64,000 nt of DNA from Clostridia bacterium. Lineage in GTDB: Bacteria > Bacillota > Clostridia > Oscillospirales > CAG-272. The translations under genes were made by a program, and so were the position numbers. The notes under the pieces were generated by a model, which worked only from the letters and a program-made list of their open reading frames with translations, was not told the DNA's origin and searched no databases. Position 1 is the stretch's first letter. Each line of letters opens with the position of its first letter. Shown here one piece after another: positions 1 to 64,000 of the stretch. The stretch spans positions 52,256-116,255 of the forward strand of contig JAFTRA010000008.1 of NCBI GenBank assembly GCA_017462485.1, read 5' to 3'.

Positions 1-594
1 AGAATCAGTGAGATAAAAGCGGCGGGAATAGAGAACGTTATGGCGCTCAGGGGAGATATTCCAGATGGAGTCGATTACGCAAAGGACTATACTCACGCAG
101 TAGAGCTGGTCAGCGAGCTTCGTAAAAGCGGAGATTTTTGCATAGGCGCGGCTTGCTATCCCGAGGTGCATCCCGAAAGCAAAAACAGCGTCGAGGATAT
201 AAAATACCTGAAGGAAAAGGTTGATGCGGGCGTTGATTTTCTTACCACGCAGATGTTCTTCGATAATCCCCTGTTTTATAGCTTTATGTATAGAATAAGA
301 GAAGCGGGGATAACCGTGCCCGTTCTTCCGGGAATAATGCCCATAACCAACGCAAAGCAAATTGAGCGTGCGATAAAGCTCTCGGGTTCGTTTATTCCCA
401 CAAGATTCAGTCACCTCGTTGATAAATTCGGTAATAACCCCGACGCTATGAAGCAGGCGGGAATAGCGTACGCTACTGACCAGATTATAGACCTCTACGC
501 AAACGGAATAAAGAATATACACGTTTATACGATGAACAACCCCGAGGTTGCCGAGAAAATACTCGGGAATCTCTCGGATATAGTTGGAAAATGA
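1..594 (+). CDS. metF: Methylenetetrahydrofolate reductase, 3' part (5' end outside window)
   Basis: The enzyme reduces 5,10-methylene-THF to 5-methyl-THF, the methyl donor used by MetH two genes downstream. The frame is open from base 1, so the first codons lie before the window. The first residues contain the family motif NVMALRGDIP, followed by CIGAACYPEVHPES and the segment DFLTTQMFFDN, which are typical of the flavoprotein TIM barrel. About 198 residues are visible of a usual length near 290. The stop overlaps the start of the next gene by 4 bp (ATGA), which suggests translational coupling in a methionine operon. Identity is secure from the motifs; only the N-terminus is missing. Confidence 0.93.
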   Translation, partial: RISEIKAAGIENVMALRGDIPDGVDYAKDYTHAVELVSELRKSGDFCIGAACYPEVHPESKNSVEDIKYLKEKVDAGVDFLTTQMFFDNPLFYSFMYRIREAGITVPVLPGIMPITNAKQIERAIKLSGSFIPTRFSHLVDKFGNNPDAMKQAGIAYATDQIIDLYANGIKNIHVYTMNNPEVAEKILGNLSDIVGK

Positions 595-1196
595 TTAAGA
601 ATAGAAATATGTTTTTAGAGCTTTCACCATTACCCGTGTCAGATATAGAAGCACTTAGGTATGCAGGGGTGCGAGGTGAGACGGAAGAATACGAAAATCT
701 TCTTTCGCTTTGCAAGGCGGAGCTTTTACCAAATCTGCGAGGGCTTGTGACTTATAGAGTCGTAGATTTTTACGCAGACGGTGAATTTTGTGAAATAGGC
801 GGTATCCGTGTCAAATCAAGGAGTCTCTCGAAAGCCTTTTTCGGCTCAAAGAGCGCTATTATCTTCGTAGCTACGGTAGGTCTTACGGCTGATAGGCTTG
901 TAAAGAAGTACGAAGGAATATCGGTCTCTCGCGCTCATATGATAAATGCTCTTGCAACCGAGAGAATAGAGTCTCTTTGCGACTCGTTTGCCGATATGGC
1001 GCAGCGCGAGCTCTTTTCGGAATATGCGCTGACGAAACGCTTTAGCGCAGGGTACGGTGATTTACCTCTCGAATTTCAAAGGGATATATTTATGCTCCTA
1101 ACCCCCGAGAAGTATATAGGCGTGACTCTTAACGACAGCCTTTTGATGACTCCGACTAAATCCGTTAGCGCTCTTATCGGCATAAAGAACAAATGA
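591..1196 (+). CDS. Methionine synthase activation-domain protein (stand-alone)
   Basis: This 201-residue protein matches the C-terminal reactivation domain that in long MetH enzymes binds S-adenosylmethionine and remethylates oxidised cob(II)alamin. The end of the protein carries the family signature: RFSAGYGDLPLEFQ, then IGVTLNDSLLMTPTKSVSAL. The gene overlaps metF by 4 bp and lies 24 bp before metH, whose product lacks this domain. The inference is that this protein works in trans with the short MetH. Such split arrangements are known in Clostridia. The family call is firm; the in-trans role is inferred from context. Confidence 0.85.
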   Translation: MIKNRNMFLELSPLPVSDIEALRYAGVRGETEEYENLLSLCKAELLPNLRGLVTYRVVDFYADGEFCEIGGIRVKSRSLSKAFFGSKSAIIFVATVGLTADRLVKKYEGISVSRAHMINALATERIESLCDSFADMAQRELFSEYALTKRFSAGYGDLPLEFQRDIFMLLTPEKYIGVTLNDSLLMTPTKSVSALIGIKNK

Positions 1197-1220
1197 TTTT
1201 CTGCAAAAGGACAACTAAAG

Positions 1221-3608
1221 ATGACATTTAGTGAATTTTCAAAGCAAAATATAGTAATTCTTGACGGTGGTATGGGAACTCTTTTAGAGAAGCGCGGCAT
1301 TAAGCCCGGTGAGAAATCTGAGGAGTGGAATATATCGCACCCCGACGTTATTTATGAAATCCAGAAGTCATATTTCGATGCGGGCAGCAACGTAGTAAAC
1401 ACTAATACCTTTGGCGCAAATCTCTTTAAGTTTGAAAAAGCGGAGCTTGAAAAAATAATTTTATCTGCCGTAAGCTTGGCAAAGCGCGCAAGAGAGGATT
1501 CACAAAGCAAAAAGGAAAAATTCATAGCCCTCGATATCGGCCCTACGGGTAAGCTTATCAAGCCCTTTGGCGATATGGATTTTGAAAAAGCTTACGAAAT
1601 CTTTTCCGAAACCGTAAGAATTGGAGTAAAATATGGCGTTGACCTTATAACAGTCGAAACTATGAACGACTCTATGGAAACGAGAGCGGCTCTTCTAGCT
1701 GTTAAGGATAATTCGGACTTGCCCGTAATCGTAACTAATGCGTATGGCACGGACTCGAAGCTTCTTTCGGGAGCTTCACCCGAGACTATGGCGGCAATGC
1801 TTGAGGGAATGGGCGCTGATTTTATAGGCGCTAACTGCTCGCTCGGTCCCAAGGCACTCTTTCCCGTAATAGAATCTCTTCTCGAAAATTCATCGGTGCC
1901 TACGGTGTTTAAGCCGAACGCAGGACTTCCCGAAATAAAAAGTGGGGAGACCGTGTATAACGTTTCACCCGAAGAATTTGCCCGTGACGTTGTCGATATG
2001 GTAAGGCTTGGAGTAAGAGTCGTCGGCGGCTGCTGCGGAACGACTCCCGAGTATATAAAAGCGCTCTCGGACAAGCTTGAAGGACTTAACCCAAAGCCTG
2101 TTTCAAAGAAAAATAAAACCGTCGTGACCTCATTCTGCAAGGCTCTCAAGCTCGGTGGGAAAATGACTCTTATAGGAGAGTCTATAAATCCAACGGGCAA
2201 GAAACGTATGCGCCGCGCGGTAGAAGAGGGCGACGTTGACTTTATAGTAAGCACCGCAATCAGCGAAGAGGAGCTTGGAGCGGATGCACTTGATATAAAC
2301 GTAGGCGTTCCGGGAATCGACGAGACGGCGTTTATTGAAAAAGTTGTCTCTTCCGTTCAGTATTCGTCATCGCTTCCTCTTTGTATAGATACCTCAAGCG
2401 CTGAGGCTATGGAAGCCGCTCTTCGAATTTATAACGGTAAGGCTATCATAAATTCCGTGAACGGAAAGCCGTCATCAATGGAGAAAATTTTCCCACTTAT
2501 GAAAAAGTACGGCGGTGTAGCAATAGCGTTGACTCTTGACGAAAACGGAATTCCCGAAACCGCTGATGGCAGAATGGAAATTGCCAAAAAAATTCTTGCC
2601 GAAGCAGAAAGGTACGGTATTGACAAGAAGGATATCATTTTCGACCCCCTTGCTATGACTGTAAGCGCGGATAAAAACAGCGCCCTCGTAACCCTTGAAT
2701 GTATAAAGAGAATAAAAACCGAGCTTGGCTGCCATACCTCGCTCGGCGTATCAAATATATCGTTCGGACTTCCCAAAAGGGATATAGTGAATTCTGTATT
2801 CTTTGCTATGGCGTACCAGAACGGACTTTCAGCAGCGATAATGAATCCCGCTTCAGCGGAGATGATGAAGAGCTATTACGCTGCCTCGCTCTTGCTTGGA
2901 CTTGATGATAATTCGAAAAATTACGTTGCCGCGGCTGAAAATATGGAAATCGGAGGTATGTCCCTCTCGGTGAAAAAGGAAGAGTCTCTCTCGTCTCTCA
3001 CGCTGTCCGAAAGTATAATAAAAGGACTTTCCGAAAGAGCCACGGAGATAACTAGGGAATTGTTAAAAACCGTATCCGCTATGGATATAGTAAATTCCGA
3101 AATTATTCCGGCGCTCGATAAGGTTGGCAGAGGCTTTGAAGAGGGAAGCGTTTATCTTCCGGGGCTTCTTTTGTCTGCGGAAACGGCAAAATCGGCATTT
3201 TCGGAGATTAAGTCCTCCGTCTCGGGCTCGACCTCGAAGAACGGAGTCGAAATCGTCATAGCCACCGTTAAGGGCGACATACACGATATAGGAAAAAATA
3301 TAGTAAAGCTCCTTCTCGAAAACTACGGCTTTGAGGTTATTGACCTTGGCAAAGACGTCGCTCCCGAGACTATCGTCAGCGAAGCCGAAAAGCATAGTGC
3401 CGATATCGTCGGCTTAAGCGCGCTTATGACGACCACCGTTCCCGCTATGGAAGAAACGGTAAAGCTTTTGAAAGAGCGTCACCCGACCGTAAAGGTAATG
3501 GTAGGCGGAGCAGTTCTCAACGAAGAATACGCCCGCAAGATAGGCGCTGACGCTTACGCAAAGGACGCTATGTCCGCCGTTCGCTACGCCGAAGCTTTTA
3601 TTAAATAA
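1221..3608 (+). CDS. metH: Cobalamin-dependent methionine synthase, short form
   Basis: It transfers a methyl group from 5-methyl-THF through cobalamin to homocysteine. Domains run in the usual order: a homocysteine-binding barrel (residues 1-290) with zinc-ligand cysteines in GANCSLGP (about 206) and GGCCGTTP (about 271-272); a pterin-binding barrel from about 310 (IGESINPTGKKR); a helical cap and a B12-binding Rossmann domain with DIHDIG near 686, whose His is the lower cobalt ligand. At 795 residues it is about 430 shorter than the E. coli enzyme because the activation domain is absent; the preceding gene encodes that module. It is last in the operon and followed by a strong hairpin. Confidence 0.95.
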   Translation: MTFSEFSKQNIVILDGGMGTLLEKRGIKPGEKSEEWNISHPDVIYEIQKSYFDAGSNVVNTNTFGANLFKFEKAELEKIILSAVSLAKRAREDSQSKKEKFIALDIGPTGKLIKPFGDMDFEKAYEIFSETVRIGVKYGVDLITVETMNDSMETRAALLAVKDNSDLPVIVTNAYGTDSKLLSGASPETMAAMLEGMGADFIGANCSLGPKALFPVIESLLENSSVPTVFKPNAGLPEIKSGETVYNVSPEEFARDVVDMVRLGVRVVGGCCGTTPEYIKALSDKLEGLNPKPVSKKNKTVVTSFCKALKLGGKMTLIGESINPTGKKRMRRAVEEGDVDFIVSTAISEEELGADALDINVGVPGIDETAFIEKVVSSVQYSSSLPLCIDTSSAEAMEAALRIYNGKAIINSVNGKPSSMEKIFPLMKKYGGVAIALTLDENGIPETADGRMEIAKKILAEAERYGIDKKDIIFDPLAMTVSADKNSALVTLECIKRIKTELGCHTSLGVSNISFGLPKRDIVNSVFFAMAYQNGLSAAIMNPASAEMMKSYYAASLLLGLDDNSKNYVAAAENMEIGGMSLSVKKEESLSSLTLSESIIKGLSERATEITRELLKTVSAMDIVNSEIIPALDKVGRGFEEGSVYLPGLLLSAETAKSAFSEIKSSVSGSTSKNGVEIVIATVKGDIHDIGKNIVKLLLENYGFEVIDLGKDVAPETIVSEAEKHSADIVGLSALMTTTVPAMEETVKLLKERHPTVKVMVGGAVLNEEYARKIGADAYAKDAMSAVRYAEAFIK

Positions 3609-3621
3609 TATTCTGACGCAA

Positions 3622-3658
3622 AAAATCCGCTGTGGAGTGAGATTCCATAGCGGATTTT
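3622..3658. terminator. Bidirectional terminator between metH and the hydrolase gene
   Basis: Perfect 15-bp stem with one G-U pair (AAAATCCGCTGTGGA against TCCATAGCGGATTTT), loop of about 7 nt, T-rich on both flanks. It lies between two convergent genes and can serve both. Confidence 0.85.
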
Positions 3659-3703
3659 GATTTTTTTATGTATGTTGCAAGCTTGAAAACACGTTTTAAC
3701 GTT

Positions 3704-4483
3704 TTAAAATCCCATTTCCTCAAGCTCACGGCATAGCTTTTTATAGAAATCGTATATCTTTTCCTTTTGGGATTTCCGTGAAGCAAAGTCAACTATCTGT
3801 GCGTGGGAGACAGATATATCAAGACATTCCCCGCGGTAATTGCCGAATTTTGCCGATTCGCGAGATACGAGCCCGTCGTTATCGACGTTCTCAAAATGCT
3901 TATAAATCTTGTGAGGTAAAGCCATAAGGAAGCAGTCGCGCCCACGCTCAAGCGTGGTAGAATAGCTCTGGCAGTAAACCTTTTCGGAAAATCCTAGTGT
4001 TTCCTCGCTCTCGTCAACGCTCCTTAATTGGTCGCACGCTCTCATAGCGTCGGGGTGCTTATCACCGAGAATACGGTAAAAGGTGTTTATAAAGAACGCT
4101 ATTATCTTTTTTAGCCATAAAGGGAGCTTCCAGATAGACGAAGCAATAATCGAGCCCTTATGCGGTGTTGATAGTGTGGTTAGGGACGCAATTTTGTCCT
4201 CCATTCCAAGATGCGTAATGAGGTATTTTGAGTCAAGACCGCCCTTTGAATGCCCTATAAGGTTAACCTTTTCTGCGCCTGTCTCGTCTAGGACCTTGAG
4301 AACGTATTCCTTAAGCTGCTCGGCATTATTTTCAATACTTCCGAAGCCGTCGTGAGTTGAAACGTAAACGTTATGTCCCTCGTTATCGAGAACGTTTTCA
4401 ATTTTTCCAAAGGACTTAAATCTCTTCGTATGCCTTATCATAAGTCCGTGAACTAAAATTACGGGATATTTGCACGCCACCAT
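3704..4483 (-). CDS. Alpha/beta hydrolase, triacylglycerol lipase-like
   Basis: A 259-residue alpha/beta-hydrolase. The N-terminus has VILVHG, the oxyanion-side motif of lipases, and the nucleophile elbow GHSKGG puts the catalytic Ser at about residue 79. Later motifs DNDGLVS and SVSHAQI supply plausible Asp and His of the triad. No signal peptide is seen, so the enzyme is probably cytoplasmic; the substrate cannot be told. I chose the ATG at 4483, with AGGTGA just upstream, over an in-frame GTG two codons earlier. It is transcribed towards metH and separated from it by a terminator. The lipase-like fold is clear; the true ester substrate is unknown. Confidence 0.82.
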   Translation of the reverse strand: MVACKYPVILVHGLMIRHTKRFKSFGKIENVLDNEGHNVYVSTHDGFGSIENNAEQLKEYVLKVLDETGAEKVNLIGHSKGGLDSKYLITHLGMEDKIASLTTLSTPHKGSIIASSIWKLPLWLKKIIAFFINTFYRILGDKHPDAMRACDQLRSVDESEETLGFSEKVYCQSYSTTLERGRDCFLMALPHKIYKHFENVDNDGLVSRESAKFGNYRGECLDISVSHAQIVDFASRKSQKEKIYDFYKKLCRELEEMGF

Positions 4484-4575
4484 TGTCACCTGCCTTTTGT
4501 TTACGTAATAATTATAAACTCAAAGGTCAGGCAATGCAACGGTTTTAAAAAATATTTAACAATTTTTTCTAAAAA

Positions 4576-6033
4576 TCATAATAGAATGCAAATAAGCCCC
4601 GATGCGCCCTCGTTTATAATTTTTTCGAGTGTCTGACTCATTTTCTGACGTGATTCGTCGGGCATATGCAGAAGCTTTGCATTCATTCCGTCGCTGACCA
4701 GCTCGGAGAGTGACCTGCCGAACATTTTAGACGCAAGCAAGCACTTAGGGTCCTCTTCATATTCAGCGCTCATATGCTTGATTACCTCTTCGGATTGCTC
4801 CTCGGTTGAGAAGGTGGGGCAAACGTCAGCGCGTATTTTGGTTTTAATCATATGTATTGATTCCGCCTCTGCGCTCACCTTGATTCCGTAACCGCCGCTT
4901 TGCTTTATAAGCTCAGGCTCAGAGAGCGTAAGCTCGTCGGAGGTGGGCATTACTATGCCGTAGCCTTTTTCCTTAACGTCAAGGAGGGCGTTTTTGATTT
5001 TGTCGTACTCACTCTTTGCGCGTGACATTTCTATAACTGCAGCAAAGAGCGCCTTTTCGGAATCGTATTTTTCCCCCGTAAATTCGCTCATAGTGTTGTA
5101 GTAGTCGTCCTTTGATAGCATAACCTCGAATTCTCCAATACCCGAAGCCGCATCAAGCGAGACGTTCTTTAAGCTGTATTTTTCAAGAACGGTGTCGTCT
5201 ATATCCTTAAACTTTCGTACGCTGTCTGAAAAGTCTGATATTCTACCAAGCATATCCTTATTTATTTCGTGCTCGTCACCGAGAAGCGAGGTCCAGTCGG
5301 GAAGAGTGAACTTCATTTCCTTAATAGGAAATTCGCCTACCACAAGTCCGAGTATAGCCTCAATATCCCGAAGGTTCAGCTCTGTGCAGTTGACGAGCGC
5401 CACGGGAGCGTTAAATTTCTCTTCAAGCTCCTCTGCAATAGTGTGAGCTTCCTTTGTTTCGGGATTTTTCGAATTAAGAATGATAGCGAAAGGCTTTCCT
5501 GCTTCCCTAAGCTCCTTTGCGACTCTTTCCTCTGCGGGAGCATAGTTTTCTCTCGGTATATCGGTGAAGCTGCCGTCAGTCGTAACCAGCATAGCGATAG
5601 TGGAATGCTCCTTGGTAACCTTTTCAGTACCGATTTCCGCAGCCCTCTCAAACGGTATAGGCTCACTCGACCAAGGTGTAACGACCATTCGCCACTCGCC
5701 ATTCTCGGTAGCGCCGGCAGCTCCGTCAACCATATATCCAACGCAGTCTATAAGCCTTACGTTTATATCCGTACCGCCAAGATTAACCCTTACCGCCTCG
5801 GCAGGCACGAACTTGGGCTCGGTCGTGGTAATCGTCTTACCCGAGCCGCTTTGAGGAATCTCATCAGTAGCCCTCTGCCTTTCGTATTCGTCTTCAATGT
5901 TAGGTATAACCGCGCTTTCCATAAAGCGATGTATAAACGTGGATTTTCCCGTACGCACAGGTCCGACAACGCCTACGTAAATATCTCCGCCACATCTTTT
6001 TGCGATAGTTTCGTAAATTCCGTTTTCGCTCAT
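4576..6033 (-). CDS. spoIVA: Stage IV sporulation protein A (spore coat ATPase)
   Basis: SpoIVA polymerises on the forespore surface using ATP and forms the base layer on which the coat assembles. The 485 residues are close to the usual length of about 492. The Walker A motif GPVRTGKST is at residues 24-32, followed by the characteristic segment ATDEIPQSGSGKTITTTEPK; the protein ends in the short hydrophobic Cys-containing tail expected in this family. A good Shine-Dalgarno (AAGGAG) precedes the ATG. Its presence marks the organism as an endospore former, or a recent descendant of one. Expression in the mother cell under sigma-E is known for the family; I could not assign a convincing sigma-E promoter here. 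Confidence 0.96.
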   Translation of the reverse strand: MSENGIYETIAKRCGGDIYVGVVGPVRTGKSTFIHRFMESAVIPNIEDEYERQRATDEIPQSGSGKTITTTEPKFVPAEAVRVNLGGTDINVRLIDCVGYMVDGAAGATENGEWRMVVTPWSSEPIPFERAAEIGTEKVTKEHSTIAMLVTTDGSFTDIPRENYAPAEERVAKELREAGKPFAIILNSKNPETKEAHTIAEELEEKFNAPVALVNCTELNLRDIEAILGLVVGEFPIKEMKFTLPDWTSLLGDEHEINKDMLGRISDFSDSVRKFKDIDDTVLEKYSLKNVSLDAASGIGEFEVMLSKDDYYNTMSEFTGEKYDSEKALFAAVIEMSRAKSEYDKIKNALLDVKEKGYGIVMPTSDELTLSEPELIKQSGGYGIKVSAEAESIHMIKTKIRADVCPTFSTEEQSEEVIKHMSAEYEEDPKCLLASKMFGRSLSELVSDGMNAKLLHMPDESRQKMSQTLEKIINEGASGLICILL

Positions 6034-6133
6034 CTTTGTTCTCCTTCGTAAGATGCTTTTACCTCATCTTATGAGTGAGAAACGCGGAAAATTCCGATTT
6101 GGTGAAAAAACGGCAATATCCAAACAGATATAA

Positions 6134-6164
6134 AAAGCGGTCCGACTCGTAAAGGCAGACCGCT
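6134..6164 (-). terminator. Terminator of the glycoside hydrolase gene
   Basis: Stem AAGCGGTC/GACCGCTT, followed on the minus strand by TTTTTAT. It lies about 30 bp after the stop of the GH2 gene and upstream of spoIVA, so it separates the two units. Confidence 0.75.
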
Positions 6165-6194
6165 TAAGTTTTTTAGTCTATTAAATTTTATTAT

Positions 6195-7925
6195 TCAACG
6201 TTTCGTAACCCTTTTATGCTCGGAATAGAGAGCGTTGTTTGCGGCCCTCATTTTTTTCTCGTCTATCTTGACTACTTTTCTGTCATAGGTAATAAGTCCG
6301 TTCGTCTCGTCCTCAACGTCGGTAAGCTGGGTATAAACGGTTGCCGAAAGACCTGCTTTTATAAGTTCTGCCGTACCGTTTACGTAAAGGTCGTAAACCG
6401 CCTCTGTGAAGCTTTCCTTGTCACGATAGATAGAATATCCGTAATTCTTTTCACCGAAAAGATGACCGTCGATTCTCAGAGAGAATCCGCCGAATTCGCT
6501 TAAATAGAACGGTCTTCCGTTTGGCTTATTAATGCTAGGAGTTTTGAAATAGATATGCCTTGAATCGAGGTCGCTCTCCTTGCCGTAGAACCAGCCCGAA
6601 GTAGCGTCTATAAATCTTGAAGAATCAATCAAGCGAAGCTTTCTGTAAGCCTCGTCGGGTAAGAACTGTCCCCAACCCTCGTTGAAGATGGTGTATAGGC
6701 AAACCGATGGAGTATTGTAGAGAAGAGCCGCTGTCTTTTCCATCTCGGAAAGGAAGATATCGCGTGTCTCTTTGTCTCTGTGCCTGAGCGTGCCGTGAGC
6801 CTTCTTAAAGCCAACCGTTGGAAGCGCCGTGTCAAGAATGAATGAATACGACGAGTTATTGACCATATCCTGAAAAACTACCATACCAAGCTTGTCGCAA
6901 AGATGATAGAATACCATAGGCTCGATTTTTATATGCTTGCGCAGCATATTGAAGCCTAGTCGCTTTGCTGCGAGAATATCGTCCTCGTAGCCCTTTGGTG
7001 TTGCGGGAAGAAAAATTCCGTCGGGGAAGTATCCTTGGTCAAGAAGTCCCGAGAAGAAGTAAGGCTCTCCGTTTAAGCACATACGTTCCCTGCCGTCTAT
7101 TTCCTTTATCTCAAGAGTACGAAGCGCAAAATAGCTCTCTATTCTGTCACTCTCCGTCTCAAGCGCGAAGTCGTAAAGATAAGGGTCCTCGGGCGACCAG
7201 TTACGAGCGCCCGCTGGCTCAATTACTATAGAGTCCTCTGTGAACTCGTAAATCGAACCGTCGGATTTAAGCGTAAGCCTTTTCTTTTCAGCTTCGGTCT
7301 TAACTGTGATTTTTACTTTCTTCAAGTCGGGCTCGACCTTGATTGATAAAATCGGCTTTTCGGGCAGACTCTCAAGCCATACCGATTGCCAGATACCGCT
7401 GACGGGAGTGTACCACATACCCCCACGCTTGTCCTTTTGCTTTCCGTAGGTATATTTCTTTGAAAGCGTATCCCTTGCTATAACTGAAATTTCGTTTTCG
7501 CCATTAACTACAAGATTCGTAATATCAAATGAAAAGGGAATATAACCGCCTTTGTTTACCCCCGCCTTGCGACCGTTTATATAAACCTCGCACTCTTGGT
7601 CCACCGCTCCGAAATGGAGAAGCAGGCTGTTTTTTATAAAGTCTTCTGGCAAGGTGAAAAATCTTCTGTATAAAAGATAAGAATTCTTTGGTACTCGTCT
7701 TTCAATTCCCGAAAGATAGCTTTCCGGAGGGAAGGGAACGAGTATCTTTTCACCGTATTCTGCGGTAAGCTTTGGACTTTCCTTTATAGCGAAATCCCAA
7801 AGCCCGTTGAGAGAGAGGTAGGAGTCTCTTTTCATTTGAGGTCTCGGGTAAATATCCCAGGGCTTCTCTCTGTCCATCTCTTTTTCATACGGAGTCAGGA
7901 TAGTATCGTATATTCTGTTTTTCAT
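6195..7925 (-). CDS. Glycoside hydrolase family 2 (beta-galactosidase/glucuronidase type)
   Basis: The 576-residue protein has GH2 order: a jelly-roll sugar-binding domain (LNGLWDFAI near the start, then EVYINGRKAGVNKGGYIPF), an Ig-like middle domain and a TIM barrel. The acid/base Glu is in FNEGWG (about residue 416) and the nucleophile Glu in SEFGGF (about 477). No signal peptide, so it acts on sugars already taken up. Known specificities in the family include beta-galactoside, beta-glucuronide and beta-mannoside; I cannot choose between them from sequence alone. An upstream in-frame start is possible, but the ATG at 7925 has AGAGG at the right distance and begins the conserved region. It follows the CPBP protease gene by 28 bp. 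Confidence 0.88.
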   Translation of the reverse strand: MKNRIYDTILTPYEKEMDREKPWDIYPRPQMKRDSYLSLNGLWDFAIKESPKLTAEYGEKILVPFPPESYLSGIERRVPKNSYLLYRRFFTLPEDFIKNSLLLHFGAVDQECEVYINGRKAGVNKGGYIPFSFDITNLVVNGENEISVIARDTLSKKYTYGKQKDKRGGMWYTPVSGIWQSVWLESLPEKPILSIKVEPDLKKVKITVKTEAEKKRLTLKSDGSIYEFTEDSIVIEPAGARNWSPEDPYLYDFALETESDRIESYFALRTLEIKEIDGRERMCLNGEPYFFSGLLDQGYFPDGIFLPATPKGYEDDILAAKRLGFNMLRKHIKIEPMVFYHLCDKLGMVVFQDMVNNSSYSFILDTALPTVGFKKAHGTLRHRDKETRDIFLSEMEKTAALLYNTPSVCLYTIFNEGWGQFLPDEAYRKLRLIDSSRFIDATSGWFYGKESDLDSRHIYFKTPSINKPNGRPFYLSEFGGFSLRIDGHLFGEKNYGYSIYRDKESFTEAVYDLYVNGTAELIKAGLSATVYTQLTDVEDETNGLITYDRKVVKIDEKKMRAANNALYSEHKRVTKR

Positions 7926-7953
7926 AAAGCCTCTTTTAAAATCAAATTGTAAT

Positions 7954-9030
7954 TTAAGGGAAAATAATTCCCAAAGCCATAGAAACCAGCATAAGTGAAA
8001 TATAGAGTATAACGCCTGCATTGCCGAGGATAACCGCCGCGCGTCTTTCTTTTGGTATGAGCACCTCGCATCTGTCGGAAACGAAGAATTTTTTGCGCAG
8101 CTTGTAAAGGAAGATGAAGCCTGCTATAACGAGTCCCCACTGAACGAGCGAATAGCTGCCGAGAATCATAGTAAGTCTTGTGTATTCAGCCATATCGTAC
8201 TCTCCGCCCGCCGCCATTATCTCCATAATTTCGGTATATCTGTCCATATAATCAAGAAGAGGAAGAGGAAGCACCGAGCCGAAGAAATTCATCAGCATAT
8301 GAAGAAGAATAGGGTAGAGAATATTCGATGTCTTTGAATAAACGTAAGCGAGCAAAAGTCCGAGAAGAAAGGCGTAGAAGAGCTGATAAAGATTTCCGTG
8401 GAAGATTCCGAATGCTACGGCGGATACAAGTATCGCTATTCTGTCACCGTACATACCGAGCTTATCCATAAGCAGCTTTCTGAATATAAGCTCCTCAACA
8501 ATAGGGCCGATTATAACGGCAACGAGTATAATAAGCCATACGGGAGAGCTTTCTATAAGCTCGGAGGTCGTGTTGGTTATTTCGTGACCGACGAATACGC
8601 CTATCATCATATTAAGGTAATTACCGATAAGGCTGCCAACCGTCATAAGCGCCTCTCCGATAAGGAAGAAGACGAGAAAATCTGATGCGCGGAGCTTTTT
8701 TTTCGTTCTTACCGTATTCTTCATTCCCTTGACGATAAGGAAGAGAGTAGGGAAGGCTACGATATACATAACGAATACGTTCAACCCCCAAACGTACCAG
8801 ACGCTGCCGAGTATCGCATTAGCGCCCTCGCCCATAACCAGCGTGATAATAAGCTCGACTGCTATTGCCACGACGTTTGCGAGGAGCATATAAATAAAGG
8901 TTGCGAGGAAGAAGCGTGAAAATCTTCTCTTTGCGCGTCTTTCGTCATCTATCGTAAAGTCATTCCACCGCGGCGTAGCGTAATAGGTGCCGCCCGATGC
9001 GTCGTTTTGTTCAAAATCATTGTAATCCAT
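7954..9030 (-). CDS. CPBP family intramembrane metalloprotease
   Basis: A polytopic membrane protein of 358 residues with about eight hydrophobic segments. The CPBP/Abi motifs are present in order: EELIFRK (glutamates of the active site), FGIFHG (His) and HMLMNF (His/Asn). Members cleave within the membrane, as Rce1 does for prenylated proteins, or serve in bacteriocin immunity; the substrate here is unknown. The ATG at 9030 has AAGGAG six bases upstream and is preferred over one six codons earlier. It leads a two-gene unit with the glycoside hydrolase and has its own sigma-A promoter at 9134-9162. Confidence 0.88.
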   Translation of the reverse strand: MDYNDFEQNDASGGTYYATPRWNDFTIDDERRAKRRFSRFFLATFIYMLLANVVAIAVELIITLVMGEGANAILGSVWYVWGLNVFVMYIVAFPTLFLIVKGMKNTVRTKKKLRASDFLVFFLIGEALMTVGSLIGNYLNMMIGVFVGHEITNTTSELIESSPVWLIILVAVIIGPIVEELIFRKLLMDKLGMYGDRIAILVSAVAFGIFHGNLYQLFYAFLLGLLLAYVYSKTSNILYPILLHMLMNFFGSVLPLPLLDYMDRYTEIMEIMAAGGEYDMAEYTRLTMILGSYSLVQWGLVIAGFIFLYKLRKKFFVSDRCEVLIPKERRAAVILGNAGVILYISLMLVSMALGIIFP

Positions 9031-9133
9031 ATTTTTCTCCTTAGGCAAGAGGAAACAGTGTGGGCTCTCTGAGTACTCGAATTTTCAGTCCCCTTTGCGC
9101 TTATCACTCTTGCAAAGTTATTTAGGTCTCTAT

Positions 9134-9162
9134 ATTTTATCACGAGGCGTGGATAAAAACAA
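9134..9162 (-). promoter_or_regulatory. Sigma-A promoter of the CPBP-GH2 unit
   Basis: On the minus strand TTGTTT, a 17-bp spacer and TAAAAT, about 105 bp upstream of the ATG at 9030. It lies back to back with the promoter of the DUF1846 gene in a 297-bp divergent intergenic region that otherwise shows only AT-rich sequence. Confidence 0.65.
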
Positions 9163-9258
9163 TATATTTTCTGTTAAATTTTATATATTTATGAAAAAAC
9201 ACTAAAAGGCGCATAATATTTTCGTTAATAATTAGATTTTAAAGTTTCGGGTTTACGC

Positions 9259-9287
9259 TTGAAAATACGTGCCGTTTATGTTAAAAT
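9259..9287 (+). promoter_or_regulatory. Sigma-A promoter of the DUF1846-nuclease unit
   Basis: TTGAAA, exactly 17 bp, TAAAAT, about 40 bp before the ATG at 9328. Confidence 0.75.
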
Positions 9288-9327
9288 GATATTGTAGAAA
9301 TTTGTGCTTTATGCAGAGGATAAATAA

Positions 9328-10815
9328 ATGTTTAAATTAGGCTTTGACAATGACAAATATTTGAAGCTTCAATCGGAGAAGATCAGAGAAAGAATAAATC
9401 TTTTTGGCGGAAAGCTCTATCTTGAGTTCGGCGGTAAGCTTTTTGATGATTTTCACGCATCGAGAGTTCTCCCCGGGTTTGCGCCTGACAGTAAGATAAG
9501 AATGCTTATCGAGCTAAAGGACGAGGCGGAAATCATTATCGCCATAAATACCGCTGATATAGAGAAAAACAAGGTCAGAGGAGACCTCGGAATAACCTAC
9601 GACCTTGACGTTTTGAGACTTATCGACGCTTTCCGTGGCTACGGTCTTTACGTAGGCTCGGTCGTTATGACGAGATACAAGGATAATCCCGTGGCAGAAG
9701 CGTTCAAGAACAAGCTTGAAACACTTGGAATCAAGGTTTATAAGCATTACGGAATCGCAGGCTACCCCTACGATATACCCTTTATCGCCTCGGACGAGGG
9801 CTTTGGAAAGAACGAGTACGCTGAAACCTCACGCTCTCTCGTTGTCGTAACTGCCCCGGGTCCCGGCTCGGGAAAAATGGCTACCTGCCTTTCCCAGATA
9901 TATCACGAGAATAAAAAGGGAATTAAATCGGGATATGCCAAATTTGAGACCTTCCCGGTATGGAATCTTCCTCTTTCCCACCCCGTAAACCTCGCTTACG
10001 AGGCGGCAACCGCAGACCTTGCCGACGTAAATATGATAGACCCCTTCCACCTCGAAGCGTACGGAGTAACTACCGTTAACTATAACCGTGACGTAGAGGT
10101 ATTTCCCGTTGTCCGTTCAATGCTTACGGGTATTTTGGGAGAATGTCCCTATCAGTCGCCGACGGATATGGGTGTAAATATGGTGGGCTTCGCTGTATAT
10201 GATGACGAGGCTGTGTGTCTTGCCGCAAAGCAGGAGATAATTCGCCGCTATTATACCGCCCTCTGCAATATGAGAAAGGGTAACGGAAGCGAAATTGAGA
10301 TTCATAAAATCGAGCTTATCATGCGTCAGCTCGGTATTGATGTAAATTCCGACCGTAAGTGTATCGCTGCCGCTCTTGATAAAGCGGAGGCAACGGGAGC
10401 GCCCGCAGTTGCCGTAGAGCTTGATGACGGCAGAATAGTAACGGGTAAGACCTCATCGCTCCTCGGCGCGTCTGCCGCTTGCCTGCTCAACGCCCTTAAA
10501 GCGATAGCAAATATCCCTAAAGAAAAGGATATTATTTCCGAGCATATACTTAAGCCAATACAGAAGCTTAAGATTGAAACGCTTGGAAACCATAACCCTA
10601 GACTTCACACCGATGAGGTGCTTATAGCGCTTTCCGTTTCGGCAGCTTACGATGATGACGCAAAGCGCGCTATGGAAGCGCTGCCCAAGCTTCGCAATTC
10701 CGAGGTGCACTCTACCGTGATTCTTTCGCAGGTTGACGAGGGAACGTTCAGAAAGCTTGGAATGCATCTTTCATCAGAGCCTAAATATCAGACAAAGAAG
10801 CTTTATCACAATTAA
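9328..10815 (+). CDS. DUF1846 domain-containing protein
   Basis: A 495-residue soluble protein that fits DUF1846 over its full length, including the start [18 protein letters not shown] and the P-loop-like [20 protein letters not shown] at about residues 171-190. The family is widespread in Firmicutes, usually cytoplasmic; crystal structures show a nucleotide-binding-like fold but no established reaction that I know of. A Shine-Dalgarno is weak (GAGGA, 9 bp before ATG). It leads a unit with a 138-residue unknown protein (28 bp gap) and a secreted nuclease. Whether the three share a function is not shown by the sequence. Confidence 0.9.
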
Positions 10816-10843
10816 AATTTCAACAAAATGAAAGGGGAAGCGT

Positions 10844-11260
10844 ATGAAAAAAATTACCGTGGCGGTAGTTTTAGATGATAACGAGGGAATGCTTCTTTTC
10901 GGTAAGCGTCAGAGCAAGGATAGAGTGATGATTGCCGAATTCGTTTCTTCCGTAGGGGAAGAGAATATATACGTATCTCCCTTTTCAAAGCGTATTTTTG
11001 AAAATTACGTGAGCGTAACCTATGCTGATAACCCCATTGAAGCGTGTGTGGACGGAGGCGCTTGCTTTATTGAAAATATGCCGCTTTCTCCCTATGTGGA
11101 TAGCATTGAAACGCTTATAATCTACCGTTGGAACAGACTTTATCATTCCGACGTGAAATTTGATTTGAATCCCGAAAAATCGGGCTTCAAGCTCGAGTCG
11201 GTTTCTGAATTTCAGGGCAGCTCGCATGACAGAATAACTAAGGAGATATATAGAAAATGA
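10844..11260 (+). CDS. Conserved small protein of unknown function
   Basis: A 138-residue protein with a good ribosome site (AAAGGGGAAG, 4 bp before ATG). The N-terminus reads as a beta strand, loop, then GKRQSKDRVMIAEF, and later NIYVSPFSKRIF. I have an impression of similar small Firmicutes proteins encoded beside secreted nuclease genes, some labelled ribonuclease in databases, but I see no catalytic motif supporting that label. No signal peptide or membrane segment. Its stop overlaps the ATG of the nuclease gene by 4 bp, so the two are probably translationally coupled; an accessory or protective role for the nuclease is a guess from context only. Confidence 0.7.
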   Translation: MKKITVAVVLDDNEGMLLFGKRQSKDRVMIAEFVSSVGEENIYVSPFSKRIFENYVSVTYADNPIEACVDGGACFIENMPLSPYVDSIETLIIYRWNRLYHSDVKFDLNPEKSGFKLESVSEFQGSSHDRITKEIYRK

Positions 11261-12366
11261 AAACTAAATTCAAATCTCTTCTTGCCGTTATAGCGCTTTT
11301 ACTCGCAGTATGTCTTTCGTTCAGCTCCTGCGATGCGGTGCTTGATGAATTTATGGGAGTTGTGGGAGACTATATCCCCCTTGATGATAACGGCAACAAC
11401 GAAACTAACAACGAAACTAACAACGAAACTAATAACGAAACTAATAACGAAACTAACAACGAAACTAATAACGAAACTAATAACGAGACTAATAACGAAA
11501 ACGATAGCACTAATACTGACGGTAACGGAAGCGGTACGGGCGGCAACTCCGGCAACTCTGTTGTTAACGGAAGCCTTGGCGAAAGCGCTGAAACCGAATT
11601 TGATTACAGTGCGATTCCCGCATACAAAGGAAATCCCTACGTTGTCGTAAATAACAACAATCCATTCTTCAAGAAAAGCGACCTTGTAACCGAGTCGTAT
11701 GAAACCTATAACGCTCTTGATTCTCTCGGAAGATGTACTTCCGCTGTTGCGTGCATAGGCAAGGAGCTTTTGCCCACCGAGGATAGAGGAAATATCAGCT
11801 CCGTAAAGCCTACGGGCTGGATTCAAGCGCAGTATTCCTGTATAAACGGCGGCATACTTTATAACAGATGCCATCTTATAGCCTTTCAGCTTACGGGCGA
11901 GAACGCCAACCGTGAGAATCTCGTTACGGGAACTAGGTATATGAACGAGGCTATGATACCTCTTGAAAATATGGTTGCCGACTACATAAAGGAAGAGACA
12001 GAGAACCACGTAATGTACCGTGTAACCCCCATTTTTGTCGGAAGTGAGTTGCTTTGCCGAGGCGTTCTTGTAGAAGCCTATTCGGTAGAGGACGAAGGAG
12101 AGGAAATCTGCTTCAATCTTTTCCTTTATAACGTTCAGCCGGGTGTAATTCTCGATTATGCTACGGGCGCATCATATGCGGAGAACGAGGGAGAGGAGAC
12201 CCCGGATTGCAAGTATATACTCAATACCAGCAACAAAAAAATCCATTCCGCAACCTGCGGCAACGCTGCGACGATAGGCGCAAATAACAGACAAGAGTCG
12301 AACGACGATATACAAGACCTCTTGGATGAGGGTTACACCAAAGCAGGCTGCTGTAACCCAACTTAA
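11257..12366 (+). CDS. Secreted DNA/RNA non-specific endonuclease lipoprotein
   Basis: A 369-residue lipoprotein. The signal peptide ends in LSFSSC with the lipidated Cys at 25, so it is anchored outside the membrane. A hydrophilic stalk follows with eight NNET units (residues about 47-82). The nuclease domain (about 110-310) shows the EndA/NucA-type pattern: EDRGN, then NRCHLIAFQLTGENANRENL with the probable catalytic His at 206, and TGTRYMNEAM. A C-terminal segment with HSATCG and AGCCNP resembles the small Cys-rich tail found on several such nucleases and may bind metal. Likely role: degradation of extracellular nucleic acid for nutrition or competition. It ends a unit that starts with the DUF1846 gene. 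Confidence 0.87.
   Translation: MKTKFKSLLAVIALLLAVCLSFSSCDAVLDEFMGVVGDYIPLDDNGNNETNNETNNETNNETNNETNNETNNETNNETNNENDSTNTDGNGSGTGGNSGNSVVNGSLGESAETEFDYSAIPAYKGNPYVVVNNNNPFFKKSDLVTESYETYNALDSLGRCTSAVACIGKELLPTEDRGNISSVKPTGWIQAQYSCINGGILYNRCHLIAFQLTGENANRENLVTGTRYMNEAMIPLENMVADYIKEETENHVMYRVTPIFVGSELLCRGVLVEAYSVEDEGEEICFNLFLYNVQPGVILDYATGASYAENEGEETPDCKYILNTSNKKIHSATCGNAATIGANNRQESNDDIQDLLDEGYTKAGCCNPT
11395..11502 (+). repeat. 12-bp tandem repeat coding for the NNET stalk
   Basis: Eight units of AACAACGAAACT or near variants (AAT for AAC, GAG for GAA), plus a ninth degenerate unit ending in GAAAAC. The unit length is a multiple of three, so copy-number change would lengthen or shorten the stalk without a frameshift. 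Confidence 0.95.
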
Positions 12367-12402
12367 GAAATTCCAATGTTAAGCAAATTTTTTAGATAAA
12401 AG

Positions 12403-12825
12403 AAAAGAGGCTGAGTCATTAAGAATTCAGATGTACCAAGGTTTTTTGGGACTTTTGGGTCAAAAAATCTGAATTTTTAGTGCGAAGCGCATTTGGGGCT
12501 CGCTTGATTTAGAGCAGAAATCGTCGGCTGATAATCAAGCAAAGCGAGCAAGCGCAGATTGCTCTTGGGTGACTCACTGTAAGTGAGTATGGTGTGACGC
12601 ACCAAAAGATGAAATCTTTTCACCAAATAGAGTACGAGCAACAGCCGTACAAAAGTACGGCGAGCGAGGAAACGGCGATAGAATAAAAACACCATAAAAA
12701 TTAAGAAAATCGGTGGTTTTCAACCTTAATCTTCTTGAAAATTGTAAAAAATACAACCGAGGTGCTGCGTAATACAACACCTCGGTGTTTTTATTCGGTT
12801 ATGCCTAAATGAAGCAGCACCTTTT
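12403..12825 (-). repeat. Structured intergenic repeat, copy R1 (longest complete copy)
   Basis: This fills most of the 618-bp gap between the nuclease and transketolase genes. Read on the minus strand it starts GGTGCTGCTTCATTTAGG and ends near AATGACTCAGCCTC followed by TTTT; these ends can pair, with one small internal loop. Inside is a 114-bp core bounded by 12-bp inverted arms (AATAAAAACACC at 12682 and GGTGTTTTTATT at 12784). The core holds two hairpins, one with stem ACCGAGGTG and one with GAAAACC-type arms. The rest contains more small hairpins such as CCGTACAAAAGTACGG. The core is identical to copy R5 except at two bases. No reading frame is conserved. A terminator-like role is inferred from position and T tracts. 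Confidence 0.8.
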
Positions 12826-12924
12826 ACTTTAAAACGTCAGTTTGTCAAAATGCCATAAAATAGAGCGCTTTATAGAGCGTAATTACGCTTTTGCCACAAA
12901 AATATTTTTTACTCTTCATTCTTG

Positions 12925-12953
12925 TTGACAATTTTCTTCAAATATAGTAAAAT
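12925..12953 (+). promoter_or_regulatory. Sigma-A promoter of the transketolase genes
   Basis: Consensus TTGACA, exactly 17 bp, TAAAAT, about 32 bp upstream of the ATG at 12985. Confidence 0.85.
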
Positions 12954-12984
12954 ATACTCGTAAATAAATTCAAAGGAGATTAAG

Positions 12985-13824
12985 ATGGATATTCTCGAGA
13001 AAAAGACACTTGAACGTCTTGCTAACAACGTGCGTATCAGCATTGTAGAGAGCGTATATTCGGCAGGCTGCGGTCATCCGGGCGGCTCGCTTTCGATAGC
13101 AGACGTTATCACCTATCTTTATTTTAAAGAAATGAACGTTGACCCTAAAAATCCTAAGATGGAGAGTAGGGACAGATTTGTTCTTTCAAAAGGTCACACT
13201 GCGCCGGCTCTCTACGCAGTACTTGCGGAGCGCGGATTCTTTGAAAAGGAAGAGCTTAAGACCTTGCGTAAAACCGAGTCCAGACTCCAGGGTCACCCCG
13301 ATATGAAGGGAATTCCCGGGGTTGATATGTCAACCGGCTCTCTCGGTCTTGGAATATCCGCGGCTTGCGGTATGGCACTCAGTGCAAAGGTCTACGGTGC
13401 GGATAACCGTGTATATACGATAGTAGGAGACGGTGAGAGCGAGGAAGGTCAGGTATGGGAGGCAGCTATGTTTGCCGCTCACTATAAGCTTGATAATCTC
13501 GTACTCGTGCTTGACTGGAACGGTCTTCAGATAGACGGTCCCGTAGCGGAGGTTATGAATCCTACTCCCCACGATGAAAAGTTCCGTGCTTTCGGCTGGC
13601 ACGTTATAAGCATTGACGCTCATAATTTCGACGAAATTGAAGCAGCGTTTGCAGAGGCTCGCACCGTTAAGGGTAAGCCTACCGCTATCATTATCAAGTC
13701 GGTTAAGGGTAAGGGCGTGTCATATATGGAGAACGCTTGCGAGTGGCACGGTCAGGCTCCCAAGGAGGACCTTTACAAAGTAGCGATGGAAGACCTCGGC
13801 AAAATAGCCGAGAGCTTGAAATAA
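12985..13824 (+). CDS. Transketolase, N-terminal subunit
   Basis: This 279-residue protein is the thiamine-diphosphate-binding half of transketolase, which moves two-carbon units between sugar phosphates in the non-oxidative pentose phosphate pathway. Motifs seen: SVYSAGCGHPGGSLS near the start, LSKGHTAPALYA, and the ThDP pyrophosphate site GDGESEEGQVWEA through LDWNGLQIDG. It is followed after 13 bp by the C-terminal half, the usual split in Clostridia and Archaea. A strong AAAGGAG lies 7 bp before the ATG. The two-subunit split also occurs in transketolase-like enzymes of other specificity, but nothing here points away from the standard reaction. Confidence 0.93.
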   Translation: MDILEKKTLERLANNVRISIVESVYSAGCGHPGGSLSIADVITYLYFKEMNVDPKNPKMESRDRFVLSKGHTAPALYAVLAERGFFEKEELKTLRKTESRLQGHPDMKGIPGVDMSTGSLGLGISAACGMALSAKVYGADNRVYTIVGDGESEEGQVWEAAMFAAHYKLDNLVLVLDWNGLQIDGPVAEVMNPTPHDEKFRAFGWHVISIDAHNFDEIEAAFAEARTVKGKPTAIIIKSVKGKGVSYMENACEWHGQAPKEDLYKVAMEDLGKIAESLK

Positions 13825-13837
13825 GGAGGGAATCAAG

Positions 13838-14779
13838 ATGGCAGATAAGAAAGCAACCAGAGAAAGCTATGGCGCGGCACTTGCCGAGCTTGGCGAAAAG
13901 TATGATTTCCTTGTTCTTGACGCAGACCTTGCGGCTGCAACCAAAACGGGTATGTTTAAGAAAAAGTTCCCCGAGCGCTTCTTTGACTGCGGAATTGCAG
14001 AGGGCAATATGATGAGCGTTGCGGCAGGTATCGCTGCTACGGGCAAGAACGTGTTTGCTTCCACCTTTGCTATGTTTGCGGCAGGCAGAGCGTTCGAGCA
14101 GGTAAGAAACTCTATCGGATACCCCCATCTTAACGTAAAGATAGGCGCAACTCACGCAGGTATCACCGTAGGTGAGGACGGAGCAACTCATCAGTGCAAC
14201 GAGGATATCGCTCTTATGAGAACCATTCCGGGAATGGTAGTAATTTCTCCCGCCGATGCCGACGAGGCTTACGCGGCTGTTGAAGCGTCACTCAATCATT
14301 ACGGTCCCGTTTATATGAGATTCGGCAGATTTGCCGTTCCGAATCTTACGAGCGAGCTTAAGAATTATAAGTTTGAGATTGGTAAGGGCGTGCTTTACCG
14401 CGAGGGTAAGGACGTGTCCATAGTAGCTAACGGTTATATGGTTCACCTCGCTGTTGAAGCGGCAGAAATGCTTGCCGCAGAGGGAATTGACGCAGAGGTT
14501 ATCAATATCCATACCGTAAAGCCTCTTGACACGGAGCTCATCGTAGCTTCCGCAAGGAAGACCGGAGCTGTTGTAACGGCGGAGGAACATAGCGTTATAG
14601 GCGGTCTTGGCTCTGCCGTATGCGACGCACTTTCTGAAAACTGTCCCGTTCCCGTTATCAAGGTCGGTGTAAATGACGAGTTTGGAAGAAGCGGTAAAGT
14701 ACCCGAGCTTCTTGAGATATACGGTCTCACAGCAAAGAATATTTACGAGAAAGCAAAGCTTGCTATATCCAAAAAGTAA
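13838..14779 (+). CDS. Transketolase, C-terminal subunit
   Basis: The 313-residue partner of the preceding protein. It contains the pyrimidine-binding domain (FFDCGIAEGNMMSVAAGIA with the Glu that activates ThDP) and the C-terminal transketolase domain (DVSIVANGYMVHLA, then VVTAEEHSVIGGLGSA). Start: ATG at 13838 preceded by AAGGAGG. A structured repeat, R2, begins directly after the stop codon and probably terminates the unit. Confidence 0.93.
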   Translation: MADKKATRESYGAALAELGEKYDFLVLDADLAAATKTGMFKKKFPERFFDCGIAEGNMMSVAAGIAATGKNVFASTFAMFAAGRAFEQVRNSIGYPHLNVKIGATHAGITVGEDGATHQCNEDIALMRTIPGMVVISPADADEAYAAVEASLNHYGPVYMRFGRFAVPNLTSELKNYKFEIGKGVLYREGKDVSIVANGYMVHLAVEAAEMLAAEGIDAEVINIHTVKPLDTELIVASARKTGAVVTAEEHSVIGGLGSAVCDALSENCPVPVIKVGVNDEFGRSGKVPELLEIYGLTAKNIYEKAKLAISKK

Positions 14780-14780
14780 A

Positions 14781-14945
14781 ATGGGCTGTCTTATTTAGGC
14801 ATAACCGAATAAAAACAGGCAGAGGCATTGTTTTAGCGCAGTGCCCCTGCCAAAATTTATGCTTTTTATAATTTAAGGTCGAAAACCTGCGGTTTTCCGC
14901 ATTTTAGTTAAAGTTTTTATTCCATCCTTAATGAGACAGTTTTTA
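14781..14945 (+). terminator. Structured intergenic repeat, copy R2, with terminator form
   Basis: Shares the core TTTAGGCATAACCGAATA with R1, R4 and R5 but differs through most of its length while keeping the fold. The outer stem CTGTCTTATT (14786-14795) pairs with AATGAGACAG (14930-14939) with one G-U and is followed by a T tract. Inside, AATAAAAAC pairs with GTTTTTATT; hairpin one is GGCAGAGGCATTG/CAGTGCCCCTGCC, hairpin two has GAAAACC/GGTTTTC. It begins one base after the transketolase stop. I read it as a long-range intrinsic terminator. Confidence 0.75.
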
Positions 14946-14997
14946 TGCATAATTTCAAAGAAATTTAGATATATATAAAAAAATTATAAAAAAGTGT

Positions 14998-15026
14998 TTA
15001 CAAACGCAAAAATTTAAGGTAAAATA
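14998..15026 (+). promoter_or_regulatory. Sigma-A promoter of the pyrH-polC gene block
   Basis: TTTACA, exactly 17 bp, TAAAAT, 37 bp before the pyrH ATG. The nearby tsf/rpsB genes that often precede pyrH are absent here, so pyrH is the first gene of the unit. Confidence 0.82.
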
Positions 15027-15062
15027 TTATAAGAAAAATATATTATGGGAGATTAGGCTCAA

Positions 15063-15776
15063 ATGGCAGACATTAAAAACAAAAGAATTTTGTTAAAGCT
15101 CTCCGGAGAAGCATTGAAGTGCGGTGATGACGATATTTATAATTCCGAGTTCGTTGACTCTGTTGCCGGGGCGCTTCTTCACTGCGTTTCGCTTGGCTAT
15201 GAAATAGCCGTAGTAGTAGGCGCGGGAAACATATGGCGCGGAAGACAGGGCGGTGACATGGACCGTACCGAAGCTGACCGTATGGGAATGCTCGCAACTG
15301 TTATAAACGCTATATGCATAAAGGACGCGGTAGTAAGAGCGGGCGGCGATGCTCACGTTATGACGGCTGTTCCAATGGCGCCCTTTGCGGAGAATTACAG
15401 CGCTGAGGCGGCTAAAAAGTATCTTGAAGAGGGAAGCATCGTTGTTTTCGGAGCAGGACTCGGAATTCCGTTCCTCTCGACCGATACCACGGGAGCTGTC
15501 AGAGCTGCCGAAATCGGAGCTGACGCTATGCTTATGGCAAAGAACGTTGACTATATCTATACAGCCGATCCCAACAAGGACCCGAACGCAAAGAAGCTTC
15601 TTAAGGTCAAGGCATCGGAGGTCCTCGCTATGAATCTCAAAGCGCTTGACGCAACCGCTACGGCATTCTGCCTATCGAACGGTATGCCTATTCACGTTTT
15701 CGGTCTTAAAGACCCCGAGGATATCGTTAAGGCGGTAAAGGGCGAGGCTGTCGGCACCGTTGTTACCGCTGAATAA
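15063..15776 (+). CDS. pyrH: UMP kinase
   Basis: Phosphorylates UMP to UDP in pyrimidine nucleotide synthesis. The 237 residues match the normal length. Typical amino-acid-kinase motifs are visible: KRILLKLSGEAL at the start, VVGAGNIWRGRQG, MDRTEADRMGMLATVINA, and TADPNKDPNAKK near residue 160. First gene of a long co-directional block with frr 48 bp downstream, an association conserved across bacteria. RBS GGGAG lies about 8 bp before the ATG. Confidence 0.97.
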   Translation: MADIKNKRILLKLSGEALKCGDDDIYNSEFVDSVAGALLHCVSLGYEIAVVVGAGNIWRGRQGGDMDRTEADRMGMLATVINAICIKDAVVRAGGDAHVMTAVPMAPFAENYSAEAAKKYLEEGSIVVFGAGLGIPFLSTDTTGAVRAAEIGADAMLMAKNVDYIYTADPNKDPNAKKLLKVKASEVLAMNLKALDATATAFCLSNGMPIHVFGLKDPEDIVKAVKGEAVGTVVTAE

Positions 15777-15824
15777 AACTTAAATTTAAATTACATAAAC
15801 ACCATACATAAAGGAGAAAACACT

Positions 15825-16379
15825 ATGAAACTTGATACCAAAGATTACGAATCCAAAATGACAAAGAGCGTTGCTTCCTATAAAGAAAACCTCTCTACGA
15901 TAAGAGCGGGAAGAGCAAACCCCGACGTTCTCAAGAAGATTGAGGTTGATTACTACGGCTCACCCACAGCTATTTCTTCCATTGCGGAAATCAAGGTTAC
16001 CGATGCAAGAACCATCGTTATCACAGCTTGGGATAAGAGCGCAATGAAGGGCATTGAAAAGGCTATCCTTACGTCCGAGCTCGGAATTCATCCGCAGAAT
16101 GACGGCGCTTGCATTCGTCTCACCTTCCCCCCTATGACCGAGGAGAGAAGAAAAGAGCTTTCTAAGCAGGTATCAAAGATGGGCGAGGAAGCAAAGGTTG
16201 CTATCCGTAATATCCGTCGCGACGCTAACGATAAGACAAAGGCGATGAAGAAGAACTCCGAGATGACTGAGGATGAGGCAAAGGCAAGCGATAAGCAGAT
16301 TCAGGACCTCACCGATAAGTATATCAAGGATATCGACGCTGTTACAGCATCTAAGACAAAGGAAATAATGGAAATCTAA
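15825..16379 (+). CDS. frr: Ribosome recycling factor
   Basis: With EF-G it splits the post-termination ribosome into subunits. The protein has the standard length (184 residues) and conserved segments: LSTIRAGRANPDVL, VDYYGSPTAISSIAEI, and the helical end RRDANDKTKAMKKN followed by DKYIKDIDAVTASKTKEIMEI. RBS AAAGGAG sits 8 bp before the ATG. Confidence 0.97.
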   Translation: MKLDTKDYESKMTKSVASYKENLSTIRAGRANPDVLKKIEVDYYGSPTAISSIAEIKVTDARTIVITAWDKSAMKGIEKAILTSELGIHPQNDGACIRLTFPPMTEERRKELSKQVSKMGEEAKVAIRNIRRDANDKTKAMKKNSEMTEDEAKASDKQIQDLTDKYIKDIDAVTASKTKEIMEI

Positions 16380-16408
16380 GTTTCCTTGACAGAATTTTGA
16401 AGGTCTCT

Positions 16409-16440
16409 TTTCGGGCGCAGCCCCGAAATGAAGATTTTTT
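16409..16440 (+). terminator. Weak hairpin between frr and uppS
   Basis: A 7-bp stem TTTCGGG/CCCGAAA with loop CGCAGC, and a T6 tract six bases later. It may partly attenuate transcription into uppS; the distance to the T tract makes it a poor terminator. Confidence 0.3.
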
Positions 16441-16455
16441 GAAAAGGAATGCGCT

Positions 16456-17193
16456 ATGCTAAAAAAACAAAAGGAAATTATCAAGGCAGACGAGCGCTTA
16501 CGCTCGGTCGCTATAATAATGGACGGAAACGGCAGATGGGCTAAAAAGCGTCTTTTGCCGCGAACCAAGGGGCACGAAAAGGGCGCTGCCATCATAGAGG
16601 ACGTTCTTTCCGTATTCAAGGAGATTGGCGTTCATTACGTAACGCTTTACGCATTTTCGACGGAAAACTGGAAGCGTCCAAAGGAAGAGGTTGACGCTAT
16701 TATGAAGCTTGCGTATAAATACGTGGATAAGGTTTATATGGACAGGCTCAAGGGAGAAAAGTCGCTTGCTGTAAGATTTATCGGCGATAAGAACGGTCTG
16801 CCCGAAAAACTGCGTGAGAAGTGCATCGAAATTGAGAATATGGAAAAGGACAGCGAGTTCGTGTGCAATATCGCACTTAATTACGGCGGAAGAGCGGAGA
16901 TAACCAATGCCGCAAACGAGCTCGTGAAGAAAGGATTGCCCATTACAGAGGAAAATCTTTCCCGCGAGATGTATACGAAAGACACTCCAGATCCAGACCT
17001 CATTATAAGAACGGGTGGCGACTTCAGAATATCCAATTTCCTTATCTGGCAGGGCGCTTATTCCGAATATATGATTCTAGATACCTTGTGGCCGGATTTC
17101 GGACGTGAGGATATTGAAAAATGCGTTAAGGATTTCTATAAGAGAAAACGCCGTTTTGGTGGTCTTGATAAAGAGGATGAGTCCCCGAAATAA
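16456..17193 (+). CDS. uppS: Isoprenyl transferase (undecaprenyl diphosphate synthase)
   Basis: Adds isopentenyl units in cis to make the undecaprenyl diphosphate carrier for peptidoglycan and other wall polymers. The 245-residue protein has the signature IIMDGNGRWAKKR near residue 20, then KGHEKGA, YAFSTENWKRP, and the C-terminal substrate site RTGGDFRISNFLIWQ, PDFG. It sits between frr and cdsA as in most Firmicutes, together with the MEP pathway genes dxr and ispG that feed it. Confidence 0.96.
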   Translation: MLKKQKEIIKADERLRSVAIIMDGNGRWAKKRLLPRTKGHEKGAAIIEDVLSVFKEIGVHYVTLYAFSTENWKRPKEEVDAIMKLAYKYVDKVYMDRLKGEKSLAVRFIGDKNGLPEKLREKCIEIENMEKDSEFVCNIALNYGGRAEITNAANELVKKGLPITEENLSREMYTKDTPDPDLIIRTGGDFRISNFLIWQGAYSEYMILDTLWPDFGREDIEKCVKDFYKRKRRFGGLDKEDESPK

Positions 17194-17251
17194 GCTTTCG
17201 CTAAGGCGTTGATTGACTTTCTTATCAAAAATTAAAGGGTTATAAATTACA

Positions 17252-18094
17252 ATGAAAACAAGAGTTATAACTTCGATTTTTATAGGCGCGGTGCTGATTG
17301 CCGTACTGTGCCTGTCGAACACCGTCGTTTATTCCATAGCGCTTTCGATTCTTGCGGTTATAGCTACGAACGAGGTGCTTAAGGTTTACGACCTGGATAA
17401 AAAATATTTGGTTTCCGTACCCGCATATGCTGTCTCGGCAGCTATGCCTACCGCTTCCTACGTTATGAGCGAGGTAATGGAGAAGCCCGAGAGCGATTTT
17501 ATTATAGCGCTTGCGTTCGTTCTCTTCGTGCTTATGCTCTATCTTTTCGTCGTAGCGGTATTTGCCAAGGGGAAGCTTGAGTTCGCAACTCTTTCGGCAG
17601 GCTTTGTGCTTACGATGTATATAACTGCGTGCTTCTCGGCGCTTTCGGTTATAAGATATCTTGGAGATGCAGGACTCTTCTATCTCGGAATGGTATTTAT
17701 AGGCGCTTGGATAAGCGATATATTTGCGTATTTCACGGGCAGACTTTTGGGAAAGCATAAGCTTATCCCCGAGGTGAGTCCCAAGAAAACCGTTGAGGGC
17801 TCGATAGGAGCTATCGTTTTTACGACGCTTCTTATGCTTCTTTACGGTTGGATAGTATCCCTCGCAACCGACCTTACTCCGAACTATCTCGTGCTTGGAC
17901 TTTCCGCACCCGTGCTTTCGGTAGTAGGTCAGATAGGAGACCTTTTCGCTTCTCTTGTTAAAAGAGAGCGCGGTGTAAAGGACTACGGTAAGCTTCTTCC
18001 CGGTCACGGCGGTATTATGGATAGATTCGACTCTATTCTTACCGTTGCGGGAGCAACGATGGTTATCGCTCTTTTGTTCACCCCGTTTGCGTGA
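17252..18094 (+). CDS. cdsA: Phosphatidate cytidylyltransferase
   Basis: Makes CDP-diacylglycerol from CTP and phosphatidic acid, the branch point of phospholipid synthesis. The 280-residue protein has about seven membrane segments. The C-terminal signature is complete: SLVKRERGVKDYGKLLPGHG, then GIMDRFDS. No clear Shine-Dalgarno is seen before the ATG at 17252 (AAAGGGTT 12-13 bases upstream is the nearest). It lies in the conserved uppS-cdsA-dxr-rseP order. Confidence 0.95.
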   Translation: MKTRVITSIFIGAVLIAVLCLSNTVVYSIALSILAVIATNEVLKVYDLDKKYLVSVPAYAVSAAMPTASYVMSEVMEKPESDFIIALAFVLFVLMLYLFVVAVFAKGKLEFATLSAGFVLTMYITACFSALSVIRYLGDAGLFYLGMVFIGAWISDIFAYFTGRLLGKHKLIPEVSPKKTVEGSIGAIVFTTLLMLLYGWIVSLATDLTPNYLVLGLSAPVLSVVGQIGDLFASLVKRERGVKDYGKLLPGHGGIMDRFDSILTVAGATMVIALLFTPFA

Positions 18095-18117
18095 TTTAAT
18101 AAATATATTTACTACTC

Positions 18118-18145
18118 TCGGGCTGTTGCATAAGTGACAGCCCGA
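18118..18145. other. Hairpin in the cdsA-dxr gap
   Basis: A perfect 9-bp stem TCGGGCTGT/ACAGCCCGA, 10-nt loop, without a T tract. The rest of the 162-bp gap holds only weak small palindromes (for example GAAGC-CAAG-GCTTC). It could pause or process the transcript. Confidence 0.4.
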
Positions 18146-18256
18146 AGAAATAGCATCAAGCAAATTAAAAGGCAAGCCTTACAGCGCCGAAGCCAAGCGC
18201 TTCACCGTAATGAGTCTTGTGAAAAAATATGCAGCTTTTTGCAGAGATAGGATATT

Positions 18257-19417
18257 ATGACTAAAACTATTGCAATTCTCGGAGCTACCGGCTCCGTAGG
18301 AAAACAAGCTCTTGACGTAAGCCGCAAGAGAGGATATAAGGTTGATTTTATAAGCGCCGGCGCAAACGAGAGGGACGCTGAGCTTTATGCGAGGGAATTT
18401 AAGCCGAAAGCTGTCGCTATGGCAAATCCCGAGGCGGCGGCATCTCTCAAGCTAAAGCTCGCGGATACCGATATTAAGGTGCTTTCGGGTGAAGAGGGAA
18501 TAAATGAGGGAATATCAGACTCGCATTCGGAGACGGTAGTCAATTCGATTCTAGGAGAGGCTGGGCTCTTACCGAGCCTTGCCGTAATAGAAAATAAGAA
18601 GCGACTTGCGCTTGCCAATAAGGAATCTCTCGTTATAGCGGGAGATATCGTTATGAAAAAGGCGAATGAGGCGGGCGTGGAGATAATTCCTGTTGACAGT
18701 GAGCATTCCGCCATTTTCCAGTCTCTAAGGAGCAGTAAAAGAGCAGAAGTTAAAAGAATTTTGCTTACAGCATCGGGCGGTCCGTTTTTCGGAAAAACCA
18801 AAGAGGAGCTTAATTTGGTAACGCTGGAGGATACTCTTGCCCATCCCACTTGGAAAATGGGAAGAAAAATAACCGTAGATTCGGCAACCCTTATGAATAA
18901 GGGCTTTGAAATAGTCGAAGCGGCTCATCTTTTCGGTGTAAGCGCCGAAAAAATAAAGGTGCTCGTTCACAGAGAGAGTATATTGCACTCGGCTGTTGAA
19001 TATATTGATAACAGTGTCATCGGTGAATTTTCTGTTCCCGATATGCGTATGTGCGTTCAGTATGCCGTTGATTATCCCGATAGATTTGACTCCGCTTCAG
19101 ACGAGCTTGATTTGGTAAAGCTTGGACGCCTTACGTTTGACGAGCCTGATACGGAAGCCTTTCCGCTTCTTTCTTTAGCCAAGAGAGCGTATTCGCAGGG
19201 CGGCGGAATGTGCGCCGTAATGAACGCTGCCGACGAGGTGGCTGTTGACGCATTCTTAAGTGGGAAAATCAAATTTTCCGATATTTCCCGCACGGTTATA
19301 AATACATTTGAGAAAATGCTTGATGCAAGGTGCGCTGTAACGCTTCCCGATATAATCAAGTCAGACAGAGAAGCTCGCAGAAGAGCAAGTGAACAGATTG
19401 ATAAAATAAGCGTGTAG
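18257..19417 (+). CDS. dxr: 1-deoxy-D-xylulose 5-phosphate reductoisomerase
   Basis: Second enzyme of the MEP isoprenoid pathway, converting DXP to MEP with NADPH. The 386 residues match the family. Motifs: the Rossmann start AILGATGSVGKQALDV, ENKKRLALANKESLV, VDSEHSAIFQSL (metal and substrate), and ATLMNKGFEIVEAAHLF. With ispG two genes on and uppS two genes before, the block links isoprenoid precursor supply to the lipid carrier. Confidence 0.97.
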   Translation: MTKTIAILGATGSVGKQALDVSRKRGYKVDFISAGANERDAELYAREFKPKAVAMANPEAAASLKLKLADTDIKVLSGEEGINEGISDSHSETVVNSILGEAGLLPSLAVIENKKRLALANKESLVIAGDIVMKKANEAGVEIIPVDSEHSAIFQSLRSSKRAEVKRILLTASGGPFFGKTKEELNLVTLEDTLAHPTWKMGRKITVDSATLMNKGFEIVEAAHLFGVSAEKIKVLVHRESILHSAVEYIDNSVIGEFSVPDMRMCVQYAVDYPDRFDSASDELDLVKLGRLTFDEPDTEAFPLLSLAKRAYSQGGGMCAVMNAADEVAVDAFLSGKIKFSDISRTVINTFEKMLDARCAVTLPDIIKSDREARRRASEQIDKISV

Positions 19418-19462
19418 CAAAGGTATAGATTATAAAAGCGCTTTCATCAAGGAGAATTTAGA

Positions 19463-20542
19463 TTGTTAACGGTAATTGTTTCAATTCTGGTGTTTGGATT
19501 TTTGATTTTTATTCACGAATTCGGGCACTATATAACAGCTCGTATTTTTAAGGTCACCATAGAGGAATTTTCCATAGGAATGGGTCCCCGTATCGTTACC
19601 TGGGTATCGAAGAAAACCAATATCAGATATTCAATTTCACTGCTCCCGATAGGCGGCTTCGTTTCAATGCCGGGTGAAAACGGTGAGTATAACGGTGATG
19701 CTTCGTCGGAAGAGGAAGACAAATACAAGGATGACCCGAATACCTTCGGTAAAAAGCCCGCATGGCAAAGATTTATTATAACCGCCGCGGGTGCGACCGT
19801 AAATATCGTAGCAGGTTTCCTAGCTATGATACTTCTTACTGCATTTATAAATATAGGCGATACGAGGGTTGCGAAGTTTTATACCGATGAAGAGCTCGGT
19901 ATGAGCGTGACGAGTAATGAGAGCGGTCTTGAGCTGGGTGACGTTATATTGAAGGTAAACGGCAAGAAGGTTAAGATTCTTGACGAGCTTTCATACGAAA
20001 TTATGCGCAGCGGCAACGAGCCGGTTGACCTTGTCGTTATGAGAGACGGTAAGGAAGAGACGCTTTACGACGTGGTATTTCCAAAAGAGGTCTCGCAGGA
20101 CCAGGAGTTCGGTGTAATGGACTTCAAGGTTAAGAGAGTCGATAAAACCTTCGGCTCTGTAATGAGATATTCATTCCGCAAATCAGCGCTTATCGTGAGA
20201 ATGTGCTGGGAATCAATATACGATCTTATAACCGGAAGATATACGATAGCCGCAGTTTCCGGCCCCGTAGGTATATCCACCGCAATAGGAAGCGCCGCAG
20301 AGCAGGGCTTTATGTCGCTTCTTTATATAACCGTTCTTATAAGCATAAACCTTGGAGTAATGAATTTGCTTCCTATTCCGGCGCTTGACGGCGGCAGACT
20401 TTTGACCGTAATAATCGAAATGATAACGGGTAAAAAGCTTCCCGCAAAGATTGAGGGAATAATCAACACGGTTGGACTTATGCTTCTTTTGGGACTCTCG
20501 GTCCTTATAATGATAAAGGACGTAATTCAGCTTATATTCTGA
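19463..20542 (+). CDS. rseP: Site-2 (RIP) membrane metalloprotease
   Basis: An intramembrane zinc protease that releases transcription factors by cleaving their membrane anchors; in B. subtilis the orthologue RasP acts on RsiW and cleaves signal peptides. The zinc motif HEFGH is at about residues 18-22 in the first membrane segment, a PDZ domain occupies about 140-220, and the second motif NLLPIPALDGGRLL is near 310. The start codon is TTG at 19463, supported by AAGGAG 8 bp upstream and by the family start; there is no suitable ATG. Its place after dxr is conserved. Confidence 0.93.
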   Translation: MLTVIVSILVFGFLIFIHEFGHYITARIFKVTIEEFSIGMGPRIVTWVSKKTNIRYSISLLPIGGFVSMPGENGEYNGDASSEEEDKYKDDPNTFGKKPAWQRFIITAAGATVNIVAGFLAMILLTAFINIGDTRVAKFYTDEELGMSVTSNESGLELGDVILKVNGKKVKILDELSYEIMRSGNEPVDLVVMRDGKEETLYDVVFPKEVSQDQEFGVMDFKVKRVDKTFGSVMRYSFRKSALIVRMCWESIYDLITGRYTIAAVSGPVGISTAIGSAAEQGFMSLLYITVLISINLGVMNLLPIPALDGGRLLTVIIEMITGKKLPAKIEGIINTVGLMLLLGLSVLIMIKDVIQLIF

Positions 20543-20610
20543 TGTGTGAAATAGATTGAATTGATTTTAAGCTTTGATTTTCACCTCATCGGCAAATAAG
20601 GATAAAGACT

Positions 20611-21687
20611 ATGAATTATAATGATTACAGACGAAAAACAAGGGCCATAAGGCTTGGAAATATAGGTATCGGCGGAAATTATCCCATAACCGTTCAGTCT
20701 ATGACAAACACCGATACTCACGATATAGAAGCAACCTACAATCAGGTAAAAAGGCTTTCGGAGCTTGGCTGCGACGTTATACGCCTTGCGGTTCCCGACG
20801 TAGAAGCGGCAAAAACCTTTAAGGCCTTAAAGGAGAGAGGAATAACCGCTCCCCTCGTTGCTGATATACATTTTGATTACAGAATTGCGCTTGCCGCAGT
20901 AGAATGCGGTGCTGACAAGATAAGAATAAACCCGGGTAATATAGGCAGCAAGGAAAAAATAAACGAGGTAGTTAAGGCGTGCCGCGAAAGAGGGCTTCCT
21001 ATAAGAATAGGCGTAAACTCAGGCTCGCTTGAGAAGCATATACTCGAAAAATACAGCTCGCCCACAGCCGAGGCGCTTGCCGAAAGCGCTCTTTATCACG
21101 CATCGCTTCTTGAGGAGCTTGATTTTTCGGACATAGCAATTTCGGTAAAAGCGTCTAACGTTACGAATATGCTCCTTGCGAACAGAATTCTTGCGAAAAG
21201 GACTGAATATCCCTTGCACCTCGGTGTTACCGAGGCGGGCGGAGGCGAGCGTGCGATAGTTAAAAGCAGTATAGGCGTAGGCGCGCTTCTTTCGGAGGGA
21301 ATCGGTGATACCGTAAGAATTTCCCTTACCGACGACCCCGTCGAAGAGGTAAAAATCGCAAGGCATATTCTCTCGTCGCTTGAGCTTGACGAGAAAAAAG
21401 GTATGGATATCGTTTCCTGCCCCACCTGCGGAAGAACGAAGATATCCCTTATACCGCTCGTTAAGGAGTTTGAGAGAAGAGCGGAAGAAGAGGGTATAAC
21501 CTCAAAAAATATAAAGGTAGCTTTAATGGGCTGCGTTGTAAACGGTCCCGGAGAAGCAAGAGAAGCCGATATCGGTATAGCCGGCGGTATAGGAGAGGGC
21601 TTGCTCTTCAAAAAAGGGCAGACCGTAAGAAAAATAAAAGAAGAAAATCTTGTAGAAGAGCTTATTGACGAAATAAAGCGTATGTAA
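20611..21687 (+). CDS. ispG: 4-hydroxy-3-methylbut-2-enyl diphosphate synthase
   Basis: Fe-S enzyme of the MEP pathway that turns MEcPP into HMBPP. The 358 residues correspond to the short bacterial form. The protein opens with the family pattern YRRKTRAIRLGNIGIGG and PITVQSMTNTDT. The cluster-binding cysteines are in SCPTCGR (about residues 270-273) and GCVVNGPGEA (about 305). Typical position between rseP and polC. Confidence 0.96.
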   Translation: MNYNDYRRKTRAIRLGNIGIGGNYPITVQSMTNTDTHDIEATYNQVKRLSELGCDVIRLAVPDVEAAKTFKALKERGITAPLVADIHFDYRIALAAVECGADKIRINPGNIGSKEKINEVVKACRERGLPIRIGVNSGSLEKHILEKYSSPTAEALAESALYHASLLEELDFSDIAISVKASNVTNMLLANRILAKRTEYPLHLGVTEAGGGERAIVKSSIGVGALLSEGIGDTVRISLTDDPVEEVKIARHILSSLELDEKKGMDIVSCPTCGRTKISLIPLVKEFERRAEEEGITSKNIKVALMGCVVNGPGEAREADIGIAGGIGEGLLFKKGQTVRKIKEENLVEELIDEIKRM

Positions 21688-21746
21688 AAGATATGTGACG
21701 AGCCCTTTATTTTCGGACAGGCTTTCGCAAACGAAAGGAAAAACAA

Positions 21747-24700
21747 ATGGCTGAAAAAAAGTTTCTTGAAGTCTTTTCAAGATATAACCCGACCAAAGAT
21801 AAGCGTATGCTTCTTGAGTCCGCGGTAAGCGCTAAAATTAAATATACCAAAGAGCCTATGCGCGTTGAGGTTGACCTCTCTTTTTCAGAGCATAAGGATG
21901 CGGAGCTTATATATGAGATAGAGGATGAATGCCGCACGCTTTACGGTGCGCAGTCCTTTAAAATTCTTCCTCATTTCCCGAGTGGAATTTTCGATATAAA
22001 ATATTTCACGGAAATAGCGGCAGAGGCAGCGCTTTGCGGCGCTGTAACCAACGGCTTTTTCTCAGGCGCGGAATATGCCGATAACGGAGAAACCATAACC
22101 GTGGGAATTCCGTATTTCAGCGAGGGAGTCGAGTTCGTCAAGGGAGCAAATACGGAAATAATGCTCTCGAATATTCTGCGCAGCAGATACTCTGTCGAAA
22201 GAAAAATACTTATAAAGCAGGGCAGTGGCGCGGAGGAAAGAAAAAAGCTCATAGAGGAGCGAAAAATAAACATTATAAAGCGTGCCGAAGAGGAAAACCG
22301 CGAGCGTGCTTTTGAAGAAATAAGGGCAAGAAAAGAGGCAGAGGAAAGAGAAGCCAGAGCTCTTGACCCACACTATGATTTTGATAAAAAAGCGGGTATA
22401 TCGTCTGAAACGGGTGTAAGTATGGATATATCCGATACGAAGTTTTTGCGCGGATGCACCACTTATATTACGGATAGCCCCGAGCTTATATACGGCGAGC
22501 CCTTTGATATTATAGAGCCTACTCCGCTCTCCGACGTGCAGAGCGTAAAGGGGCAGGGCATATTCCTCGGAACTGTATTTTTTGCGGAAAACAAGGAAAG
22601 CAGAGCGGGGGACAGAGTTACCGTAACAATAGGTATATCTGACGGAGCTTCGGGCATATATGTAAAGAAAAGCTTACCTCCCGAGGAGGTTGGCTTCACC
22701 AAGGGCATTAAAGTGGGTATGGACGTTGCCGTATTTGCCCGTCCTATGCGCGATAGATTTGATAACGAGCCGTTCCTTTCCTTGAAGGCGCTCTCCAAAA
22801 TTAAAAGAGAGTACAGGCAGGACACGAGCGAGAAAAAACGAGTTGAGCTTCACCTACATACCAATATGTCGCAGATGGACGCTCTCATAACACCGAAGGA
22901 CCTTATCTCAACGGCAATAAGATGGGGGCATAAGGCGATAGCTGTTACCGACCACGGAAACGTGCAGGGCTTCCCCGAGGTAATGCTCGCTCTTGAAAAG
23001 AGCGGAAATACCGACCTTAAGGTGCTCTACGGCATGGAGGCTTACTTCGTAAACGATACGGCAAGATGTATTTTTGGCTCGAAATACCCCGCCTTCGATG
23101 ACGAAATGGTAGTTTTCGACCTTGAAACTACAGGACTTTCCAACCGCACGTGCAAAATAATAGAGATAGGTGCTGTAAAGATAAAGGCAGGCGAGGTTAT
23201 CGACGTATTTGATACCTTCGTTGACCCTGAGGAGCATATATCCGAGGAGATAACCAACCTCACCTCTATAACCGACGATATGGTAAAAGGAGCGCCAAAG
23301 GAGTATGAGGCTCTGAAGCTGTTCTTTGATTTCGTTGGAGACAGAATGCTTATAGCTCATAACGCCAACTTCGACGTAGGCTTTATCCGTGTAGGCGCTG
23401 AGCGCTGCGGCTTCTCCTTCACGAACTCCTATCTCGATACGGTTGGACTTTCGAAATATCTCAATACGGATATAAAGAATCACAAGCTTGATACTATCGC
23501 AAAATACTATAAGCTTGAGGATTTCCACCATCACAGAGCGTCGGATGACGCCGAAACTCTTGCTAAAATATTCTTTGAAATGCAAAGAAGACTTAAGTCG
23601 GAGGGCGTCGTAACCTTTAAACACCTTTTGAATCTTATGAGTGAGAAGTCGGACCCGTTGCAGCTTCCGATGTACCATATGATAATTCTCGTTAAAAACA
23701 AAGAGGGCTTGAAGAATCTCTATAAGCTCGTGTCGTTCAGCTATCTTGATTATTACAAGAAAAAGCCGAGAATCCCGAAATCCGTCCTCGAGCAGTACAG
23801 AGAAGGGCTTATTATAGGCTCTGCCTGCGAGGCGGGCGAGCTTTACAGAGCCATACTTGACGGACGAAGCGAGCAGGAAATTGAGGATATAGCGTCGTTC
23901 TACGACTATCTTGAAATCCAGCCCATCTGCAATAACCGTTTCCTTGTGGAAGAGGGAAAAATCGCAGACGAGGACGGTATAAAGGAAATCAACAAAAAGA
24001 TATACGAGCTTGGCAAAAAGCTCGGCAAGCCGACCTGCGCAACCTGTGACGCTCACTTTATGAATAAGGAGGACGAGGTTTACAGGCGCATAATTCTTGC
24101 AGGAATGAAGTTCTCCGATGCGGACAAGCCTCTTCCCATTTACCTAAGAACCACCGAAGAAATGCTTGCCGAATTTGCATACCTGGGAGATGAGGCGTGC
24201 GAAGAGGTAGTCATAGAGAATCCTAACAAGATTGCGGATATGTGCGAAAGGATAAGACCTATCCCCGAGGGCAGATACGAGCCGGATATTCCGGGAGCCG
24301 CAGAGGAGCTTACGGAATCCTGCTGGCGCCGCGCTCACGATTGGTACGGGGACACGCTTCCCGAGATAGTAGAAAAGAGACTCAAGAAGGAGCTTGATTC
24401 TATCATAAAGAACGGCTTTGCGGTGCTTTATATGATTGCGGTAAAGCTCGTTGCATATTCAGAAAGTCTTGGCTATCAGGTTGGCTCAAGAGGCTCTGTC
24501 GGCTCGTCGTTCGTCGCTACGATGTCGGGTATTTCAGAGGTTAACCCCTTGCCGCCTCATTACAGATGCCCGAAGTGCCGTCATACAGAGTTCTTCACCG
24601 ACGGAAGCGTCGGCTCGGGATTTGACCTTGACGATAAGCTGTGTCCCGAATGCGGAGAGCCGCTTATAATGGACGGTCACGATATTCCGTTTGAGACCTT

Positions 24701-26159
24701 CCTCGGCTTCTACGGTGATAAGTCTCCCGATATAGACCTTAATTTCTCAGGTGACGTTCAGGGTAAGGTACATAAATATACGGAGGAGCTATTCGGCGAA
24801 GGACAGGTGTTCCGCGCGGGAACGATAGGTACTCTTGCGGATAAAACCGCATGGGGATATATCAATAAGTACCTAGAAGAGAAAAGAGTGGCTATTCCAA
24901 AGGCGCAGGTTGATTATATGGTAACGCAGATGGTAGGTATCAAGCGTACCACCTCGCAGCACCCCGGCGGAATTATCGTTGTTCCTACGGAATATGAAAT
25001 CTACGACTTCTCTCCCGTTCAGCACCCTGCTGACGACCCCAATTCAGATATCATAACGACTCACTATCAGTTCTCGTATCTTCACGATACGATACTTAAG
25101 CTTGATGAGCTTGGACACGATATGCCTACCAAGTATAAGATGCTCGAAAAGTACACCAATACGAGCGTTCTTGACGTTAAGATGAACGATAAGTCGATAT
25201 ACGAGCTTTTCCATTCAACAGCGCCCCTAAAAATATCTCCCGAGGATATTGGCGGATGCCAGCTAGGTACGTTCGGTATCCCCGAAATGGGAACAAGATT
25301 TCTTCAAAAGGTGCTTATGGACGCAAAGCCCAAAAACTTTGCCGACCTTTTGCAGATATCGGGACTTACGCACGGAACGGGCTGCTGGCTTGGAAATGCG
25401 GATGAGCTTATAAAGAACGGCATATGTGATATATCTAACGTTATCGGGTGCCGTGACGACATTATGAATACGCTTATCAGATACGGTCTTGATAACTCAT
25501 CAGCCTTCAAAATAATGGAGAGCGTAAGAAAAGGTAAGGGCCTCACTCCCGAGTGGGAAGCGATGATGAGAGAGCACGGAGTTCCCGATTGGTATATGGA
25601 CTCCTGCAAGAAGATTAAATACATGTTCCCGAAGGCGCACGCGGCTGCATACGTTATGTCTGCAATACGTCTTTGCTGGTATAAGATATACTATCCGATG
25701 GAGTTTTACGCGGCATTTCTCACAGTTGCTCCCGGCGGCTTTAACGCTGAAATAGTGTCAAAGGGGTATAGGGGAGTATCCGATTGCATAGCTGAAATTG
25801 AGAGCAAGCAGAACGACGGCTCCGCAACCGCAAAGGACAATGAAATGCATTCAACAATGCAGCTTGTCAGAGAAGCAATCGCAAGAGGCGTTCAGTTCCT
25901 CGGGGTTGATTTGCATAAATCCGACGCAAAGGCGTTTCTTCCCGAGAACGGTAAAATAAGAATGCCTTTCAACTCGCTGCCGGGACTCGGTGATACCGCG
26001 GCTGAAAAAATAGTTGAAACGATGAGGGACGACCCCGATATATTCTCGGTTCAGCAGCTTCGTGAAAAGTCGGGAATTTCAAAGTCGATAATTGAGCTGC
26101 TCAGGAGAAACCGAGTGCTTGACGGACTCACTGAAACTAACCAGCTTTCACTTTTCTGA
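21747..26159 (+). CDS. polC: DNA polymerase III alpha subunit, PolC type
   Basis: The main replicative polymerase of low-GC Gram-positive bacteria, with built-in proofreading. At 1470 residues it has normal size. An N-terminal helical region is followed by an OB fold (about 245-350), a PHP domain split around the exonuclease (VELHLHTNMSQMDALITP from about residue 370), a DEDD exonuclease starting VVFDLETTGLS at about 455, and the polymerase core with PDIDLNFSGD, the Cys-rich zinc site CPKCRHTEFF and CPECGEPL, and RAGTIGTLADKTAWGY. It ends the block that begins with pyrH and is followed by a good terminator. Confidence 0.97.
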   Translation: MAEKKFLEVFSRYNPTKDKRMLLESAVSAKIKYTKEPMRVEVDLSFSEHKDAELIYEIEDECRTLYGAQSFKILPHFPSGIFDIKYFTEIAAEAALCGAVTNGFFSGAEYADNGETITVGIPYFSEGVEFVKGANTEIMLSNILRSRYSVERKILIKQGSGAEERKKLIEERKINIIKRAEEENRERAFEEIRARKEAEEREARALDPHYDFDKKAGISSETGVSMDISDTKFLRGCTTYITDSPELIYGEPFDIIEPTPLSDVQSVKGQGIFLGTVFFAENKESRAGDRVTVTIGISDGASGIYVKKSLPPEEVGFTKGIKVGMDVAVFARPMRDRFDNEPFLSLKALSKIKREYRQDTSEKKRVELHLHTNMSQMDALITPKDLISTAIRWGHKAIAVTDHGNVQGFPEVMLALEKSGNTDLKVLYGMEAYFVNDTARCIFGSKYPAFDDEMVVFDLETTGLSNRTCKIIEIGAVKIKAGEVIDVFDTFVDPEEHISEEITNLTSITDDMVKGAPKEYEALKLFFDFVGDRMLIAHNANFDVGFIRVGAERCGFSFTNSYLDTVGLSKYLNTDIKNHKLDTIAKYYKLEDFHHHRASDDAETLAKIFFEMQRRLKSEGVVTFKHLLNLMSEKSDPLQLPMYHMIILVKNKEGLKNLYKLVSFSYLDYYKKKPRIPKSVLEQYREGLIIGSACEAGELYRAILDGRSEQEIEDIASFYDYLEIQPICNNRFLVEEGKIADEDGIKEINKKIYELGKKLGKPTCATCDAHFMNKEDEVYRRIILAGMKFSDADKPLPIYLRTTEEMLAEFAYLGDEACEEVVIENPNKIADMCERIRPIPEGRYEPDIPGAAEELTESCWRRAHDWYGDTLPEIVEKRLKKELDSIIKNGFAVLYMIAVKLVAYSESLGYQVGSRGSVGSSFVATMSGISEVNPLPPHYRCPKCRHTEFFTDGSVGSGFDLDDKLCPECGEPLIMDGHDIPFETFLGFYGDKSPDIDLNFSGDVQGKVHKYTEELFGEGQVFRAGTIGTLADKTAWGYINKYLEEKRVAIPKAQVDYMVTQMVGIKRTTSQHPGGIIVVPTEYEIYDFSPVQHPADDPNSDIITTHYQFSYLHDTILKLDELGHDMPTKYKMLEKYTNTSVLDVKMNDKSIYELFHSTAPLKISPEDIGGCQLGTFGIPEMGTRFLQKVLMDAKPKNFADLLQISGLTHGTGCWLGNADELIKNGICDISNVIGCRDDIMNTLIRYGLDNSSAFKIMESVRKGKGLTPEWEAMMREHGVPDWYMDSCKKIKYMFPKAHAAAYVMSAIRLCWYKIYYPMEFYAAFLTVAPGGFNAEIVSKGYRGVSDCIAEIESKQNDGSATAKDNEMHSTMQLVREAIARGVQFLGVDLHKSDAKAFLPENGKIRMPFNSLPGLGDTAAEKIVETMRDDPDIFSVQQLREKSGISKSIIELLRRNRVLDGLTETNQLSLF

Positions 26160-26187
26160 TGTGAAAATCATCACTTCTAAAGCTAAC

Positions 26188-26219
26188 AAGCCGATAAGCA
26201 AAAATATGCTTATCGGCTT
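26188..26219. terminator. Bidirectional terminator after polC
   Basis: A perfect 13-bp stem AAGCCGATAAGCA/TGCTTATCGGCTT with a six-base loop, between the convergent polC and the 133-residue gene. T-rich on the minus side. Confidence 0.82.
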
Positions 26220-26248
26220 AAAATGTAAATAATTGTTATAAAATGCGT

Positions 26249-26650
26249 TTAATTTATAAATACCAGAGCAAGAAGCATCAAAGCACATTCTATATCCTTA
26301 TTCTTGGAAAACAATAGGAATAAAGCTATTCCTATGATTAAAAGGTCTTCAATTTCTATCTTCTCCGGAATCAAGGATTTTAAGCTGAAATCCTTCTTGA
26401 AAAACGAGGGTAAAATGCCGCCAAAATCAATTTTCGGAAACCTGAATTTCTCCTTCTGCGGCTCGTTAAGAAATACTTCTTCCGTTTCCTTTTGACTTTC
26501 GGGCGGTGAAATTTTTACGTCGCTCTTAAAGCTGTCAAGCTTCGGACTTTGAGCAGCTTTTTCCTCGTCCTTTTCCATAAAAGCGGTTCCGTCATAGTTA
26601 TCGGGAATTTTTATATCAGCGTCCTCTCCGTAGCAGCCTCTTGAATACAT
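26249..26650 (-). CDS. Hypothetical protein with a C-terminal membrane segment
   Basis: 133 residues, not recognised with confidence. The first 90 residues are charged and rich in Lys, Glu, Pro and Ser. The end (IEDLLIIGIALFLLFSKNKDIECALMLLALVFIN) holds one or two hydrophobic helices, so the protein is probably tail-anchored with the charged part in the cytoplasm. Last of a tight three-gene cluster: it starts 3 bp after the stop of the 117-residue gene, and AGAGAGG lies 6 bases before its ATG. The N-terminus MYSRGCYGEDAD looks conserved in style, but I cannot name a family. Confidence 0.72.
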   Translation of the reverse strand: MYSRGCYGEDADIKIPDNYDGTAFMEKDEEKAAQSPKLDSFKSDVKISPPESQKETEEVFLNEPQKEKFRFPKIDFGGILPSFFKKDFSLKSLIPEKIEIEDLLIIGIALFLLFSKNKDIECALMLLALVFIN

Positions 26651-26653
26651 AGC

Positions 26654-27007
26654 TTACCTCTCTTTCATTATGTCAAGAACCTCTATTACGGAAAGCATAG
26701 TGTCTATTGCGCGTGAGCGCTCCTTAGAAACGTAAGGCTTAAGAGCGCAGAGAAGCTCGCTTCTTCGCTTCTTATCTGCCTGCCTTTTATATGTAGCGCT
26801 TACCTCTGCCGTACTTTCCGGCGCTGCACTTTTAGCATCTGCGGTAATTTCCGTATTTTCGGATTTCGGTGCTTGAATTTCTATCTGTTCGCCGTCACTC
26901 TCTTGGGAAGAGTTATCACCGGAAGCAAGATTTTTGATTTTCTCGATAATATCGGGATTTTCCATTATAAGTCCGATAATTTTGGATATATCGGTGCTAC
27001 CTTCCAT
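26654..27007 (-). CDS. Hypothetical soluble protein
   Basis: 117 residues without signal peptide or membrane segment. Two parts: residues 1-30 (ISKIIGLIMENPDIIEKIKNL) look like a helical pair, and the end (RRSELLCALKPYVSKERSRAIDTMLSVIEVLD) is a second helical unit; a variable Glu/Ser/Ala-rich linker joins them. The start and the stop of the preceding gene share one base (TAATG). Function unknown; partner of its neighbours by context. Confidence 0.72.
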   Translation of the reverse strand: MEGSTDISKIIGLIMENPDIIEKIKNLASGDNSSQESDGEQIEIQAPKSENTEITADAKSAAPESTAEVSATYKRQADKKRRSELLCALKPYVSKERSRAIDTMLSVIEVLDIMKER

Positions 27008-27237
27008 TATTTATCACCCCGCTTTAAATTGTTTATCATTCTCATAGCGCCGGGAAGACTTAATTTATCCGCATCCGAGAGTGCTGCTCTTACCTTGGAT
27101 AATTCGTCCTTTCCGGGAGATTTTTCGGGCATTCTGATACCTTTTTCGCCTGCTATCTGCCTTATTTGATTCCATAACTCCTCGTCAGAGAGGGCGCTCA
27201 TTGCTTCAAGCTTTGACTTATCAATTTTCATTGGCAA
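27007..27237 (-). CDS. Hypothetical small helical protein
   Basis: 76 residues, mostly charged helix, first gene of the three-gene cluster. The central part GEKGIRMPEKSPGKDELSKV is flanked by helices; the C-terminal SLPGAMRMINNLK resembles the helices in the next protein. GGAATTGCCA before the ATG gives a weak ribosome site. Tight one-base overlap with the following gene supports it as real. Confidence 0.65.
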   Translation of the reverse strand: MPMKIDKSKLEAMSALSDEELWNQIRQIAGEKGIRMPEKSPGKDELSKVRAALSDADKLSLPGAMRMINNLKRGDK

Positions 27238-27415
27238 TTCCTTTCCGGCCGACTAAAGCCTATGCAAGAAGGATAAATTCGCAAAAAGCAGATTTTTTAT
27301 CGCTTTCCGTATTCACCGCTCTTACTTACGTGTTCCGTCTAGTGAAATTATATTCAAAACTTAAAAAAAGGTTACAGAATTTAAATCTACAAAACTGAAA
27401 CAAAGGTTACAAAAT

Positions 27416-27916
27416 ATGAAATGCTTGATTTTTTCTGATTCTCATAACTTTTCTTTATTCATAAAGAAAGCAATTAGCTTGCATAAGGATACCGAGGTAG
27501 TGTTTTTCCTCGGTGACGGACTTTCGGATATAGACGAAGTTCATTATTCTTTTCCGAACGTAAAATTTTTAGCAGTCAGAGGAAACTGCGATTTTCGTTC
27601 GGTAGCGATGGAAGAAATAATAGGTAAAACAGGTGAAATCGAGCTTTGCGGAAAGAAAATCGTATATACGCACGGTGACCTCTTTGGCGCAAAGTACGGG
27701 ACGGCAGGACTTGAAAGACTTGCACTTCAAAAGAATGCGGATATAGTTCTTTTCGGTCATACTCATACGCCATACCTCTCTTATTTCAACGAAGAGGACG
27801 GCAAGCCGTTTTATCTTTTCAACCCGGGCAGCGTAGGCTACCGTGAGGGAAGCTTCGGTATCTTGACGTTAAATGAAAGCTCCGAGCCCCTCTTCTCGCA
27901 CGGAAGCTTTGCTTAG
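27416..27916 (+). CDS. Metallophosphoesterase, YfcE/MJ0936 type
   Basis: A 166-residue phosphodiesterase of the small calcineurin-like group. The metal ligands are in order: FSDSHN (residues 5-10), FLGDGLSDID, RGNCDF, THGDLFG and GHTHTPY. The group hydrolyses phosphodiester substrates in vitro; the cellular substrate is not known. The 178-bp gap before it, shared with the divergent small-gene cluster, shows two copies of AAGGTTACA 40 bases apart (27369 and 27408), the second acting as the ribosome site region. Structured repeat R3 starts at its stop codon. Confidence 0.9.
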   Translation: MKCLIFSDSHNFSLFIKKAISLHKDTEVVFFLGDGLSDIDEVHYSFPNVKFLAVRGNCDFRSVAMEEIIGKTGEIELCGKKIVYTHGDLFGAKYGTAGLERLALQKNADIVLFGHTHTPYLSYFNEEDGKPFYLFNPGSVGYREGSFGILTLNESSEPLFSHGSFA

Positions 27917-28378
27917 GGGATGCTTTATTTTGGCATAACCGAACAAAAAACGGTAGAGTACATTTAGCGTGTTATCCTTAACGGAGAACACGCTAAAACT
28001 ATGATTGCCCCTGCGGGCAAGTTATGAGTGATGATATGCTTCGTATAGTTATGATTGGCTTCGCCAAGTTTAAGGTTTGATGGGCAATCATATCATAACA
28101 TTTGCGTAGCAAATTCATAACGGTGAGCGAAAGCGAGCCTCATAACTCTAAACCAAAACAAACAGAAAAGAGCAGACACATAAGGTCTTTTACCCCTTGC
28201 GTGTTTGCTCTTTCTGTTCGTATAAGGGTTTGGGCTTAGCCCATTTGCGTTTGACTAGTCAAATGCGATGCTCGCACTTAGTGATGATTTTCAAATTCTC
28301 CGCTAAGAACATCACCCGTTTGTGTCTCTACCGTTTTTATTTAAGATATAATAGAAATTTAAGGTTGAAAACCTAAAT
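27916..28378. repeat. Structured intergenic repeat R3 with nested hairpin array
   Basis: Lies between the convergent phosphoesterase and glmS genes and fills the 465-bp gap. It starts with the family core variant GGCATAACCGAACAAAA. A perfect 13-bp stem AAAAACGGTAGAG (27946-27958) and CTCTACCGTTTTT (28326-28338) encloses 367 bp. Inside are further hairpins: TTTAGCGTGTT/AACACGCTAAA, ATGATTGCCC (28001) with GGGCAATCAT (28082), TTGGC-TTC-GCCAA, ATTTGC-GTA-GCAAAT, and AACAGAAAAGAGCAGACAC (28161) with GTGTTTGCTCTTTCTGTT (28201). The outer stem has T tracts on both strands, so it may terminate both genes. Confidence 0.75.
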
Positions 28379-28381
28379 TCG

Positions 28382-30193
28382 TCATTCCACCGTCACCGAT
28401 TTTGCGAGGTTTCTCGGTTGGTCGATGTCGCATCCGCGCATATTTGCGATGTGATAAGCGAGAAGCTGGAGTATTACCGCCATCGGAATGGGGGAGAGCA
28501 TGGGATTCGTTTTGGGAAGATTTATAACGATATCCGCAACCTCCGCTATCTTCTCAAGTGATGATGCGATAGCCACGGTTTTTGCACCCCTTGCGCTTAC
28601 CTCTTTCAAGTTGGAAACCGTCTTTTCGAGCAATTCCTCATCACCGAAAAGAGCTATAACAGGAGTTTTATCTGTAACGAGTGAAATCGTGCCGTGCTTA
28701 AGCTCCCCGGCAGCGTATGCTTCCGAATGAATATAAGAAATTTCCTTGAGCTTTAAAGAGCCCTCTATAGCCGCAATATAGTCATATCTTCTTCCTATAA
28801 AGAAAAGGTTGTCTGAGGGAAATAGCTCCTTTGCCACAAGCTCTATGTTTTCTTCAAGCTCGACGGCACTCTCGATAACCGATTTTAAATTTTCTATCTC
28901 CGTGAAGAGACTCTTTGCCTCATTCTTTGTGATTTTTCCTCTCTTTATGGCAAAATCAAGAGCAAATATCGCAAGAAGCACGCACTGCGCAACGTATGCC
29001 TTTGTAGATGCCACGGCAATTTCAACGCCTGCGTGGATATAAAGAGTCGAATCTGCCTCCGATGCGATAGAGGAGCCGACGGTGTTGACTATACCAAGAG
29101 ACTTCGCGCCCATACTCTTTACCATTCGCAACGAGGATAGAGTGTCTGCCGTCTCACCAGATTGCGAGATAAATATAACCAGCTCACCCTCGTCTATAAC
29201 AGGATTCGAATATCTGAACTCGGAAGCAACGCAAGCATCGCACCTTATTCCCGTAAGCCCCTCAATGACCGTCTTGCCGTATAGTCCTGCATGGTAAGCC
29301 GTTCCGCAGCCTACGATACTGATATGAGATGTATTTTCCGCGGAAATATTATCAAGCGATAAAGATGGAAGTCCGTCTTTTCCGTAAATTTTAGTGAGCT
29401 TTGAGATAATTTCGGGCTCGTCTGAAATCTCTTTTCTCATAAAATGGTTGAATCCGCATTTCTTTGCATCCTCGGCATTGAAGGCGGCAACCTCTACGCT
29501 TTTTTCGATTTTTTCTCCGTTTGTAAGAAATACCTCGACTCCGCTCTTCGTTATTTTTGCGATTTCTCCCTCGGAGAGTCTGAAATAACGGTTTGTATAG
29601 GAGAGAAATGCGGGAATATCAGAAGAAATGAAATATTCGTCGTCGCCGAAGCCTATAAGCAACGGACTCTCGTGCCGTATGCACCATATCTCGTCGGGCG
29701 AGTCGGCAAACATTGCGAGAATAGCGTACGAGCCGCGCAAGCTTTCGCACGCTGCAGCGATAGCGGTGTGCTTATCACCGCACCTCTTGTATTCGTAATC
29801 TATAAGAAGCGCGGCAGCCTCACTGTCTGTGTCCGAGGTGAAGTTATATCCGAGAGCCGTAAGCCGAGCTTTCAGTAAAAGATAATTTTCAATAATGCCG
29901 TTATGCACTATAAGAACGTTTTCGTTACCGTGAGGGTGGCTGTTCTTATCGTTAACAGCGCCGTGAGTCGCCCAGCGTGTATGTCCTATCGCGCTTTTTG
30001 AGGCGGGAAGGGGAGAGTCACTTAAAAGCTTCTTTAAAGCGTCGATTTTTCCCGCAGCCTTCCTTGAGGTAAGAGCGCCGGCCCAGGTGGCAATTCCTGC
30101 GCTGTCGTACCCTCTGTACGAAAGTCTTTCAAGCGCGTCAACGGCTACGCCGACGGCATCTCTTTCGCCTATATAACCGATAATTCCGCACAT
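28382..30193 (-). CDS. glmS: Glutamine-fructose-6-phosphate aminotransferase (isomerising)
   Basis: Makes glucosamine 6-phosphate, the first step to UDP-GlcNAc. 603 residues. The N-terminal nucleophile is Cys2 in MCGIIGYIG; the glutaminase domain includes GHTRWATHG and HNGIIENY; two SIS sugar-isomerase domains follow (GCGTAYHAG, SQSGETADTLSS; then ELKHGTISL). It ends in the usual LAKSVTVE. The ATG at 30193 has GGAG 8 bp upstream and puts Cys directly after Met as processing requires; an earlier in-frame start is therefore rejected. It starts 2 bp after the glmM stop. No glmS ribozyme is possible in this 2-bp gap. Confidence 0.97.
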   Translation of the reverse strand: MCGIIGYIGERDAVGVAVDALERLSYRGYDSAGIATWAGALTSRKAAGKIDALKKLLSDSPLPASKSAIGHTRWATHGAVNDKNSHPHGNENVLIVHNGIIENYLLLKARLTALGYNFTSDTDSEAAALLIDYEYKRCGDKHTAIAAACESLRGSYAILAMFADSPDEIWCIRHESPLLIGFGDDEYFISSDIPAFLSYTNRYFRLSEGEIAKITKSGVEVFLTNGEKIEKSVEVAAFNAEDAKKCGFNHFMRKEISDEPEIISKLTKIYGKDGLPSLSLDNISAENTSHISIVGCGTAYHAGLYGKTVIEGLTGIRCDACVASEFRYSNPVIDEGELVIFISQSGETADTLSSLRMVKSMGAKSLGIVNTVGSSIASEADSTLYIHAGVEIAVASTKAYVAQCVLLAIFALDFAIKRGKITKNEAKSLFTEIENLKSVIESAVELEENIELVAKELFPSDNLFFIGRRYDYIAAIEGSLKLKEISYIHSEAYAAGELKHGTISLVTDKTPVIALFGDEELLEKTVSNLKEVSARGAKTVAIASSLEKIAEVADIVINLPKTNPMLSPIPMAVILQLLAYHIANMRGCDIDQPRNLAKSVTVE

Positions 30194-30195
30194 AA

Positions 30196-31539
30196 TTATT
30201 TCTCCGTGGTGTTCAGAATTTTTTGTATTCTGTCGGCAACCGTCTTGCATACTGTTACGGTTTCATTTTCATCGGTGCTTTCAACCATTATACGAACAAG
30301 GGGTTCTGTTCCTGACGGACGAACGAGAATTCTACCGCTCTTACCAAGTCTTTCTTCCGCCTCTTTGATAACCGCTTTTATACCGTCATCAGACGCAAAG
30401 CGAGTCTTACCGTTGGCATCAGCCGAAACGTTAATCATATGCTGCGGATACTTTTTCATAACCGAAGCAAGCTCCGAGAGCGATTTTCCGTACTTTTTCA
30501 TAGCGTTAAGAACGTATATTGCGGTGAGCTGGCCGTCTCCCGTTGTGGAAGCCTCGCGTATAATGATATGCCCCGATTGCTCGCCGCCGAATGAGTAACC
30601 GCATTTTTCGATTTCCTCAAGCACGTATCTGTCGCCAACCTTTGTACCGACGAAGTTTATTCCGTTAGCCTCGCAGAATTTTGAGAATCCGTAGTTGGAC
30701 ATAACCGTACCTACTGCGGTGTTTTTCTTTAGCTTGCCCTCTTCCTTAAGCATAAGAGAAAGAATTGCCATAACGTAGTCACCGTCTATCTCACGCCCCG
30801 TGCTATCAACAGCAAGAAATCTATCGGCATCACCGTCAAATGCAATACCTATATCAGCGCCCGACTCGGTTACCTCGCTTATTAGATATTCAAGGTGCGT
30901 TGAGCCGCAGCCCTTGTTGATATTGTATCCGTCAGAATCGCAGCCTATAAATTTAACGTTTGAGCAGGGAGTGGTGAAAACTTCCTTTGCCGTGGACTTT
31001 GCCGAGCCGTTTGCGCAGTCAATAACCATAGAAATATCGGAAAAGTCCTCTGAAATAAAGCTCTTAAGATGACTTATGTATTCTTCCTTAAGGTATCCTG
31101 CATCAATAACCTTGCCCAAAGCTTTGCCCTCGGTAACTGCTCCCGAAAAAATCATATGTTCGATTTTTTCTTCATCAGCGTCGGATAGCTTGAAGCCGTC
31201 ATGACCGAAAATTTTAATTCCGTTATACTCATACGTGTTATGCGAAGCGGAAATCATAACTCCCGCGTCAGCGCCAGTCTTTACAGTAAGATAGGCAACT
31301 GCAGGAGTCGATATAACTCCAACGTCATATACGTCAGCGCCTTCGGATGAAAGTCCCTCGCAAAGAGCGCTCTTGAGCATATCCTTTGATATTCTCGTGT
31401 CGGTTCCGATTATTATTTTAGCGCTGTGTGGCTTACCTACTATTCTTGCAAGCGCAATTCCTACGGATTTAGCAAGCTCATATGATAAAAATTCGTTAGC
31501 TATTCCTCTGATTCCGTCGGTTCCAAAAAGCTTTCTCAT
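30196..31539 (-). CDS. glmM: Phosphoglucosamine mutase
   Basis: Interconverts glucosamine 6-phosphate and 1-phosphate. The 447 residues have GlmM order: LFGTDGIRGIANEF at the start, the phospho-Ser loop MISASHNTYEYNGIK at about residue 100, the metal loop DGDADRFLAVD, the sugar loop GGEQSGHII and the phosphate-binding RPSGTEPLVRIM near the end. It is immediately upstream of glmS and 62 bp downstream of the acetyltransferase gene, so the three form an amino-sugar operon. Confidence 0.97.
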   Translation of the reverse strand: MRKLFGTDGIRGIANEFLSYELAKSVGIALARIVGKPHSAKIIIGTDTRISKDMLKSALCEGLSSEGADVYDVGVISTPAVAYLTVKTGADAGVMISASHNTYEYNGIKIFGHDGFKLSDADEEKIEHMIFSGAVTEGKALGKVIDAGYLKEEYISHLKSFISEDFSDISMVIDCANGSAKSTAKEVFTTPCSNVKFIGCDSDGYNINKGCGSTHLEYLISEVTESGADIGIAFDGDADRFLAVDSTGREIDGDYVMAILSLMLKEEGKLKKNTAVGTVMSNYGFSKFCEANGINFVGTKVGDRYVLEEIEKCGYSFGGEQSGHIIIREASTTGDGQLTAIYVLNAMKKYGKSLSELASVMKKYPQHMINVSADANGKTRFASDDGIKAVIKEAEERLGKSGRILVRPSGTEPLVRIMVESTDENETVTVCKTVADRIQKILNTTEK

Positions 31540-31601
31540 TTATAGCCCTTTCTGATTAGCATATAAAGCAAACAAATGTACTCATTTGTCAGAGTTATAT
31601 G

Positions 31602-32267
31602 TTATTTTCTTGATGTTAACGTGCCGTCGTTATGTAAAATTATATCAGCCGGTATAATGCCTCTTACCGAGGTTAGAGGATAAACTAACGTTCGTTTTCC
31701 GACTATGCTTCCTGGCAAAACGACGCTGTTGCATCCGACTTCGACGAAGTCACCCATAAGTGCGCCAAACTTCCGAAGGCCCGTTTCTATGGAATCGGAG
31801 CCCGAGCGAACCTTTACGTTACCGTGGTCAAGCTTGAAGTTTGATATTATAGCGCCTGCTCCGAGATGAGCCTTATATCCGAGAATAGAATCACCGACGT
31901 AGTTGTAGTGAGGTAGCTGAACTTCATCGAAAATTATAGCGTTTTTGATTTCCGTGCTGTTACCGATAACCGCTCCGTTACCAATGAGAACCGAGCCTCT
32001 TATATAAGCTCCCGGGCGGATTTCCGCTCCGTGACCTATAATCGTAGGTCCTATAATAGTTGCTTTATCGGAAATTTTTGCATCTTTTGCCACAAAAACA
32101 CCGTCGCAAATCTCATAATATTCATCTGCCCGAAGCTTAACGGAAAGCTCTCTTATAAAATCCTTGATTTTTGGAAGAACCTCGTAAGGAGCGTCAGCAT
32201 TCCGAATGAGCTCGGAGGCAAGCGTGTGCGATAAATCAAAGAGGTCAGTCATTTTTGGTAAAATCAT
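31602..32267 (-). CDS. Left-handed beta-helix acetyltransferase, GlmU C-terminal type
   Basis: A 221-residue hexapeptide-repeat protein that corresponds to the acetyltransferase half of GlmU: a helical lead (about 1-60), then repeats such as IIGPTIIGHGAEIRPG, and the diagnostic LPHYNYVGDSILG (His matching the catalytic His of GlmU) followed by LGAGAIISNFK. The nucleotidyltransferase half is missing. With glmM and glmS downstream on the same strand it probably acetylates glucosamine 1-phosphate. Databases often call such proteins UDP-GlcNAc pyrophosphorylase, which the sequence does not support. A separate uridylyltransferase, or a full GlmU elsewhere, would be needed. AAGGAG lies 12 bp before the chosen ATG. 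Confidence 0.8.
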   Translation of the reverse strand: MILPKMTDLFDLSHTLASELIRNADAPYEVLPKIKDFIRELSVKLRADEYYEICDGVFVAKDAKISDKATIIGPTIIGHGAEIRPGAYIRGSVLIGNGAVIGNSTEIKNAIIFDEVQLPHYNYVGDSILGYKAHLGAGAIISNFKLDHGNVKVRSGSDSIETGLRKFGALMGDFVEVGCNSVVLPGSIVGKRTLVYPLTSVRGIIPADIILHNDGTLTSRK

Positions 32268-32326
32268 ATCGGTTTACAGCTCCTTTTCCAAGTTCGCTTT
32301 TTTCAGTACTATTATATCATTTTCAT

Positions 32327-32353
32327 AAAAAAACGTGCTCTACGAGGCGCACG
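32327..32353 (-). terminator. Hairpin with T tract on the minus strand, no gene upstream
   Basis: On the minus strand an 8-bp bulged stem around CGTGC/GCACG followed by TTTTTTT. It lies upstream of the acetyltransferase gene. The 446-bp region 32268-32713 otherwise holds AT-rich sequence, a -10-like TATAAT at 32311-32316 (minus strand) and the promoter of the ABC gene. Confidence 0.5.
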
Positions 32354-32576
32354 GTCAACTAAAAGATATAAATATAATTTAAATACACGATTTATTTTAT
32401 CACAAATGCCGTGCCAATTCCATTGACAAAACAAACAAAGTTATAATTATTTATTGGTGATTTTGTATATAAAAAGCGAGCGATACGATAAAATCATATC
32501 GACTTTGTTAAAAAATAAAAAAAGCACCGAAATAAATTCCAAATTTGAGATACTATTTTACAAAAACAAATTTCTA

Positions 32577-32605
32577 TTGAATTTGCTTGATAAATATGAT
32601 ATACT
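32577..32605 (+). promoter_or_regulatory. Sigma-A promoter of the ABC exporter gene
   Basis: TTGAAT, exactly 17 bp, TATACT, 108 bp before the ATG at 32714. A second TTGACA at 32423 has a poorer -10 partner. Confidence 0.7.
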
Positions 32606-32713
32606 AAAAGAAGTCAGGCAAGAGAAAACGGCACGAACTCGCTCTCTAACCTTAATTTTCATAGATTTTTGTAATTTCCGATCTTGAAAAGTCAATCAAG
32701 CGAGGAGGAGAAT

Positions 32714-34645
32714 ATGGCAGATTTAAAAAACAAATCCGATAAGCGTGCGTCTTTTGACGTAGCGCAGCCTAAGCGCTTTTGGGATATTCCCGGAAGTATT
32801 GTAAAAAGAGCGCGCGGATTTTTATCAAGGCTTTTCTATATAGTAAGTTTGGTTTGGAAAGCATCTCCCGGTATGCTTTTTGCTATGTGCTTCTTGTGTG
32901 TGTTTGACGGTATTCTCCCTGTAATAGGAGCGTACATAACAAGTGACCTGCTAAATGAGATAGCTGAATTGATATCGGCAGGAGCGTCTGACTCGTCAAG
33001 CTTTGCCGAAAATCTTTTTGTGACTATGAGGCCGATGATCTTCCTCTTTGTAGCGCAAATGGTTTATCTGTTCTTAAAAAGGATACTTACAAAGGTGAAC
33101 ACTTGCGTTACCGCAATATCGGGCGAGCTCGTAGTTAATTATATAAGAGTCAAGATAATGAATAAGGCTAAGACCGTGGACCAGCGTTCCTTTGATGACC
33201 CTGCGTTTTACGAGAGACTCGAGAATGCGAACAGAGAAGCGGGAATGCGCCCGATTCAGATTTTGAACGCTACCTTTAAGGTTATAAGCGGACTTATAAG
33301 CGTTTGCTCGTTTATAGTTGTTCTCGCAACCTTAAGTCCCATTGCGCCGCTGGTTATAATTTTAGCTTCTATCCCCGGTGCCGTGGTAAATTATTACTAT
33401 CGAAACCGTAATTTTAAATATCTGCGCCGTCACTCGAAGGAGCGCAGGCAAATGAATTATTATTCTTCGCTTATGACGAATAAGGACAATGCGAAGGAAA
33501 TCAAAATTCTCGGACTTGCGGATACTTTTTCGGATAAATACGATAAGGCGTTTAAGAAGTATTATAATGGACTCCGCAGAATAGTGCTTAAAGAGTGTCT
33601 TATGCAGATTCTGGTGAGTCTGGTTTACGTCCTCGCGAGCGGAGCGCTCTTCGTTTACGTTGCGTATAACGTCGTTTTTTATGGCGGAGTAATCGGAGAT
33701 TGGTCGCTTTATACAGGCGCCCTAACCTCAATAACCACGTTTGTCGGAACAATCGTTGCGTCAACCGCAACTATTTATGAGGGAACTCTCTTCATCGAAA
33801 ATATGCTTGATTTTATGGACGAAGAGGTTACCGTCGTACCGATAAGCGATACGCCTCTTATCCCGAAGAGAAACGTTAAGCATACCGTTGAATTTAAAAA
33901 TGTAAGCTTCAGATATCCAGGAACAGACCGTGATGTTATTAAAAATGTAAACTTAACCTTGCAAACGGGCGAGTCAACAGTTCTTGTCGGTCTAAACGGA
34001 GCAGGAAAATCGACGCTATTAAAATTGCTTATGCGTCTTTACGACCCAACCGAAGGAAAAGTTCTTCTTGACGGTCGAGATATCCGCGAATACGATACTG
34101 CAAAGCTTTACGATATGTACGGAATCATCTTCCAGGACTTTGGAAAATATGCGGATACCGTAGAGGAAAATATAAGATTCGGTGACGTTCGCTCGGAGCA
34201 TAGAGAGAGCGACGTGAGGGCTGCGGCAGAGGAAGGAAATGCCTCGGAATTTATCGAAGAGCTTCCCGATAAGTATAATACGCCTCTGACAAGACTTTTC
34301 GAAGAAAACGGAATAGAGCTTTCGATAGGTCAGTGGCAGAAGCTTTCCATAGCGCGCGCGTTCTATAAAAAATCGGATATACTTATTATGGACGAGCCTA
34401 CAGCATCACTCGATCCCCTGGCAGAGCAAGAGGTATTTTCACGCTTTGAAGAGCTTTCACAAGGTAAAATCAGCGTATTCGTATCACATAGACTTTCGGG
34501 CGCAACCACGGCGGGAAAAATAGTCGTTCTTGAGAACGGTGAGATAGTTGAGTCGGGAACGCACGAGGAGCTTATGTCGCTTCGTGGCAAATACCATCTC
34601 CTTTTCACAACCCAGGCGGACCGCTATAAAAGTGAAAATTCATAA
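32714..34645 (+). CDS. ABC transporter, fused permease and ATPase (exporter type)
   Basis: 643 residues with about six membrane helices (residues 30-330) and an ATPase domain. The motifs are complete: Walker A GLNGAGKST (about 425), Q loop IIFQDFGKY, signature LSIGQWQKLSIARA, Walker B LIMDEPTASLD (about 557) and H loop SHRLSG. It works as a homodimer or with a partner; none is adjacent. The closest group by feel is the exporter type linked to peptides or lipids (MsbA/bacteriocin-like), but without a peptidase domain; the substrate is unknown. The start is the ATG at 32714, preceded by GAGGAGGAG; an upstream start lies before this ribosome site. Confidence 0.9.
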   Translation: MADLKNKSDKRASFDVAQPKRFWDIPGSIVKRARGFLSRLFYIVSLVWKASPGMLFAMCFLCVFDGILPVIGAYITSDLLNEIAELISAGASDSSSFAENLFVTMRPMIFLFVAQMVYLFLKRILTKVNTCVTAISGELVVNYIRVKIMNKAKTVDQRSFDDPAFYERLENANREAGMRPIQILNATFKVISGLISVCSFIVVLATLSPIAPLVIILASIPGAVVNYYYRNRNFKYLRRHSKERRQMNYYSSLMTNKDNAKEIKILGLADTFSDKYDKAFKKYYNGLRRIVLKECLMQILVSLVYVLASGALFVYVAYNVVFYGGVIGDWSLYTGALTSITTFVGTIVASTATIYEGTLFIENMLDFMDEEVTVVPISDTPLIPKRNVKHTVEFKNVSFRYPGTDRDVIKNVNLTLQTGESTVLVGLNGAGKSTLLKLLMRLYDPTEGKVLLDGRDIREYDTAKLYDMYGIIFQDFGKYADTVEENIRFGDVRSEHRESDVRAAAEEGNASEFIEELPDKYNTPLTRLFEENGIELSIGQWQKLSIARAFYKKSDILIMDEPTASLDPLAEQEVFSRFEELSQGKISVFVSHRLSGATTAGKIVVLENGEIVESGTHEELMSLRGKYHLLFTTQADRYKSENS

Positions 34646-34689
34646 AAAACAGACTGAACCAAGGAAACCCAAGGTTCAGTCTGTTTTTT
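34644..34689. terminator. Bidirectional terminator between ABC and M3 peptidase genes
   Basis: A 16-bp perfect stem AAAAACAGACTGAACC/GGTTCAGTCTGTTTTT with a 12-nt loop between the convergent genes, with A and T tracts on both sides. It begins within the stop codon region of the ABC gene. Confidence 0.92.
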
Positions 34690-36595
34690 ATGCGGCATTG
34701 AGATTATCCGTTTGATTCTTGTCTTCCGAATAAATGTGCTGCCCTGATAAATGATAGTATATCTTATCCGTAATAGTTCTCAAAATACCATCTTCAAACG
34801 GAGAAGTCAGAAAAGCGTTTTCGAGCGCTTCCTCAAATGACAAATCAACCTCGTTTCTCTCAATCATAATTCGATATGACATAAGTCCCGAGCGCTCGTT
34901 TTCAAGCTCCTTAAAATAAAGCTCAAGTGCGGGAACTACCGAAACTGCGTAAGATTGAACGTAGAACGGATAAAGGAAGATATGAGGTATAAACGCAACC
35001 GAAATATCGTTTACGTATTCGGTATTTAGACCAAATTTTTCAGCCGCGATAACTACCTGCTCATTAAGCTTTTCTTCGGTTATACTATCGCTCGGAAGCT
35101 CGTATATAAGCTCCTCAAGCTTTGCGTAGAAGCTTTGGTAAATAAGCGTTTCCATAGCATTTGAAAGCTGCCTCAAGGTCAGGTATTGCATATCCTTTGC
35201 ATCAAGCGTATCGCCGAGCTTGAGCAGCATAAGATATTCAAGTCCCTGTGAGGAAAGCTCCTTGCAGTCTATTGAGGTTTGGGAGTTGTAGTTAATATAG
35301 CCGTCTGCAAAATGCCCGAACTCGTGGAAAAGAGTAGAATAGTCACTTACGTTACCCGATGCGCTCATGAATATAAACGGAGCGTTGTAGGTATCAAGAT
35401 AAGTGGTAAATGCACCGTCGTTTCTGTTCGTTTCGGAAAGCTCAATATCGTATAATCCGTGCTGAAGCATATAATGATAGATGTTTCCAAGCTCCGAATC
35501 AACCTCAGAAAGCAGCGTATATCCGTTATTTATAAGGACATCGAGTGAAATTTCAGACGGCTCGTTGCTCATAAAATACGGAGTCAGAACGAAGTACTTG
35601 AGTCGCAGATACGCAGGAACCACGTATTCGCAAACGTCGTCAAGAAATCTGCTTAGCTGCTCCTTTGAATAGTCTCTGTCGAGAACCTCGTATCCGTAAT
35701 CCATATAGCTGTTGTGTCCAAGCTCGCTTGCGATTTCGTGACGAAGCTTTATAAGGTCTATAAATATTTCCAGCGATTTTTCGTCAACCTTTTCATCATA
35801 CTCCCCCATGCAAACCGTGTAAGCCTTGAGGTATTCAGTTGAGGTTTCACCATATTTGTCACGGTAAAATGCGAGAATATTGTCAACGCTGTCGGTAACG
35901 TTTCTGTACGTGACCTCGACCGTCGCCGTAGAAAGCGAGGAATAAGCCGATTCGAGCGCTTCTTCCTTTGCCCAAAGCTCTATCATTTCGTCGGTAAATT
36001 TACCGCCGTCCTTGTATTTCTCAATAAGCTCGTCGCCAAAATATTCTTCCTCAAAGCGCTCTGCGTGAGGTGAATTTGCCGCCGCTACGAACATATCCTC
36101 AATCGATTCCGCAAATTTCGGATATCCGCTCGTGATATACGAATATTCGTCATTCCAGTATTTAGAGGACGAATCCTTGGAATTGTATATATTTGCGAAA
36201 GCGTACATCGTAAGAACGTTATTGTAATCGTCCTCAAGCTCGGTGATTTTCCGAATTTGCTCCTCAAACGTAAGCGTATTTTCCTCAATTACGTCTGTTA
36301 CCGACAAAATTTTTGCAATAACTGCTTCAAAATCAGGTCTTGAATAAGAAACGTCCTTGAAGTCAACGGTGCCTCGTTCAAAATCCTTATAAGCAGGAAC
36401 TACGACTTTGCTATGATAATCTTCTTTTGGCTTTGAATTTTCATTTTCATCGCCGCCCTCGGCATTTTGATTTTCCGAGCTGTCGTCATCATCGTCACCG
36501 CCCTTGTTGCAAGCGACAAGACAAAGCGAGAGAGAGAAAAGTAAAATCAAAGCAAGCGCAAGCGATATTATTTTTGCTGAAATGCTCTTTTGCAT
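34688..36595 (-). CDS. M3-family oligoendopeptidase lipoprotein
   Basis: 635 residues. A signal peptide with the lipobox LCLVAC puts the lipid anchor on Cys29, followed by an acidic linker (DDDDDSSENQNAEGGDENEN). The catalytic zinc motif HEFGHFADGY begins at about residue 424, as in PepF/M3B peptidases, whose family cuts short peptides. Most M3 enzymes are cytoplasmic, so the lipidated, outward-facing form is notable. It may trim peptides before uptake. Monocistronic; the 361-bp region upstream (36596-36956) has a TATAAT-like -10 at about 36707 on the minus strand but no clear -35. Confidence 0.9.
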   Translation of the reverse strand: MQKSISAKIISLALALILLFSLSLCLVACNKGGDDDDDSSENQNAEGGDENENSKPKEDYHSKVVVPAYKDFERGTVDFKDVSYSRPDFEAVIAKILSVTDVIEENTLTFEEQIRKITELEDDYNNVLTMYAFANIYNSKDSSSKYWNDEYSYITSGYPKFAESIEDMFVAAANSPHAERFEEEYFGDELIEKYKDGGKFTDEMIELWAKEEALESAYSSLSTATVEVTYRNVTDSVDNILAFYRDKYGETSTEYLKAYTVCMGEYDEKVDEKSLEIFIDLIKLRHEIASELGHNSYMDYGYEVLDRDYSKEQLSRFLDDVCEYVVPAYLRLKYFVLTPYFMSNEPSEISLDVLINNGYTLLSEVDSELGNIYHYMLQHGLYDIELSETNRNDGAFTTYLDTYNAPFIFMSASGNVSDYSTLFHEFGHFADGYINYNSQTSIDCKELSSQGLEYLMLLKLGDTLDAKDMQYLTLRQLSNAMETLIYQSFYAKLEELIYELPSDSITEEKLNEQVVIAAEKFGLNTEYVNDISVAFIPHIFLYPFYVQSYAVSVVPALELYFKELENERSGLMSYRIMIERNEVDLSFEEALENAFLTSPFEDGILRTITDKIYYHLSGQHIYSEDKNQTDNLNAA

Positions 36596-36796
36596 AAGTT
36601 CTCCGTTGTAGGCAATAGGGGACAGTAAAAATGCGTTTTTTTATTTTTACTTTATTGAGCCCTGCCTTTATAAAAACGGTTTATAACCGCTATTGTTCTT
36701 CTAATATATTATACATTATTTTGCGCATAACTTTGGTAATAAATAATAAAGTAATTGAAAAGAAATTGTTAACTAATGGAAATGAAAGAATTTATT

Positions 36797-36903
36797 GCAG
36801 TGCAGTGAAGTGATGGGCAAACTTAACTTCACTGCGAGCCTTTGCGAGCAACTTCGCCGTGCGCAGCATAGCTTCACTTTCGCTTTTGCGAGCAACTTCA
36901 CTG
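36797..36903. repeat. Small hairpin array downstream of the ROK gene
   Basis: Repeats of AGTGAAGT/ACTTCACT and TTGCGAGCAACTTC arranged as inverted and direct copies, for example GCAGTGAAGT (36800-36809) with ACTTCACTGC (36821-36830). It resembles the small-hairpin modules inside R3, but with a different sequence. No reading frame. Function unknown. Confidence 0.6.
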
Positions 36904-36946
36904 AAAAAAGCAAACAGCCAAGATTTTCTCTTGAGTGTTTGCTTTT
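36904..36946 (-). terminator. Terminator of the glucokinase gene
   Basis: An 11-bp stem AAAAGCAAACA/TGTTTGCTTTT, with TTTTTT after it on the minus strand, 11 bp downstream of the stop codon. Confidence 0.85.
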
Positions 36947-36956
36947 CCAGTTTACG

Positions 36957-37919
36957 TTATTTTCCGAGTCCGGCAGCTCCGATAATTCCCGCGTCGTTAC
37001 CGAGAGTTGCCGTAACGATTTTCGTTTTGTTTTTATTTGTTCTCGTGTACTGCTCTCGGTTGACTATCTCAATAAGGGGCTTTGTAAGATATTCCTTCTC
37101 GTTGCAAACTCCGCCGCCGATAGAAAGCACTTCGGGCTGGAATATGTTTATCATATTCGTAATACCCTCAGCAAGATAGAAGATATAATCGTCAACAATT
37201 TGCTTGCCGAAAGTGTCACCGCGCTTCATAGCGTTAAAGGCTGTTCTGGCGGAAACCTTTCCGTCCTTTTCCGCCTCGTCAAAGAGAAGCGAGTGAACGC
37301 CTTTAATCTTCAGCTCTGTCATTTTTTCCTTGGTCATATTGCTAAGACCGGTAGCAGAGGAATAAGCCTCCCAGCAGCCGCGTCTTCCGCAAGAGCATTG
37401 ACGTCCGCCCGAAACAATAACGGTATGTCCAAGCTCAGCGCCTGCGGAGTTTACGCCGCCGTCAAAAATCTTTCCGTCGATTATAACGCCGCCGCCAACG
37501 CCTGTTCCAAGCGTTATCATAACCGAATTTTTAGTTCCCTTGGCTGCGCCCGCAAGCGCCTCGGCAAGAGCCGCCGCATTAGCGTCGTTAGCTACGTAGA
37601 TTTTTTCCACGGGAAGAAATGATTTAAATACTCCGCATATGTCAAAATTGAAAAAGGGAATATTATTTGAGTATTCTATAATTCCGGTCTTTGCATTAAC
37701 AGAGCCGGGAGAAGCTATACCGACGTATTCAATATCCGAAAGCTTAAGATTGTTTCTCTTTATTATTTCTTCCGTAAGAGCAGCCATATCCTTTATTATA
37801 AGCTCGGGCTCTCTTGATGCCTTTGTAGGAACAGAGCCCTTATCAACTATTTTAAGATTTTTGTCGCAAAGACCGACGGCAATATTGGTTCCGCCAAGGT
37901 CAACACCTATAGTGTACAT
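36957..37919 (-). CDS. ROK-family glucokinase
   Basis: A 320-residue sugar kinase. ATP site DLGGTNIAVG at the start (residues 6-15); the ROK signature with the catalytic Asp in VANDANAAALAEA; GLGTGVGGG-type loop (TLGTGVGGGVIIDG); zinc site CSCGRRGCWEAYSS. It phosphorylates glucose on entering glycolysis, although ROK kinases also include N-acetylmannosamine and fructose kinases. No helix-turn-helix, so it is not a ROK repressor. It is transcribed alone from a strong promoter at 37988-38016. Confidence 0.92.
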   Translation of the reverse strand: MYTIGVDLGGTNIAVGLCDKNLKIVDKGSVPTKASREPELIIKDMAALTEEIIKRNNLKLSDIEYVGIASPGSVNAKTGIIEYSNNIPFFNFDICGVFKSFLPVEKIYVANDANAAALAEALAGAAKGTKNSVMITLGTGVGGGVIIDGKIFDGGVNSAGAELGHTVIVSGGRQCSCGRRGCWEAYSSATGLSNMTKEKMTELKIKGVHSLLFDEAEKDGKVSARTAFNAMKRGDTFGKQIVDDYIFYLAEGITNMINIFQPEVLSIGGGVCNEKEYLTKPLIEIVNREQYTRTNKNKTKIVTATLGNDAGIIGAAGLGK

Positions 37920-37987
37920 ATGATTTACCTCTTTAATTTATTTGTACGTTCGCGCAGCGCTTAACACCTTACGAATATCTGCAAATA

Positions 37988-38016
37988 TTATATATTATTT
38001 TAAACCTGTTGTCAAT
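37988..38016 (-). promoter_or_regulatory. Sigma-A promoter of the glucokinase gene
   Basis: On the minus strand TTGACA, exactly 17 bp, TATAAT, a full consensus match, 69 bp upstream of the ATG. Confidence 0.88.
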
Positions 38017-38119
38017 ATTAGATTCACCTGCGCCTATCCAAAAATTCATCAAAAGATTTCATACTGCGGCAAAATAAGATTTCGTTCACAAAAAATTAAC
38101 ATATAATTTGGTAAACGTA

Positions 38120-38148
38120 TTGAAATATACACTAAAATGGTATAGAAT
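38120..38148 (+). promoter_or_regulatory. Sigma-A promoter of nifS-iscU-mnmA
   Basis: TTGAAA, exactly 17 bp, TAGAAT, 42 bp upstream of the ATG at 38190. No Cys-responsive or Rrf2/IscR-like site could be identified by eye. Confidence 0.75.
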
Positions 38149-38189
38149 ATTAAAGGATAAAAAATAAAACTAGCGAAAGTCGAAAAAAT

Positions 38190-39371
38190 ATGAAAAGATT
38201 TGTATATGCAGACAATGCGGCTACCACACCGGTGAGCCGCGAAGTTATAGACGCTATGACTCCCGTATTCGAGAGTCAGTGGGGAAACCCCTCAAGTCTT
38301 CACAGCAAGGGAAGAGAAGCGAAAAAACTTCTTGACGATGCGCGTGAAAGAATCGCAAAGGTCTTTTCTTGCAACGTTCAAGAGATATATTTCACCTCTT
38401 GCGGAAGCGAGTCGGATAACTGGGCAATCAAGGGCGCTGTCAGCCGTCTTTCCAAAAAGGGAAGAAACCATATCGTTACGTCAGCTGTCGAGCATCCTGC
38501 GGTGCTTAATACCTGCCGTGAGCTTGAGAAGCAGGGTTACCCCGTAACATACGTTGGAGTTGATTCTGACGGTGTTGTAAAAATGGACGAGCTTGAAGCT
38601 GCTATTACCGATAAAACGGCAGTAGTTGCGGTAATGTTCGCAAATAACGAGGTTGGAACTATTCAGCCCATAGAAGAGATAGGAAGGCTTGCGCACGCAA
38701 AGGGCGCTCTTATGTTTACAGATGCCGTTCAGGCTATCGGAAATATAGATATAGACCTCTCAAAGCTTCCCGTAGATATGCTTGCGCTCTCAGGCCATAA
38801 AATTCACGCTCCCAAGGGAATAGGAATGCTCTACGTAAAAAAAGGCGTTGTTATAGACAGTCTTATAAACGGAGGCGGTCAGGAGAAAAGAAAGCGCGCC
38901 GGAACGGAAAATCTTCCGTATATCGTAGGACTCGCAAAGGCTCTTGAGGTTGCAAAGGAAAAGCTTCCCGAGCTTGAAAGAGTCGAAAAAATGCGAGATA
39001 GACTTATTGAGGCTCTTCTTCGGGTGCCCTATTCAAAGCTTAACGGTCACAGAACGAAAAGACTTCCCGGTAACGTAAACGTAGGCTTTGAGTTTATCGA
39101 GGGTGAAAGTATGCTTCTTTGGCTTGATATAGCGGGAATCTGCGCTTCAACGGGCTCTGCTTGCTCTTCAGCGTCTCTAGAAGCCTCTCACGTGCTTTTG
39201 GCTATGGGCGTTCCTCACGAGAAGGCTCACGGCTCGGTAAGACTCTCGATTTCTCACGAAACGACCGAAGAGGATATTGATTATATTATAGAAACTCTTC
39301 CCCCCATCATAGAGAAGCTCCGTAATATGAGTCCTCTTTGGGAAGACGTAGTTAAAGCGAATAAGGTTTAA
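38190..39371 (+). CDS. Cysteine desulfurase, NifS/IscS type
   Basis: A PLP enzyme that takes sulfur from cysteine as a persulfide. The 393 residues show YADNAATTPVS at the start, the PLP lysine motif ALSGHKIHAPKG (near 208), and the catalytic Cys loop ICASTGSACSSAS (about 330). It precedes the Fe-S scaffold (21 bp) and mnmA. That order implies delivery of sulfur both to clusters and to tRNA uridine. ATG with a weak purine-rich site. Confidence 0.95.
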   Translation: MKRFVYADNAATTPVSREVIDAMTPVFESQWGNPSSLHSKGREAKKLLDDARERIAKVFSCNVQEIYFTSCGSESDNWAIKGAVSRLSKKGRNHIVTSAVEHPAVLNTCRELEKQGYPVTYVGVDSDGVVKMDELEAAITDKTAVVAVMFANNEVGTIQPIEEIGRLAHAKGALMFTDAVQAIGNIDIDLSKLPVDMLALSGHKIHAPKGIGMLYVKKGVVIDSLINGGGQEKRKRAGTENLPYIVGLAKALEVAKEKLPELERVEKMRDRLIEALLRVPYSKLNGHRTKRLPGNVNVGFEFIEGESMLLWLDIAGICASTGSACSSASLEASHVLLAMGVPHEKAHGSVRLSISHETTEEDIDYIIETLPPIIEKLRNMSPLWEDVVKANKV

Positions 39372-39392
39372 TTGTATAAAGGTAGGATAAAT

Positions 39393-39812
39393 ATGCAGTA
39401 CAGTGAAAAGGTAATGGACCATTTTATGAATCCCCGCAACGTCGGTGAAATTGAGAATGCCGACGGTGTAGGTACGGTAGGAAACGCAAAGTGCGGAGAT
39501 ATAATGAAGATATATCTCAAAATAGATAACGACGTTATAACCGATTGCAAGTTTAAAACGTTTGGCTGCGGAGCGGCTATCGCAACGTCTTCAATGGCAA
39601 CCGAGCTTATAAAGGGCAGAACGGTTGAAGAGGCGCTCAGCCTTACCAACAGCGCGGTAGTAGAAGCTCTAGAGGGACTTCCGGCAGTGAAGGTTCATTG
39701 TTCGGTTCTTGCGGAGGAGGCTGTAAAAAGCGCCCTTGCGGACTACTATACCAAAATCGGCAGACCTATCGACTTTGAGGTAGAGTCTGACGAGCACGAG
39801 GACGACCACTAA
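39393..39812 (+). CDS. Fe-S cluster scaffold, IscU/NifU N-terminal type
   Basis: A 139-residue scaffold with the three cluster cysteines in GNAKCGD, TFGCGAAIA and VHCSVLAEEA, and the conserved start MQYSEKVMDHFMNPRNVGE. The ATG at 39393 is preferred: an upstream TTG would place AGGTAGG within the coding region. The neighbouring desulfurase supplies its sulfur. The Asp of the motif AKCGD, which favours cluster transfer, is present. Confidence 0.95.
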   Translation: MQYSEKVMDHFMNPRNVGEIENADGVGTVGNAKCGDIMKIYLKIDNDVITDCKFKTFGCGAAIATSSMATELIKGRTVEEALSLTNSAVVEALEGLPAVKVHCSVLAEEAVKSALADYYTKIGRPIDFEVESDEHEDDH

Positions 39813-39884
39813 TATGAAAAAATTCCGGCGGCATAATTAAAATGTCCCGGAATTTTCAAAATAAAACGAAGAGAGGAGAACTGT

Positions 39885-40928
39885 ATGAGGATATTGCTTG
39901 GACTTTCGGGCGGTGTTGACTCCACCTATGCGGCGCATAAGCTGAAGGCTGACGGTCACGAGGTCGAGGGCGCGCTTCTCGTTATGCACGATTATACGAG
40001 CGTTGATGAGGCTCGCGAATCTGCCGAGTCGCTGGGGATACCGCTCCACGTGATAGATTGCAGAGAAGCCTTTAAGAGAGTAGTAGAAGAGAATTTCGTT
40101 TCCGAATACACCTCTGCCAGAACGCCTAATCCCTGCGTTATATGCAACAGAGACGTAAAGTTCTTTTATCTTTTAAAGTACGCTCGCGAAATGGGATTTG
40201 ACAGAATTGCGACCGGGCACTATGCGGGAGTCAGAAGGCTTACCGACGAAAACGGTGACTATTACGGTATCATAAGAGGCAAGGACTTAAAGAAAGACCA
40301 GACCTATATGCTCTGGCGTCTTTCGCAGGACGAGCTTCAGAATCTCGTGCTTCCTCTTGAAAATATGCAAAAGACCGATATAAGAGAGCAGAGCCGTGAG
40401 GCAGGCTTGCTCGCCGCAAGCAGACCTGACAGTCAGGAAATATGCTTCCTGCCCGACGGGAATTATGCCGATTTTATAGAAGAAAGGCGCGGAAAATCGC
40501 TCCCCGGTGATTTCGTGCTTGAAAACGGAGAGGTTATTGGTAAGCATAAGGGCATAATTCACTATACGGTAGGTCAGAGAAGAGGACTCGGAATAAGCTC
40601 CTCGTCCAGAATTTTCGTAACGTCAATCGACCCTGTGAAAAATACAGTGACTCTTTCCCCGAGCGATTCCTTTGCAAATCACGTTTATATAAGCGGAATT
40701 GTTTATTCCGGAATGAGAGAACCAAAGCAAAGAGAGGAACGCACGCTTCTTGTAAAGCTGCGTTACGCTGCGGCTCCAACTCCCGCGCGAGTAGTTTTCT
40801 TTGGCGATAAGGCGGAAATTTTCCTTAATGCTCCGCAGAGAGCCGTAACTCCAGGGCAGTCTGCAGTTATGTATGACGGTGACCTTTTAGTAGCCGGCGG
40901 TTTCATGGATTTTGCCGAAAATACCTAA
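39885..40928 (+). CDS. mnmA: tRNA-uridine 2-sulfurtransferase
   Basis: Thiolates U34 of tRNA for Lys, Glu and Gln. The 347 residues carry the PP-loop LLGLSGGVDSTYA at the start, the first catalytic Cys in TPNPCVICNRDVKF, and the second in DSQEICFLPDGNYADFI. The gene follows the desulfurase and scaffold genes, which supply persulfide. AGAGAGGAG precedes the ATG at about 7 bases. A structured repeat (R4) follows after about 35 bp. Confidence 0.96.
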   Translation: MRILLGLSGGVDSTYAAHKLKADGHEVEGALLVMHDYTSVDEARESAESLGIPLHVIDCREAFKRVVEENFVSEYTSARTPNPCVICNRDVKFFYLLKYAREMGFDRIATGHYAGVRRLTDENGDYYGIIRGKDLKKDQTYMLWRLSQDELQNLVLPLENMQKTDIREQSREAGLLAASRPDSQEICFLPDGNYADFIEERRGKSLPGDFVLENGEVIGKHKGIIHYTVGQRRGLGISSSSRIFVTSIDPVKNTVTLSPSDSFANHVYISGIVYSGMREPKQREERTLLVKLRYAAAPTPARVVFFGDKAEIFLNAPQRAVTPGQSAVMYDGDLLVAGGFMDFAENT

Positions 40929-40963
40929 AAAGACAACTTAAATTGACAAATTACTCAAAATAC

Positions 40964-41239
40964 AAAAAATGGGGCAAACGGATTTGGAGCGAAAATCGTC
41001 GTTCTTCACCTCGTGAGGCGTACAAGGGTACGTCGAGATGTAAAAACGGCGATAGAATAAAAACACCATAAAAATAAAGAAAACCGGTGGTTTTCAACCT
41101 TAATTTTCTTGAAAATTGTAAAAAATACAACCGAGGTGCTGCGTAATACAACACCTCGGTGTTTTTTTTATTGGTTATGCCTAAATGAAGCAGCACCTAT
41201 CGTTTTTTATTCGCTTACGCCTAAATGCGAAAGCCCCAT
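40964..41239 (-). terminator. Structured intergenic repeat R4, double-core terminator
   Basis: Fills the gap between the convergent mnmA and the 81-residue gene. On the minus strand the outer stem ATGGGGC (41239-41233) pairs with GCCCCAT (40975-40969) and is followed by T6, a proper intrinsic terminator whose 5' arm touches the stop codon. Enclosed are two copies of the motif TTTAGGCnTAAnC: an outer one (around 41215) and an inner full core with arms AATAAAAACACC (41056) and GGTGTTTTTTTTATT (41158). The inner core is nearly the same as R1 and R5. CGATAG (41050) and CTATCG (41197) form a further nested arm. Confidence 0.78.
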
Positions 41240-41484
41240 CAAGCAAGTGAGAGTAATAAATAGAGAATACCAAACGCTGCTGCTATAATACCGAGGGTGA
41301 CGAGCATAGGTAAAAGCATCAGCTTCACGCTTGCAAAGTAAGTGCGAAGCTTTTCACGAAAGCTGTATTTAACAGGCGAGCTGTTATTTGAGTATGGCGT
41401 GCCGTAAGTGGCGGACATATCGACTATCGTCCTGCCATCGTCAACGTATATAGTTTTCTTTTTGTTTTTCTTTTTGTCACTCAT
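41239..41484 (-). CDS. Small membrane protein at the end of the opp operon
   Basis: 81 residues, not recognised. A lysine-rich start (SDKKKNKKK), a polar middle, then one strong membrane helix at the C-terminus (LMLLPMLVTLGIIAAAFGIL, about residues 55-78). It starts 22 bp after the oppF stop, so it is probably co-transcribed with the transporter. Whether it is a subunit or regulator is unknown. Position and a clean reading frame followed at once by a terminator support it as a real gene. Confidence 0.7.
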   Translation of the reverse strand: MSDKKKNKKKTIYVDDGRTIVDMSATYGTPYSNNSSPVKYSFREKLRTYFASVKLMLLPMLVTLGIIAAAFGILYLLLSLA

Positions 41485-41506
41485 TTTTGCCTCTGATATT
41501 TTTAGA

Positions 41507-42574
41507 TTATTTTACGCCGTATTTTTCCTCAAGCAGATGGCAAGCCGCAAAATGCTCGGGCTCGTACTCTCTGTAGCAAGGAGCTTCCTTTGCGCATCTC
41601 TCTGTTGCATTCGGGCAACGGGTATGGAAACGGCAGCCCTTGGGAGGATTTGCGGGCGAGGGAATATCTCCGTTAAGCACTATTCTGTTCATCTTAACGT
41701 CGGGGTTAGGATTGGGAATAGCAGAGAAGAGCGCCTTCGTGTAAGGATGAAGAGGATTCGAGAAGATATCCTTCTTGTTACCGAATTCAACCATAGAGCC
41801 GAGGTACATAACGCCGATTCTGTCGGATATGAATTTAACTACCGAAAGGTCGTGCGAAATGAAGAGGTAGGTAAGGTTGAGTTTCTTCTGCAAGTCTTTA
41901 AGAAGATTGATTATCTGCGCCTGAATTGATACGTCAAGAGCGGAAACGGGCTCGTCGCAAATAACGAGCTTGGGGTTTACCGACAGCGCTCTTGCGATAC
42001 AGATTCTCTGTCTCTGACCGCCCGAAAATTCGTGAGGATAGCGCTCGAAGTAATAATCGCGCAAGCCGCACTTTTCCATAAGGTCAAGTACGTATTCCTT
42101 AACCTGTTCCTTCGGTACGATATTGTGAACGAGAACGGGCTCCGAAAGTATATCTCCAACCGTTGATCTCGGGGGGAGAGAGGAGTAGGGATCCTGGAAG
42201 ATTATCTGCATCTTCGTGCGGTTGTGACGCATATCCTTTGTGTTATAATTCGTTACGTCCTCTCCGTCAAAGATTATCTGACCGCCGCTCGGCTCGTGAA
42301 GCTTCAAAATAGTTCTTCCGAGCGTAGTTTTTCCGCAGCCTGACTCTCCGACGATACCAATGGTTTCTCCCGCCTTAAGCTTAAATGATACGTCGTCAAC
42401 GGCAACAAGCTCCTGAAGCACCTTACCCGTAAAGGATTTCTTTATGGGGAAGCACTTACGCAAGTGTCTTACCTCAAGAAGAGCATCGGGATCGAAGGGC
42501 TCGCTTTTGTAGCTTTCGTCAACCTTTATTTCCATATCTTCGCTCTGGAGATTCAAATTTTCTTTAGTTTTCAT
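41507..42574 (-). CDS. oppF: Oligopeptide ABC transporter ATPase, OppF type
   Basis: The second ATPase of the peptide importer. It has Walker A GESGCGKTT, the signature LSGGQRQR (here FSGGQRQRICIARAL), Walker B LVICDEPVSALD and the Opp-specific C-terminal Cys motif with RFHTRCPNATERC, which in relatives binds an Fe-S cluster. About 355 residues. It overlaps the end of oppD by 11 to 14 bp; two adjacent ATGs (42577, 42574) follow AGGAG at 4 and 7 bases. Confidence 0.93.
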   Translation of the reverse strand: MKTKENLNLQSEDMEIKVDESYKSEPFDPDALLEVRHLRKCFPIKKSFTGKVLQELVAVDDVSFKLKAGETIGIVGESGCGKTTLGRTILKLHEPSGGQIIFDGEDVTNYNTKDMRHNRTKMQIIFQDPYSSLPPRSTVGDILSEPVLVHNIVPKEQVKEYVLDLMEKCGLRDYYFERYPHEFSGGQRQRICIARALSVNPKLVICDEPVSALDVSIQAQIINLLKDLQKKLNLTYLFISHDLSVVKFISDRIGVMYLGSMVEFGNKKDIFSNPLHPYTKALFSAIPNPNPDVKMNRIVLNGDIPSPANPPKGCRFHTRCPNATERCAKEAPCYREYEPEHFAACHLLEEKYGVK

Positions 42575-43943
42575 CATTATTCTCCTCTCCGTATAAGTGG
42601 CAAGCTACGTAGTGCGTAGGGCTTACCTGAACCATTCCGGGATAATCGCCCGAGCATTTTCCTATGCACTTTGAGCATCTCTCTTTAAAGAAGCAGTGCT
42701 TCGGCATATTTACGGGGTTTGGAACATTACCCGGGATATTGAAAAGCGTATCCGTATTCGAATCCATAGTAGGCTTCGATTTCTGAAGACCTATCGTATA
42801 AGGGTGAAGGGGATTATGGAATATCTCGGATACCGTACCCTGCTCAATAACTCGTCCTGCGTACATAACCACGACGTAGTCCGCCATCTCGGCAATAATA
42901 CCGAGGTCGTGGGTGATAAGCATAATAGAGCCGTTTATTCTGTCCTTGAGGTCGCGAAGCAAATCCAGAATCTGCGCCTGAATAGTAACGTCAAGAGCGG
43001 TAGTAGGCTCGTCTGCGATAATGAGTCTCGGGTCGCAGGCAAGAGCCATAGAAATCATAACTCTCTGACGCATACCGCCCGAAAGCTCGTGAGGATATGC
43101 GTTATAAACACGCTCGGGAGCGGCAATTCCGACAAGCTCAAGCATTTCGAGCGAACGGCGCTTTGCCATTTCGGGTGTTGCTCCGGGGTTGTGTATAAAC
43201 ACGACCTCGTCAAGCTGATTTCCTATTGTGAAAACGGGATTAAGAGAGGTCATAGGCTCTTGGAATATCATAGATATCTGCCTACCGCGGATACGGTGTA
43301 TCTCGTTTATGGGCATTTGTGCGATATCGAAAACCTTTTCCTCCATCTCGTACATAAGCATACCGGATTCGTTTGTTTTTTGCGATGGAACTCTGACGGG
43401 CTTTCCGTCTTTATCAAGAACAGCGTTTCCATCCTTGTCCTTCAAGGCTTCAAAAAGAACTTTTCCGTTAGGCTTACGGTTGAATACGGGAATAGGATTG
43501 CCCTCACCGTCACGCTTGAAGTCGTAGGACTTGAAGCGTATGCTTCCCGAGTATATCTGACCCTGCGGACCTTGAAGCAGGCGCATAACCGACATACTCG
43601 TAACCGACTTTCCGCAGCCTGACTCTCCAACGATACCGACGGTCGAGCCCTTCGGAATGTTAAACGAAACACCGTTAACTGCCTTTACTACACCCTGGTC
43701 GGTGAAGAAGTAGGTGTGAAGATTTTCTATTTCAAGGATATTTTTGTTATCCTTCATTTCGGTGACGAATTCACTTTCGTCGGCTTTTCTGTGCTTTTTC
43801 TTTTCAAGCGCCATCATAACCTTGGCGTTTGCTTTTGAAATATCACGAATTTCTTTAGCGGAAAGGTAGTGTCCCTTTGCGCTGTCCTTTTCGCCGCCCG
43901 TCACCTTGTTTTTAAGTTCATTTAACTTTTCTTTAAGCTTCAT
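42564..43943 (-). CDS. oppD: Oligopeptide ABC transporter ATPase, OppD type, enlarged
   Basis: The first ATPase of the importer. At 459 residues it exceeds the usual 320-350. Two additions explain this: an N-terminal charged extension of about 65 residues (including KEKLNELKNKVTGGEKDSAK) and an insertion of about 60 residues between Walker A (GESGCGKSVTS, about 105) and the Q loop (MIFQEPMTSL, about 230), rich in Lys, Asp, Gly and Asn. Signature LSGGMRQRVMISMAL, Walker B LIIADEPTTALD and the C-terminal Cys motif CFFKERCSKCIGKC are intact. It forms a heterodimer with OppF. Similar insertions occur in some clostridial relatives. Confidence 0.92.
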   Translation of the reverse strand: MKLKEKLNELKNKVTGGEKDSAKGHYLSAKEIRDISKANAKVMMALEKKKHRKADESEFVTEMKDNKNILEIENLHTYFFTDQGVVKAVNGVSFNIPKGSTVGIVGESGCGKSVTSMSVMRLLQGPQGQIYSGSIRFKSYDFKRDGEGNPIPVFNRKPNGKVLFEALKDKDGNAVLDKDGKPVRVPSQKTNESGMLMYEMEEKVFDIAQMPINEIHRIRGRQISMIFQEPMTSLNPVFTIGNQLDEVVFIHNPGATPEMAKRRSLEMLELVGIAAPERVYNAYPHELSGGMRQRVMISMALACDPRLIIADEPTTALDVTIQAQILDLLRDLKDRINGSIMLITHDLGIIAEMADYVVVMYAGRVIEQGTVSEIFHNPLHPYTIGLQKSKPTMDSNTDTLFNIPGNVPNPVNMPKHCFFKERCSKCIGKCSGDYPGMVQVSPTHYVACHLYGEENNDEN

Positions 43944-43946
43944 ATC

Positions 43947-45026
43947 TTATCTCCTCATCTTCGGGTCAAGCGCATCGCGCAGACCGTCACCAACGAAGTT
44001 GAAGCCGAGAACGGCAATGATAATGCAAATGCCGGGAGGACCCCATACATTGAAATAGTTAGAAAGGATATCGGGGTCTTTTGCGGCGTTTATCATAGTA
44101 CCCCAAGCGGCATATTGCTCGGGAGCGCCAAGACCGAGGTATGAAAGCGATGCCTCGTAAAGTATCATGCTTCCAAGGCTTAAAGTCATAGAAACTATAA
44201 GCTGGGGCATAACGTTCGGAACGAGGTGCTTGAATATCTTTCTTCCCGTGGAATAACCCATTGCCTCTGCGGCAACCATATATTCCTGCTCGCGAAGAGA
44301 GAGTATCTGACCGCGAACGAGGCGGGCGGTTCCCGACCAGGAAATGAGCGTTAAGAAGCCCATCAGCCAGTATATCTTGTACTGATAATCAAACATAGCC
44401 ATACCACCCTCGCGTAAGCCGTCGATAATAGTACCGACGATAAGAAGGATAGGGAAGCCGGGAAGACACATCAGTATATCGCATATTCTCATTATCACGT
44501 TATCTACGACACCGCCGAAGTATCCCGCGAGACCGCCAAAGATAATTCCGAGAAACGTAACGATAAATACCGCCATAAAGCTGATAGTCAGCGAAATTTT
44601 ACCGCCGTTCATCAGTCTTGCGAGAACGTCCTTACCTGTTTTATCCGTGCCGAGAGGATGCTTCCCTGATGGCTCGGAGAGCATATTATCGGTAAGCTGA
44701 GTCTCTATAACCTGATAAAATCCTTGTATATTGCCGTTTTCGTCCTCGTATTCAACCCATTTTGTCGTGTATTCGGTTTTACCGTCCTTGTCTATCTCTG
44801 TGGGTGAAACCTGATAAAAGAGAGGGCCAACCCAGCAGAACAAGAAGAGTGATACGACCATTACAAGACCGATTATACTGAGCTTTGAACGGAAGAAACG
44901 GCGGATAACCATCTGCATAGGAGACATAAGCTTGAGTGTTTGCTCATGCGTTACTTCTTCCTCGGCAGCTTCTGCGATTGCTTCGTTTTCTACTGCTTCG
45001 ATATTAAGGTTATTGTTTTCCATCAT
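43947..45026 (-). CDS. oppC: Oligopeptide ABC transporter permease, OppC type
   Basis: 359 residues with an N-terminal cytoplasmic part, one helix, then a periplasm-equivalent loop of about 75 residues (with LLSEPSGKHPLGTDKTGKD, typical of OppC), and five more helices. The EAA loop that docks to the ATPases reads EAMGYSTGRKIFKHLVPN. It has an ideal ribosome site AAGGAGGTG. The large outer loop is somewhat expanded compared with E. coli OppC. Confidence 0.94.
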   Translation of the reverse strand: MMENNNLNIEAVENEAIAEAAEEEVTHEQTLKLMSPMQMVIRRFFRSKLSIIGLVMVVSLFLFCWVGPLFYQVSPTEIDKDGKTEYTTKWVEYEDENGNIQGFYQVIETQLTDNMLSEPSGKHPLGTDKTGKDVLARLMNGGKISLTISFMAVFIVTFLGIIFGGLAGYFGGVVDNVIMRICDILMCLPGFPILLIVGTIIDGLREGGMAMFDYQYKIYWLMGFLTLISWSGTARLVRGQILSLREQEYMVAAEAMGYSTGRKIFKHLVPNVMPQLIVSMTLSLGSMILYEASLSYLGLGAPEQYAAWGTMINAAKDPDILSNYFNVWGPPGICIIIAVLGFNFVGDGLRDALDPKMRR

Positions 45027-45037
45027 ATCACACCTCC

Positions 45038-46018
45038 TTACTCAAGCTTAACTCTCGGGTCAACCACAGCGTACATAAGGTCGGCAAGAAGAACGCCGAT
45101 AACGCTGAGAAGCGCGAGGAACATATTGTATCCCATTATGAAGGGAATGTCTGCGACGAGCATCGCCTCGAATGCCTTGTTACCGATACCGGGAAGACCG
45201 AATACCTGCTCGGTGATTATCGCACCCGAGAAAAGACCGGGGAGCAATCCCGCAAGCGAGGTAACGAGGGGAATCATCGTGTTTCTGAATGCGTGCTTGT
45301 AAATAACGACCTTTTCCTTAAGACCCTTGGCTCTTGCGGTACGGATATAATCCGAGTTGAGAACCTCGAGCATATTTGTTCTGGTCATTCTCATTCGTCC
45401 GCCTATACTGAGTATAACGACCGTAAGTATAGGAATGAACAAATGCCACATCTGGTCAAGCAGAAGTGAAAATCCGGATAAATCTTTTGACGCGTCAATA
45501 AGTCCGGAGGCGGGGAACCATTCGAGCTGAATCGCAAAGATGTTTTTGAGAAGCTGACCGAAGAAGAATGAAGGTAGGGAAATACCTATCATTACGAGAA
45601 CGGTAACTATGTAGTCTCTTGCGGAATACTGATGCGTAGCAGCGGTAATTCCGAGAGGAATAGCGATGAGGAACTCAAATACGGTAGCAATAGCGGCAAC
45701 CGCAAATGAAACGCCCATATGGTCCTTGATTACGTCGATTACGGGGATACCGTACTTGAAGCTTTCACCGAAATCAAGTCTTAAAAGCTTTCCGAGCCAG
45801 GAAATATATCCCTCGAATATATTGGTGTCAAGACCGTACGTTCTCATCATAGCGTCAATCAGCTCCTGCGAGGTCTCCGCACCCGTGGTCGTTATGGAAG
45901 AAAGCTTCTGCGTAACGAAGTCAACTGGCATGCATCTGATAAGAACGTAGATGATAAGAGAAACACCAAGCAGTATAAGCACCGACAGTGCAAGTCTTTT
46001 AAGTATGTACTTTAACAT
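45038..46018 (-). CDS. oppB: Oligopeptide ABC transporter permease, OppB type
   Basis: 326 residues with six helices in the OppB/DppB pattern: the start MLKYILKRLALSVLILLGVSLI, an outer loop, and the EAA motif RTARAKGLKEKVVIYKHAFRN. It pairs with OppC to form the membrane channel. GGAGG lies 8 bases before the ATG. It follows oppA by 12 bp. Confidence 0.94.
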   Translation of the reverse strand: MLKYILKRLALSVLILLGVSLIIYVLIRCMPVDFVTQKLSSITTTGAETSQELIDAMMRTYGLDTNIFEGYISWLGKLLRLDFGESFKYGIPVIDVIKDHMGVSFAVAAIATVFEFLIAIPLGITAATHQYSARDYIVTVLVMIGISLPSFFFGQLLKNIFAIQLEWFPASGLIDASKDLSGFSLLLDQMWHLFIPILTVVILSIGGRMRMTRTNMLEVLNSDYIRTARAKGLKEKVVIYKHAFRNTMIPLVTSLAGLLPGLFSGAIITEQVFGLPGIGNKAFEAMLVADIPFIMGYNMFLALLSVIGVLLADLMYAVVDPRVKLE

Positions 46019-46030
46019 AGTGTCCTCCTA

Positions 46031-48853
46031 TCACTTTCTTTTTTTGTAGAATTTGTTGAATGCGTCAAGGTCTTCCGCATCAATCTCTTCGATGGGAATA
46101 ACGTATCCGCGCTTTTTCTTTTTCTTGTAAACGACAACGCTTGTCACAGCAGCGCAAACGGCTACTGCGCCAAATGCGATTCCAACGGCGAGTCCCGTAG
46201 AGGATGAGCCGCTTGCGGCAGCGCCCTCGTTAAGCTTTATCTCCCATATTCTGTCAAGAGGAGAGGAGTAGGGATTTATCTCATCGGGGAATGAGGTCGG
46301 GTCAACGACGTTTGCGTTGTAAGCGTAAAGCTGCTTTCTCTGATATACGGGAAGCTCAATCGCAAGGTCAAGAACGTATCCCATAGCCTCCTCGTAAAGA
46401 GCCGTACGGTCTGCCTGAACGTCGGTTTCACGCGCGTCGTCAATAATTACGCTCATCTTATTGAGTATATCCATTTCCATCCAGTAGTCGCTCTCGTTGG
46501 CAAGGATATGATTGTATCCCCAAGCCTTAACGCTCGACGCGTTGGAGTTCTTATGATATACCTGGTACATATCGGGGTCAACCGTAGTACCCCATGCAGC
46601 CGCCCATACCGCAAGCGAGCCTGTGGAAAGCTTTGTAAGAGCCTGCGTATCAGCGATAACCTCAACGTTCCAGCCGCACTCGTTAAGTAGCTTTGCGGCG
46701 GTCTGGAATACCTGATAGGTCGGGTGGTCGGTAAGATCCGAGCCCGCAATTGTAAAGGTGATGTCAAGGTCGGATTCGGTGTAGCTCATCGTGTGGCTGT
46801 ACGCCTGAGTCATAAGCGACTTGATATTCTCGATAGCCTTAGCCTCGTCGAATCTGATGTAGGGATAAGAGTGACCGTTAGTCTGCTTGTTGTTGCCGTT
46901 TGCATCCTTGGGATACGCCCAGCTTACAGTGGACATAGGCCAGAAAATCTGCTCTGCCGTACCTGCATCGTAGTACTGGAGCGCAAGGCTGGTGTCCATA
47001 GCCGCCATAATGGCGCGGCGAAGATAAATGTTGGGAATTTCTCCCGCGTTAATACCGATATAACCGTATCCGAGCTGATCTACCGCAATCTTCTCGTAGC
47101 CCTTTGACTTGATAGAGTCGAGAATAGCGGCGTTTTCCTTTGTAAGCTGCGGCGTTACGTAATGCACCGTACCCGATTGAAGCATAGTAAGCGCGTCATT
47201 TGCGGGTACTATCTGGTAACGAACCTTTTCGATATTAACCTTGTAATCTACTTCGGAATCCTCGGGAAGACTTGCCTCAAGGCTTTCCTCAAAGTAGGGA
47301 TTAGCCTTGAAATAAACAACGTTACTGCTGAAGAATTCCGTACCCGTAACGGTATCTGCGTTCTTGTTATTCGTCGCCATATATGCGCCTGCCCCCATAG
47401 GAACGGTTACGTTTCTTTGCGACTGAATAGTGTCGGTCATAAAGTCGAAGCTACCGTAATCAACGCCGAATTTGTTTTCTTTTATATCAACGGTATATCC
47501 CTCGGCGTAGTAGTGCTGCGGAGCAACCGCGAACGAGAAGTTCCATACTGCCTTAGGGTCTATTCCGTTTATCTTGATTTGAAGAACGTCGTATTCATCG
47601 GGATTTTTAGGAGTTCCGTTTTCGTTGTGCTCGTGAGCAACGGTGTACGTAGTTCCGTTTACCTCAACCGTTTCAACGTTCGTTGTATGACCGAGAGAAA
47701 CGATACCCGAAATGTTCGGATATGCAAGCTCACCGTCAACTGCGTTTTCCTTCAGAATAACCTCTTTAGCCTTTGATTCGTAAAGAGTCAGAAGCTCGGT
47801 TGCCGTAGCCCATGCCGAGAGAATTATGTGAAGCTCCGAGTTGATTTTCGAGTCATAAACGTACTTTATGGCATCTTCCTTCGTCTTTATAGAGTCAGGA
47901 TAATATCTTTGAATTTCGGTTATAACCGTTTTATCTGCGTTTGGCTTTCCGTCCTTGTCGCCGAACTTAACCAAAACGTATCCCTCCATATGCATGAAGG
48001 AGGTGATTTCGTCAAATCCGTTAGACTTGTACGGCTCGTCGGTGTAAGCGTCCTTTGCGCTGTCGTAGTCACGCTCCAGCTCTTTTCTGAAAAGCTCAAG
48101 CGTCTTTTCATAGTCCTTCAAGAGCTGCTCGGAGGTTACCGACGCCGTGTTGTTGGATACCGCCTGCTTATAACCCTCCGAAAGCTTCCATGCGGCGATA
48201 GCGTCGCGCATAGCCTGCTCGGTGGTATCGTAGTTGCCCGAGCTGGTTTCGGCAGTCTGCTTGAATACGTTTATAAGCTCTTTTATACGGTTTGATGCGC
48301 GGTCGCGTGCGGCAGAGGTAAGCCACTCGTCACCGCTTGCGCCGCCAGAAAGATTCTGCTGAGTCCTGTACTGCGACAGACCTAAAATGTCTGTCGAGTA
48401 CATAGTGGACGAGCCTGTATAAACAGGGTCAAGATAAACGTACATATTAAACAGGACGTCCTCGATAGTGAGAGCCTCACCGTCAGAGTATTTAAGCCCG
48501 TTTTTTATTACGAAGGTGTATGTTGTAACACCTGTTTTGTTGGGGTTTTCACTTTGCTCCGTGCTGTCGTAGCTTGATGCGTAATCGAGCGTAACCACGG
48601 CTTCGTTAGGGCCGAATGCCACTACCGTGTTGCCGTTTTCGTCCATTCCGGAGGTCAGCATACCTATTTGCGTCATGGAAACTATCGTTCCGTCAGATGC
48701 GCTCGTTGAATAGAACGGGTTGAACAGACCGTCAAGATTATCGGTCATTATTACGAACGCCTGATTTCCATTACCGCCACAACCGGAAAGAACCGAGGTA
48801 ATACTGAACATCATTACAACGCACAGCAGCAATGAAATTATTTTATTTTTCAT
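46031..48853 (-). CDS. oppA: Oligopeptide-binding lipoprotein, enlarged and with a C-terminal anchor
   Basis: The substrate-binding protein (SBP family 5). The lipobox VLSGC gives lipidation at Cys25. The SBP_bac_5 pattern is clear in YTFVIKNGLKYSDGEALTIEDV early on and PNIYLRRAIMAAMDTSLAL later. At 940 residues it is well over the usual 520-600, with an extra region of about 250 residues in the first half. Unusually, it also ends with a transmembrane helix (STGLAVGIAFGAVAVCAAVT) and a basic tail (KKKKKRG), so it would be anchored at both ends. The stop of the giant protease gene lies 32 bp upstream with no terminator between. Confidence 0.9.
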   Translation of the reverse strand: MKNKIISLLLCVVMMFSITSVLSGCGGNGNQAFVIMTDNLDGLFNPFYSTSASDGTIVSMTQIGMLTSGMDENGNTVVAFGPNEAVVTLDYASSYDSTEQSENPNKTGVTTYTFVIKNGLKYSDGEALTIEDVLFNMYVYLDPVYTGSSTMYSTDILGLSQYRTQQNLSGGASGDEWLTSAARDRASNRIKELINVFKQTAETSSGNYDTTEQAMRDAIAAWKLSEGYKQAVSNNTASVTSEQLLKDYEKTLELFRKELERDYDSAKDAYTDEPYKSNGFDEITSFMHMEGYVLVKFGDKDGKPNADKTVITEIQRYYPDSIKTKEDAIKYVYDSKINSELHIILSAWATATELLTLYESKAKEVILKENAVDGELAYPNISGIVSLGHTTNVETVEVNGTTYTVAHEHNENGTPKNPDEYDVLQIKINGIDPKAVWNFSFAVAPQHYYAEGYTVDIKENKFGVDYGSFDFMTDTIQSQRNVTVPMGAGAYMATNNKNADTVTGTEFFSSNVVYFKANPYFEESLEASLPEDSEVDYKVNIEKVRYQIVPANDALTMLQSGTVHYVTPQLTKENAAILDSIKSKGYEKIAVDQLGYGYIGINAGEIPNIYLRRAIMAAMDTSLALQYYDAGTAEQIFWPMSTVSWAYPKDANGNNKQTNGHSYPYIRFDEAKAIENIKSLMTQAYSHTMSYTESDLDITFTIAGSDLTDHPTYQVFQTAAKLLNECGWNVEVIADTQALTKLSTGSLAVWAAAWGTTVDPDMYQVYHKNSNASSVKAWGYNHILANESDYWMEMDILNKMSVIIDDARETDVQADRTALYEEAMGYVLDLAIELPVYQRKQLYAYNANVVDPTSFPDEINPYSSPLDRIWEIKLNEGAAASGSSSTGLAVGIAFGAVAVCAAVTSVVVYKKKKKRGYVIPIEEIDAEDLDAFNKFYKKRK

Positions 48854-48885
48854 TTTCTGTCTTCTTTCTTTGAAATACGATTTGA

Positions 48886-51800
48886 TTAGCTACCAGAAAC
48901 GATGGATACACTTCCGTCAGCTTCGATTTTGATAATAAAGGCTGTGTTATCCACGTTTTTCTTCACAGCGGTAATTTCGCCCACGGTAATGCCTGTGGTA
49001 TCTCCGTTACCGATGACGGTTTTTATGGTAAAGCTGTCGCTTCCCACAAGATTTGCGCAGTTGTCGCCAAATACCAGACTTCCGCTGACCTTTACGTTTT
49101 TGAAGCTTGCGCCGTCTGCGGCAGAGCCGGCTAAAAGACCGAAGGTCGAATTCTGCGCAACTGCCATAAGGTCAATGGTATGTGTGATTTTCTTGAAGGT
49201 AACGTTTTCGATATAAGCGTTTTCTCCAAGCGAGGAGAACAGACCGCTCGAAAGACGGCTTCTTGACGTGCTATCGAATGAAACGCCTGAAATAGTGTGG
49301 TTTCTTCCGAATATTTTACCGTTGAATTCGCCGTTTACGAAGGTAGTGGGCCATTCTGCGTTTGTGAAATCAAGGTCGGTGTAAAGCTCATAGTAGCCGT
49401 TGAGATCGGCATTCTTAATGAAGTCGTTAACCGAGTAGATTTTGTAGGTCTTTCCTTCCTTCCATTCGGTGTGAAGCTTTATAGTGGGGGTAAGAGAGGT
49501 TGCTGTTTCCTCGTCCCATTTTCCGGTAATGACCTTATTCTTTTCGGTCTGAGTTTCTATGATACCGGAATCGGCATCCCAGTCAACCGATACGAGCGTG
49601 TAGCCGTCTCTTGCGGGGAAGTTGTCCATACCGAGAGTTACGTCGCCGTCATGCCATTCGGGAATTGTGAGGTTAAGCGCGGATACAGTAGAAAGAAGGT
49701 AGCTGTTTCCGCTCTCGTCTGTGGTGTATATTTCGAAATTGTAGTAGGGAACCCATGCCGCATAGAGCGTAAGCACCGGCTCGTCGGCAGAGTATTCACG
49801 GTTATTGTTTACGTAGAGTCTGTTGCTTTCGAAGTCCCACTTGCCCGAATACGTATATCCCGCCTCGGGATTGTTTTCGTCAATGGGAGTTCTCTCAGTG
49901 TACCAGCCGGCAAGGAAGTAGCCGGGGTTGGTAACCTGCATAACGTTGTTTTTATCTCTTCTCGTGTCATCGGGCGCGAGCAGAGCTATACCGCCCTCGC
50001 CGACTTCTTCGGGATTGAAGAGGTCAACTATTGAGGATTTGCTACCCTTGAACGTACCGCCGTTTGAATCAAAGGCAACGCTTACTGTGTAGCCTTCCTT
50101 ATCGTAAGTGTCGTAGTAGCTCTTGTTTGCGTTGATTATAGCAAGGATTATTCCGACGACAAGAGCAACCGAAACTGCGGCAAGAGAGGCAATAAGAATT
50201 ATTTTGCGTCGGCTTATCTTACCTTCGTTTGTTACGAAGCCTTCGGTGATATCGTCGTAATCGACGGGCTTGTCAAAGATGCGCTTCTCGAAGGGCTCTT
50301 CGGGAGCTTCCTCTTCCGCCTCGTCTTCCTGCTCTTTTTCGTTGACGGTGAGCGTCTCTTCGGCTGAGGTCAAGGTCGCTTCGGCTTCGGTAGCGGTATT
50401 TGCCTCGACTTGCGCCTCGGGAGCTTCCTTTGCTCTCGTTACGACGCTGATTTCACCCTTTTTGAGCTTTCTTACGAAGATAAAGATAAATACGCCCAGT
50501 GCTATAATAGCAAGCGCAAGAACCGAAACGATAACGATAAGAACTATAAGAGCCGTCTTTATTCCGTTGCTCTCGTCTTTATCTGTAACGTTTTCGTTAT
50601 CAGCTTCACCGTTTGCAAGATATTCAAGGTCCTCTATCATCTGCTCCGCATTCTTAAGAATCGTAAGCAATGCGGTAGAGATAAGCGCGCGTTGCTCGTC
50701 GCTCACAATCTTGTCGTATGCGGCTCTTGCGGCTGCTACGATATCCTTGTGACCGAGGGTAATGCTGCTTGAATTTTCGGGAATCTTGCTTATTGCTTCA
50801 ATAGCCAGAAGCGTTATATTGTCAGCGGCAACCGCACCGTCGAGAACGGTGTCAAAATACTGGGAGAATACGAACGAATCATAGTTATGTCCGTTAGAGG
50901 GTCTTACCATAACCATCTTCTTGTCAACCAAGCCAACGTAGTCAATGAAGTTAGCTCCGTAATATACGTTACTCGGCATAGAGGTAACGTTCCACATGAA
51001 GTAGTCGATAATATTAAGACCGCCCTCGCCCTTTGCGGGAATATTAGCTCCGTTATAGAAGAGCATATAGTCGTATTCCTCTTCGAGAATGGGCGCGTAG
51101 TAGCTGGAGAAGTTAACGAGAACAAGCTTTTCGCATCCAAAGAACGCCTTGTGACCGATAGATGCTACGGTGTAGGGAAGTACCACGTTTGCAACGTCGC
51201 TTCCGGCAAATCCGAGAGAGCTTATTCTTACGGTCTTGTCAGCAACGTTAACGATACCGCCGTTTCCGCAGTACGTAATAAGCTCAAGACCCTTTGGAAC
51301 CACCTGATAGATAGAGCCGTCGATTACCTTGATGGTATCCGAAATATCGTAGGTGTAAACGGTTTCCTTGTATTCAACGCCGTTGAAGGTGTCCTTGACG
51401 ATTTCCTTTGAAAGAGGAGCAATCTTGCAGAATGCAAACGGATTGTCACCTAACGACACAAGATTTTCGCCAAGCTTTAGTGTGAATACGGTAATAGAAT
51501 CCTTCGTAAACGCTCCCTCTCCGATATGAGTAGCTGCGGTGAGGTCAGCCGAAGTAATAGCGGTATATGCGAATGCATAATTACCGATGCTCTTAACATT
51601 TTCAAGACCTATTACGTTAGCAAGGCTCTCGCAGTAGGAGAATGCTCCCTCTCCGATAGATTCGACGTTATTACCGAGCGTTACGGAGGTAAGGGTGTCA
51701 GTAGTAAGGAATGCGTAATCTCCGACACTCTTTACCGAGGTGAGAACAGCAGACACAAGCTTCGTTGAAACGAATGCGTGGTTACCGATAACCTCAACGT

Positions 51801-54800
51801 TTTCAAGACCGTTAACTGTAGTGAGGCTTGAGCACTCGTAGAATGCTCCGTAAGGTATATCGGTAAGCTCTTTACCGAGAGTGACCGTTGTGAGATAGCG
51901 GTTGTATGCAAACGCCTGCTCTCCGAGCTTCAGAAGAGACGAAAGATCAAGCGTCTCAATAGGAGCCGAATTGTAAACGTAAAGAGGTGTAACCGCGTCG
52001 CTGCTATACACTATATTCGTATCGGAAGCGCCGTCTGTCTCAAGATCCTGCGCATAGTATTTTACGAGATAGTCACCGTAGAATGCGCTGTTTCCGATAG
52101 TGAATGCGTTGTTAAGACCGTTGACAGTCTTAAGATTTGTTGCGTTATAGAATGCTTCGTCTCTTATTTTAGCGCCTGCTCCGAGAGTCACTTTTTCAAG
52201 CTCCGACGCACCGAAGAACGCTCTGTTACCGATAGTAACGTTGTCGCCTATGGTGAGACTGTGAAGGGGAGAAGTGTAAATGTACCAGTCAATCCAGTCA
52301 CCGAGCTTGCCTGGAACGTCGTCGTACATTTCGTTAGAAGCCTTATTATCCGCATGCTCCGTGTCACCGTTTGCCTCGTCCTTAAGCATATCGGTTGTCC
52401 ACTTGTTTCTGCCCTTGTTATAGCTGAACGAACCCTCACCGAGAATTACGTTGTTGCCGATTACTACGGTGTGAAGCTCGTCGCACTCCTCGAATGCGTA
52501 AGCGCCTACGGTAAGACCCGCAGGGATAGAAACGCTTTCAAGCTTTGATATGGAGAATGCGTAATCTCCGATAATCTTGAGGCTCGAAGAGAGCTTGGGA
52601 AGCGCAGAGAGAGCTGTGCTCTGGAACGAATAATTGCCAATCGAGTTAAGACCGCCACCGCTGAAGATTACCTCTGTCAAGGACGTGCAGTTTGCGAACG
52701 CATATCCGAGAACGTCGGTAACTTCGGGAAGATTTACGGATACGAGCTTTTCATTACCCGAGAACGCTCCGTTGCCAACGGAAGTAACGCCCGTTGCCGT
52801 AAGGCTCGTAAGAGTGGGAGCGGCGAGAAGAAGCTGCTTTCCGTCGCTTGAGGTAAGATATTTGCCGTTTTCCTTTGCGACGAAGGTTGTGTTGCCTGCC
52901 GCTATGCCAAAGCTTGCTACGCTCGTGTTACCGAATGCGAACTCACCGACTACCGCAACGTCACGTCCGAGAGTGACGGTTGCAAGCTTTTTGCAGTTGT
53001 AGAACGTACCGGTGGGAATAACCGCAGCGTTAACAGAAATGCTCGTAAGCTCTCCGCAGTCCATAAAGGCGAACTGACCTATCTTGAGCTTGGAAGCCGC
53101 GAGAGAAACCGTCGCAAGCTTTCCGTTTCCGGCGAATGCGTAAGCGCCGATAGACTGTGTCTTGTCGGAAAGCGTAATCTTTGTGAGCTTCTTATCCTTC
53201 GAAGCTACGGTTACGTACTTGTAAACCTCGTTTTTGACGTCGTATGCGTCGATAAACGTCATACCTGACGAGAATGCGTAGTCCGCAATAGCAATAGCGT
53301 TGTCAAGCTTAACGCTTTGAAGAGCTGTGTTAGCGAAGCAGCTCTGGTTGAAGAACTGAACGTTCTCAATTCCGACTACTTCCTTAAGCTTCGTGCAGTT
53401 ATAGAATGCGCCAACCTCGATTTTCTTAAGGCTCTTCGGGAGAGTTACCTTGGTAAGCTCGTCAAGTCCCGCAAATGCGTAAGAGCCGATAACCTCAATT
53501 CCCTCGGGAATAACGATTTCGGTAATACCCGCATCGTCGCCAAGGTACCACGGCTTCGTGCTTTCGGGGTTTTCGTCATTTATGATATCATACTGTGTCT
53601 TGGGACAGTAGTTATAGTTTGTGAATGCGAACTGACCTATTTCGGTAACCGCAAGCGTTTCGGGAATTATTACCTTTCCGCCGCGTCCGAAATAGCTTGT
53701 AAGGGTAGGACCGCTGTTCGCATAGGGGTCCTTAACCTCGATGTTTATAGTTTCAGCGTAGTAGGTGCTCTTTCCGTTCTGGAGAACCTTAGCGGTAACC
53801 GAAGCCGCGCCCTCGGCAACAGCCTCTATCCTTCCGTCAGCCGAAACCTTAACTATATTGTCGTTACTTGAAGCGAACTCTACGGTCGTTATACTCGGGA
53901 AGTAAGCCGTAAGAGCCGTATTTATCGTAACCGACTCCGCAGGATACATTTTAAGCGAGTAATTGTCGCCCGCAAACTTCATAATGTCGCCGCTCGTACC
54001 TATATCTCTCTCCTCGGAGGACATAAAGTAGAACGCCTTGTTTACATAGTAACCCGTAAGCTTGAAGCTCTTGACTACGGGCTTGTCGATATTCTTGTAT
54101 CCGTCGTCGCTTTCCTTAAGGACCTTAACTCTTACCGTTGTTGAAACGGGAGTTCCGTCAGCCCTCTTACCCTCTGCGACAAGCAGAGCCGTACCCGATT
54201 TGAGCGCGATTATTTCGTTGCCTACAATGCGAATGACCGACTCGTTATCCGATCTGTAATCAAGAAGCTCGGGCCACTCGGTGTTCGGGTAGAGAAGGGG
54301 AGCGAGAGTGTAGACCTCGTTGGGAGAAAGAATTATTTCTTCAACCTTATCGCCATTCTTGTCACCGAAGTAAAGGTCTGTATATTCATCGGGAAGTCCG
54401 ATTTCATAGATTGCCTGGTTGAGAGCGTAGTCGAAGCAGGTAACTACTATCGTGTTAGGACGGCCAACCGTCTTTGTGCCTGCCTTGATATCCTCGATAT
54501 AATCGGTAAGCTCGTAAACCACGTACGAGGTCGAATTATACTCGGATTTTACGGGAGTCATATATTTGTCGAAGCTTACAACCTCAACATCGTCAAGGAC
54601 GCCGTTACCGTCAATATCGTTGCTTGATACGGCGGTATAACCGAAGAGCGTTGACATAGTATAGTGGTTATCGTAAACCGCAACCTTTGCGTAAAGTCTC
54701 GTTTTCTTTGCGAAGCTATCGTATTCGGTATAGAATTCGCAGCCCGTAACCGCGGGAGCTTCAAAGTCTGTGTAAAGAGGGAACGAGAAGGTGTTATTTA

Positions 54801-57800
54801 AGTTCGTATCCTTACCGCCGTCACCGTAGTCGAGAAGACCGGTAAGAGTAACTGTGTATTTCGTATTATTTTTGAGATTCTGCTCTATTGCGCTGAACTC
54901 GATTTCAATATTTGCGGGGTGTATCGGGCCGCCGTCACCGTAAGCCTTACGCACGTTTTCCTCGACTTTGTTGAAAACAATCTCGCCCGTAGCGTCGTCT
55001 GTAATTGTTATATCAATAGTCTTTGCGTTTCGAAGCAAACCGCCCCAAACGTAACGGAGCGAGTTTATTGAATCCTCTTGATTTGAGAGGGAAATATGCT
55101 CCTTTTCTGCGTGTACCTGAGTCTTTGTAGGATCCTGCTCGTAGTAGTAAGTACCGAGGAAGGATACGAAGTCGCTGTAAATACCGCCTATGGGACGGGT
55201 TGCGTATGCGTCAGCAAGAGTCTTATCCTGCTGGTCGATAGCGTCGTCAAGCTCGTCCTTGTTGGTGTCAAAGTAGGTAAGGTCGAAGAGTGGAGCAACA
55301 GTCCAGTCACCGTAGAACGCAAGGTAGGGAACCGAAAGGTCAACGGTGTTCTCGCTCGTAGCGTCAAGAACCACAAAGCCCTCAACGTACATACCGTTTT
55401 CAAACGAATCGTCAAGATATTTCTTGTCCGCATCGCTGAGCGTGATAGTTACCTCAACGTCAGCAGTGCTCTTAGACGAAATCGATATGTTATTTCCTAT
55501 AAGCGCTCCACCGTTAACACCGGTAATTTCAACCTTCGCGCCGCCAAGGATATAAGCTTCCTCGGTAACGGTGGTTTCACCGTGGCTTGTCTTTGTCTCA
55601 CTTACGCCCTCGGTCATAACGTAGGCGGAAAGGTTATAGCTTACTGCCGTATCGCCAAAGTTGTCAATCGAGAATTTAAGCTTATAAACTCCGGTTTTTG
55701 CAGGATCGTCTCCAAGCTCAATCTTGGATTTATCCATTACGCTGCCGTCGTCTCTGTCGTATGTAAGTATATATGCATTAGTCAATGAACAGTTGAAGAG
55801 ATTTGCGAGACCTGCGCCCTGCTTTCTTACGGCGTAGGGCAGACCGTTTTTGTTGAGAACGATATCCGCAGTGGACATCATAAGTCTGTTGATTATAGCG
55901 GTAACTTTCTTAAGACTCACGTTACCGTTTTCATCGTTTATCATCTCCGCGGGGAAGTTTTCTATAACATACTGGCGGAGAAGAGCGGCAACACCCGAGA
56001 TGTTGGGAGTAGCCATCGAGGTACCCGAAATAGTATCGTAATCCTCACCGGGAACGGAGGAGTAGATAGAGCCGCCGTGAGCGGTTATCTCGGGCTTGAT
56101 TTCAAGGTCGGGACCGGGACCCCAGGAGGAGAAGTCGGACATAAAAGGACCTGCCGCCTGGCTGTAAGCAATCTTGATTTTTCCGCTTCCCGCAGCAGCA
56201 AGAAGCTCACCGTCGTCCTGAGAAATTGAGCATACGGGAATCTTAACGTCACCGACGTTCATCTTTATGTCACCGGAAACGTTGTTGTATATAATAACCG
56301 CAGCAGCGCCCTGCTTTTCGGCTACCATTGCCTTTTCTTCAAATGTCGTCGAGCCTCTCGAAACGAGAGCTATCTTACCCTTGACGTCAACGCCGGTATA
56401 GTCGGCAGTGCGTCCCGCACCGGAAATCTTTACGTATTCAAGCTCAAGCTCGGTCTTATTTGTACCGAGAAGCTCCTCGACAAATTTCTTTTCCTCGGAA
56501 ACTCTGTCGGTAGACTCAATGAAATAAACAATGCTTCCTTTATATGTGAGGTACGAGGTGTGAGTACCGCTTATCGAAGCAACGCAAAGCGAGCCGTTAT
56601 ACGTAGCGGGAGAACCGATAGTAGCACTATCGGGGTTGGATGTGAGAGGGAGGTTACCGTTCTTGTCCGAGCCGTAAGCAGAGTTAAAGCTGTTGGACGC
56701 GGCAACGATAAGGCTCATACCCATCTCGTCTATCTTCTCATATACTCTCGATTCAAGCTCCTTTTCGGAGGGAGTACTGAATCCGCAGGAGGTACCGATA
56801 GACATATTGATAACGTCAACGCCGAGGTTAACGCAGTCCTCAAGAGCAGCTATAATCCAAGAAGCTCTTGCCTGGTCGTCCGTATCCGAGAATATCTTCA
56901 TTATCGCAAGCTGCGCGTTGGGAGCAACGCCCGTGATCTCGTCGTTCTTTCCTGCGATAATACCCGCAACGTGAGTACCGTGGTCCTGTCTTATGGGGAA
57001 CACCTCTGAGTCACCGTCAGCGTAGTCAAAGCCGAACGGAACCTTCTCGTTGATGTAAAGGTCAGAGGCGGTAACGCCTGCCTGGAGTCTTTCGGCAGCC
57101 ATAACGGTTTCCTTATTAACTATTGCCGAAAGCTCCTCGAACGTAAGACCTAACGACGAGGGATTAAAGTTTGCGGTCGAGAATGCCGAGTGATAATAGT
57201 CAAGACCTGTATCAAGCACGGCAACTACGATGCCCGATCCGTCATAACCGAAGCCCTGGCTGTCGAAAATGCCCGATTCGTAAACCTTAACGGTATTCGT
57301 AACGACCTCGGAATCGGCTCTTTCATAAGAATCACCGATGTGAATTGCGTTGGTCTTTCCGAGCGTATCGCATACCTTCTCGTATTCGGAAGCGAGGACG
57401 GTGATTTCAAATCCGCGGAGAAGAGTAGAGTACTCTACGCCCTTCGTGTATTCTACGCCTGCCTCGTCGAGTAATTTGAGATTTTTCTCAATATCGCTTT
57501 CAATTTCGCTGATTGCGCTGTCAGCCTCTACTGAGTTGGCGTAGTTTTGAAAATCAGCGTCGGTTTTCGACTTATAATAGTAGTCAAGAACCGTATAACC
57601 CGGCATTTCGATGATAAGCGATAGCTCGTCGCTCATGCTCACCGAGTCGGGAAGCTTGTAGATTACGGAATCGTTGAAGAACTTCGACTTGTCGAGATAC
57701 AGTTTTCCGTCACTGTCAAGCTCTATGTACGAAGAATTTCCGTAATAGGTGGAGGTATCGGCGGAAAGCACAGTTGCAAATATCGTAGTAAGCGTCGATA

Positions 57801-57939
57801 TGAGCAAAATAGCGGAAACTACCAATACCAAGAGTTTTCTTTTTCTGTTCATCCTGTTTTTTTGCCTTTCTTGTTTTTTGCGCCGCAGCGGTAGTGATAA
57901 GCCTCGAACGTCAGATATTATACCTTCGAAATTCATCAT
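48886..57939 (-). CDS. Giant cell-surface subtilase with PA, Ig-like, LRR and C-terminal repeat domains
   Basis: Up to 3,017 residues. A signal anchor (about 33-58) precedes an S8 protease: Asp243 in AVLDTGLD, His320 in DHGTHVAG, Asn416, Ser641 in GTSMATP, with a PA insert at about 505-595, as in lactocepin and C5a peptidase. Fn3-like and two BIG_2-like domains follow (about 1180-1400), then some 25 BspA-type LRR_5 repeats (about 1420-2320; IGNYAFAYTAITSADL-type). A helical stretch, a membrane helix (about 2463-2490), an acidic linker of some 85 residues, a second helix (about 2576-2603), an InlB-like repeat (AFDSNGGTF...GYFLAGWYT) and a GLUG-like end complete it. An alternative start is the ATG at 57852. 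Likely role: digestion or capture of extracellular protein. Confidence 0.87.
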   Translation of the reverse strand: MMNFEGIISDVRGLSLPLRRKKQERQKNRMNRKRKLLVLVVSAILLISTLTTIFATVLSADTSTYYGNSSYIELDSDGKLYLDKSKFFNDSVIYKLPDSVSMSDELSLIIEMPGYTVLDYYYKSKTDADFQNYANSVEADSAISEIESDIEKNLKLLDEAGVEYTKGVEYSTLLRGFEITVLASEYEKVCDTLGKTNAIHIGDSYERADSEVVTNTVKVYESGIFDSQGFGYDGSGIVVAVLDTGLDYYHSAFSTANFNPSSLGLTFEELSAIVNKETVMAAERLQAGVTASDLYINEKVPFGFDYADGDSEVFPIRQDHGTHVAGIIAGKNDEITGVAPNAQLAIMKIFSDTDDQARASWIIAALEDCVNLGVDVINMSIGTSCGFSTPSEKELESRVYEKIDEMGMSLIVAASNSFNSAYGSDKNGNLPLTSNPDSATIGSPATYNGSLCVASISGTHTSYLTYKGSIVYFIESTDRVSEEKKFVEELLGTNKTELELEYVKISGAGRTADYTGVDVKGKIALVSRGSTTFEEKAMVAEKQGAAAVIIYNNVSGDIKMNVGDVKIPVCSISQDDGELLAAAGSGKIKIAYSQAAGPFMSDFSSWGPGPDLEIKPEITAHGGSIYSSVPGEDYDTISGTSMATPNISGVAALLRQYVIENFPAEMINDENGNVSLKKVTAIINRLMMSTADIVLNKNGLPYAVRKQGAGLANLFNCSLTNAYILTYDRDDGSVMDKSKIELGDDPAKTGVYKLKFSIDNFGDTAVSYNLSAYVMTEGVSETKTSHGETTVTEEAYILGGAKVEITGVNGGALIGNNISISSKSTADVEVTITLSDADKKYLDDSFENGMYVEGFVVLDATSENTVDLSVPYLAFYGDWTVAPLFDLTYFDTNKDELDDAIDQQDKTLADAYATRPIGGIYSDFVSFLGTYYYEQDPTKTQVHAEKEHISLSNQEDSINSLRYVWGGLLRNAKTIDITITDDATGEIVFNKVEENVRKAYGDGGPIHPANIEIEFSAIEQNLKNNTKYTVTLTGLLDYGDGGKDTNLNNTFSFPLYTDFEAPAVTGCEFYTEYDSFAKKTRLYAKVAVYDNHYTMSTLFGYTAVSSNDIDGNGVLDDVEVVSFDKYMTPVKSEYNSTSYVVYELTDYIEDIKAGTKTVGRPNTIVVTCFDYALNQAIYEIGLPDEYTDLYFGDKNGDKVEEIILSPNEVYTLAPLLYPNTEWPELLDYRSDNESVIRIVGNEIIALKSGTALLVAEGKRADGTPVSTTVRVKVLKESDDGYKNIDKPVVKSFKLTGYYVNKAFYFMSSEERDIGTSGDIMKFAGDNYSLKMYPAESVTINTALTAYFPSITTVEFASSNDNIVKVSADGRIEAVAEGAASVTAKVLQNGKSTYYAETINIEVKDPYANSGPTLTSYFGRGGKVIIPETLAVTEIGQFAFTNYNYCPKTQYDIINDENPESTKPWYLGDDAGITEIVIPEGIEVIGSYAFAGLDELTKVTLPKSLKKIEVGAFYNCTKLKEVVGIENVQFFNQSCFANTALQSVKLDNAIAIADYAFSSGMTFIDAYDVKNEVYKYVTVASKDKKLTKITLSDKTQSIGAYAFAGNGKLATVSLAASKLKIGQFAFMDCGELTSISVNAAVIPTGTFYNCKKLATVTLGRDVAVVGEFAFGNTSVASFGIAAGNTTFVAKENGKYLTSSDGKQLLLAAPTLTSLTATGVTSVGNGAFSGNEKLVSVNLPEVTDVLGYAFANCTSLTEVIFSGGGLNSIGNYSFQSTALSALPKLSSSLKIIGDYAFSISKLESVSIPAGLTVGAYAFEECDELHTVVIGNNVILGEGSFSYNKGRNKWTTDMLKDEANGDTEHADNKASNEMYDDVPGKLGDWIDWYIYTSPLHSLTIGDNVTIGNRAFFGASELEKVTLGAGAKIRDEAFYNATNLKTVNGLNNAFTIGNSAFYGDYLVKYYAQDLETDGASDTNIVYSSDAVTPLYVYNSAPIETLDLSSLLKLGEQAFAYNRYLTTVTLGKELTDIPYGAFYECSSLTTVNGLENVEVIGNHAFVSTKLVSAVLTSVKSVGDYAFLTTDTLTSVTLGNNVESIGEGAFSYCESLANVIGLENVKSIGNYAFAYTAITSADLTAATHIGEGAFTKDSITVFTLKLGENLVSLGDNPFAFCKIAPLSKEIVKDTFNGVEYKETVYTYDISDTIKVIDGSIYQVVPKGLELITYCGNGGIVNVADKTVRISSLGFAGSDVANVVLPYTVASIGHKAFFGCEKLVLVNFSSYYAPILEEEYDYMLFYNGANIPAKGEGGLNIIDYFMWNVTSMPSNVYYGANFIDYVGLVDKKMVMVRPSNGHNYDSFVFSQYFDTVLDGAVAADNITLLAIEAISKIPENSSSITLGHKDIVAAARAAYDKIVSDEQRALISTALLTILKNAEQMIEDLEYLANGEADNENVTDKDESNGIKTALIVLIVIVSVLALAIIALGVFIFIFVRKLKKGEISVVTRAKEAPEAQVEANTATEAEATLTSAEETLTVNEKEQEDEAEEEAPEEPFEKRIFDKPVDYDDITEGFVTNEGKISRRKIILIASLAAVSVALVVGIILAIINANKSYYDTYDKEGYTVSVAFDSNGGTFKGSKSSIVDLFNPEEVGEGGIALLAPDDTRRDKNNVMQVTNPGYFLAGWYTERTPIDENNPEAGYTYSGKWDFESNRLYVNNNREYSADEPVLTLYAAWVPYYNFEIYTTDESGNSYLLSTVSALNLTIPEWHDGDVTLGMDNFPARDGYTLVSVDWDADSGIIETQTEKNKVITGKWDEETATSLTPTIKLHTEWKEGKTYKIYSVNDFIKNADLNGYYELYTDLDFTNAEWPTTFVNGEFNGKIFGRNHTISGVSFDSTSRSRLSSGLFSSLGENAYIENVTFKKITHTIDLMAVAQNSTFGLLAGSAADGASFKNVKVSGSLVFGDNCANLVGSDSFTIKTVIGNGDTTGITVGEITAVKKNVDNTAFIIKIEADGSVSIVSGS

Positions 57940-57973
57940 CTGAAATCCGCTTGCGAGAATTTACACAGAGATA

Positions 57974-58002
57974 ATTATACTACACAAAATAAAAAAAAAC
58001 AA
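57974..58002 (-). promoter_or_regulatory. Probable promoter of the protease-opp operon
   Basis: On the minus strand TTGTTT, exactly 17 bp, TATAAT, 35 bp before the first ATG (57939) of the giant protease gene. The spacer is rich in T. Confidence 0.68.
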
Positions 58003-58086
58003 GTATTTTGCGCACAAAAGAAAAATAATTATTAAAAAATTAACAAAGAATTAAAAATAAATTTCAAAAAAGAACGCATTGCGCTA

Positions 58087-58115
58087 TTGATTTTTACAAT
58101 ATTATGTGATAAACT
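58087..58115 (+). promoter_or_regulatory. Probable promoter of the lipoprotein cluster
   Basis: TTGATT, exactly 17 bp, TAAACT, leaving a leader of about 240 nt before the ATG at 58359. Confidence 0.6.
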
Positions 58116-58244
58116 ATATCTGTCAAACTATGCTTTGAATTAAGAAAATGTTAGAACTTGCAATTTTTTCAACAAAAAGCAAAAAAATATGCTAACTTTT
58201 GATGAAGCTAATTTTCGCACGCATATAATTAATTTGTAGGAAAA

Positions 58245-58323
58245 TGCGAAAAAAACACTTTATCAAAATGAAGTTTAAAGTTTTTTGCGATTTGCGTCTT
58301 TGTATCAAGGAAGTGTTTTTTGC
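58245..58323 (+). promoter_or_regulatory. Leader hairpin before the TlpA-type lipoprotein gene
   Basis: TGCGAAAAAAACACTT pairs with AAGTGTTTTTTGCA (one bulged base), enclosing about 50 nt. The right arm contains T6, so the fold looks like a terminator or attenuator in the 5' leader, ending 35 bases before the start codon. No known riboswitch was recognised. The rest of the 419-bp divergent region is AT-rich with the two promoters listed. Confidence 0.45.
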
Positions 58324-58358
58324 AAGTTTTACGTCTTAAAAAATCAAAAGGAGAACAA

Positions 58359-61300
58359 ATGATGAAGAAAAGCAAGAGAATCATATCGCTTATTCTTGCG
58401 TTGCTTATGCTGTTTACCTGCATTGTAGGTACGCTTGCATCCTGCGACGGTGATAAAGATAGCGATGATGACAATAGCACCCAGATTGGAGTAGGGAATA
58501 AAGGCGACGGCGCGACGATAGGCTATACCGTAAGCGTTAAGACGGTTGGCGGCAGAGCGCTTGAAGACGTAGCGGTTTATACATATGCTGATTCCACTCT
58601 CAAGGATCTCATAAGCTTCGGCTCCACCGATAAAAACGGAAGAGTTACGATTGATATGGAGCGTAAGGACGGATACGTAGCCGTGCTTGACAGAGTTCCA
58701 AAGGGATATAACGTAGCTCCCTATTACGAGTTCAAGAGCGGAAGCGCGGATATAGTTCTCGGTTCATCTGTAATACTCCCCGAGACAGCAGGCGATTATG
58801 AAATCCCCGCATCCTACAAGCTCGGTGATATTATGTATGACTTTGAGGTAACTACTGTTGACAGTGTGAATCCCGAAAACGTAAAGGTTGTCAGACTTTC
58901 CGAGCTTCTTAAAACGAAGAAGGCTGTTCTTATCAACTTCTGGTACAGTACCTGCTCGCCCTGTATTTCCGAGTTCCCATATATTGATACGGTTGCAAAG
59001 GAATACGCTGATGACGTAGCGGTTATTTGTCTTAACACCTACGTTCCTGATACCGAATCCTCTGTTGCAACCTTTAAAGCAACGAATGAGCTTTCGCTTG
59101 ATATGGCAAAGGCAGATCCCGCGCTCTTCACTGCTTTTGGAACAGCGGGTTATCCCACTAACGTAATGATTGACCGTTTCGGAACTATCTGTCTTATAGA
59201 GGTTGGCGGTCTTCCCTCGGAGAAGCCCTTCAGAAAAATGTTCGATTATTTCAGCGCGGCAGAGTACAAGCAGAAAATATTCACAAGTCTTGAAGAGCTT
59301 ACCCCTCAAGAAGTTCCTAATATTACCCAGCCCGAGTCGTCTATACTCGAGGGCGTGTTAAATTCCGGCAGCATTTCTGCTACCTATTATCCCGAGACTG
59401 ACAGTGCTGACGCAGCGTATTCCTGGCCCTTCATAAACGGCACAAAGGATAACGTTCCTTGCGTATATGCCTCTAACGCGGAAAAGGATTCCTCTTATGC
59501 CATTATGCACGTTGACGTAGATATGAAGGCGGGGGACGTGTTAGGTTTTGAATACCTTTCTTCTACGGAAGAGAATACCGACATTCTCTACGTCCTCGTT
59601 GACGGTGAAGATATTTATCAGATTTCGGGACTCGGTTCCCAGTGGAAGAAGTGCTACCCCTACGTAGCAAAGAGAGACGGAACTTATAAGCTGTCTCTCG
59701 TATATACAAAGGACGCAAGCGTTGATGAGGGCGACGATACCGTTTACCTTAAAAACTTCCATATAACTAATAAAGAATCTATCGACGTTAAAACTTATAT
59801 ACCCTATCTTGCGGCTACAAGAGATGAAAATACCGGAACCTATTCTTATCTCAATCCCGGTGAAAATGTAAAGTTTAGTGCGCAAGATGGCTATTATCAC
59901 GTATGCTCTACCGATTCTCACACCGAGGATAACGGACTTTGCGCGGGCAACTGTCCTCTTCTTCTTGCAGACCTTATGGGTATTACCTATCTCAGCTCGG
60001 ATAACTCGGTTTACAGCTGGGCATACAATGGCGAGATAGTTATAGGCACGAAGAATTATTATGAAGATATAGTAGAATATTGCAGTTATGCCTCTAACGG
60101 AACTATAAGCGGTCTTTGCACAGTAAACAAGGAGCTTAAATCCTTGCTCGACGTAGTTATCCAGCTTAAAGGCTTTGATAAGAGTGAGAACGAGTGGCTT
60201 AAGGTTTGTAAGTATTACGACACCTATTGCACAGACGGTCCTCTTGCCGACCCCATCGCAGGTCTTGCTCCTCACTCCGCTTTTGATACCGTGCTTTCCG
60301 TAGATAAAAATGAATATCCCAACAAGGTTGTTTATGACGGCAGAGTAATTATGCCGAGAGGTCTCTGGTATGCATTCACTCCCACCACCTCGGGCGTTTA
60401 CCGCGTTACCTCTAACAGTACGTCCAGTGTAAACGGTTGGATATTCTCGGCTGATAAAACCGAGCTTCTCGTTTACGACCACGTAGAAAGATTCAGTAAG
60501 ATTCCCGCCGTCGCCGGCGACCCTAGCCATCAGAACAATAACGTTAGTATGGTTCTCTATATGGAAGCGGGAACTACATATTATATTGATATAGCGTTCT
60601 ACGACGTGACGCAAGCAGGCGAGTTCACCTTCAACGTTGTTTACGAGGCAGAGAGCCTTGAGCTCTTCCGCTCCGCATCTCCCGGCGGTGCGTTCACCTA
60701 CGACGTTGATGAAAACGGCAACGTTGGTAACACCGTTATCGCGGGCGGTATCAAGGTAGCTCTCGATACCGAAAGCGGATACTACCGTCACGTTCTTGAT
60801 GACGAAAGCTTTGGCGAATACGTTTTCGTTGACCTTGTACGTGTAGCAGGTCCGTTTGATAAGGCTATCTATCTTGACCCATCGCTCTTCAAGGATGGCG
60901 CTGTTATTAAGGACCTTATATCTCTCGGAGCGTTCAACTTTGAAGCAACCGAAACCGATAGAAACGGTATGCTTTACCTTAAGCTTTACGCTCTTCTTGG
61001 ACTCAGAGAGTACGCAAAGACGGGTACTGATTCAACGCTCAAGGCAGAAATTGCGAATAATATCGCAGCCCGGGAGCTTGAAGCGCTCAACCTTTACTTC
61101 GGCAGTAAGTCAACGAAGCAGGAGGTTATTAACTTCCTTTCCGCTAATAACGAGATTGAAAATGACAAGGGCGAGCTTGTAAGCACCGTTGACGCTTCTT
61201 TAAAGACTCTTCTTGATAATTACAATAACGCAGAGGGCGACGAAGCGCTTCTCGCTGCGGAAAACGCTCTTATATCTTATATGGAAAATCTTCTGACCGA

Positions 61301-61805
61301 TACGGCAAAGCTTAAGCAGCTCTATGCGGTAGGAGATGACAGCGCGCTCAACACCTACGTTAATGATTACGTTGACAGTAAGCTCGCTGATACCTATTTC
61401 GATAATCTTTCGGCTGATATGAAGTCTTACCTCAACAATTACGTTGATAATGGACTTAAAGCAATGTGGAAGGACGATTACGACTTCTGGTATGCAACCT
61501 ACAAGATGGACGACCTCAAGGCAGGAAAAACTCACGGTGTTACCGGTCTTGATTATACCGATGATATTATGTCGTACGTTGAAAAGATGCTTGATGACAC
61601 TAACGGTGACGGTGTAATCGACGCGGAGGACGGCTTCAACCTGCCTTCCGATATCGGAACTGTTACAGCAGAGGCAGAGGGATGCGTTCTCGTCGATGCC
61701 GAGCTTGCGCGGATTCTCCAGACTCTTATGGACCATAATACGTTTAGAAACGTAACTAACTCTTGGACCAAGCTTTGCTACTACTACGAGTATTACGGAG
61801 CTTAA
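58359..61805 (+). CDS. Large lipoprotein with Ig-like and TlpA thioredoxin domains
   Basis: 1,148 residues. Signal peptide with lipobox GTLASC (Cys29), acidic linker, an Ig-like/prealbumin-like domain (about 53-135), then a TlpA/ResA-type thioredoxin (about 150-320) with active site CSPC (Cys199, Cys202) in NFWYSTCSPC and the cis-Pro segment GTAGYPTNVMI. After this come beta-rich parts: one with WYAFTPTTSGVYRV, as in PPC-like domains, and a C-terminal helical region with an EF-hand-like loop DTNGDGVIDAED. It probably acts in disulfide exchange outside the membrane, perhaps serving surface proteins. The ATG at 58359 has AAAGGAG 5 bp before; an in-frame upstream TTG is rejected. Full role unknown. 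Confidence 0.85.
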   Translation: MMKKSKRIISLILALLMLFTCIVGTLASCDGDKDSDDDNSTQIGVGNKGDGATIGYTVSVKTVGGRALEDVAVYTYADSTLKDLISFGSTDKNGRVTIDMERKDGYVAVLDRVPKGYNVAPYYEFKSGSADIVLGSSVILPETAGDYEIPASYKLGDIMYDFEVTTVDSVNPENVKVVRLSELLKTKKAVLINFWYSTCSPCISEFPYIDTVAKEYADDVAVICLNTYVPDTESSVATFKATNELSLDMAKADPALFTAFGTAGYPTNVMIDRFGTICLIEVGGLPSEKPFRKMFDYFSAAEYKQKIFTSLEELTPQEVPNITQPESSILEGVLNSGSISATYYPETDSADAAYSWPFINGTKDNVPCVYASNAEKDSSYAIMHVDVDMKAGDVLGFEYLSSTEENTDILYVLVDGEDIYQISGLGSQWKKCYPYVAKRDGTYKLSLVYTKDASVDEGDDTVYLKNFHITNKESIDVKTYIPYLAATRDENTGTYSYLNPGENVKFSAQDGYYHVCSTDSHTEDNGLCAGNCPLLLADLMGITYLSSDNSVYSWAYNGEIVIGTKNYYEDIVEYCSYASNGTISGLCTVNKELKSLLDVVIQLKGFDKSENEWLKVCKYYDTYCTDGPLADPIAGLAPHSAFDTVLSVDKNEYPNKVVYDGRVIMPRGLWYAFTPTTSGVYRVTSNSTSSVNGWIFSADKTELLVYDHVERFSKIPAVAGDPSHQNNNVSMVLYMEAGTTYYIDIAFYDVTQAGEFTFNVVYEAESLELFRSASPGGAFTYDVDENGNVGNTVIAGGIKVALDTESGYYRHVLDDESFGEYVFVDLVRVAGPFDKAIYLDPSLFKDGAVIKDLISLGAFNFEATETDRNGMLYLKLYALLGLREYAKTGTDSTLKAEIANNIAARELEALNLYFGSKSTKQEVINFLSANNEIENDKGELVSTVDASLKTLLDNYNNAEGDEALLAAENALISYMENLLTDTAKLKQLYAVGDDSALNTYVNDYVDSKLADTYFDNLSADMKSYLNNYVDNGLKAMWKDDYDFWYATYKMDDLKAGKTHGVTGLDYTDDIMSYVEKMLDDTNGDGVIDAEDGFNLPSDIGTVTAEAEGCVLVDAELARILQTLMDHNTFRNVTNSWTKLCYYYEYYGA

Positions 61806-61820
61806 TTTTCAAAAAGTAAA

Positions 61821-61851
61821 AACGGCTCGGGAATTTTTTCCCGAGTCGGTT
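61821..61851 (+). terminator. Hairpin between the first and second lipoprotein genes
   Basis: A stem of about 13 bp, AACGGCTCGGGAA with TTCCCGAGTCGGTT (one G-U), but only a short A/T stretch follows. It may reduce read-through. Confidence 0.55.
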
Positions 61852-61875
61852 ATAAAAATAAAAGAGGTTAATTAA

Positions 61876-63090
61876 ATGAAAAAAATACTGACTCTTTTGT
61901 TATCTTTAACCCTTCTTTCGTGGATGTTTGTTTTGACGTCCTGTGACAACAAAAAGGATGATGATGACGATAAAAAAACACCTCTCGAATATTCCGTAAC
62001 CGTCGTTGACGTTGACGGAAGCTTAGTATCCGGAGCGGTAGTAACGGTTTTCCGCGACGGTGTAAAGCAAGGCTTGAAGTCCACCGACGCAAACGGAAAA
62101 GCGGTCTTTGATTTTGCTGAGGGCTCTTATACGTTTACAATAACCTTCGTAGGCAAAAATCAGTACGCCTATGATGCAGATAAATGCAAAATGACTGAGG
62201 AAAAATCGGCAGTAGAGATATGCGTTGCTTCAAAAGCGGGCGAGTCAATCGAGCTTTATAACGGTTCGACTGCGGGAATTATAAAAGACGACGTTTATTT
62301 CGTAGAATTTTCCGAGGGCAAGCCCACCTATTTCCTCTATACTCCTACTGTTGCGGGAAGATATAAGATAAGCGTTGATACCGATGCCGATGCTAAATGC
62401 TGCTACTTTGGCTCTCCTATGATAATTTACGAAAAGGATATAAGCAATGAAGATGATAAAGCTGCCGACGGCTCCATTTTTATGGATTTCAGGTCGTTTA
62501 ACTTGAATCAGACGCAGTATCTTATAGGTGTCGTAGGCGAAACTGACGGCAGCGGATATTTGAGAATCGAAAAGGTTTCCGAGCTTGAAAAGATTCCCGA
62601 GGAATATCCTTGGACTCAGTATCAGCCTACTACGCCCATAACCAAGTTCACATATACGGGCGGCGCTCTTACAAATATTGACGTAACCGATTTGACAGTG
62701 AGAGCGGTGTATAATGAAAACGACGGATATTATCATTTGAACAGCGTAAACGGACCTGTGCTTTACGTGAATCTGACAAAGCCGTCGCCTTATAAGGACT
62801 CCCTTGCTGCTATCGTGGAAACGCAGAACTTCGGTTATTATATCTACGATGAAAACGGAGCTTTCAAATATAAGCTTACTTATACAGATCTCTTGTGCGA
62901 TTATATTGAGAACGCTGACGAAAATGTGGGCATTTATCCTATGACGTACGATTTGGCACTCGCTATAAAGGATGCGGGAACTCATATCGGATTCTTTACG
63001 GCAGACCCGGGTTCTGTATCGAACACTTTCTTTGGAGAAGTTCCGATTACCGTTAATTCCTGGCTCTTTGCTTGCTGCTACGAGCAGTAA
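61876..63090 (+). CDS. Lipoprotein with Ig-like domain, related to the upstream TlpA protein
   Basis: 404 residues. Lipobox VLTSC (Cys23), an acidic Lys/Asp linker (DNKKDDDDDKK), then an Ig-like domain of the carboxypeptidase-regulatory/SpaA type (SVTVVDVDGSLVSGAVVTVF, about 36-115). The remainder matches the end of the preceding protein in layout: FLYTPTVAGRYKISV against WYAFTPTTSGVYRV, then NDGYYHLNSVNGPVLYVNL against ESGYYRHVL...YVFVDLV, and NSWLFACCYEQ against NSWTKLCYYYEYYG at the ends. So it looks like a shortened paralogue without the thioredoxin domain. Surface-exposed; function unknown. Confidence 0.82.
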   Translation: MKKILTLLLSLTLLSWMFVLTSCDNKKDDDDDKKTPLEYSVTVVDVDGSLVSGAVVTVFRDGVKQGLKSTDANGKAVFDFAEGSYTFTITFVGKNQYAYDADKCKMTEEKSAVEICVASKAGESIELYNGSTAGIIKDDVYFVEFSEGKPTYFLYTPTVAGRYKISVDTDADAKCCYFGSPMIIYEKDISNEDDKAADGSIFMDFRSFNLNQTQYLIGVVGETDGSGYLRIEKVSELEKIPEEYPWTQYQPTTPITKFTYTGGALTNIDVTDLTVRAVYNENDGYYHLNSVNGPVLYVNLTKPSPYKDSLAAIVETQNFGYYIYDENGAFKYKLTYTDLLCDYIENADENVGIYPMTYDLALAIKDAGTHIGFFTADPGSVSNTFFGEVPITVNSWLFACCYEQ

Positions 63091-63155
63091 AAGTAAACCA
63101 AAATTGTCAAAAATACCGCTAATAACTTCTAAAAATAAAAATGGAGACAATGAAA

Positions 63156-63824
63156 ATGAAAAAGCTTTTTGCTCTTCTTTTGGCTCTTACTCTTCTTGTT
63201 TCGGGTATGTGCCTCCTTGTGTCCTGCGATGACGATAAGGACAATAATGAAACAAACAATAATGAAAACAACGAAAACAATAACGATGACGCAGTTAAGG
63301 TTGATTATACCGTAACGGTTAAGGATAACAACGGAGATGCTGTTTCGGGCGTTAAGGTTACCTTTAAGGTAGGTCCCAAGGATTCTTATGAGGCAACCTC
63401 CGACGCGAGCGGTAAGGCTACTATCAATATTGTGGAAACAAATCTTCCGATAAGAGCTTCTTACGTAGCTACCGCACTTCCCGCAGGATACATCAAGGGC
63501 TCAGCTACCCACGTTGACTTTGCTTCGGGCGCAAAGACCGCGGAGCTTGAAGTTTTAAAGGGAATTCTTCACACTGTTTACGTAAAAAATAGCTCTGATG
63601 CTGCCGTTGCAAATGCGAGCGTTCAGGTTTGCGTTGACGGTGTTTGCAATGCGGCGGTAATGACCGATGCTGACGGAAAAGCTGTATTCTATGTAAATCC
63701 CAATTTTACAGAAGCATATGCGCAGTTCAATACTGCTCCCGAGGGCTATAACGCTCCCACAGAACTCAAAATATACTACACCAACGGTGAAACCGAAGCT
63801 ACGTTCGTAGTAACCGAAGCGTAA
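63156..63824 (+). CDS. Small lipoprotein with two Ig-like domains
   Basis: 222 residues. Lipobox CLLVSC (Cys24), Asn/Glu/Asp-rich stalk (residues 25-45) like that of the nuclease lipoprotein, then two Ig-like domains in tandem (about 50-135 and 136-222), each with the pattern SGVKVTF/NASVQVCV followed by SGKATINI/DGKAVFYV. Third member of the cluster by its N-terminal plan. GGAG lies 9 bp before the ATG at 63156; an earlier in-frame ATG at 63141 overlaps that ribosome site and is rejected, and 63150 is possible. Repeat R5 begins about a dozen bases after the stop. Function unknown. Confidence 0.8.
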   Translation: MKKLFALLLALTLLVSGMCLLVSCDDDKDNNETNNNENNENNNDDAVKVDYTVTVKDNNGDAVSGVKVTFKVGPKDSYEATSDASGKATINIVETNLPIRASYVATALPAGYIKGSATHVDFASGAKTAELEVLKGILHTVYVKNSSDAAVANASVQVCVDGVCNAAVMTDADGKAVFYVNPNFTEAYAQFNTAPEGYNAPTELKIYYTNGETEATFVVTEA

Positions 63825-63835
63825 ACTAAATAACA

Positions 63836-64000
63836 AAAAAGGTGCTGCTTCATTTAGGCATAACCGAATAAAAACACCGAGGTGTTGTATTACGCAGCAC
63901 CTCGGTTGTATTTTTTACAATTTTCAAGAAAATTAAGGTTGAAAACCACCGGTTTTCTTAATTTTTATGGTGTTTTTATTCTATCGCCGTTTCCTCGCTC
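63836..64000 (+). repeat. Structured intergenic repeat R5 (cut by the window end)
   Basis: Starts GGTGCTGCTTCATTTAGG right after the third lipoprotein gene. Core with arms AATAAAAACACC (63867-63878) and GGTGTTTTTATT (63969-63980), 114 bp, same length as in R1 with two substitutions; the right flank CTATCGCCGTTTCCTCGCTC also matches R1. Plus orientation, opposite to R1. Confidence 0.85.

Follow-up and report, generated by a model that had tools for sequence, protein, structure and literature searches.

A giant surface subtilase inherited with an oligopeptide importer: a probable protein-foraging operon in Clostridia

For the many uncultured Clostridia, a standing question is which of them digest gut protein and whether they retain the peptides released. 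The locus described here lies in a window of 64,000 nucleotides (the whole stretch of DNA analysed) from the assembly of a gut-type Clostridia bacterium, 2.2 Mb in size and 98% complete. A reading made from this sequence alone had proposed that a giant subtilase gene and the oppABCDF importer form one operon dedicated to protein foraging. That interpretation is supported by the comparisons below, and we consider a conserved operon for foraging protein at the cell surface to be the likely explanation.

Gene layout of the unit

The unit lies on the minus strand of the window. Its features, with a candidate promoter, are as follows:

58099..58126, minus strand: candidate promoter 5' of the protease gene (by consensus alone)
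48886..57939, minus strand: giant subtilase-LRR protease, 3017 aa (ORF, Pfam)
55810..57240, minus strand: Peptidase_S8 domain of the protease, residues 234-710, with PA inserted at 509-580 (Pfam)
51040..53562, minus strand: BspA-type LRR_5 region, roughly residues 1460-2300 (Pfam; limits approximate, set by eye)
50137..50553, minus strand: pair of membrane helices predicted from hydropathy, which peaks at residues 2463 and 2580
48886..50166, minus strand: fused surface module, last ~410 residues of the protease (comparison with the separate lipoprotein gene of relatives)
46031..48853, minus strand: OppA, 940 aa (SBP_bac_5, Pfam)
45038..46018, minus strand: OppB permease, 326 aa (BPD_transp_1, E 1e-34)
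43947..45026, minus strand: OppC permease, 359 aa (BPD_transp_1, E 1e-34; OppC_N)
42564..43943, minus strand: OppD ATPase, 459 aa (ABC_tran, oligo_HPY)
41507..42577, minus strand: OppF ATPase, 356 aa (ABC_tran, oligo_HPY)
41239..41484, minus strand: small membrane protein, 81 aa (ORF; without Pfam match)
41130..41160, minus strand: intrinsic terminator closing the unit (hairpin fold against shuffles)

The ORF call places all seven genes on the minus strand, spanning 57939 to 41239. Intergenic gaps are 32, 12, 11, 3, -14 and 22 bp in order from the protease gene to the small membrane protein gene, in agreement with the earlier count and its overlap. Pfam backs the role of every gene except that of the 81-aa protein. 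The terminator at 41160-41130, previously described as strong, has a 13-bp stem (7 GC) and a folding energy of -25.1 kcal/mol (z -6.8) that none of 200 shuffles equalled. As had also been noted, no hairpin interrupts the protease/oppA junction: the best fold there is no better than shuffles (z -0.8; 41/200 as good), and no terminator-like site was found at it. Since the spacing from protease to oppA is short, a single transcript is predicted. Spacing, strand and terminator all fit a single operon, and the seven-gene unit is very likely one operon here. The proposed promoter before the protease gene is present as a consensus site (TTGACA-16-TAATAT, 58126-58099). The claim that it is the only one does not follow, as positions 40900-58500 hold 34 promoter-like sites (21.7 +/- 4.5 in shuffles) and one scoring 11/12 sits within oppB.

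The protease, its fused module and the importer

Pfam agrees with the reading of the protease as a subtilase-LRR protein, detecting Peptidase_S8 (E 4e-45), PA (E 4e-18), fn3_5 (E 2e-10) and LRR_5 (E 2e-110, in 7 stretches); what that reading missed is a fused C-terminal lipoprotein module. Residues D243, H320, N416 and S641, which from their motifs we take to be the catalytic Asp, His and Ser and the oxyanion Asn, do not vary in any of the 28 sequences aligned, the window's among them (the alignment, A1, begins at residue 61). The S8 catalytic residues, PA insert and Fn3-like domain are those of lactocepin/C5a-type cell-envelope proteinases, but the C-terminus reads SIVSGS and lacks the LPXTG sortase anchor. 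Among 89 complete relatives, a single LPXTG-like motif turns up within 120 residues of the C-terminal end, and 83 carry a membrane helix near the C-terminus (before the fused module in fused forms). An N-terminal hydrophobic stretch is absent from 22 of the 89 at the hydropathy threshold used. By its sequence, the window protease is membrane-anchored and its catalytic residues are conserved. The acidic loop between its two predicted helices is presumably cytosolic.

The fused module consists of an InlB-type B-repeat followed by a domain that resembles part of IgA1 proteases (M26_N/GLUG-like) and that we read as a beta-helix. Its M26_N-region match scores 27.0 bits, under the cut-off of 27.7. 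The M26 catalytic (zinc metalloprotease) domain, which Gram-positive IgA1 proteases possess, is listed for none of the proteins scanned here by Pfam. In most relatives, the counterpart of the module is a stand-alone lipoprotein gene. The second helix of the window protease occupies the position of the lipoprotein signal peptide of these relatives, and the lipobox Cys is lost. What pointed to a fusion in the window was the second opp set of the genome, where a separate 357-aa lipoprotein gene lies immediately 5' of oppA and its product resembles the end of the window protease (24% identity by BLAST). Fusions are present in 9 rows, and supported tree branches force at least 7 changes between the fused and separate states. 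As judged from these sequences, the fusion happened repeatedly. MAG errors could split or fuse reading frames. At one locus (L053, G022:C106), the protease and lipoprotein matches share one frame with a TGA inside it, so that either the gene split recently or the sequence contains an error.

The closest solved structures to the protease are those of the streptococcal C5a peptidase (7edd, E 4e-89), chemokine protease C and cell envelope proteinases; none of these enzymes is known to us to have an LRR_5 region or a B-repeat module, or to be linked to an importer. Such relatives, together with the IgA1-protease-like part of the module, would suit a protease whose main targets, like theirs, are proteins of host defence (complement, chemokines, immunoglobulin), with the importer as a by-product. 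We regard this as unlikely, because a purely defensive protease would not need the peptide importer to which the subfamily is almost universally linked. Also weighing against it are the record titles, 50 of the best 80 of which refer to ruminant gut (36) or ‘Lapin’ (14) samples, and the use of PrtP, Opp and peptidases by L. lactis to exploit casein, as given in the available part of PMC6098607.

OppA combines a lipobox (C25) and an SBP_bac_5 fold with a mostly helical insert (~159-370) and a C-terminal membrane helix. Its best match is AppA (1xoc), both by sequence (1e-16) and by Foldseek (E 5e-18), with NikZ and sialic-acid binding proteins scoring near AppA in the fold search; its presumed ligands are oligopeptides. 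The lipobox is present in 47 of 50 complete relatives. The double anchoring of OppA that had been proposed is real in the window, yet only 9 of 75 relatives have the C-terminal anchor, so it does not belong to the general mechanism. In domain content, the importer is of the Opp/App type: an SBP_bac_5 lipoprotein, two BPD permeases and two ABC ATPases with oligo_HPY.

The small membrane protein has a Lys-rich N-terminus, the motif DDGRTI-x-DMS and a single C-terminal helix. Its gene follows oppF at all 15 same-genus loci fetched for this purpose. Likewise, a small membrane-protein ORF is present in 14 of 15 post-oppF intervals from type-2 or protease-less units, none being seen in L149. Matches at E 1e-5 or better occur in 18 of 23 subtilase genomes of the genus and in 0 of 46 others, kinship being ignored. 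A window-like form also follows oppF in L074 and L079 (G019 and G052, genomes without a detected subtilase). Given its presence in subtilase-less Opp units, the protein may assist the importer as an accessory subunit, and not the protease. This family, which travels with Opp, and that of the B-repeat lipoprotein stand out as two protein families without a full-length Pfam match here.

Opp importers of Gram-positive bacteria also read signal peptides. The unit, which includes a small membrane protein without an assigned role, could be one for signalling: the protease would mature or clear signal peptides for OppA to read, in the way that Opp systems read pheromones. This seems very improbable to us: a protease of 2300-3000 aa that bears LRRs is large for such a task, and the genes that recur in the maps, in which regulators and propeptides were not systematically searched, are those of the unit and redoxin genes.

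Linkage of protease and importer among relatives

In total, 84,980 species genomes were scanned with the S8 alignment, yielding at least 591 pattern matches; of these, 452 passed confirmation and the 80 best were retained. Loci were picked by protease similarity, never by their neighbours, and neighbour genes were assigned by profile search. After removal of duplicates and short rows, 101 distinct proteases remained among the matches listed, the window's included. Contig ends cut 12 of the 101 loci; of the other 89, which are informative, 88 have the protease beside genes of the unit, among the matches listed. The earlier reading had suggested this search, and what it named as evidence against itself, protease and importer regularly far apart in relatives, is not what these matches show.

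Gene order varies among the loci and the link persists. Among the matches listed, the protease gene is followed on the same strand by the lipoprotein gene at 60 loci, in a few of which only the start of the latter is visible before the contig end. A fused protease precedes oppA at 9, the protease comes after oppF at 12, and extra large genes stand between protease and lipoprotein or oppA at 6; one further locus is convergent and one is unlinked. In the protease-then-lipoprotein order, most gaps between the two genes are <140 bp; the oppF-then-protease order needs 2 changes on supported branches of the tree. At two of the loci with extra genes (L125, L147), OppA lies on the contig and strand of the protease, ~6 and 9 kb past it. 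The unlinked protease (L127, G070:C31), whose contig holds no OppA of the unit's family, is a second copy; the other copy of that genome (L138) is linked. Carriers among the matches listed are labelled as Clostridia, Bacilli-named MAGs, one Anaeroplasma MAG and Anaerocaecibacter muris (Pumilibacteraceae), of which CLA-AA-M11 (L130) is the one named strain, presumably a cultured isolate from the mouse gut.

Distant subtilases of the same order, sampled as a test of specificity, are without the link to the importer. The control sample comprised 394 genomes of the order, 53 of them with an S8 match of E 1e-80 or better; G000 and G055 were left out of the counts. In each of the 13 control genomes with S8 above 1000 bits, OppA matches reach about 700 bits or more. 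Ten of the 13 have an OppA match on the same contig as the protease (in G420, just the first 84 OppA residues, where the contig ends); in the remaining three (G282, G414, G379) OppA is on other contigs. A partial S8 and OppA share one contig in G257; in G332, S8 is cut and OppA is missing. For the remaining 36 genomes, where the top S8 match scores about 270-575 bits, no single OppA match of the unit's family exceeds 270 bits, nor does any lie within 20 kb. SBP_bac_5 (E 1e-8 or better) was found within 20 kb of 0 of 32 distant S8 places, in 20 of those 36 genomes; where one shares the contig, the shortest distances are ~28 and 30 kb. This control is weakened by breaks between contigs, yet they would equally cut links in the subfamily.

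Within the genus, Pfam detects a subtilase in 23 of 69 genomes, with a patchy occurrence (4 of 22 near-complete genomes hold any). OppA matches above 150 bits are present in 23/23 subtilase genomes and 2/46 without one, kinship ignored; in the two exceptions, G019 and G026, they are found where contigs end. OppA relatives at E 0.001 or better extend to 33 of the 69 genomes, with weaker ones (20-141 bits) in 8 more of the 46 subtilase-less genomes (G062 at 141 bits, the other seven at 119 bits or less). The retention of related Opp units by some subtilase-less genomes suggests that the importer can work alone. Lipoprotein matches of at least 180 bits occur in 22/23 subtilase genomes and 1/46 others (G026), again ignoring kinship. 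Weaker, mostly partial matches (E 0.001 or better) are found in 60 of 69 genomes, so the domains of the lipoprotein are widespread and the whole protein is not. The subtilase-less G062, 98% complete, has a 644-aa B-repeat lipoprotein-like gene directly 5' of oppABCDF (L075).

The genome of the window itself has two subtilase genes. The second (2587 aa) adjoins another oppABCDF set tail to tail and, being convergent, is not co-transcribed with it. This copy could indicate that protease and opp genes share a place and not a transcript or task, with separate promoters and a linkage due to shared ancestry or joint transfer; the promoter-like sites within the region and the patchy distribution, which fits transfer or loss, point the same way. 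We find this account highly doubtful, since the link outlasts rearrangements and spans divergent lineages, Bacilli-labelled and Anaeroplasma MAGs included, and since the short protease-lipoprotein gap and repeated fusion would go unaccounted for. Taken together, the near-universal linkage in the subfamily, the recurrent fusion and the unlinked distant subtilases argue that the protease is inherited as a unit with the receptor-like module and the importer, the role of this unit being probably protein foraging.

Proposed mechanism and known systems

In the foraging mechanism that we propose, the LRR, B-repeat and IgA1-protease-like parts would hold protein substrate at the cell surface, where the protease would cut it into oligopeptides. 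OppA, most like the nonapeptide-binding AppA, would capture these before they diffuse, and OppBCDF would import them at the cost of ATP. Fused forms would carry the protease and receptor-like module on one membrane-anchored chain. We infer co-transcription, the substrate, the receptor role and the hand-over of peptides to OppA. Polysaccharide utilisation loci, both Sus-type and Gram-positive, also unite a surface receptor, a surface enzyme and an importer. The working would be similar here, with protein instead of glycan as substrate and an ABC peptide importer, though by analogy only. A serious but tentative possibility is that Gram-positive gut bacteria have in this unit a protein counterpart of such loci. 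A single complex at the membrane, built of the protease, the receptor-like lipoprotein, the oversized OppA, the importer and the small membrane subunit, would then break down protein and take up its peptides ‘selfishly’, with lineages repeatedly welding protease to receptor. A conserved, recognisable locus and a named carrier strain make the idea testable, and the locus could serve as a marker for protein-foraging lineages in metagenomes.

Lactococcal PrtP (lactocepin) is anchored by sortase, in contrast to the membrane helix of the window's protease family, with which it shares about 28% identity over S8. On plasmids pSK11P and pLP712, prtP adjoins a PrsA-type gene and IS elements, unlike the opp neighbours in the window. 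Their incomplete gene tables list no opp gene near prtP, within 20 kb each side on pSK11P and within 20 kb upstream and ~11 kb downstream (to the record end) on pLP712. These two plasmids fit the earlier statement that lactic acid bacteria keep such protease and opp genes apart; judging from these stretches, the same chemistry is there spread over separate loci. PepO of Lactococcus lactis acts intracellularly and is not a surface subtilase, and its block with opp has, to our knowledge, no lipoprotein or LRR parts.

In the available portions of the sources, lactococci likewise pair extracellular PrtP with OppDFBCA for casein use (PMC6098607), and pepO, encoding a protein named neutral endopeptidase (PMC6098607), directly adjoins the L. 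lactis opp operon (PMC6365430, PMC6098607). In the accessible text of PMC3231929, most lactic acid bacteria have some peptidase genes in operons with transporter genes, and S. thermophilus has no peptidase gene near an uptake system. On these partial accounts, peptidase-transporter operons are already known. No description of a protease-lipoprotein-Opp unit was found in the literature searched, and within that literature what is new is the union of a surface subtilase with a complete Opp unit that has a lipoprotein of its own.

Other genes accompany the unit. On the branch with and near Anaerocaecibacter muris, extra LRR_5/Flg_new genes lie between protease and lipoprotein (L130:17053-18558, L153:16971-20102), and a giant LRR_5/Flg_new surface protein (at least 2752 aa, cut; L010:2-8257, minus strand) adjoins the second protease of the window's genome. 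OppB of several type-2 units (L011:2500-3810, L049, L064, L066, L071, L074) is 434-443 aa, ~100 longer than the window's 326. Divergent from the protease gene, a gene at 58320-61805 on the plus strand encodes a lipoprotein-like product of 1161 aa, in which Pfam detects a Redoxin/TlpA-type domain. Divergent redoxin-type genes within 2.5 kb of the protease occur at 40 of the 88 loci with this flank visible (18 large, 22 small), and may serve to reduce disulfides in substrate proteins.
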